IMG/VR virus record: IMGVR_UViG_3300030117_002091
Coordinates: 1 to 22,524 of that record
Strand: one strand, 5' to 3'
DNA: 22,524 nucleotides
DNA from: a virus
In this document: one piece after another, positions 1-22,524 of the stretch
Numbering within the stretch: the stretch's first letter is position 1
How the letters are laid out: each line of letters starts with the position of its first letter
The notes under the pieces: generated by a model
What the model saw: only the letters and a program-made list of their open reading frames with translations
What the model was told of the DNA's origin: nothing
The model's database searches: none
Position numbers and translations under genes: made by a program

Positions 1-267
1 ACATTTACACACACTACATCAGGTAGTACTGTAGAAACAGCATTAGATTTAACAGGAAAGATGGAAGAAGGAAACAAAGTTTCTTTTGTAGTAGAGACTG
101 CAGGAGCATATATAGCATTTGACGAAGATGCTACATCATCAACAGGAATGTTAGTTCCAGCAGACGAAGGTTATTTTGACGATAACATATATTTTAGCAG
201 TAAGATAAGTATTATAAGGGAAGGTAGCACTAACGCCCGGATTCGTGGCATTGTATGGGGGAGATAA
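1..267 (+). CDS. Small phage structural protein, 3' end only (partial)
   Basis: The frame is open from base 1 to the TAA at 265-267 and gives 88 visible residues. The Met codon at 61 is inside this frame and is probably not the start, because the upstream codons read as the same Thr/Ser-rich beta-type protein. No signal peptide, membrane segment or catalytic motif is visible. The end (KISIIREGSTNARIRGIVWG) looks like a compact beta domain of a virion protein. It lies 3 bases upstream of the first large fibre gene, so a head decoration or fibre-linked role is likely by position only. I do not recognise the family. Confidence 0.6.
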   Translation, partial: TFTHTTSGSTVETALDLTGKMEEGNKVSFVVETAGAYIAFDEDATSSTGMLVPADEGYFDDNIYFSSKISIIREGSTNARIRGIVWGR

Positions 268-270
268 AAA

Positions 271-3200
271 ATGCCTCTATCGCAAGCGAATAATAGACTA
301 TATACTAGAAGCTCACAACTTGTTGGACAAAATGCATCAGGATTAGATATTGATGGCTTATCTGATATTGGAGAAGCTATTGCCGATGCTGATTTATTTA
401 TTATTGATAATGGTGGTGGTGGAACAAATGTTAAAACTGCTGTAACAAGAATACCTACATATGTCTTTTCAGGAATTTCTGGGGCTATTACAATAAACTC
501 TTCAGGAGTTGCTTCTTTTGGAACTGATGCACAGGGAACAAACCTAACCTTAAGTGGTAATCTTACCGTAAATGGTACTACAACAAACGTAAGCAGTACA
601 ACGGTTACTATTGATGACCCCCTATTTGCACTGGCCGACAACAACTCAGCAGACTCTGTTGATATTGGTTGGTATGGTAAGTATGTAGATAGTGGTACAA
701 AATATTCTGGATTATTTAGAGACGCATCTGATTCCGATATGTGGAAGCTTTTTGCTACTACAGGAAACAGTAATGCGGCACCTTCAACTACAGTAGACAC
801 TACATCTGGATTTACTTTAGCTAATTTATCAGTAAACGAATTGACAGGTACTATTGCTACCGCTGCCCAAGGTAACATTACATCATTAGGTACACTTTCT
901 GCATTGACTGTAGATGATGTAGCTATTGATGGTAAAGTTGTAACTATGACTGGCTCATCTGGTGATACTGCAACGCTTACTGTGGGTACAAATGGTACTC
1001 TTGATATTACAACCACTGATACAGCTGCAGCCGCAGCTAATATACAAATCACTGCAGATGGTACAGCTGAATTAGCTGGTACTACAGTTACATTAGATTC
1101 CTCCGGTGGAGTAACCATTGACGCTAGTGGAGGCACAATTACCTTCGCAGATGATGGGGCTTCATTAGGAACTATAACATCTAGCGGATATTCTGGAACA
1201 GCAGCCGTAGCAACCACAGTTACCATTACTGACAATGAAAGTACTGATGAAGATAATGCGGTTGTGTTTACAGCCGGAGGAGACGTTGATGGTGGTAACC
1301 TTGGGTTAGAATCCGATGGTAACTTAACATACAATCCATCAAGCGGTACTCTTACATCCACTGTTCTTAGTGGTTCGTTAGCAGCATCTAATATTTCAAA
1401 TATTGCGAGTCTATCAGAAATTTCTTCAGTAGCAAATGACGATGTTTTTATAGCAATTGATACATCTGGCGGGGGGTTGAAAAAAATTACTCGGTCAGCC
1501 ATTGTGTCTGGACTAGCATCTTCGGCAGCTATTTCAAACGTTTCAGAAGATAGCACACCTCAATTAGGTGGCGACTTAGATGTAAATAGTAACGACATTG
1601 TATCTACATCAAATGGTAATATTAGTTTGTTACCAAATGGTTCAGGTAAAGTTGTTATGGATGGTAATGGAAGTTCCGGAGGGATTAGTATATCTGATGG
1701 AACAATAGATATTAGAACCGGAACAGGTTCTGTAGCTAAAGTTTTATTTTATTGTGAGTCATCAAATGCTCACGCTCAAACAGTACAAGCACAACCTCAT
1801 AGTGCTGGAGTAACAAATACTCTTACACTTCCAGCCGGTGGTAATGGTGAGCTTGTAAGTACAGTAGCTACACAAACACTTACTAATAAATCTTTAGGAA
1901 GTGATTTAGATATCTTTGAGGATGCAAATAATGCGGATGTAAAACTAACAATGGGAACAAGTGCTACTGAGTCTTTGACAATACAAGTGCTCAACGGTAG
2001 TAGCAACAAGACTGCCGAAGAAGTTCACTTTAGTACTGCCACCGCATCAGGAACGGGCGACCACGGTAAAATGGTATTTGACGTTGATGGTACTGATATT
2101 GCCGAAATAGATGATAGTGGTATAAACCTAGCAAGTGGAAAAACATTCAGAGTAAATGGAAGTGCCATTGCAACTTCTGACACAACCTATACCGCTGGAG
2201 ATTTATTAGATTTAGATGGAACTGAATTTGATGTTGACCTAACAGAAGCGGGTGAGGCGGCAATTGCTAATGGAGACTATATATTATTTTTAGATGGTGG
2301 TGCTACAGGAACTCATGCTAAAGAAGCAATAGCAGATGTAGCAACTTTGTTTGCAGGAACAGGACTTACTGCAACTAACTCTGTTATAGCCGTTGATTCA
2401 TCACAAGCAATCACAGCACTTACTGGTGGAGATTTAACTATTTACGAAGACGCAAATAATGCGGACGTTTCATTTAAAATGGGGACAAGTGCTACGGAAG
2501 CTTTAAGCATAGAAGTTCTTAATGGTAGTGGCAATAAAACAGCTGAGTCAGTTACTTTTTCAACCGCAACAGCATCCGGTACTAGTGACCATGGTAAGTT
2601 TACATTCAATGTAGATGGTACGGATATATTTGATGTTGATGATTCAGGAATAAACTTAGCTTCTGGTAAGACTTTTAGAATTAATGGAACTACTATAGAT
2701 GGTGATATAACTAGTGTGGTTGCCGGTACAGGTTTATCTGGGGGTGGAACAGATGGAGATGTTACACTGAATGTAGAAGCGTCTCAGGCTATTACAGCAT
2801 TAACTGGTGGGGACCTAACTATATACGAAGATGCAAACAACGCAGATGTTTCACTAAAACTAGGAACATCAGCAACAGAGTCCCTTAGTATTGAAGTGTT
2901 AAATGGAAGCTCTAATAAAACTGCCGAAGAAATACATTTTTCAACAGCAACTGCTTCTAGTACAGCAAATCATGGAAAGATGGTGTTTGATATTGACGGC
3001 ACCGACCAAATGGAAATTAATGATAGTGGAGTATCTATAACAGGAGACTTGACTATTACTGGTGATGATTTGTTTATGAACACAAATACTGCTGGGCATA
3101 TTTTAGTAGGTGATGACACAAACTATAATCCAGTAGCTGTAAGTGGGGATGTAACCTTATCATCTAGTGGTGCGGTAACAATAGCGAATGATGCTGTAGA

Positions 3201-3390
3201 ATCTGGAATGCTAAATGACAATGTAATTTCAGGGCAAACAGAAATATCATCAGGATTAGCAGACGCAGACGAATTATTATATTCAGACGGGGGCACATTG
3301 AAGAAAGTAGGATTAGATACATTGACAACACATATTAACTCTACTGCAGCTTCAAAAGGATTTGCTACAGCAATGGCAATAGCACTATAG
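271..3390 (+). CDS. Large repeat-rich tail fibre / virion adhesin protein (fibre 1)
   Basis: This 1039-residue protein is very rich in Ser, Thr, Gly, Ala and Asp, with no Cys-rich or membrane segment. The ATG at 271 follows GGGGGAG at 256-263, which overlaps the previous stop. Residues about 85-190 hold a 'LTVNGTTT...IDDPLFALADNNS' block typical of marine phage fibres, and TQTLTNKSL lies just before residue 545. An 89-residue module repeats at residues 545-633, 721-809 and, less completely, from 848. A separate short motif, ADAD-hydrophobic-D-gap-K, occurs four times (near bases 379, 1405, 2257 and 3255). The C-terminus, KGFATAMAIAL, is a short hydrophobic cap. Family knowledge says such proteins are trimeric beta fibres that bind the host surface; the receptor cannot be inferred. 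It shares its 89-residue module with the next fibre. No S74 chaperone domain is present, so folding may need a partner. Confidence 0.8.
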   Translation: MPLSQANNRLYTRSSQLVGQNASGLDIDGLSDIGEAIADADLFIIDNGGGGTNVKTAVTRIPTYVFSGISGAITINSSGVASFGTDAQGTNLTLSGNLTVNGTTTNVSSTTVTIDDPLFALADNNSADSVDIGWYGKYVDSGTKYSGLFRDASDSDMWKLFATTGNSNAAPSTTVDTTSGFTLANLSVNELTGTIATAAQGNITSLGTLSALTVDDVAIDGKVVTMTGSSGDTATLTVGTNGTLDITTTDTAAAAANIQITADGTAELAGTTVTLDSSGGVTIDASGGTITFADDGASLGTITSSGYSGTAAVATTVTITDNESTDEDNAVVFTAGGDVDGGNLGLESDGNLTYNPSSGTLTSTVLSGSLAASNISNIASLSEISSVANDDVFIAIDTSGGGLKKITRSAIVSGLASSAAISNVSEDSTPQLGGDLDVNSNDIVSTSNGNISLLPNGSGKVVMDGNGSSGGISISDGTIDIRTGTGSVAKVLFYCESSNAHAQTVQAQPHSAGVTNTLTLPAGGNGELVSTVATQTLTNKSLGSDLDIFEDANNADVKLTMGTSATESLTIQVLNGSSNKTAEEVHFSTATASGTGDHGKMVFDVDGTDIAEIDDSGINLASGKTFRVNGSAIATSDTTYTAGDLLDLDGTEFDVDLTEAGEAAIANGDYILFLDGGATGTHAKEAIADVATLFAGTGLTATNSVIAVDSSQAITALTGGDLTIYEDANNADVSFKMGTSATEALSIEVLNGSGNKTAESVTFSTATASGTSDHGKFTFNVDGTDIFDVDDSGINLASGKTFRINGTTIDGDITSVVAGTGLSGGGTDGDVTLNVEASQAITALTGGDLTIYEDANNADVSLKLGTSATESLSIEVLNGSSNKTAEEIHFSTATASSTANHGKMVFDIDGTDQMEINDSGVSITGDLTITGDDLFMNTNTAGHILVGDDTNYNPVAVSGDVTLSSSGAVTIANDAVESGMLNDNVISGQTEISSGLADADELLYSDGGTLKKVGLDTLTTHINSTAASKGFATAMAIAL
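1903..3039 (+). repeat. Three copies of an ~89-residue fibre module (R1-R3)
   Basis: The copies start at 1903 (R1, to 2169), 2431 (R2, to 2697) and 2812 (R3, to about 3039, tail diverged). Shared landmarks are DANNADV, GTSATE, VLNGSSNKTAE, FSTATAS and DGTD. R2 and R3 are also both preceded by AITALTGG. The protein sequence is strongly conserved, while the codons used are largely different from copy to copy. A fourth copy lies in the next fibre gene. Confidence 0.9.
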
Positions 3391-3410
3391 AATTTTTAGT
3401 ATTGAGAATA

Positions 3411-3418
3411 GTATAATA
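3411..3418 (+). promoter_or_regulatory. Candidate phage promoter -10 element (GTATAATA)
   Basis: GTATAATA lies in the 46-base gap between fibre 1 and the small virion gene at 3437. It is embedded in an inverted repeat with arms ATAGTA (3408-3413) and TACTAT (3420-3425). I see no TTGACA-like -35 box at normal spacing. The same octamer occurs in the gaps at 10006 and 11887, which is the main support for a regulatory role. Confidence 0.45.
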
Positions 3419-3436
3419 TTACTATAGGAGAAATAA

Positions 3437-3763
3437 ATGGCACAAGATTTTGAAAGACATATACAAAGAAGTGTAGGAACTTCAGGGGCAACTGTGTTCA
3501 CTGCAGATGGTGATGATGCAGTTGTTAGCTTAAGATTAACTAACATTCACACTGGTACTATTGTAGTAGATGCTTATGTTACTGTAAGTAGTGCCGATTA
3601 TTATTTAATTAAACAGGTTTCAATTCCTACAGGTTCTTCCCTAGAGCTAATTGATGGTGGTAGTAGATTTGTTTTAGCAAATGGAGATGCCTTAAAAGTA
3701 GATACCGACACAGCAAGCTCACTAGATGTATGGTGTAGTGTTGTTGGTGACATAAGTACGTAG
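3437..3763 (+). CDS. Small beta-rich virion structural protein
   Basis: This 108-residue protein has no charged tail, signal peptide or membrane helix. Alternating hydrophobic strands suggest a beta-sandwich. The core pattern 'VSIPTGSSLELIDGG...ALKVDTDTASSLDVW' resembles a small structural protein seen in tailed marine phages; this is pattern recall and not a database match. The SD AGGAG (3426-3430) precedes the ATG at 3437. The stop TAG (3761-3763) is part of the AGGAGG site of the next gene, so the two are translationally coupled. Its position just before the fibre cassettes suggests a decoration or adaptor protein, which is inference. Confidence 0.6.
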   Translation: MAQDFERHIQRSVGTSGATVFTADGDDAVVSLRLTNIHTGTIVVDAYVTVSSADYYLIKQVSIPTGSSLELIDGGSRFVLANGDALKVDTDTASSLDVWCSVVGDIST

Positions 3764-3775
3764 GAGGACTACACA

Positions 3776-6232
3776 TTGGGATTCGTTGGTAAAAAACCTA
3801 GTAGAGTTGCTCTAACTTCAGATGACATAACAGATGGTGTAATAGTAAATGCTGATATAAACGCTTCAGCTGCTATAGCTATGTCTAAGACAGCCTTTAG
3901 TGCTGGGAATGGTGTTACTCTATCAACTAACACTTTAAACGTTGATGCGGCACAAACAACAATAACATCTTTATTAGCAACTGATATAAAAATCGGAGAA
4001 GATGACCAAACCAAAATTGACTTTGAAGATACTAATAAAATTAACTTTTACGCAAATAATGCAAAAGAAGTTGAATTAGCAGAAAACAGTTTATCACCGG
4101 GAAGTAGTGACGGAACTGCATTGGGTACAACAAGCCTTATGTGGTCAGACCTTTTCCTAGCGTCTGGTGGCGTTATTAACTTAAATGATGGTGACGTTAC
4201 AATTACACATGCTTCAGGAAAACTAACAAGCACTGGAGACTTAGAATTACTAAGAGATGCTAATAATGCTGACGTAAAGGTAACTTTAGGTACATCAGCA
4301 GCAGAATCACTTATTATCCAAGTACTTAATGGTAGTTCAAACAAGACTGCAGAAGAAGTACATTTTTCTACTGCGACAGCGTCAGGAACTGCCGACCACG
4401 GTAAGATGGTATTCGACATAGATGGTACAGATATACTAACTATAGACGATGGTGGATTAGTAATAAAAACTACAGGTACAATTGGTCCTGTGGGCGATGA
4501 AGATTTAATAACATTAACTGCTAGTGGAAATATAGTAACAGTAGCTGGTGAACTATCAGCAACTACACTTGATATTGGTGGTACTAATATTACATCTACT
4601 GCTGGAGAGCTAAATCTTTTAGACGGTTCTGCTAAATCTACATCTTCAATTACTCTTGCCGATGCAGACGCATTTATTGTAATTGATGGTACAACTACTA
4701 AGCAAATTCCAGCATCTGATATAAGTACATATATTGGTAGTGGTGGTGGTACAACAGATTTGGTTGCTGATGGTAGTATCTCAGCTGGTGATAGGGTTGC
4801 TATAACATCTGCTGGTAAAGCTAAAACAGTCGCTGCCCTACAAACAGGTGTCAATAATACAACCCTTACTGCAATACAAAACAATGGTATCCAGTCTTCT
4901 TTAGACGCTGCTTATAGCCCAGATGACGACAGGTTTGTAGTTTTATTTAAAGATGGTGGTAATGGTGGAGCTACAACAGCCCAAGTGGTAGATGTAGATT
5001 CTAATGGAGATTTTTCTATAGGTTCCGAGTTCGTTGTAGACAGTTCATCTGGTTTTGTACATGAAATTGAATATGATACAAATGTAAATAGATTTGTAAC
5101 TCTTCATACAGGAAGTGATACTCTCAGGTCTACCATATTGACAGTAGATACTTCAGACAATTCTCTTGGGGGTGGTGCATCCCTTGAGCAAAACCTTACA
5201 GGTAGTGGAGCCTTTGATGCCGATGGTACCGGTTCTTCAGCCGAGTTAGTTTTTGACCCAGACAACAATAAAATGTTTGCTATATATTCACAAAATGACG
5301 AAGTATTAGGTCAGGTGCTGACTGTTAGTGCATCTTCAATATCAGTGGGAACTGCAGCTGATATACATGGCACAGCAGGACCGGCTTGGTACGCAAATCG
5401 CAAAGGCTTAAAAGCTGCTTACGATACAGCGGCTGACAGAATAGTATTGTGTTGGCAAGACTCTAGCGATAGTAATAAAATGACCTCTGTAGTAATTACT
5501 ATAAGTGGTACAAGCTTTTCAGTAGGTTCAGAAGTTCATGTAACAGAAACTTTAACTTCTGACTCGAATATATATCCTGACATGATTTTTGACGCTACAA
5601 GTGGTAAATTAGTATTATTTTTCTACAATGGCTCTCAAGGTGATGGTGAGGTTTATATAGGAACATGTACAGGTTCTAGCACTAACACATGTTCTTGGGG
5701 TTCTGCAAACGTATTAGTAGATGGAGACGGAAGTTATTACAACGCTTTATTTGATGCAGGTGGTGGAAATATAGTATATGCAATGGAAGACAGAACCAAA
5801 ACAAATGGTACTGATTTAATTCAAGTAGGTGTTGGTTATGTTTCCGGAACGTCATTTATTTCAAAACAACAACAAAAAATGTATACCACATATATAGATG
5901 CAGCAATTCAAATAGTAAGTGGGGGCACTGGGAACAAAATTGTTTTGTTTACAGAAGATGGTACAAGTCTTTATGGAGCTGTTCCTGATTTACCTGACAA
6001 TGCAGGAGCATTTATAGGTATAGCAAATTCAGCAATTTCAGATACAGCAACAGGTACTATACAATTACATGGTACAATAGCTACAAATCAAAGCAGCTTA
6101 TCGGCAGGAGCTTTATATTATCTTACGTCTGCTGGAGGATTAACAACAACAGCAACAAGTTATGCAAAAATAGGGCATGCATTAACTTCAACAACATTAT
6201 TGATTCAAGGAACATTACCAGACGCAACCTAA
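3776..6232 (+). CDS. Tail fibre A with predicted seven-bladed beta-propeller
   Basis: This 818-residue protein starts at TTG 3776, set by AGGAGG at 3762-3767 with an 8-base spacer; the paralogue at 6597 starts the same way. Residues 1-145 are nearly identical to fibre B and are probably the virion-attachment part. Residues 155-227 are a copy of the fibre 1 module. Then come AGELNLLDG and an ADAD..D..K motif (near base 4655). From about residue 365 to 735 there are seven evenly spaced repeats of the type 'YD...DR.V..', near bases 4903, 5063, 5246, 5413, 5582, 5743 and 5908 (about 55 residues each). This fits a seven-bladed propeller, a fold used for glycan or protein binding. Residues 735-818 form a C-terminal cap (FIGIANSAI...) shared in style with fibre B. 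Likely role: receptor-binding fibre. Ligand unknown. Confidence 0.8.
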   Translation: MGFVGKKPSRVALTSDDITDGVIVNADINASAAIAMSKTAFSAGNGVTLSTNTLNVDAAQTTITSLLATDIKIGEDDQTKIDFEDTNKINFYANNAKEVELAENSLSPGSSDGTALGTTSLMWSDLFLASGGVINLNDGDVTITHASGKLTSTGDLELLRDANNADVKVTLGTSAAESLIIQVLNGSSNKTAEEVHFSTATASGTADHGKMVFDIDGTDILTIDDGGLVIKTTGTIGPVGDEDLITLTASGNIVTVAGELSATTLDIGGTNITSTAGELNLLDGSAKSTSSITLADADAFIVIDGTTTKQIPASDISTYIGSGGGTTDLVADGSISAGDRVAITSAGKAKTVAALQTGVNNTTLTAIQNNGIQSSLDAAYSPDDDRFVVLFKDGGNGGATTAQVVDVDSNGDFSIGSEFVVDSSSGFVHEIEYDTNVNRFVTLHTGSDTLRSTILTVDTSDNSLGGGASLEQNLTGSGAFDADGTGSSAELVFDPDNNKMFAIYSQNDEVLGQVLTVSASSISVGTAADIHGTAGPAWYANRKGLKAAYDTAADRIVLCWQDSSDSNKMTSVVITISGTSFSVGSEVHVTETLTSDSNIYPDMIFDATSGKLVLFFYNGSQGDGEVYIGTCTGSSTNTCSWGSANVLVDGDGSYYNALFDAGGGNIVYAMEDRTKTNGTDLIQVGVGYVSGTSFISKQQQKMYTTYIDAAIQIVSGGTGNKIVLFTEDGTSLYGAVPDLPDNAGAFIGIANSAISDTATGTIQLHGTIATNQSSLSAGALYYLTSAGGLTTTATSYAKIGHALTSTTLLIQGTLPDAT
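4238..4456 (+). repeat. Fourth copy of the fibre module (R4), in fibre A
   Basis: This 73-residue copy of the module found three times in fibre 1 carries DANNADVK, VLNGSSNKTAEEVHFSTATAS and DHGKMVFDIDGTD. The protein is closest to R1, yet by hand count about 26 of 50 shared codons with synonyms differ between R1 and R4. Confidence 0.9.
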
Positions 6233-6273
6233 AGGAGATTTAGATGAGTAAAATTTTAGTAAAAAACGACACA
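6233..6273 (+). repeat. 41-bp direct repeat at small gene A start (copy 1)
   Basis: This stretch covers the ribosome-binding site and first codons of the small gene after fibre A. It matches 9235-9275 at 38 of 41 positions (mismatches at repeat positions 11, 30 and 31). The match is far closer at DNA level than the two fibre genes themselves. Confidence 0.85.
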
Positions 6274-6570
6274 AAATTAGTAGTATATGCTTTGGATGAT
6301 GACCAATCGGTAGACATTCAATCAGACAAAACTATAGTAGGAGCATTTGATAGTGGCTCTAGAGGATTTCCGCATATTTCAGATTTAAATAGTAGTAATT
6401 GTACTTTGATTACGGGAGTTACTGTACCATCAGGAACAGATGTAGAAAGCGATGGTTCTACTGCTAGGTGGGTAAACAATAAGTATACTTATGATGATGG
6501 TACTTGGACTAAGGTAAGTGGTTGGAAAGACGAGCCGGGAATAAGTAATCGTTTCTGGGATGGTAAATAG
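6244..6570 (+). CDS. Fibre-cassette small protein A (MSKILV family)
   Basis: This 108-residue protein starts at an ATG with AGGAG at 6233-6237. Its first ten residues, MSKILVKNDT, match MSKILVANDT of the gene after fibre B. A later Asn-x-Lys-Tyr-x-Tyr...Trp pattern (NNKYTYDDGTW here, NGKYLYNGSAF there) is also shared, so the two are paralogues. It is hydrophilic, with no membrane or signal segment. Each copy directly follows one fibre gene, which suggests a partner of that fibre: a tip protein, an adaptor or a folding helper. That role is inference from position; the family is not one I recognise. It lacks the C-terminal TV.RG modules of its larger paralogue. Confidence 0.65.
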   Translation: MSKILVKNDTKLVVYALDDDQSVDIQSDKTIVGAFDSGSRGFPHISDLNSSNCTLITGVTVPSGTDVESDGSTARWVNNKYTYDDGTWTKVSGWKDEPGISNRFWDGK

Positions 6571-6596
6571 TATGATAATAAAGGAGGAATAAACAA

Positions 6597-9236
6597 TTGG
6601 GATTTGTAGGAAAAGAACCAGCACAAGCAGCACTAACGTCAGATGATATAACTGATGGTGCTATTGTTAATGCAGACATTAATGCATCTGCAGCTATTGC
6701 TATGTCTAAAACTGCTTTTTCAGCAGGTACGGGTATAACACTATCTACAAATACATTAAATGTTGACGCAGCCCAAACAGGTATAACCTCCTTACTCGCC
6801 ACAGATATTAAGATTGGTGAGGACGACCAAACTAAAATAGATTTTGAAGACGCTAACAAAATAAACTTTTATGCTAATAATGCGAAAGAAGTAGAGTTAG
6901 CTGAGAATAGTCTTTCTCCCGGTACTAGTGATGGCACTGCTTTAGGAACTACAAGTTTGATGTGGTCAGATTTATTTTTGGCTTCTGCAGGGGTTATCAA
7001 TTTTAACAATGGGGACGCTACTCTTACACATGATGGCACTACAGGATTAACTATTGCGGCAACACCTATATCTATAGACTCAACTGGCGAGTTACACTTA
7101 AACTCTACAACTGGTGATATTAAACTTCAAGATGGTGGTACTGACCAAATTACTTTTGATTTAGATGGTACGGCTGGCGAAGTAATAATGAAACCAGCAG
7201 TTGATTCAGACGACTTAGTTATTTCACAATATGACGGAACAGAGGTTATCCGTATAGAAGACAACGCTAGTTTAGGATTAGTAGGCAATAAATTAAGCAT
7301 TGCTAACTCTTCTAGTGACGTAGTTATAAAACCTCTTACAGACGCTAAAGATATTATATTCCAACAATACGATGGTACAGAAGTAGCTAGAATAGAAGAT
7401 AATGCTACATTTAACGTTTCTTCTGCAGGTAAATTTGCTTATGCAGGAACTGCTGTAACAGCAACAGCCGCAGAACTAAACCTACTTGATGGTGGAACTT
7501 CTGTAGGTGGTTCAATAACACTTGCCGATGCCGATGGGGTTGTTGTAAACGATGGTGGAACAATGAAAACCATTCCAGCTTCTGATGTAAAAACATACAT
7601 TGGTAGTGCAGGACAATTTACAGCTACTGCAGCACAAGCAATAGATGCTGGAGATTCAGTTGGAATGGACGCTACTGGTAAAGTAGCTCCTATTGAGTTA
7701 GGACAAGGAGCTTGGATTGACCATGAGGGAGATAGACATTATGATTATGGAAGTAATTCTGAAAACTCTAATTTTGAATGGATTGATTCTGCCTATGACC
7801 CAGACACAGATAGACATTTAGTTGTTTGGTCAAATGCAGCATATGATGTTTGGTCAGTTGTAGTGGCTGGAAATGATGATGCTTCAAACTCTAATACTGA
7901 GGCAACCTTTGGTACTCCAGTTAAAGTTTATGATGGTGGTTCAGACAAACGCCCTTACTACCCCTTGGTCACATACGATACCACTGCAGATAGATTTTTA
8001 GTTTTTTATTACGTACAAGATAATAGTGATAATTATGACAGTGAAGCTAGAGCACGAGTAGGGACAGTAACAGGAAGTTCTACTAATAGTGTAGCTTATG
8101 GTACTGATACCCAACTTTTAAACCATCAAATGTGTTGGGACAGAATAAGTACTTACTGTGAAAGTGCAAATGTACATGTAACTGCTGGTAGAACCTTTTT
8201 ATATAATAGTGATAATAGTACTAATACAAGTAACCCATATTCTGTAAGTATAGTCGTTACAGGTGGTGGCACAAACACGCCTGCTTTGGGGAGTCAAACT
8301 GTTATTTCTGATGGGAAATATGGTAGTGGTACAGCAAGTGCTATTACTTGGGACGAAACTAATGATAGGGTAGTTTATATTCATTTGGATAATGGTAACG
8401 GGGATGATTATGCTCATGCTATAGCTTCCATTTCTGGTTCAACACTTACTTGGGGTGCCTATGCAGAGTTTGACACAACCCCAACTAGCTCAAGTCAATG
8501 TGGTAGTGCAGTTGTTCATGACCCAGAAACAAATAGATGTGCAGTTTTAGTTTCAAGAAGTGACCAAAACGACTGTGTTTTTTATGTGGCTAATGTAGCA
8601 AATTCTGGGCAAACTATGACAAGTATAACCTTACACGATACTAATGTTATAAGTGACAACTCTGAAAGTTCTGGAACAATGCAACTTCGTATGTATAGTA
8701 CTGCTAAAGCTGGCTTAGGGTTCTGTGCCCTCACAGATTACCAATCAAGCATACAATCATTTCAATTTCAAATTGATGCCGACAATAATGAAGTAGACAA
8801 AATTGGAACTGATGGAGCAGTTGGAGGTAGTTATAATTCAAGGACTACAAGTTATTATACTGTCGACAATGCCTTTACTATATTAGATGATACAGAAGTA
8901 AATGAAATGACTCTCTTTGCTCGTTCTAATACTAACTATCACATGAGATATAGCAACACAACATTTGCAGCTACTAGTAACGCAAATAAAATTGATTACT
9001 GGGTGGGAATAGCCGGAAGTGCTATATCTAAAGATGCTTCTGGAACTATTACAACTGTAGGAGGAAACGTGGGAGGCTTTAGTGGGCTAACTATAGGAGC
9101 ATATTATTCTGTTGGTTCTTCAGGTTCCTATACAGCAACAGATGCTAACAACACTACAAATGATTCTATAATGGTGGGTTTTGCAAATTCGGCTTCTACA
9201 ATACAAGTAACGGGAGCAATGGCTAATTATCAATAG
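6597..9236 (+). CDS. Tail fibre B, paralogue of fibre A, with a diverged propeller
   Basis: This 879-residue protein starts at TTG 6597, set by AGGAGG at 6582-6587 with a 9-base spacer. Residues 1-145 repeat the N-terminus of fibre A with few changes. Residues about 160-285 hold two copies of 'QYDGTEV.RIEDNA' (near bases 7186 and 7321), followed by AAELNLLDGG and an ADAD..D..K motif (near 7519). From about residue 395 to 790 I count seven repeats of propeller type, the clearest being AYDPDTDRHLVVW, TYDTTADRFLVFY, TWDETNDRVVYIH and VHDPETNRCAVLV. They lie near bases 7788, 7970, 8176, 8344, 8510, 8688 and 8870. The propeller sequence is largely unlike that of fibre A. The C-terminal cap (WVGIAGSAIS...) is again related. 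Likely a second receptor-binding fibre sharing one attachment point. Confidence 0.8.
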   Translation: MGFVGKEPAQAALTSDDITDGAIVNADINASAAIAMSKTAFSAGTGITLSTNTLNVDAAQTGITSLLATDIKIGEDDQTKIDFEDANKINFYANNAKEVELAENSLSPGTSDGTALGTTSLMWSDLFLASAGVINFNNGDATLTHDGTTGLTIAATPISIDSTGELHLNSTTGDIKLQDGGTDQITFDLDGTAGEVIMKPAVDSDDLVISQYDGTEVIRIEDNASLGLVGNKLSIANSSSDVVIKPLTDAKDIIFQQYDGTEVARIEDNATFNVSSAGKFAYAGTAVTATAAELNLLDGGTSVGGSITLADADGVVVNDGGTMKTIPASDVKTYIGSAGQFTATAAQAIDAGDSVGMDATGKVAPIELGQGAWIDHEGDRHYDYGSNSENSNFEWIDSAYDPDTDRHLVVWSNAAYDVWSVVVAGNDDASNSNTEATFGTPVKVYDGGSDKRPYYPLVTYDTTADRFLVFYYVQDNSDNYDSEARARVGTVTGSSTNSVAYGTDTQLLNHQMCWDRISTYCESANVHVTAGRTFLYNSDNSTNTSNPYSVSIVVTGGGTNTPALGSQTVISDGKYGSGTASAITWDETNDRVVYIHLDNGNGDDYAHAIASISGSTLTWGAYAEFDTTPTSSSQCGSAVVHDPETNRCAVLVSRSDQNDCVFYVANVANSGQTMTSITLHDTNVISDNSESSGTMQLRMYSTAKAGLGFCALTDYQSSIQSFQFQIDADNNEVDKIGTDGAVGGSYNSRTTSYYTVDNAFTILDDTEVNEMTLFARSNTNYHMRYSNTTFAATSNANKIDYWVGIAGSAISKDASGTITTVGGNVGGFSGLTIGAYYSVGSSGSYTATDANNTTNDSIMVGFANSASTIQVTGAMANYQ

Positions 9237-9275
9237 GAGATTTAAATGAGTAAAATTTTAGTAGCAAACGACACA
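9235..9275 (+). repeat. 41-bp direct repeat at small gene B start (copy 2)
   Basis: This is the partner of 6233-6273, with 38 of 41 bases identical. It lies 3002 bp downstream in the same orientation and at the same offset from the start codon. Confidence 0.85.
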
Positions 9276-10004
9276 CAAAGAATATGGGCTGTACACTCAG
9301 ACTCAGATACTTTAACTGCTGCAGAATTACAAACAGTAGCCACTAATTCTAGTGGGGTTGAAACAGCTATATACGCTATACCTAGTAGCAATTCAACAAT
9401 TTACAATAGCATAACTTTGCCGGGTGATTATGAAAATGGGAAATATTTATATAATGGTTCGGCTTTTGTAAGTAATTCTAAATGGGTAGACCCGGACACA
9501 GTACCAAAAGGACAACCCTGTGGAATGTTAAACGAAGATTTAGATGCATCTGAAACCGAAATAACTTGTAAAGTTATAACAGGCATATTTAATGGAGTAG
9601 CAGAAATTAATAAAAGCATTTTATTTGGGTCAATTAGTGAGGATTTAGATATATCAGAAACTGAAATAGATGTGTCAGATTCTTCTGCTTTAGTAATAAA
9701 TAGAGCATACAAAATAGATAATGAACAAATTTATGTTACTGCTATTAATAGTAATACATTAACTGTAACAAGAGGATATAACTCTACTACGGCGGCTACT
9801 CATAGTAATGGAGCGAACTTAAAAAATATAGTAACTAATAGTATTTATAAATATGATGCGTTAATTCAAATAGAAGGTTCTTCCGAAATTATGAGAGTGA
9901 CAAGTAAAGACAGTAGTGCAAATACTATAACAGTAGTTCGTGGAGTTGAGTCAACTACAGCAGCAACTCATAGTAATGGAAAGACTATTTATTATAGAAA
10001 ATAA
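9246..10004 (+). CDS. Fibre-cassette protein B (MSKILV family) with TV.RG modules
   Basis: This 252-residue paralogue of the 108-residue protein after fibre A has ATG 9246 with AGGAG at 9235-9239, overlapping the fibre B stop. Residues 1-85 are the shared part. The rest is built from a repeated beta module: a first half-copy (NEDLDASETEITC, from about base 9529), then a full copy (from about 9628) ending in LTVTRGYNSTTAATHSNG, and a third ending in ITVVRGVESTTAATHSNG (about 9856-10001). The same module is in the tail-tube and hub proteins of this phage. There is no signal peptide or membrane helix. Function is unknown; the modular build and the position suggest a virion surface or fibre-linked protein. 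Confidence 0.65.
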   Translation: MSKILVANDTQRIWAVHSDSDTLTAAELQTVATNSSGVETAIYAIPSSNSTIYNSITLPGDYENGKYLYNGSAFVSNSKWVDPDTVPKGQPCGMLNEDLDASETEITCKVITGIFNGVAEINKSILFGSISEDLDISETEIDVSDSSALVINRAYKIDNEQIYVTAINSNTLTVTRGYNSTTAATHSNGANLKNIVTNSIYKYDALIQIEGSSEIMRVTSKDSSANTITVVRGVESTTAATHSNGKTIYYRK

Positions 10005-10005
10005 A

Positions 10006-10013
10006 GTATAATA
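10006..10013 (+). promoter_or_regulatory. Candidate phage promoter -10 element (GTATAATA)
   Basis: GTATAATA begins 2 bases after the stop of cassette protein B, in a 59-base gap before the neck genes. No -35-like hexamer is evident at normal spacing. It is the same octamer as at 3411 and 11887. It would start a transcript for the neck and tail genes. Confidence 0.45.
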
Positions 10014-10020
10014 ACAAAGA

Positions 10021-10038
10021 CCCTTTAATAAAAAAGGG
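10021..10038 (+). other. Short stem-loop in the gap before the neck genes
   Basis: Arms CCCTTT (10021-10026) and AAAGGG (10033-10038) enclose a 6-base loop. No T-run follows on the + strand, so it is a poor intrinsic terminator. It sits 9-26 bases past the candidate -10 and would lie near the 5' end of the transcript, where it could protect the mRNA. Confidence 0.35.
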
Positions 10039-10063
10039 ATAAAGAACATAGGAGAAAAGAAAC

Positions 10064-10318
10064 ATGGCAGAGATAGATGTACAAAGTGAATTACAAGCTG
10101 TAGTTCAAAAAATGGAAGCTTTAATTGAAGATTTAAATAAAGTTAATGCTCGAAGAGAACAACTAGTTGGGCAAATACAAAACCTACAAGGTGTAGTAAT
10201 GTACCTTAGAGGAAAAGATGATACACCAGAAGTAATAAATGAAGGTGGGGTTCCAGAAGAAGTTGTAGAAGCAGCTAAAGAAGCAATAAAAGGTAAAACA
10301 GGAGATAAAGACTCCTAG
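10064..10318 (+). CDS. Small coiled-coil phage protein
   Basis: This 84-residue protein starts at an ATG with AGGAGA at 10050-10055. Residues 1-50 form a long amphipathic helix with heptad-like spacing (Leu, Val, Met and Ile against Glu, Lys and Gln), a likely coiled coil. Residues 52-84 are acidic, then Lys-rich and probably disordered. Its stop TAG (10316-10318) overlaps the SD of the connector gene. The helical coiled-coil type is unlike the beta proteins around it. Small coiled-coil proteins in this position may be neck or scaffold parts, but I cannot assign one. Confidence 0.55.
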   Translation: MAEIDVQSELQAVVQKMEALIEDLNKVNARREQLVGQIQNLQGVVMYLRGKDDTPEVINEGGVPEEVVEAAKEAIKGKTGDKDS

Positions 10319-10327
10319 GAGATATAA

Positions 10328-11443
10328 ATGGCAACAACGGCTGGGGCCGAATTTGATAAGGTTTTTACACATAACGGAAGTAGTTATACTGACGTTACAC
10401 TAGAAGCACAATCCCCTGCGGGAACTTCTTTTTCCGTTCTTGGTGCATCAAGTCATTATTTATATTTAGGGAATGATTCAAAATTTGATATGGCTATATT
10501 TGATGTTGATACTGCTGGAAGTTTAGGAGCGTTAACATGGCAATATTATAATGGAAGTGCCTGGACAACGTTTGTTCCAGCTTCTGCTAGATATCAATTA
10601 GACCCGGATGATAATGAGGGAGGGCAATATGATTTCTCAGAAGATGGTGCAGAAATATTTCCTCCTAACATACTTAGTGATTGGGCAACAGATGCAATAA
10701 ATGGTGAAACCAAATATTATGTTCGAGTAAGTACTGCTAGTGTTACCACTGCTCCTACGATAAAACGTATACAAATGAGGCCTTATGCTGCTTACTGTAC
10801 GACTCAAGACGTGTATAAGTTATTACAACTAAATAACGTTTTAAGTGGTACTGACTTTACAAGTTCTACCGTTCCTAGTAAAGCGTCTGTAGAACAATAT
10901 ATAATGGAAGCACAGTCTTATATAGATATGTTTACAAGAAAATCTTGGAGACCTAATTATGTTGCTAATGAGTACCAACAATTTAATTTGAATGGTTTTC
11001 ATTTAGATAAACCTGATGCATATAAAATTTTAAAACTAGAAATTTGGAATGGTGCTAATTGGGATGAAAAACGACAAGGTAGAACAAAAGATTTCTTTTT
11101 AGTTCCAGATACAAATATGGTACAATTTTCTAGATATTTCTTACTTCCAGCCAGGTTCACGTCTTACAACGCACCTGTATGGAGATGGGGTGGTGGAGAA
11201 TTCACTATGCCTATAAAAGTAACTTACCTACATGGTAGAGATATTCAAACTGATGTTAGACAAGGTGGAGTGGTACAAGATATTGCTAAGAAATTAGCCG
11301 CCATTGATGTAGCAAGAACCGCAGATTTTGGGGGTGCTATTGTAAGTGGTATGGATAGAATGGATATAGCAAGTAGGATTCAATCATGGCAACTAGAAAT
11401 AGAGGATAACCTAGATGCTATGAAAGCATTTGAGGTATTCTAA
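10328..11443 (+). CDS. Head-tail connector (gp6-like adaptor) with N-terminal beta domain
   Basis: This 371-residue protein has two parts. Residues about 156-371 look like the head-tail connector family (HK97 gp6 / SPP1 gp15 type): YCTTQDVYKLL, then an Ala/Glu helix VEQYIMEAQSYIDMFTRKSW, then beta strands and a C-terminal helical end. Family members form the ring that joins portal and tail, but are usually only 100-200 residues. Residues 1-150 form an added beta domain with YYNGSAWTTF and DWATDAINGETKYYVRV, a pattern seen in several phage tail and baseplate proteins. The SD AGGAGA (10317-10322) is shared with the previous stop. The next gene starts in a TAATG overlap, which supports a neck operon. 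The role is inferred from the family pattern and gene order. Confidence 0.7.
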   Translation: MATTAGAEFDKVFTHNGSSYTDVTLEAQSPAGTSFSVLGASSHYLYLGNDSKFDMAIFDVDTAGSLGALTWQYYNGSAWTTFVPASARYQLDPDDNEGGQYDFSEDGAEIFPPNILSDWATDAINGETKYYVRVSTASVTTAPTIKRIQMRPYAAYCTTQDVYKLLQLNNVLSGTDFTSSTVPSKASVEQYIMEAQSYIDMFTRKSWRPNYVANEYQQFNLNGFHLDKPDAYKILKLEIWNGANWDEKRQGRTKDFFLVPDTNMVQFSRYFLLPARFTSYNAPVWRWGGGEFTMPIKVTYLHGRDIQTDVRQGGVVQDIAKKLAAIDVARTADFGGAIVSGMDRMDIASRIQSWQLEIEDNLDAMKAFEVF

Positions 11444-11877
11444 TGGCTGAATCAATAGCAATAGATGATATTATGTCCGACATGGATAGTCAATGGAATG
11501 CTAGTAATGTAGCTAAACCAACGCTAACAACTGTAAATGGTGCTAATCAGCCGTTTCGTTTTGATTTAAACGTAGGTGACCATTTAATAGGAAGGACAGG
11601 AAACCCAGCTATAGAAGAAACTCCTATAGGAAATCATAAATATGGGAACAGAAACTATAGAGTAGAGATGGAGTTATATACATTAACTGGAAGGCAAAGG
11701 CTTTTTGATTTAATGGGAGAAGTAAGAAGGATTTGTCACGCCAGAAGACACTCATTAACTAATTTTCAGCGTATACAATTCTTGTCTTTCAACGAGGAAG
11801 TGGGAGAACAGGCTAGGATTTGGACTGGAACTTTACAGATTCAGTTAGAAAATAATGGCATTTTATTAGAAACTTAA
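11443..11877 (+). CDS. Tail terminator / tail completion-like neck protein
   Basis: This 144-residue protein starts in a one-base stop/start overlap with the connector. The core 'YRVEMELYTLTGRQRLFDLMGEVRRICHAR' (strand, then helix), followed by strands ending in WTGTLQIQLENN, matches the layout of the tail terminator / minor tail family (lambda gpU-like), whose hexameric ring caps the tail tube and docks it to the neck. Position between connector and tail tube is as expected for that job. The sequence is too short and diverged to be certain; a tail-completion adaptor is the main alternative. Confidence 0.55.
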   Translation: MAESIAIDDIMSDMDSQWNASNVAKPTLTTVNGANQPFRFDLNVGDHLIGRTGNPAIEETPIGNHKYGNRNYRVEMELYTLTGRQRLFDLMGEVRRICHARRHSLTNFQRIQFLSFNEEVGEQARIWTGTLQIQLENNGILLET

Positions 11878-11886
11878 GAAAAACGA

Positions 11887-11900
11887 GTATAATAATTTAT
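11887..11900 (+). promoter_or_regulatory. Candidate phage promoter -10 element before the tail tube gene
   Basis: GTATAATAATTTAT lies in a 51-base gap before the tail-tube gene. GTATAA (11887-11892) and TTATAC (11897-11902) form an inverted repeat. Thirteen bases (TATAATAATTTAT) are identical to 21179-21191, just upstream of the sigma gene start. No -35 box is seen. A separate promoter before the highly expressed tail-tube gene would make sense. Confidence 0.5.
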
Positions 11901-11928
11901 ACGATTTTATATATGGAGAAATTTTAAC

Positions 11929-14010
11929 ATGGCAATATATCGAAGTGACCAGGCACAACTAACATTTGCTGCTGAATCTGCACAAGGGGGAGACCCGGAG
12001 ATGATAGAGGGAACTCTAGCACGTTCTCCTATACCAACTTTAGGAGCTGCAGCTAGTGCAGGCGATAGAACTATAACACTAAGTGCTGAATTTACAAGAT
12101 TTAACACTTCGGCAAGTGCTGGAGTGCAACTTTACGCTGCTGTTGCAGACACTACCACTACAAGTGTTCAGATTGATAACAATGGTGGTGGAGACCCTCA
12201 ATTATATCTTGGGCAAGTTATACAAGTAAATAGTGAAAGTATGAGGGTTACAGCTATATCTGGTACAAGCAATAGAACAGCTACTGTAGTTAGAGGATAT
12301 GAAGGAACCACTGCGGCTACTCATTTAGATAATGCTGCAGTTAATACAAGATTTACCCCAGGAGATTTTATTAGAATAGGAACTCTTGCAGGTACCGTTG
12401 CAAACACATTAGTACCTCACGAAGTACGTAGAGTTGAAAGTCAATCTGGAACAACAGTAGTTTTAGACAGGCCTTTAGCTTTTGCCCATGCGAGTGGACA
12501 AAACGTAAGGTGTGTTTCTGATTCAGGTGCTGCTACAGCGGAAAGTGCGGCCGATATAAGAAACGATAATGATAAATATATTACATTTATTCCTGGTATA
12601 TATGAAACAGTAGATACCCCAGACCCAGAGATGAGTATTGAAGGAAGAAGATTCCTTAACACACAATCTAAAAGAAACTTTTCAGTTGCTTATGCAGGAC
12701 AACAAACCTTAACAGGGTCCGTGTCAGGTATTATGCTACTTAATGGGTGGCCTTTAAGATTTCCAATAGGTACAGTTAAAACAACTCCAGGGACTCTTGA
12801 AGCAGGAACAATTCTTTTGGATGGAGCAACCGTTAAGGGTGATATGTACTTTTCAGCAAATGGTGCTCAAATAGCTAATTTAGAAGCAGGGGATTATTTT
12901 AGGATTAGTGGGCAAGAAGGTGCAACAACTGATGGTTCTTTTTCTGAGGTAAGGCGAGTGGTATCTGAACCTACAGCAGATAATTTTAAAATAAACTACC
13001 CATTTCAATTTGACCATGTTGACGATTCTGTAATAAATGTGGTTGATTCTAGCAATACTTATTATGAGCATGTTATTGAAGAGGCAACTAACCTTGATAC
13101 AGTTTCATGGCATGTACATATGAAAGATAGTGATTCTGCTGCCGCTACTACTACAAAAGATTTTGATAGAAGATATGTAGGAGGAATGGTAGGTTCCTCT
13201 ACAATAACCGCAGAAGAAGGTGGAATGGTTACAATGTCTTGGGATAGTATAAACTTCCTTAATATGTTGCATAACCAATCAAACCAAAAAACTGTGGGTG
13301 CCGCAATAAATGATGAATACGTTGGTGCTAGTGTGGCAGCTAATATGCCTAGATTTGCTTTGATGCAATCTATTGATGATGCTGATATAGGTGAGCCTAG
13401 TCATAATGCAAACGCTGTTAATAACTCTACAGGTTATCCATCTACTCAACCATATTACTTTTCTGAAGGAACAATAAAGTTTTTTGGTCAAGAGTTTGCT
13501 AGAATTAGAAGTTTTTCCCTATCAATAACAAACAATGAAGAACCACGGTATTATATAGGTAAGCAAGGTGCCAAATCTAGAGGTCCTTATGAAATTAGAG
13601 AAGGAGCTAGAGATTACGGATTATCCGCTTCTGTGGCTTTACCAGATGCTAGTGTTGCGTCTGCAGCTACAGCTGCTAATGCTGACCAAGATGGTGCCTT
13701 AGAACTATTTAGACAATTACTTTTAGAAGGTGATTATGGTGATGGAACTAGTGGTAGCATGAATAGACAAGGTTTTTCTGCTACTATAAAGTTTGAACGT
13801 GGAACTAATGATTACATAATAATTGATATACCAGGTTCATCAACAGCTGGGTCACCAACATCTCCTAGTAGTTCACTAAATGGTCAAGGTATTTTTATAA
13901 ATTCAGCTCCTCATTCAATAACAACTGATAATCCATTTCAAATTGATGTTGATATGATATTTAGGAGTTTGAAAATTACTGTAAGAGATAACGTACCAGT
14001 ATATCCATAA
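11929..14010 (+). CDS. Major tail tube protein, enlarged by inserted domains
   Basis: This 693-residue protein lies where the major tail protein is expected, before the assembly chaperones. The start (YRSDQAQLTFAAES) and the block PGIYETVDTPDPEMSIEGRR near residue 220 fit the N-terminal part of a tube protein. Residues 517-575 (IRSFSLSITNNEEPRYYIGK...GPYEIREGARDYGLSASV) and 603-693 look like the tube beta-sandwich. Usual tube proteins are about 150-350 residues, so roughly half is extra. One insert at about residues 65-140 carries TATVVRGYEGTTAATH, the module also present in cassette protein B and the hub. The inserts would decorate the tail surface (inference). The ATG at 11929 has TGGAGA at 11914-11919. 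Confidence 0.7.
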   Translation: MAIYRSDQAQLTFAAESAQGGDPEMIEGTLARSPIPTLGAAASAGDRTITLSAEFTRFNTSASAGVQLYAAVADTTTTSVQIDNNGGGDPQLYLGQVIQVNSESMRVTAISGTSNRTATVVRGYEGTTAATHLDNAAVNTRFTPGDFIRIGTLAGTVANTLVPHEVRRVESQSGTTVVLDRPLAFAHASGQNVRCVSDSGAATAESAADIRNDNDKYITFIPGIYETVDTPDPEMSIEGRRFLNTQSKRNFSVAYAGQQTLTGSVSGIMLLNGWPLRFPIGTVKTTPGTLEAGTILLDGATVKGDMYFSANGAQIANLEAGDYFRISGQEGATTDGSFSEVRRVVSEPTADNFKINYPFQFDHVDDSVINVVDSSNTYYEHVIEEATNLDTVSWHVHMKDSDSAAATTTKDFDRRYVGGMVGSSTITAEEGGMVTMSWDSINFLNMLHNQSNQKTVGAAINDEYVGASVAANMPRFALMQSIDDADIGEPSHNANAVNNSTGYPSTQPYYFSEGTIKFFGQEFARIRSFSLSITNNEEPRYYIGKQGAKSRGPYEIREGARDYGLSASVALPDASVASAATAANADQDGALELFRQLLLEGDYGDGTSGSMNRQGFSATIKFERGTNDYIIIDIPGSSTAGSPTSPSSSLNGQGIFINSAPHSITTDNPFQIDVDMIFRSLKITVRDNVPVYP

Positions 14011-14031
14011 AATTAAATATAGGAGGTCTAA

Positions 14032-14409
14032 ATGGCTGAGGAAAGTAAAGCAAAGAATTTTGATGTTTCAAAGTATCAAATTTCTCCAACAACGCAGAAA
14101 AGAAAGGTTGTTATAGAAGAAACAGGAGATGAGTTTGATGTATCCATTAAACCCTTATCTTGGGCAAAAAGAAACCAAATAGTTTCAAATTGCTTACAAA
14201 TAGGTGCTAATGGTTCTCAATCATTCAATGGTGATTTATACATCAAAGAATGTTTAAAGGAAATGATTGTAGAAGCTCCTTGGGGAAGAACCTCAGAAGT
14301 TTTTCTATCGTCTATTGACTCTAGGTTAGGAGCAGCTTTAGAAGCTCTTGTACCTTCAGCTACTGAATCTTCAAATGCAGCCGAGGCCAACGAAATAAAA
14401 AAAGGGTAA
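14032..14409 (+). CDS. Tail assembly chaperone (lambda gpG-like)
   Basis: This 125-residue soluble helical protein lies between tail tube and tape measure, the standard place of the G/GT pair. Recognisable parts are 'IKPLSWAKRNQIVSNCLQI', GDLYIKECLKEMIVEAPWG and a final LGAALEALVP helix. Family role: it coats the tape measure during tail assembly and is absent from the finished virion. AGGAGG (14022-14027) precedes the ATG. The gene ends in an in-phase A AAA AAA heptamer just before its stop, followed by an overlapping frame at -1, so a longer fused product of 206 residues is predicted. Confidence 0.8.
   Translation: MAEESKAKNFDVSKYQISPTTQKRKVVIEETGDEFDVSIKPLSWAKRNQIVSNCLQIGANGSQSFNGDLYIKECLKEMIVEAPWGRTSEVFLSSIDSRLGAALEALVPSATESSNAAEANEIKKG
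14397..14403 (+). promoter_or_regulatory. Programmed -1 ribosomal frameshift site (A AAA AAA)
   Basis: The zero frame reads ATA AAA AAA GGG TAA, so the heptamer A AAA AAA is in the correct X XXY YYZ phase. Slipping back one base continues as AGG GTA ATG GCT and enters the next gene's frame without a stop, giving 124 + 82 residues. I did not find a clear downstream hairpin by eye. Confidence 0.75.
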
Positions 14410-14651
14410 TGGCTTTCTGGCGACAAGCGAGTAATGTCTCAATTGAGGAATCTCTCTTGTATAGTTATTGGAGTACAGTTCTTCAGTTTCTTAAGATGGG
14501 AATAAGTTGGGAAGCCATAATGGAATTTACAGATAGTGAAATGAGTGTAATTATGGGAGTTGAAATGGCTTATAACCAAAGAGAGAACGAAGAGCAAGCT
14601 AAACAAGCAGCTAGCTCTAGAATTTCTAATATGCATAGAGGTATGATGTAA
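14409..14651 (+). CDS. Tail assembly chaperone, second frame (T part of a G-T type fusion)
   Basis: This 80-residue frame is in -1 relative to the preceding chaperone gene. Its ATG overlaps the upstream stop by one base and has no convincing SD of its own. It is likely made mainly as the C-terminal part of the frameshift fusion. It is helical, with 'LLYSYWSTVLQFLKMGISWEAIMEF' typical of the second chaperone in siphoviruses, followed by a charged ENEEQAKQAASSR tail. In lambda the T part recruits the tail tube protein; the same role is expected here. Its stop overlaps the tape measure start (TAATG). Confidence 0.75.
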   Translation: MAFWRQASNVSIEESLLYSYWSTVLQFLKMGISWEAIMEFTDSEMSVIMGVEMAYNQRENEEQAKQAASSRISNMHRGMM

Positions 14652-16495
14652 TGGCTATATCAGCAATTATAAATACCGGTCTTGAAAAAGTAACACAAAC
14701 CATGCTTTCTGGTATGGAAATAGCCGCCGAACAATCAGCCAAAGGTGCTGGTTTTGCTAGAGGAGGCGTTGCTGCCGCAAAAACACATGTAAGTGAGTCT
14801 GTAGGTGCTGACGTAGCTAAAGAAATCCCTGGCATGATAAAAGATGGGTTTGCTATGGCAAAAACACAATTAAGTGAATCTTTGGGACCAGATGCTACAG
14901 AACTAGCAAATTTGGTAAAAGATGGGTTTGCTGGAGCACAAGCACATATCCCAAACGCTATTAAGGGTGCTATAAGTCCTATGATTAGCGATGTGGGGAA
15001 AATTGCTGGAGCAGGGGCAGGTGCTGCTAAAGGAGTTGCAGGTAAAGGTGCTGCAATGGGTAAAGGTTTCGATAAAGGACTAAATGAACTAGGTAAAAAA
15101 TTTAGTGAATACAGTGGAAACGTTAAAAAAGGAGTTGGAGCTACATTTGGCCCTATGGTTGAGGATGTATTTAAGGTTGGTACCAAGGCTAGTAGAGGTG
15201 TACAAAAAGCTGGGGGTGCAATAGGAGACTCTAAGATGGGTCAAATGATGAAAAGTAGTGCTGCCATGGGAAAAAACATATCTAAAATGGCCGGTGTAAA
15301 CCTTGGAATAGCAAGTTTATTACGTCAATCACAATTATTCACAGGTGTGGTTGGTATGATTTTCCAAATCATTGGTGCCTTTATTGATATTTTACTTATA
15401 CCTTTTATGCCTTTGATAACAATGTCTATGAAATTAGTGGCTAAACTTTTACCCCCTATGATGAAGGTAGCTATGTGGTTAAACAAACAAGTTGAAAAAG
15501 GTCTTGAAAAACTTGTAGAAGGGGTTGAGTGGCTTTTAGGTTGGGCAAACAAACCATTGTCTGAATTTTGGAAAGGCTTGAATGAATTAGGTGGGTATTT
15601 TGAAAGTGGTGCAAAAGAAGTTTGGGATGGGTTCAATCACTTAGGAAGAATATTTGCAGGACTTGGTGCTGCTTTTTGGGACGGACTTAATCATTTAGGA
15701 AGAATATTTGAAGCAATTGTTACTGCTATTTGGGATTGGTTAAAAGAAAAAGGTGTAGAATTTAAAGAGTGGCTTGACGGACTACCTGCAGCAATATCAG
15801 GAGCTTGGGATACAGCTAAAAATTGGATTGATACAAACATAGTGCAAAAAATAAAAGATGTTTTATCTTGGACAGGTAATTTCTTTAGTGATATAGCTAC
15901 TTCTATTAGCGATGGATGGGGTGCAGCGGTTAATTGGTTAGTTGACTGGGTTGACGAAAATATAGTTGTACCAGGTAATGCGTTTTTTAATTCGGTAGGA
16001 GATTTTATTTCTAACATTGCAACCACCATAAAAGATGCTTTTGTAGATGGTTTTAATGCAATAAAGGATTTCTTTACTAGTACGGTGCCAGAGGCACTTA
16101 AAACTGCCTTTGGGTTTGTAACATCGAAAATAAGTGCTATATTTGATTTCTTTTCTACTGTTTTTGCACCTATAGGTAATTTTGTACAAGGAATATTAAA
16201 TAAAATAACAGGTTACATTGTAGATATAATTGGCTTCCTTGGAAACGCTGGGTTTGGTATAGGTCAAGCGGTAAGAGGAGGAATGGGTTTTGATAATAAA
16301 GAAGACTTTAATCGAATGATTGCCGCAACTAGAGCAGATTTATCTGTGAAAGAGCAAAGTAGTCAGATAGAATTAATTATAAAACAAGAACAAGATGCTG
16401 CTCAGCAAGCTATAAGAGCGGCTGATAGACAAGCCAACACAGTGATGATAAAACAACAACAAAGTTACGACTTACAATTAGCGGATGGTATGTAA
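14651..16495 (+). CDS. Tape measure protein
   Basis: This 614-residue protein lies directly after the chaperone pair. It is Ala/Gly/Lys-rich and helical up to about residue 215, with a loose repeat of 'AKT.(V/L)SES.G.D' near residues 45-90. Residues about 222-275 are strongly hydrophobic (GVVGMIFQIIGAFIDILLIPF, then LLPPMM), as in tape measures that may enter the host membrane. Trp residues 307, 325, 343 and 361 are exactly 18 apart within WDG.NHLGRIF repeats. The rest is Trp/Phe-rich and helical, ending in a Gln/Ala coiled coil. At the usual ~0.15 nm per residue this predicts a tail of about 90 nm. No peptidase motif was recognised. Confidence 0.85.
   Translation: MAISAIINTGLEKVTQTMLSGMEIAAEQSAKGAGFARGGVAAAKTHVSESVGADVAKEIPGMIKDGFAMAKTQLSESLGPDATELANLVKDGFAGAQAHIPNAIKGAISPMISDVGKIAGAGAGAAKGVAGKGAAMGKGFDKGLNELGKKFSEYSGNVKKGVGATFGPMVEDVFKVGTKASRGVQKAGGAIGDSKMGQMMKSSAAMGKNISKMAGVNLGIASLLRQSQLFTGVVGMIFQIIGAFIDILLIPFMPLITMSMKLVAKLLPPMMKVAMWLNKQVEKGLEKLVEGVEWLLGWANKPLSEFWKGLNELGGYFESGAKEVWDGFNHLGRIFAGLGAAFWDGLNHLGRIFEAIVTAIWDWLKEKGVEFKEWLDGLPAAISGAWDTAKNWIDTNIVQKIKDVLSWTGNFFSDIATSISDGWGAAVNWLVDWVDENIVVPGNAFFNSVGDFISNIATTIKDAFVDGFNAIKDFFTSTVPEALKTAFGFVTSKISAIFDFFSTVFAPIGNFVQGILNKITGYIVDIIGFLGNAGFGIGQAVRGGMGFDNKEDFNRMIAATRADLSVKEQSSQIELIIKQEQDAAQQAIRAADRQANTVMIKQQQSYDLQLADGM
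15569..15733 (+). repeat. 54-bp (18-residue) tandem repeat in the tape measure
   Basis: The period is set by TGG codons at 15569, 15623, 15677 and 15731. The central two copies share NHLGRIF and an identical 15-base stretch (TTAGGAAGAATATTT). Regular Trp spacing is known in other tape measure proteins. Confidence 0.8.
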
Positions 16496-16497
16496 TA

Positions 16498-17022
16498 ATG
16501 GCTGAATTAGCAGTACTACTAAGAGACCACGATAATGCAAATGCAACTGTACGGTTGGCTTTAAAAGTTGACCAGTTGTCTATTTCTGTTGGTAAACAAC
16601 CAATGCAAATACCTATACCTTCTGCATCTCCAATACTTATGGATTTAGGTGCTAACAGACCATCTATAACAATATCAGGCATAGTAGATAATATAGGTAT
16701 GGATACTACTAACACTACGGCTAATGCATTCTTTAATATGGAATCAAGAACTATACAAAGTCAAACTTATTATATTCCTTATAAAAACTACCTGGAAGCT
16801 CAATTAGTTAAATTCAACTCTTCTACAGCAAATGATTTACAAATAGAGGTAGGAGATGCTACAACCCCAGATTATTCTGGAAGTGGTACAACAGCTTCTA
16901 CTGGTGGTGGTATATACAAAGTAGCTATACAACAGTTTCAGTTTTCTCAAATGCCTGCTACGGAAGATAGATGGACATTTAGTATTCAGTTTGTTTCACA
17001 ATGGCGAGAGGGAATAAGTTAG
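16498..17022 (+). CDS. Distal tail / minor tail protein
   Basis: This 174-residue beta-rich protein lies between tape measure and hub, the usual site of the distal tail protein (Dit). N-terminal 'VRLALKVDQLSISVGKQP' and the C-terminal strand 'YKVAIQQFQFSQMPATEDRWTFSIQF' flank a middle with ITISGIVDN and a Gly/Ser/Thr loop near residues 128-140. The closing 'DRWTFSIQF' strand recalls tube-like folds. The ATG follows the tape measure stop by two bases and the gene ends flush with the next ATG, so the genes are coupled. The call rests on position and fold pattern; no signature motif was found. Confidence 0.55.
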   Translation: MAELAVLLRDHDNANATVRLALKVDQLSISVGKQPMQIPIPSASPILMDLGANRPSITISGIVDNIGMDTTNTTANAFFNMESRTIQSQTYYIPYKNYLEAQLVKFNSSTANDLQIEVGDATTPDYSGSGTTASTGGGIYKVAIQQFQFSQMPATEDRWTFSIQFVSQWREGIS

Positions 17023-20000
17023 ATGGCTTCCAAGCAAATAGTTTCGTATTGGAATGGAAGTGCTTGGGTAGACTTTACTACTAGTGGCAATTCTGATTTA
17101 ATAAATATGTCTTATACAGAAGCTTTAGGCACGCCTACGGCTATTCATCTTAGGATAAGCAATCCATCTTCTGACCCCTTTGCTAACTCTGGAGCTAGTT
17201 CTAAGGGTCCTTATACAGGTGTTATAACAGATTTTATGCCTATAAAGGTTAGAGACTCAGATTCTGGTCATTTGATTTTTTATGGTGCTGCCACGAATGT
17301 AAACGAAATTTATGACGATACATTTGGAATGGTGCTAGATGTAAATGCAGAAGATTATTTATTTGAATTACGAGATAACTCTACTAGAGGTGCTTATGGA
17401 TACACAATAGGTCCTTCAGATGAAACCTTAGAAGCAGAATTAGCGGTAAGTTTAAATAATTCTGACACTACTTTTACTGTAACGGATACTTCTGAAATGT
17501 TTATAACAGGGTTTATAAAGATTGAAAGCGAAATAATGAAAGTCACTAAGATAAATAGTGCTACTTCTGTTACTGTTACTAGAGCTCAACAAAGTACAAG
17601 TGCCGCATCACATGATGGTTCTAGTACAGCACTAGCTATATCTGAACCTACTGCACCTATATATACAACAGTAGAAAACACAGGTATAAAAGATATTGAA
17701 AGAAAACTATGGAAACAAAATATATCTTCTAGAAGTGGGTTGATAAAATCATTAATCAATCACATGACAGAAAATATTACTCACCCAGGTAATGCGGCTT
17801 CTACAGATGCAAGATTTACAGATTCAACATTAAAGTATAGAGAAAATGAAATTTATGAATTAAGTGGTAAGGGGAAGAAGGCAGCTCTTAGACACATATC
17901 AAAAGCAGCGTCAGAAGAACCACACGCATCTGCGGCAAACAACTCAGAAGATTTTGGGTATGATTTTTATGTAGACCCAAACTTTTCATCTACAGCTACA
18001 AGTCATAAACCAACACCATTTTTTAACTATTTTAAAAAAGGGACTAGACCTACTACAGAAACTGCGGGTCCCCAAGTGTTTGGTCTTAGTTTACAATTAC
18101 CTTCTCCAGACTTAGTTACAGGTGGGAGGTTTGTAGAAACAGGTAGAACAAAAGCTTTATATAACACAGAAATAAAAAGACCTAAGAAAGACATATATAC
18201 AGATGTAGCAGTACAATATGCAGCAGTTTCAAAAGGAGCTAAAGGTGATGGTACAGCCGTTTCAAATGAAATTGTAATGGAAGCTATCGAAATATATGAA
18301 AACACTGGTTTAACTAACTTGGGAGATTTTAGGTGGGATGGTTATGACATAGATGGAGGCACACCAGGAACGGATAGTCCAGAGTGGTTAGCTGCTGTAC
18401 TTACACAATTAAATGGTGCTATTTCAGCTGGTGATACACAAATAACCTTAGATTCTACTGAAGGAATATTCCCTGAAATGATTCTTTCAATCAACCAACC
18501 AAACGCTGGAGAACACATAAAAGTTTTATCTGTTGATTCTGCTACTCAATTAACAGTAGAAAGAGGTTTCACAGGATATGGCTCATCTCTTGGTGATGCT
18601 GATAGAAGTGACGATGCTTTTATATGGGCATTAAGAGTTGCAAAGATTCAATATATAGCAAATACATCTGAAGCAGAGACAGTTACTAGAGCTAATGCGT
18701 GTTTAGCACTTATATCCCACGTAGATAAAGGTGTGAATGAAAGCTCAACAGTTTGGAATACAACAGATGGGTTGTTCAATATATTCTTTGGTGAAAACTC
18801 AGTTGCTCAATTCAAATTAAAATCAAGACCTAGAATGACTTTAGGTATAAGAAGGACATTTAACTTTGCAACTGGCTCTGAAACGGCACCAAACGCTATT
18901 AGAGAAAATGTTGCGGCTGCATTAAGAAGAAGAACATCTTCATCTGCAGAAGGAAAATTAGACACTTACAATCCTCCTGTATATCATATTGATAATGTAC
19001 CAAGTGCAGCTTCCGGGTCTGGAACACAAACAATCACTTATGGTGAAACAACCTTATTAGGTACATTAAGTGATGATATAAACAATTCAGTTACAACAAT
19101 ACCTGTAACTAATACTATAGGTATGTATACAGGTCAAACTATAAAGATAGGTAGTGAAAAAATAACTGTTGGTACAGTTGCAAGTAAAACATCTTTAACA
19201 GGATGTACTAGAGGAGCAAGTTCTACCTCTGCTGCATCTCATTCATCAGGGGCGGCTATAACAGATGCTAGTGTAGATTTAAGAAAGTATGGGCTTAGAC
19301 CTGGTATGTGTGTAAACATATTATCTAGTGGAGTTCCTAGTACTTCTTATGGTTATGTATCATCAGTATCGGCTACACAAATAGTTGTTACCTGGTCAAC
19401 AGGTGGCGTATCTACTAGTTCCCCAACAGATTCTACATTGAGATATTACATACCAGTTAGAGTTGGTGACGTAATACATGTACGAGACGACCTAGCTAAT
19501 ATAGATGCAAAAGCTATGGTTTTGAATATAACATACCAAGAGGGCTCAGGTTCTTCTCTTACTTCTTATCAAGTGGTTAGTGCAGAATCTGCGGAAGAGC
19601 AAGGTGCTCCAAAGAAATCGTTAGTATCAGCTACGGCAGAAGCGACTGCTCAAGAAGAAGGATTACCTCCTACTCCAGAGTTAGCGTCAGACGCTAACGT
19701 TACTACTAGTGTGGTATTTTCTTCGTCATCAGCTAGTCAAGTAAATTGGGCTGCAGGAAACATATACATTGGTGCTGATGTGTATGCTATTTCAGGAGCC
19801 AATACAAGTCAATTAGAAACTTTAAATTCAGATGGTAGAAAATATTATGTATATTACAAAAAAGGTGAAGATAGATTTAGAGTAAAATCAGAATCAGATT
19901 TTAAAAATATTGTCGCTAAAAAAAGAGATAGTGAAATAAAAGTTATAGCCCACGTTCATTATGATTTACCTTATGCTGCTTGGAGCATGGTAGGTATAAA

Positions 20001-20574
20001 AGGTGGTAATGTAGGAGATAACACTAGAGTAACAGGAACACAAGCACAGATGAGAAATTTCTATGCTGATGATGGTGGTGCTATTCTACCCGGATTCTCT
20101 TTTGCCGCAGATACAGATACAGGTATTTTTAGGTCAGCTACCGCTCCCTCAATAGGTTTTGCTACAGCGGGGACTGCAAGAGTGTATATATATTCGTCTG
20201 GGATACAAACAGTTATGGCTTCAAGTGGGAGTGCCGGTACTGTCTTACATGGGGATGGGAATGGGTTAATTTATAAATATACATCTTCAGAGCGATATAA
20301 AAAGAATATTGTTGATGCTGCTCTAGAATCGTCTAAAATATATGACATGAGACCAGTAGAATATGAAAACAATGAAAATTCAAAAGAAGGTGATGAAGGT
20401 AAAAAAGGATTTGGTTTAATAGCGGAGGAAGTACATGAACTATTCCCAGAAATAGTAATTTACGATGAAGAAGGAAAACCAGACTCTATAAGTTATGACC
20501 GAATATCAGTATTATTATTAATGGAAATAAAAAAACTAAAAGAAGAAATAGAAAAACTAAAGGAGAATAACTAA
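17023..20574 (+). CDS. Tail hub/tip protein with self-cleaving S74 chaperone domain
   Basis: This 1183-residue protein opens with 'SYWNGSAWVDF' and a region around residues 60-125 (PIKVRDSDSGHLIFYGAATNVN, DVNAEDYLFELRDN) that resembles baseplate hub proteins of gp27/Tal type. Three TV.RG-type modules follow, near bases 17428, 18401 and 19050 (one has VTVTRA, one TVERG, one GCTRG). Residues about 1015-1087 are a fibre neck (FSFAADTDTGIFR, GFATAGTARVYI). Residues 1088-1183 are an S74 intramolecular chaperone: the SxxRxK motif with Ser1088 and Lys1093, then GFGLIAEEVHELFP and a final Leu/Lys/Glu coiled coil. In known members this part drives trimer folding and cuts itself off just before the Ser. 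Both dyad residues are present. The mature product should be about 1087 residues. Confidence 0.75.
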   Translation: MASKQIVSYWNGSAWVDFTTSGNSDLINMSYTEALGTPTAIHLRISNPSSDPFANSGASSKGPYTGVITDFMPIKVRDSDSGHLIFYGAATNVNEIYDDTFGMVLDVNAEDYLFELRDNSTRGAYGYTIGPSDETLEAELAVSLNNSDTTFTVTDTSEMFITGFIKIESEIMKVTKINSATSVTVTRAQQSTSAASHDGSSTALAISEPTAPIYTTVENTGIKDIERKLWKQNISSRSGLIKSLINHMTENITHPGNAASTDARFTDSTLKYRENEIYELSGKGKKAALRHISKAASEEPHASAANNSEDFGYDFYVDPNFSSTATSHKPTPFFNYFKKGTRPTTETAGPQVFGLSLQLPSPDLVTGGRFVETGRTKALYNTEIKRPKKDIYTDVAVQYAAVSKGAKGDGTAVSNEIVMEAIEIYENTGLTNLGDFRWDGYDIDGGTPGTDSPEWLAAVLTQLNGAISAGDTQITLDSTEGIFPEMILSINQPNAGEHIKVLSVDSATQLTVERGFTGYGSSLGDADRSDDAFIWALRVAKIQYIANTSEAETVTRANACLALISHVDKGVNESSTVWNTTDGLFNIFFGENSVAQFKLKSRPRMTLGIRRTFNFATGSETAPNAIRENVAAALRRRTSSSAEGKLDTYNPPVYHIDNVPSAASGSGTQTITYGETTLLGTLSDDINNSVTTIPVTNTIGMYTGQTIKIGSEKITVGTVASKTSLTGCTRGASSTSAASHSSGAAITDASVDLRKYGLRPGMCVNILSSGVPSTSYGYVSSVSATQIVVTWSTGGVSTSSPTDSTLRYYIPVRVGDVIHVRDDLANIDAKAMVLNITYQEGSGSSLTSYQVVSAESAEEQGAPKKSLVSATAEATAQEEGLPPTPELASDANVTTSVVFSSSSASQVNWAAGNIYIGADVYAISGANTSQLETLNSDGRKYYVYYKKGEDRFRVKSESDFKNIVAKKRDSEIKVIAHVHYDLPYAAWSMVGIKGGNVGDNTRVTGTQAQMRNFYADDGGAILPGFSFAADTDTGIFRSATAPSIGFATAGTARVYIYSSGIQTVMASSGSAGTVLHGDGNGLIYKYTSSERYKKNIVDAALESSKIYDMRPVEYENNENSKEGDEGKKGFGLIAEEVHELFPEIVIYDEEGKPDSISYDRISVLLLMEIKKLKEEIEKLKENN

Positions 20575-20780
20575 TGGCGGATACTACAATAACAATAACA
20601 TTTACAGAAGCTCAATGGGCTAGAGTTGTTGCCGCATCTAATTATGTAAAAGGTAATTGGGAATTAGGTCCCTTTACTACTACAATAGATGCAGATTATT
20701 TATCAACACACTGGAAAAATGAGATAAGTGCAATTGTCAAAAACTACGAAAAAAGCCAAGCGTCAGTTGACGATTTCTAA
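20574..20780 (+). CDS. Small conserved phage protein, unknown function
   Basis: This 68-residue protein starts in a TAATG overlap with the hub gene, and AGGAG (20561-20565) lies upstream. 'ITITFTEAQWARVVAASNYVKG' reads like a short conserved protein I recall after the hub or fibre genes of other phages; its function is not known to me. It is acidic, soluble and has two Trp. Its last 53 bases overlap the next gene in another frame. Confidence 0.55.
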   Translation: MADTTITITFTEAQWARVVAASNYVKGNWELGPFTTTIDADYLSTHWKNEISAIVKNYEKSQASVDDF

Positions 20781-21135
20781 AATCATTCAACATAGACTAA
20801 ATAACCCACACGATACCTTGCAACAAATGGCAAATACTTTTGGTTGCTCTAGGCAATATATACACAAGGTGTTGTTACAAAACGATGTACCTACTATTAG
20901 GGCTAAACGCCAAAAAAATGTACGTTATTGTTTGATATGTAACGAAATAAGTACAAAGTTAGTTCATGATGGTTCTTGTCATTTTCAATATTACAACCTA
21001 AAAGTGAATTGTGCTTTTTGTCACATTCCATTTTATAGAAAGAGATATTCTATAATTCAAAAACATAGAGAAGGCTACAAGAAAATCTATTGCTCACGAG
21101 ATTGTTACCACAGAGCGAGAAGTAACAAGATATAA
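20728..21135 (+). CDS. HTH plus zinc-finger DNA-binding protein
   Basis: This 135-residue basic protein has a helix-turn-helix at residues 29-50 (TLQQMANTFGCSRQYIHKVL), similar to sigma region 4 and recombinase-type HTH motifs. Next come metal-binding pairs Cys68/Cys71 and Cys95/Cys98 and a C-terminal Cys122/Cys126 in KIYCSRDCYHRARS, like the treble-clef fingers of phage HNH-type proteins, though I see no HNH motif. Start: GTG 20728 is the first codon after an in-frame TAA, and TTG 20734 is an alternative; the SD is weak. A likely role is phage transcription control or DNA processing, supported by the sigma gene downstream. It overlaps the preceding gene by 53 bases. Confidence 0.65.
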   Translation: MQLSKTTKKAKRQLTISKIIQHRLNNPHDTLQQMANTFGCSRQYIHKVLLQNDVPTIRAKRQKNVRYCLICNEISTKLVHDGSCHFQYYNLKVNCAFCHIPFYRKRYSIIQKHREGYKKIYCSRDCYHRARSNKI

Positions 21136-21159
21136 TATACTATTTATAGAAGCAATATC

Positions 21160-21176
21160 TAAATCTAGAAGATTTA
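21160..21176 (+). promoter_or_regulatory. Inverted repeat upstream of the sigma gene
   Basis: TAAATCT (21160-21166) and AGATTTA (21170-21176) are 7-base inverted arms around AGA. The repeat ends 2 bases before the TATAAT at 21179. It could be an operator or take the place of a -35 element. A hairpin is possible but the loop is only 3 bases. Confidence 0.4.
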
Positions 21177-21178
21177 AC

Positions 21179-21191
21179 TATAATAATTTAT
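21179..21191 (+). promoter_or_regulatory. Candidate -10 element overlapping the sigma gene start
   Basis: TATAATAATTTAT is identical to 11888-11900. The TATAAT ends 5 bases before the ATG at 21190, so a transcript from it would begin at or next to the start codon. A second TATAAT lies at 21131-21136. Confidence 0.45.
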
Positions 21192-21714
21192 GGAACTAAA
21201 TGACGATTTAATATTGCAATGGGAACCTAAGATACAAAAAATGGTTTCTAATACCTTTATCTTAGGACTTGATAGAGAAGATTTGGCTCAAGAACTACGA
21301 ATTGGTTTAGTCAAGGCGGCTAAAGCGTTTGACGAGTCTAGAGGAATATCTTTTCATACTTACCTACACACATCACTAGTAAATGCAACACGCACATTAA
21401 TTACTAAAGCACAAAAGCAGCCACAAACTAGAAGTATCGAGTTTAAATTTAATGACTCTGAAATTATACCTACTGAAATAGCTAATGCATTAACTGATAC
21501 TAAAAACAATTATGAAGAAACAGATATAAATATTTTAATAGACACAGTTAATTTATTAGACAAGGAAAAGTATTTTATTAGATTGAAACTAGAAGGTATG
21601 ACAATGGAGGAGATAACAGAAGACCTGGGAGAAAACGCATACAAAATAAGACACTCAATTAGACAAAAAATTGAAGATATATTTATAGAACAACTGGAGA
21701 AAAGCGATGCCTAG
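21190..21714 (+). CDS. Phage sigma factor, T4 gp55-like (late transcription)
   Basis: This 174-residue protein is close to the length of T4 gp55 (185). Residues 25-70 match sigma region 2 (LDREDLAQELRIGLVKAAKAFDESRGISFHTYLHTSLVNATR). Residues 118-170 look like a region 4-type HTH (MTMEEITEDLGENAYKIRHSIRQKI). The linker is short, with no regions 1.1 or 3. Small sigmas of this layout direct host RNA polymerase to phage late promoters with a TATA-like -10 and no -35; such elements occur in this window. No SD precedes the ATG at 21190. Whether it needs the sliding clamp as in T4 cannot be told. An ECF-type sigma is the alternative. Confidence 0.75.
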   Translation: MELNDDLILQWEPKIQKMVSNTFILGLDREDLAQELRIGLVKAAKAFDESRGISFHTYLHTSLVNATRTLITKAQKQPQTRSIEFKFNDSEIIPTEIANALTDTKNNYEETDINILIDTVNLLDKEKYFIRLKLEGMTMEEITEDLGENAYKIRHSIRQKIEDIFIEQLEKSDA

Positions 21715-21967
21715 AAGAAAACGTATGAAGGGTGGGTTCATTAGAAAGAAAAAAGAACAAGCACCTAGAATAGAAGAATTAGTTTTTAGTGTAGTAGCGT
21801 CTAATCAAAATATGGACAATGCGTGGATAGAAGGAATGTTCCCAACTTTTGAAGAAGCTAAAGAAATGGTTGACAACTTTATCCAAAAAGATATTGACTT
21901 ATACGTCTATTCCAAAGATAATAGAGTTTTATACACCAAAAAAGGAGTAGTTGGTGGCGAGTTATGA
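21707..21967 (+). CDS. Small protein between sigma and helicase, unknown
   Basis: This 86-residue protein overlaps the sigma gene by 8 bases (SD GGAG at 21696-21699). Residues 1-18 are very basic (RRKRMKGGFIRKKK); residues 22-86 are mixed alpha/beta with WIEGMFPTFEEAKEMVDNF, reminiscent of small phage proteins of unknown role. The tight coupling to the sigma gene allows a role as co-regulator (as gp33 pairs with gp55 in T4), but there is no sequence signature for that. A nucleic-acid-binding tail is plausible from the charge. Confidence 0.55.
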   Translation: MPRRKRMKGGFIRKKKEQAPRIEELVFSVVASNQNMDNAWIEGMFPTFEEAKEMVDNFIQKDIDLYVYSKDNRVLYTKKGVVGGEL

Positions 21968-22524
21968 GTATATTGAATCTGCTCTAATACTAAACTTAGA
22001 TACTAAAGAAAAAATAAGGGACTTCAAATATAGTGCAAAAGATTTTGCCAAACATGGGGACGCATATAATTTCCTAAATGATTACTTTGACAAGTATGGG
22101 AAATTTCCAAGTAAAGAAGATTTATGTGATAATTACCCAACATTAGATAGTTCCGCTTATAGTTCTAATTTTGATTATTCTTTAGAAGAATTTAAACAAC
22201 ACGTATTAGAAAGAACTATTTTAAGTAGTATTAGAGAAAAAGTTGGAAGAGATGGTTCAAGGGTTAAGGAAAACCCTAAAAAAGTTTTATCTGATTTAAT
22301 GGTAAAACTTACAGATATTGACGTTGACTTTGATGAGGATGTTGAAGCGTATGACGATGGCAACTTATCAAGGCTTGACGATTATAAAGAGCGTACTAGA
22401 ATAAGGGAGATGGGCGAAGGGCTTATGGGTGTAAGAACTAGTTTTAGTTCTATCAATACTCAGGGCGTAGGATGGATGCCAGGAGACTTGGTAGCAGCCT
22501 TCGCTAGACCCACAATAGGAAAGA
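21954..22524 (+). CDS. Replicative DNA helicase, DnaB-like (5' part, partial)
   Basis: The start is GTG 21954. An in-frame TAG at 21948-21950 blocks anything further upstream, and AGGAG (21943-21947) gives a 6-base spacer. It overlaps the previous gene by 14 bases. The visible 190 residues begin with a helical N-terminal domain (YIESALILNLDTKEKIRDF, then KYGKFPSKEDL). The core domain starts near residue 150 (MGVRTSFSSINTQGVGW), followed by MPGDLVAAFARPTIGK, where ARPTIGK (184-190) is the Walker A loop of the DnaB/gp41 superfamily 4 helicases. The window ends inside the P-loop. It marks the switch from structural to replication genes. Confidence 0.8.
   Translation, partial: MASYEYIESALILNLDTKEKIRDFKYSAKDFAKHGDAYNFLNDYFDKYGKFPSKEDLCDNYPTLDSSAYSSNFDYSLEEFKQHVLERTILSSIREKVGRDGSRVKENPKKVLSDLMVKLTDIDVDFDEDVEAYDDGNLSRLDDYKERTRIREMGEGLMGVRTSFSSINTQGVGWMPGDLVAAFARPTIGK

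What the first reader, a model, noticed from the sequence alone, without database searches (positions are those of the whole stretch)
3776..10004. Tandem duplication of a two-gene fibre cassette
Fibre A plus small protein A and fibre B plus small protein B repeat the same plan: TTG start with AGGAGG, near-identical 145-residue N-terminus, propeller, related C-terminal cap, then a gene starting MSKILV.NDT. The N-terminus is kept and the receptor-binding middle has diverged. This suggests a phage with two alternative or mixed adhesins on one attachment site, each with a matching partner protein. I know of no named system of this form.
Basis: partly seen in the sequence, partly recalled or inferred. 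Interest (0 to 1): 0.7.

Follow-up and report, generated by a model that had tools for sequence, protein, structure and literature searches.

The report
Paired phage fibre-and-partner gene cassettes
This uncultured marine phage carries two different host-binding fibres in a row, each followed by its own small partner gene; relatives and unrelated phages trade such fibre-tip-plus-partner units, so it looks like a natural plug-in system for changing hosts, built on an already known theme.

Summary
Window 3776-10004 holds fibre A (818 aa) + small a (108 aa) and fibre B (879 aa) + small b (252 aa). The fibre N-terminal 145 residues are 90% identical, the propeller regions 20%.

Three corrections. 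(1) The copies are not a recent duplication: synonymous sites are saturated, and B's codons are closer to relatives than to A. (2) Most of the conserved "N-terminus" is a shaft module also found inside other fibres; only about the first 45 residues look N-terminal-specific. (3) The plan is not unnamed: a cultured cobavirus alternates fibres with "tail assembly chaperones", and its last small protein joins the same small-protein domain to Pfam Phage_tail_APC.

Two relatives also carry two tandem pairs. Across seven fibre/small pairs, small-protein similarity follows the propeller (Spearman 0.93) and cap (0.89), not the stalk or N-terminus. A 14-base linker closes these cassettes and occurs nowhere else in nine contigs; at it, two different phages go from 96% identity to unrelated sequence.

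Best reading: exchangeable fibre-tip + Tfa-like partner cassettes, probably both expressed. No invertase or reverse transcriptase was found. Partner binding, chaperone activity and mixed virions are inferred, not shown. New variant of a known kind.

The parts
271..3390 (+). large fibre-like protein (1039 aa) at the start of the fibre locus; shares shaft modules with fibre A
3437..3763 (+). small protein Q (108 aa, MAQDFE..., phrog_1276) after the first fibre-like gene; homologues sit between or after fibre genes in relatives
3776..6232 (+). fibre A, 818 aa, TTG start
3776..4210 (+). conserved proximal 145 residues of A (90% identical to B); residues about 12-145 are a generic marine-phage shaft module
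4211..4732 (+). stalk of A; 89% identical to fibre 2 of L101, only 30% to B and 24% to G001 fibre 2, so swapped independently of the tip
4733..6232 (+). predicted beta-propeller plus C-terminal cap of A; nearest relative G001 fibre 2 (52% propeller, 72% cap)
6244..6570 (+). small partner a, 108 aa, beta-rich MSKI domain
6570..6583 (+). cassette-end linker GTATGATAATAAAG, overlapping the stop codon of a by one base
6597..9236 (+). fibre B, 879 aa, TTG start, same plan, propeller only 20% identical to A
9246..10004 (+). small partner b, 252 aa: MSKI domain (about 1-82) plus two copies of a beta domain also found in the tail-tube and S74 tail-fibre genes of the window
10006..10019 (+). second copy of the linker, GTATAATAACAAAG
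10021..10038 (+). hairpin CCCTTT...AAAGGG between linker and next gene, seen in the same place in relatives; no T-run on the + strand
10064..10318 (+). conserved flanking gene E (MAEIDVQ..., 84 aa), right border of the variable fibre locus
10328..11443 (+). conserved core gene C (371 aa, connector-like by inspection), used as anchor to find 69 related loci

Best explanation
The segment is the variable host-recognition locus of an uncultured marine tailed phage with tape-measure and tail-tube genes. It holds two tandem cassettes, each a full-length propeller-tipped fibre followed by a dedicated fibre-partner protein. The partner's MSKI domain is most likely the equivalent of the N-terminal, fibre-binding domain of tail fibre assembly (Tfa) chaperones: it binds the distal propeller/cap region of its own fibre, helps it fold and trimerise, and may stay as a cap. 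Variant b carries extra virion-type beta domains and probably stays on the particle. Both fibres are probably made together and mount through the shared proximal part, giving a particle with two adhesins. The tip+partner portion is exchanged between phages by recombination, with breakpoints in the shared proximal/stalk modules on the 5' side and at the linker on the 3' side. Shown: gene anatomy, tandem pairs in three genomes, co-segregation of partner with tip, linker specificity, one cross-phage exchange, absence of detectable invertase or RT, and fusion of the same domain to Phage_tail_APC elsewhere. Inferred: binding, folding role, simultaneous display, host-range consequence.
For: Two tandem pairs also in G001 (contig ends 84 bp apart when placed on relative L149, the pairs lying on the two ends) and in L101. 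Small similarity vs propeller 0.93, cap 0.89, stalk 0.12, N-term -0.49. MSKI family hits in 16 of 26 related contigs, all strong hits in the fibre locus. Linker: 12 exact copies in 9 contigs, each at a cassette 3' end, none elsewhere, reversed-pattern control zero. L092 and L113 are 326/341 identical across fibre end + small, then diverge at the linker into a fibre versus gene E. Lentibacter phage ICBM2: propeller-type fibre followed by an MSKI-domain (profile E 3e-18) + Phage_tail_APC (E 1e-18) protein. Pam3 gp25: variable N-terminal domain binds fibre, conserved C-terminal domain trimerises (PMC9608196). No Resolvase or RVT_1 in 7 contigs.
Against: a matches no Pfam or PHROGs family and b only through its beta repeats; both lack the helical Tfa C-terminus, and a's model has no PDB fold match, Mu Tfa included. 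Co-segregation of adjacent genes can arise from linkage alone. L101 has two nearly identical smalls (94%) behind propellers only 44% identical, so matching is not strict. L174 has three propeller-type fibres but one small. The fibre locus lies before the connector-like/tail-tube genes while an S74 fibre lies after the tape measure, so the mounting site is uncertain.
Confidence: 0.62

Rival explanations
1. The small proteins are permanent structural parts (tip adhesin like S16 gp38, cap, or connector to the next fibre), not chaperones.
For: b's C-terminal repeats belong to a domain seen in phage tail and virion proteins and in window genes 17023-20574 and 11929-14010; gp38-type tip adhesins also bind the distal tip of their fibre (PMC7289586).
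Against: The closest annotated relative of the MSKI domain is fused to Phage_tail_APC; a itself has no extra domain.
Confidence: 0.22
2. Neck or head fibres rather than tail receptor-binding fibres: the locus lies upstream of the connector-like and tail-tube genes, and the phage has a separate S74 fibre after the tape measure.
For: Gene order; gene C has an exposed-looking N-terminal half joined to a connector-like half (by inspection).
Against: Propeller tips, high tip turnover and paired partner genes are typical of receptor-binding proteins; gene order is weak evidence for mounting site.
Confidence: 0.12
3. Alternative, not simultaneous, adhesins: a switch or recombination selects A or B.
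For: Conserved proximal modules could recombine; cassettes are exchanged between phages.
Against: Each fibre has its own start and ribosome site, no invertase, no RT, no long inverted repeats; longest exact DNA match between the A and B N-termini is 11 bases, so intragenomic exchange there is unlikely.
Confidence: 0.08

Closest known systems
Cobavirus (Lentibacter phage vB_LenP_ICBM2, Zobellviridae) fibre locus
   Same: Alternating fibre and small tail assembly chaperone genes in a variable region; last pair is a propeller-type fibre plus a protein with the same MSKI domain ([quoted passage not shown]
   Different: Its small proteins carry the Phage_tail_APC C-terminus, absent from a and b; a different, short-tailed phage; its fibres do not share the near-identical N-terminus
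Alteromonas phages A5/V22 fibre + cognate chaperone module
   Same: Marine phages; fibre and downstream partner shared as a module between distantly related phages (PMC10579305, PMC7289586)
   Different: The module as described centres on one primary fibre and one chaperone; homologues of V22 gp27 bear DUF4376, and no relative of a was found by tblastn among cultured phages
Phage Mu / P1 S-U and S'-U' tail fibre cassettes
   Same: Two fibre tips, each with its own assembly gene (own knowledge)
   Different: There one N-terminal part is shared and an invertase switches tips; here both genes are complete and no invertase is found
Pam3 gp24-gp25 (Tfa-type)
   Same: Variable beta N-terminal domain of the chaperone binds the distal fibre (PMC9608196)
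   Different: a and b lack the helical trimerisation domain
Ackermannviridae branched tail-spike complex
   Same: Several adhesins on one branched mount with conserved N-terminal domains (PMC11414711)
   Different: XD-type mounting domains were not tested here; the cited work describes no downstream partner proteins in the parts read

Membership tests
Tail fibre assembly (Tfa/gp38/Phage_tail_APC) proteins | gene lies directly downstream of a fibre gene | tested here: met
Tail fibre assembly (Tfa/gp38/Phage_tail_APC) proteins | matches a curated Tfa/APC profile | tested here: not met
   no Pfam match for a or b; PHROGs hits of b only in its beta repeats; Phage_tail_APC not found in 6 contigs, though that search's controls were also silent
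Tail fibre assembly (Tfa/gp38/Phage_tail_APC) proteins | helical C-terminal trimerisation domain | tested here: not met
   a's model shows strands only; b has beta repeats instead
Tail fibre assembly (Tfa/gp38/Phage_tail_APC) proteins | N-terminal domain shared with an APC-bearing protein | tested here: met
   Lentibacter ICBM2 L176:6001-6414, MSKI profile E 3e-18 plus PF16778 E 1e-18
Tail fibre assembly (Tfa/gp38/Phage_tail_APC) proteins | specific to the distal part of its fibre | tested here: inconclusive
   co-segregates with propeller and cap, which linkage could also cause
Tail fibre assembly (Tfa/gp38/Phage_tail_APC) proteins | needed for fibre folding | not testable with these tools
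   requires co-expression
Invertible tail-fibre segment (Mu/P1 type) | serine invertase | tested here: not met
   no PF00239 in 7 contigs; 10 of 14 control genomes rang; the window's own record is a fragment
Invertible tail-fibre segment (Mu/P1 type) | inverted repeats flanking the tips | tested here: not met
   only a 22-nt local palindrome
Diversity-generating retroelement | reverse transcriptase | tested here: not met
   no PF00078 in 7 contigs; contigs are incomplete except G001, which is nearly so
Alternating fibre/chaperone locus (cobavirus type) | two or more fibre + small pairs in tandem | tested here: met
   window, G001, L101

The most novel reading that the evidence does not exclude
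The locus is a true plug-in array. The fibre-tip + partner unit is bounded by a conserved shaft module and by a dedicated 14-base linker, so tips swap between phages. Within one genome the repeated parts are held identical in protein but are selected to be dissimilar in DNA, which keeps the array from collapsing by recombination. Support: A and B share 90% of residues but only 36% of codons, at the bottom of 248 between-genome pairs of like protein identity. Weakness: below-chance only at P about 0.02-0.06, no general trend at 80-85% identity, few pairs, and metagenome assembly favours diverged repeats.
Probability: 0.15. Interest if true: 0.72.

Novelty: new variant of a known kind. Interest (0 to 1): 0.45.

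Why it matters
If right, it identifies an unannotated family of fibre-partner proteins (no Pfam or PHROGs name for a) recurrent in marine phages, and explains how these phages keep two host-binding tips while trading them: the tip and its partner travel together up to a recognisable linker. That gives a simple rule for finding cognate fibre/partner pairs in metagenomes, which is needed to express such fibres, and a test case for how tandem near-identical genes are kept from recombining away.

Tried and rejected
Recent tandem duplication: rejected, synonymous sites saturated and B's codons nearer to relatives. Phase variation by invertase and diversification by RT: not found. Fold match for small a: none. 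Sequence matches to solved structures for small and propeller: none. The small-family alignment was too diverse for a contig scan; subgroup alignments were used instead. General recoding against DNA identity: tested on 126 non-redundant loci, no effect at 80-85% protein identity, a deficit only at 85-90% (4 rows, 3 of them independent). A first version of that scan returned no within-genome pairs because whole alignments were thresholded. Promoter-like sites in the locus are no more frequent than in shuffles. Host from bacterial genomes: no relative of gene C in genome contigs.

Full report
WHAT IS THERE. The window is the first 22.5 kb of a 31.6 kb virus record. All genes of interest are on the + strand: a 1039-aa fibre-like protein (271-3390), small Q (3437-3763), fibre A (3776-6232), small a (6244-6570), fibre B (6597-9236), small b (9246-10004), then gene E (10064-10318) and gene C (10328-11443), tail-tube (PF18906), a tape-measure-like protein and a second fibre with an S74 domain.

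DOMAINS DIVERGE DIFFERENTLY. Between A and B the first 145 residues are 90% identical, stalk 30%, propeller 20%, cap 32%. A's C-terminal half is predicted as a beta-propeller (481 PDB matches at E<=1e-3). Residues about 12-145 also occur in the middle of many other marine-phage fibres, so this is largely a shaft module rather than a dedicated anchor.

RELATIVES. Gene C brought 69 related loci. Between Q and E the gene content varies strongly. The nearest large relative, G001 (81.6 kb), has Q - fibre 1 - small 1 - fibre 2 - small 2 - E. Its contig ends fall 84 bases apart when placed on relative L149, whose first 127 bases are identical to the end of G001. L101 also has fibre-small-fibre-small-E. 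So the paired tandem plan recurs in three genomes with different tips. In L101 the first small gene has a TAG where the second copy has a tryptophan codon.

MOSAICISM. A's stalk is 89% identical to L101 fibre 2 but only 24% to G001 fibre 2; A's propeller is 52% identical to G001 fibre 2 but 28% to L101 fibre 2. The small gene goes with the tip: small identity correlates with propeller identity (Spearman 0.93, Mantel P 0.0014) and cap (0.89, P 0.0008), not with stalk (0.12, P 0.25) or N-terminus (-0.49) (7 fibres, 5 for the N-terminus). Linkage alone could give this, so it shows travel as a unit, not binding.

THE LINKER. GTATRATAAYAAAG follows both small genes of the window and is absent from its shuffles. 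Over 12 related contigs it has 12 exact copies in 9 contigs, each at a cassette end, with a zero control. It is followed either by the ribosome site and start of a further fibre or by a hairpin and gene E. The three contigs without it have another last cassette gene (MLIETG or MLLETG...) before E. L092 and L113 belong to phages with different E genes (71% and 47% to the window's) yet share 326/341 bases across the fibre end and small gene; after the linker one continues with a fibre, the other with E. This is direct evidence of cassette exchange.

AGE OF THE REPEAT. In the 145-residue part only 45 of 126 same-residue codons match between A and B (shuffle 52.8, P 0.06); longest exact DNA match 11 bases. 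B shares codons with G001 fibre 2 and L101 fibre 2 above chance (P 0.0004 and below), A with none of them. Yet residues shared by A and B only (18) outnumber those shared by B and G001 fibre 2 only (11), while the reverse holds for synonymous codons (10 vs 35; Fisher P 0.001; with L101 fibre 2 P 4e-6). The stalks of G001's two fibres behave alike (P 6e-4). So protein similarity inside a genome is not explained by recent copying; shared mounting constraints are the simplest reading. Active selection against DNA identity is possible but not established. In an engineered Ackermannviridae phage an added spike gene sharing a segment with its neighbour recombined with it (PMC11414711), so such a pressure is plausible.

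WHAT THE SMALL PROTEINS ARE. The MSKI domain is beta-rich. In 26 contigs every strong hit sits in the fibre locus. No known family is hit by a. The key clue is Lentibacter phage ICBM2: a propeller-type fibre followed by a protein with the MSKI domain (E 3e-18) and Phage_tail_APC (E 1e-18), within an alternating fibre/chaperone array, described as two fibres and three tail assembly chaperones (PMC6775973). In Pam3 gp25, and by proposal in Mu Tfa, the variable N-terminal domain binds the fibre and the conserved helical C-terminus trimerises (PMC9608196). Hence a looks like the fibre-binding half alone; b is that half plus beta repeats of a type found in virion proteins.

CONCLUSION. Tandem fibre + cognate partner cassettes, exchanged as tip+partner units, probably displayed together: a new variant of the known fibre/chaperone module. 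Mechanism steps of binding, folding and mixed display are inferred. L174 (three propeller-type fibres, one small) and L101 (two nearly identical smalls) warn that one-to-one matching is not a strict rule.

Noticed in passing
window 271-3763: A third large/small pair (fibre-like 1039 aa + Q 108 aa) opens the locus; Q-type proteins recur next to fibre genes in relatives, twice in L138 and L131.
   Followed up: partly
L083:1593-5546 (residues 219-272 and 430-483): An intragenic fibre repeat 98% identical in protein (47 comparable codons) shares only 36% of codons: the strongest example seen of protein-identical, DNA-dissimilar repeats.
   Followed up: partly
L101:2152-2403: First small gene carries a premature TAG relative to its near-identical second copy (83 versus 96 aa).
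   Followed up: no
window 10328-11443: Gene C matches haloarchaeal tailed viruses HCTV-1/HVTV-1 (24-26% over its C-terminal half) and nothing else among cultured phages; its N-terminal half looks like a separate exposed domain.
   Followed up: no
window 9492-10001, 17023-20574, 11929-14010: One beta domain (TVTRG...AATHSNG type) is shared by small b, the S74 tail fibre and the tail-tube protein.
   Followed up: no
L251:7182-8393 and L251:3-2966 (G001): The relative G001 encodes quinolinate synthase NadA and a large protein with a NUDIX domain.
   Followed up: no
L174 and L175: Unrelated phage contigs carry three propeller-type fibre genes in tandem directly abutting; in L174 they are followed by one MSKI-type small gene (L175 ends before that point).
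   Followed up: partly
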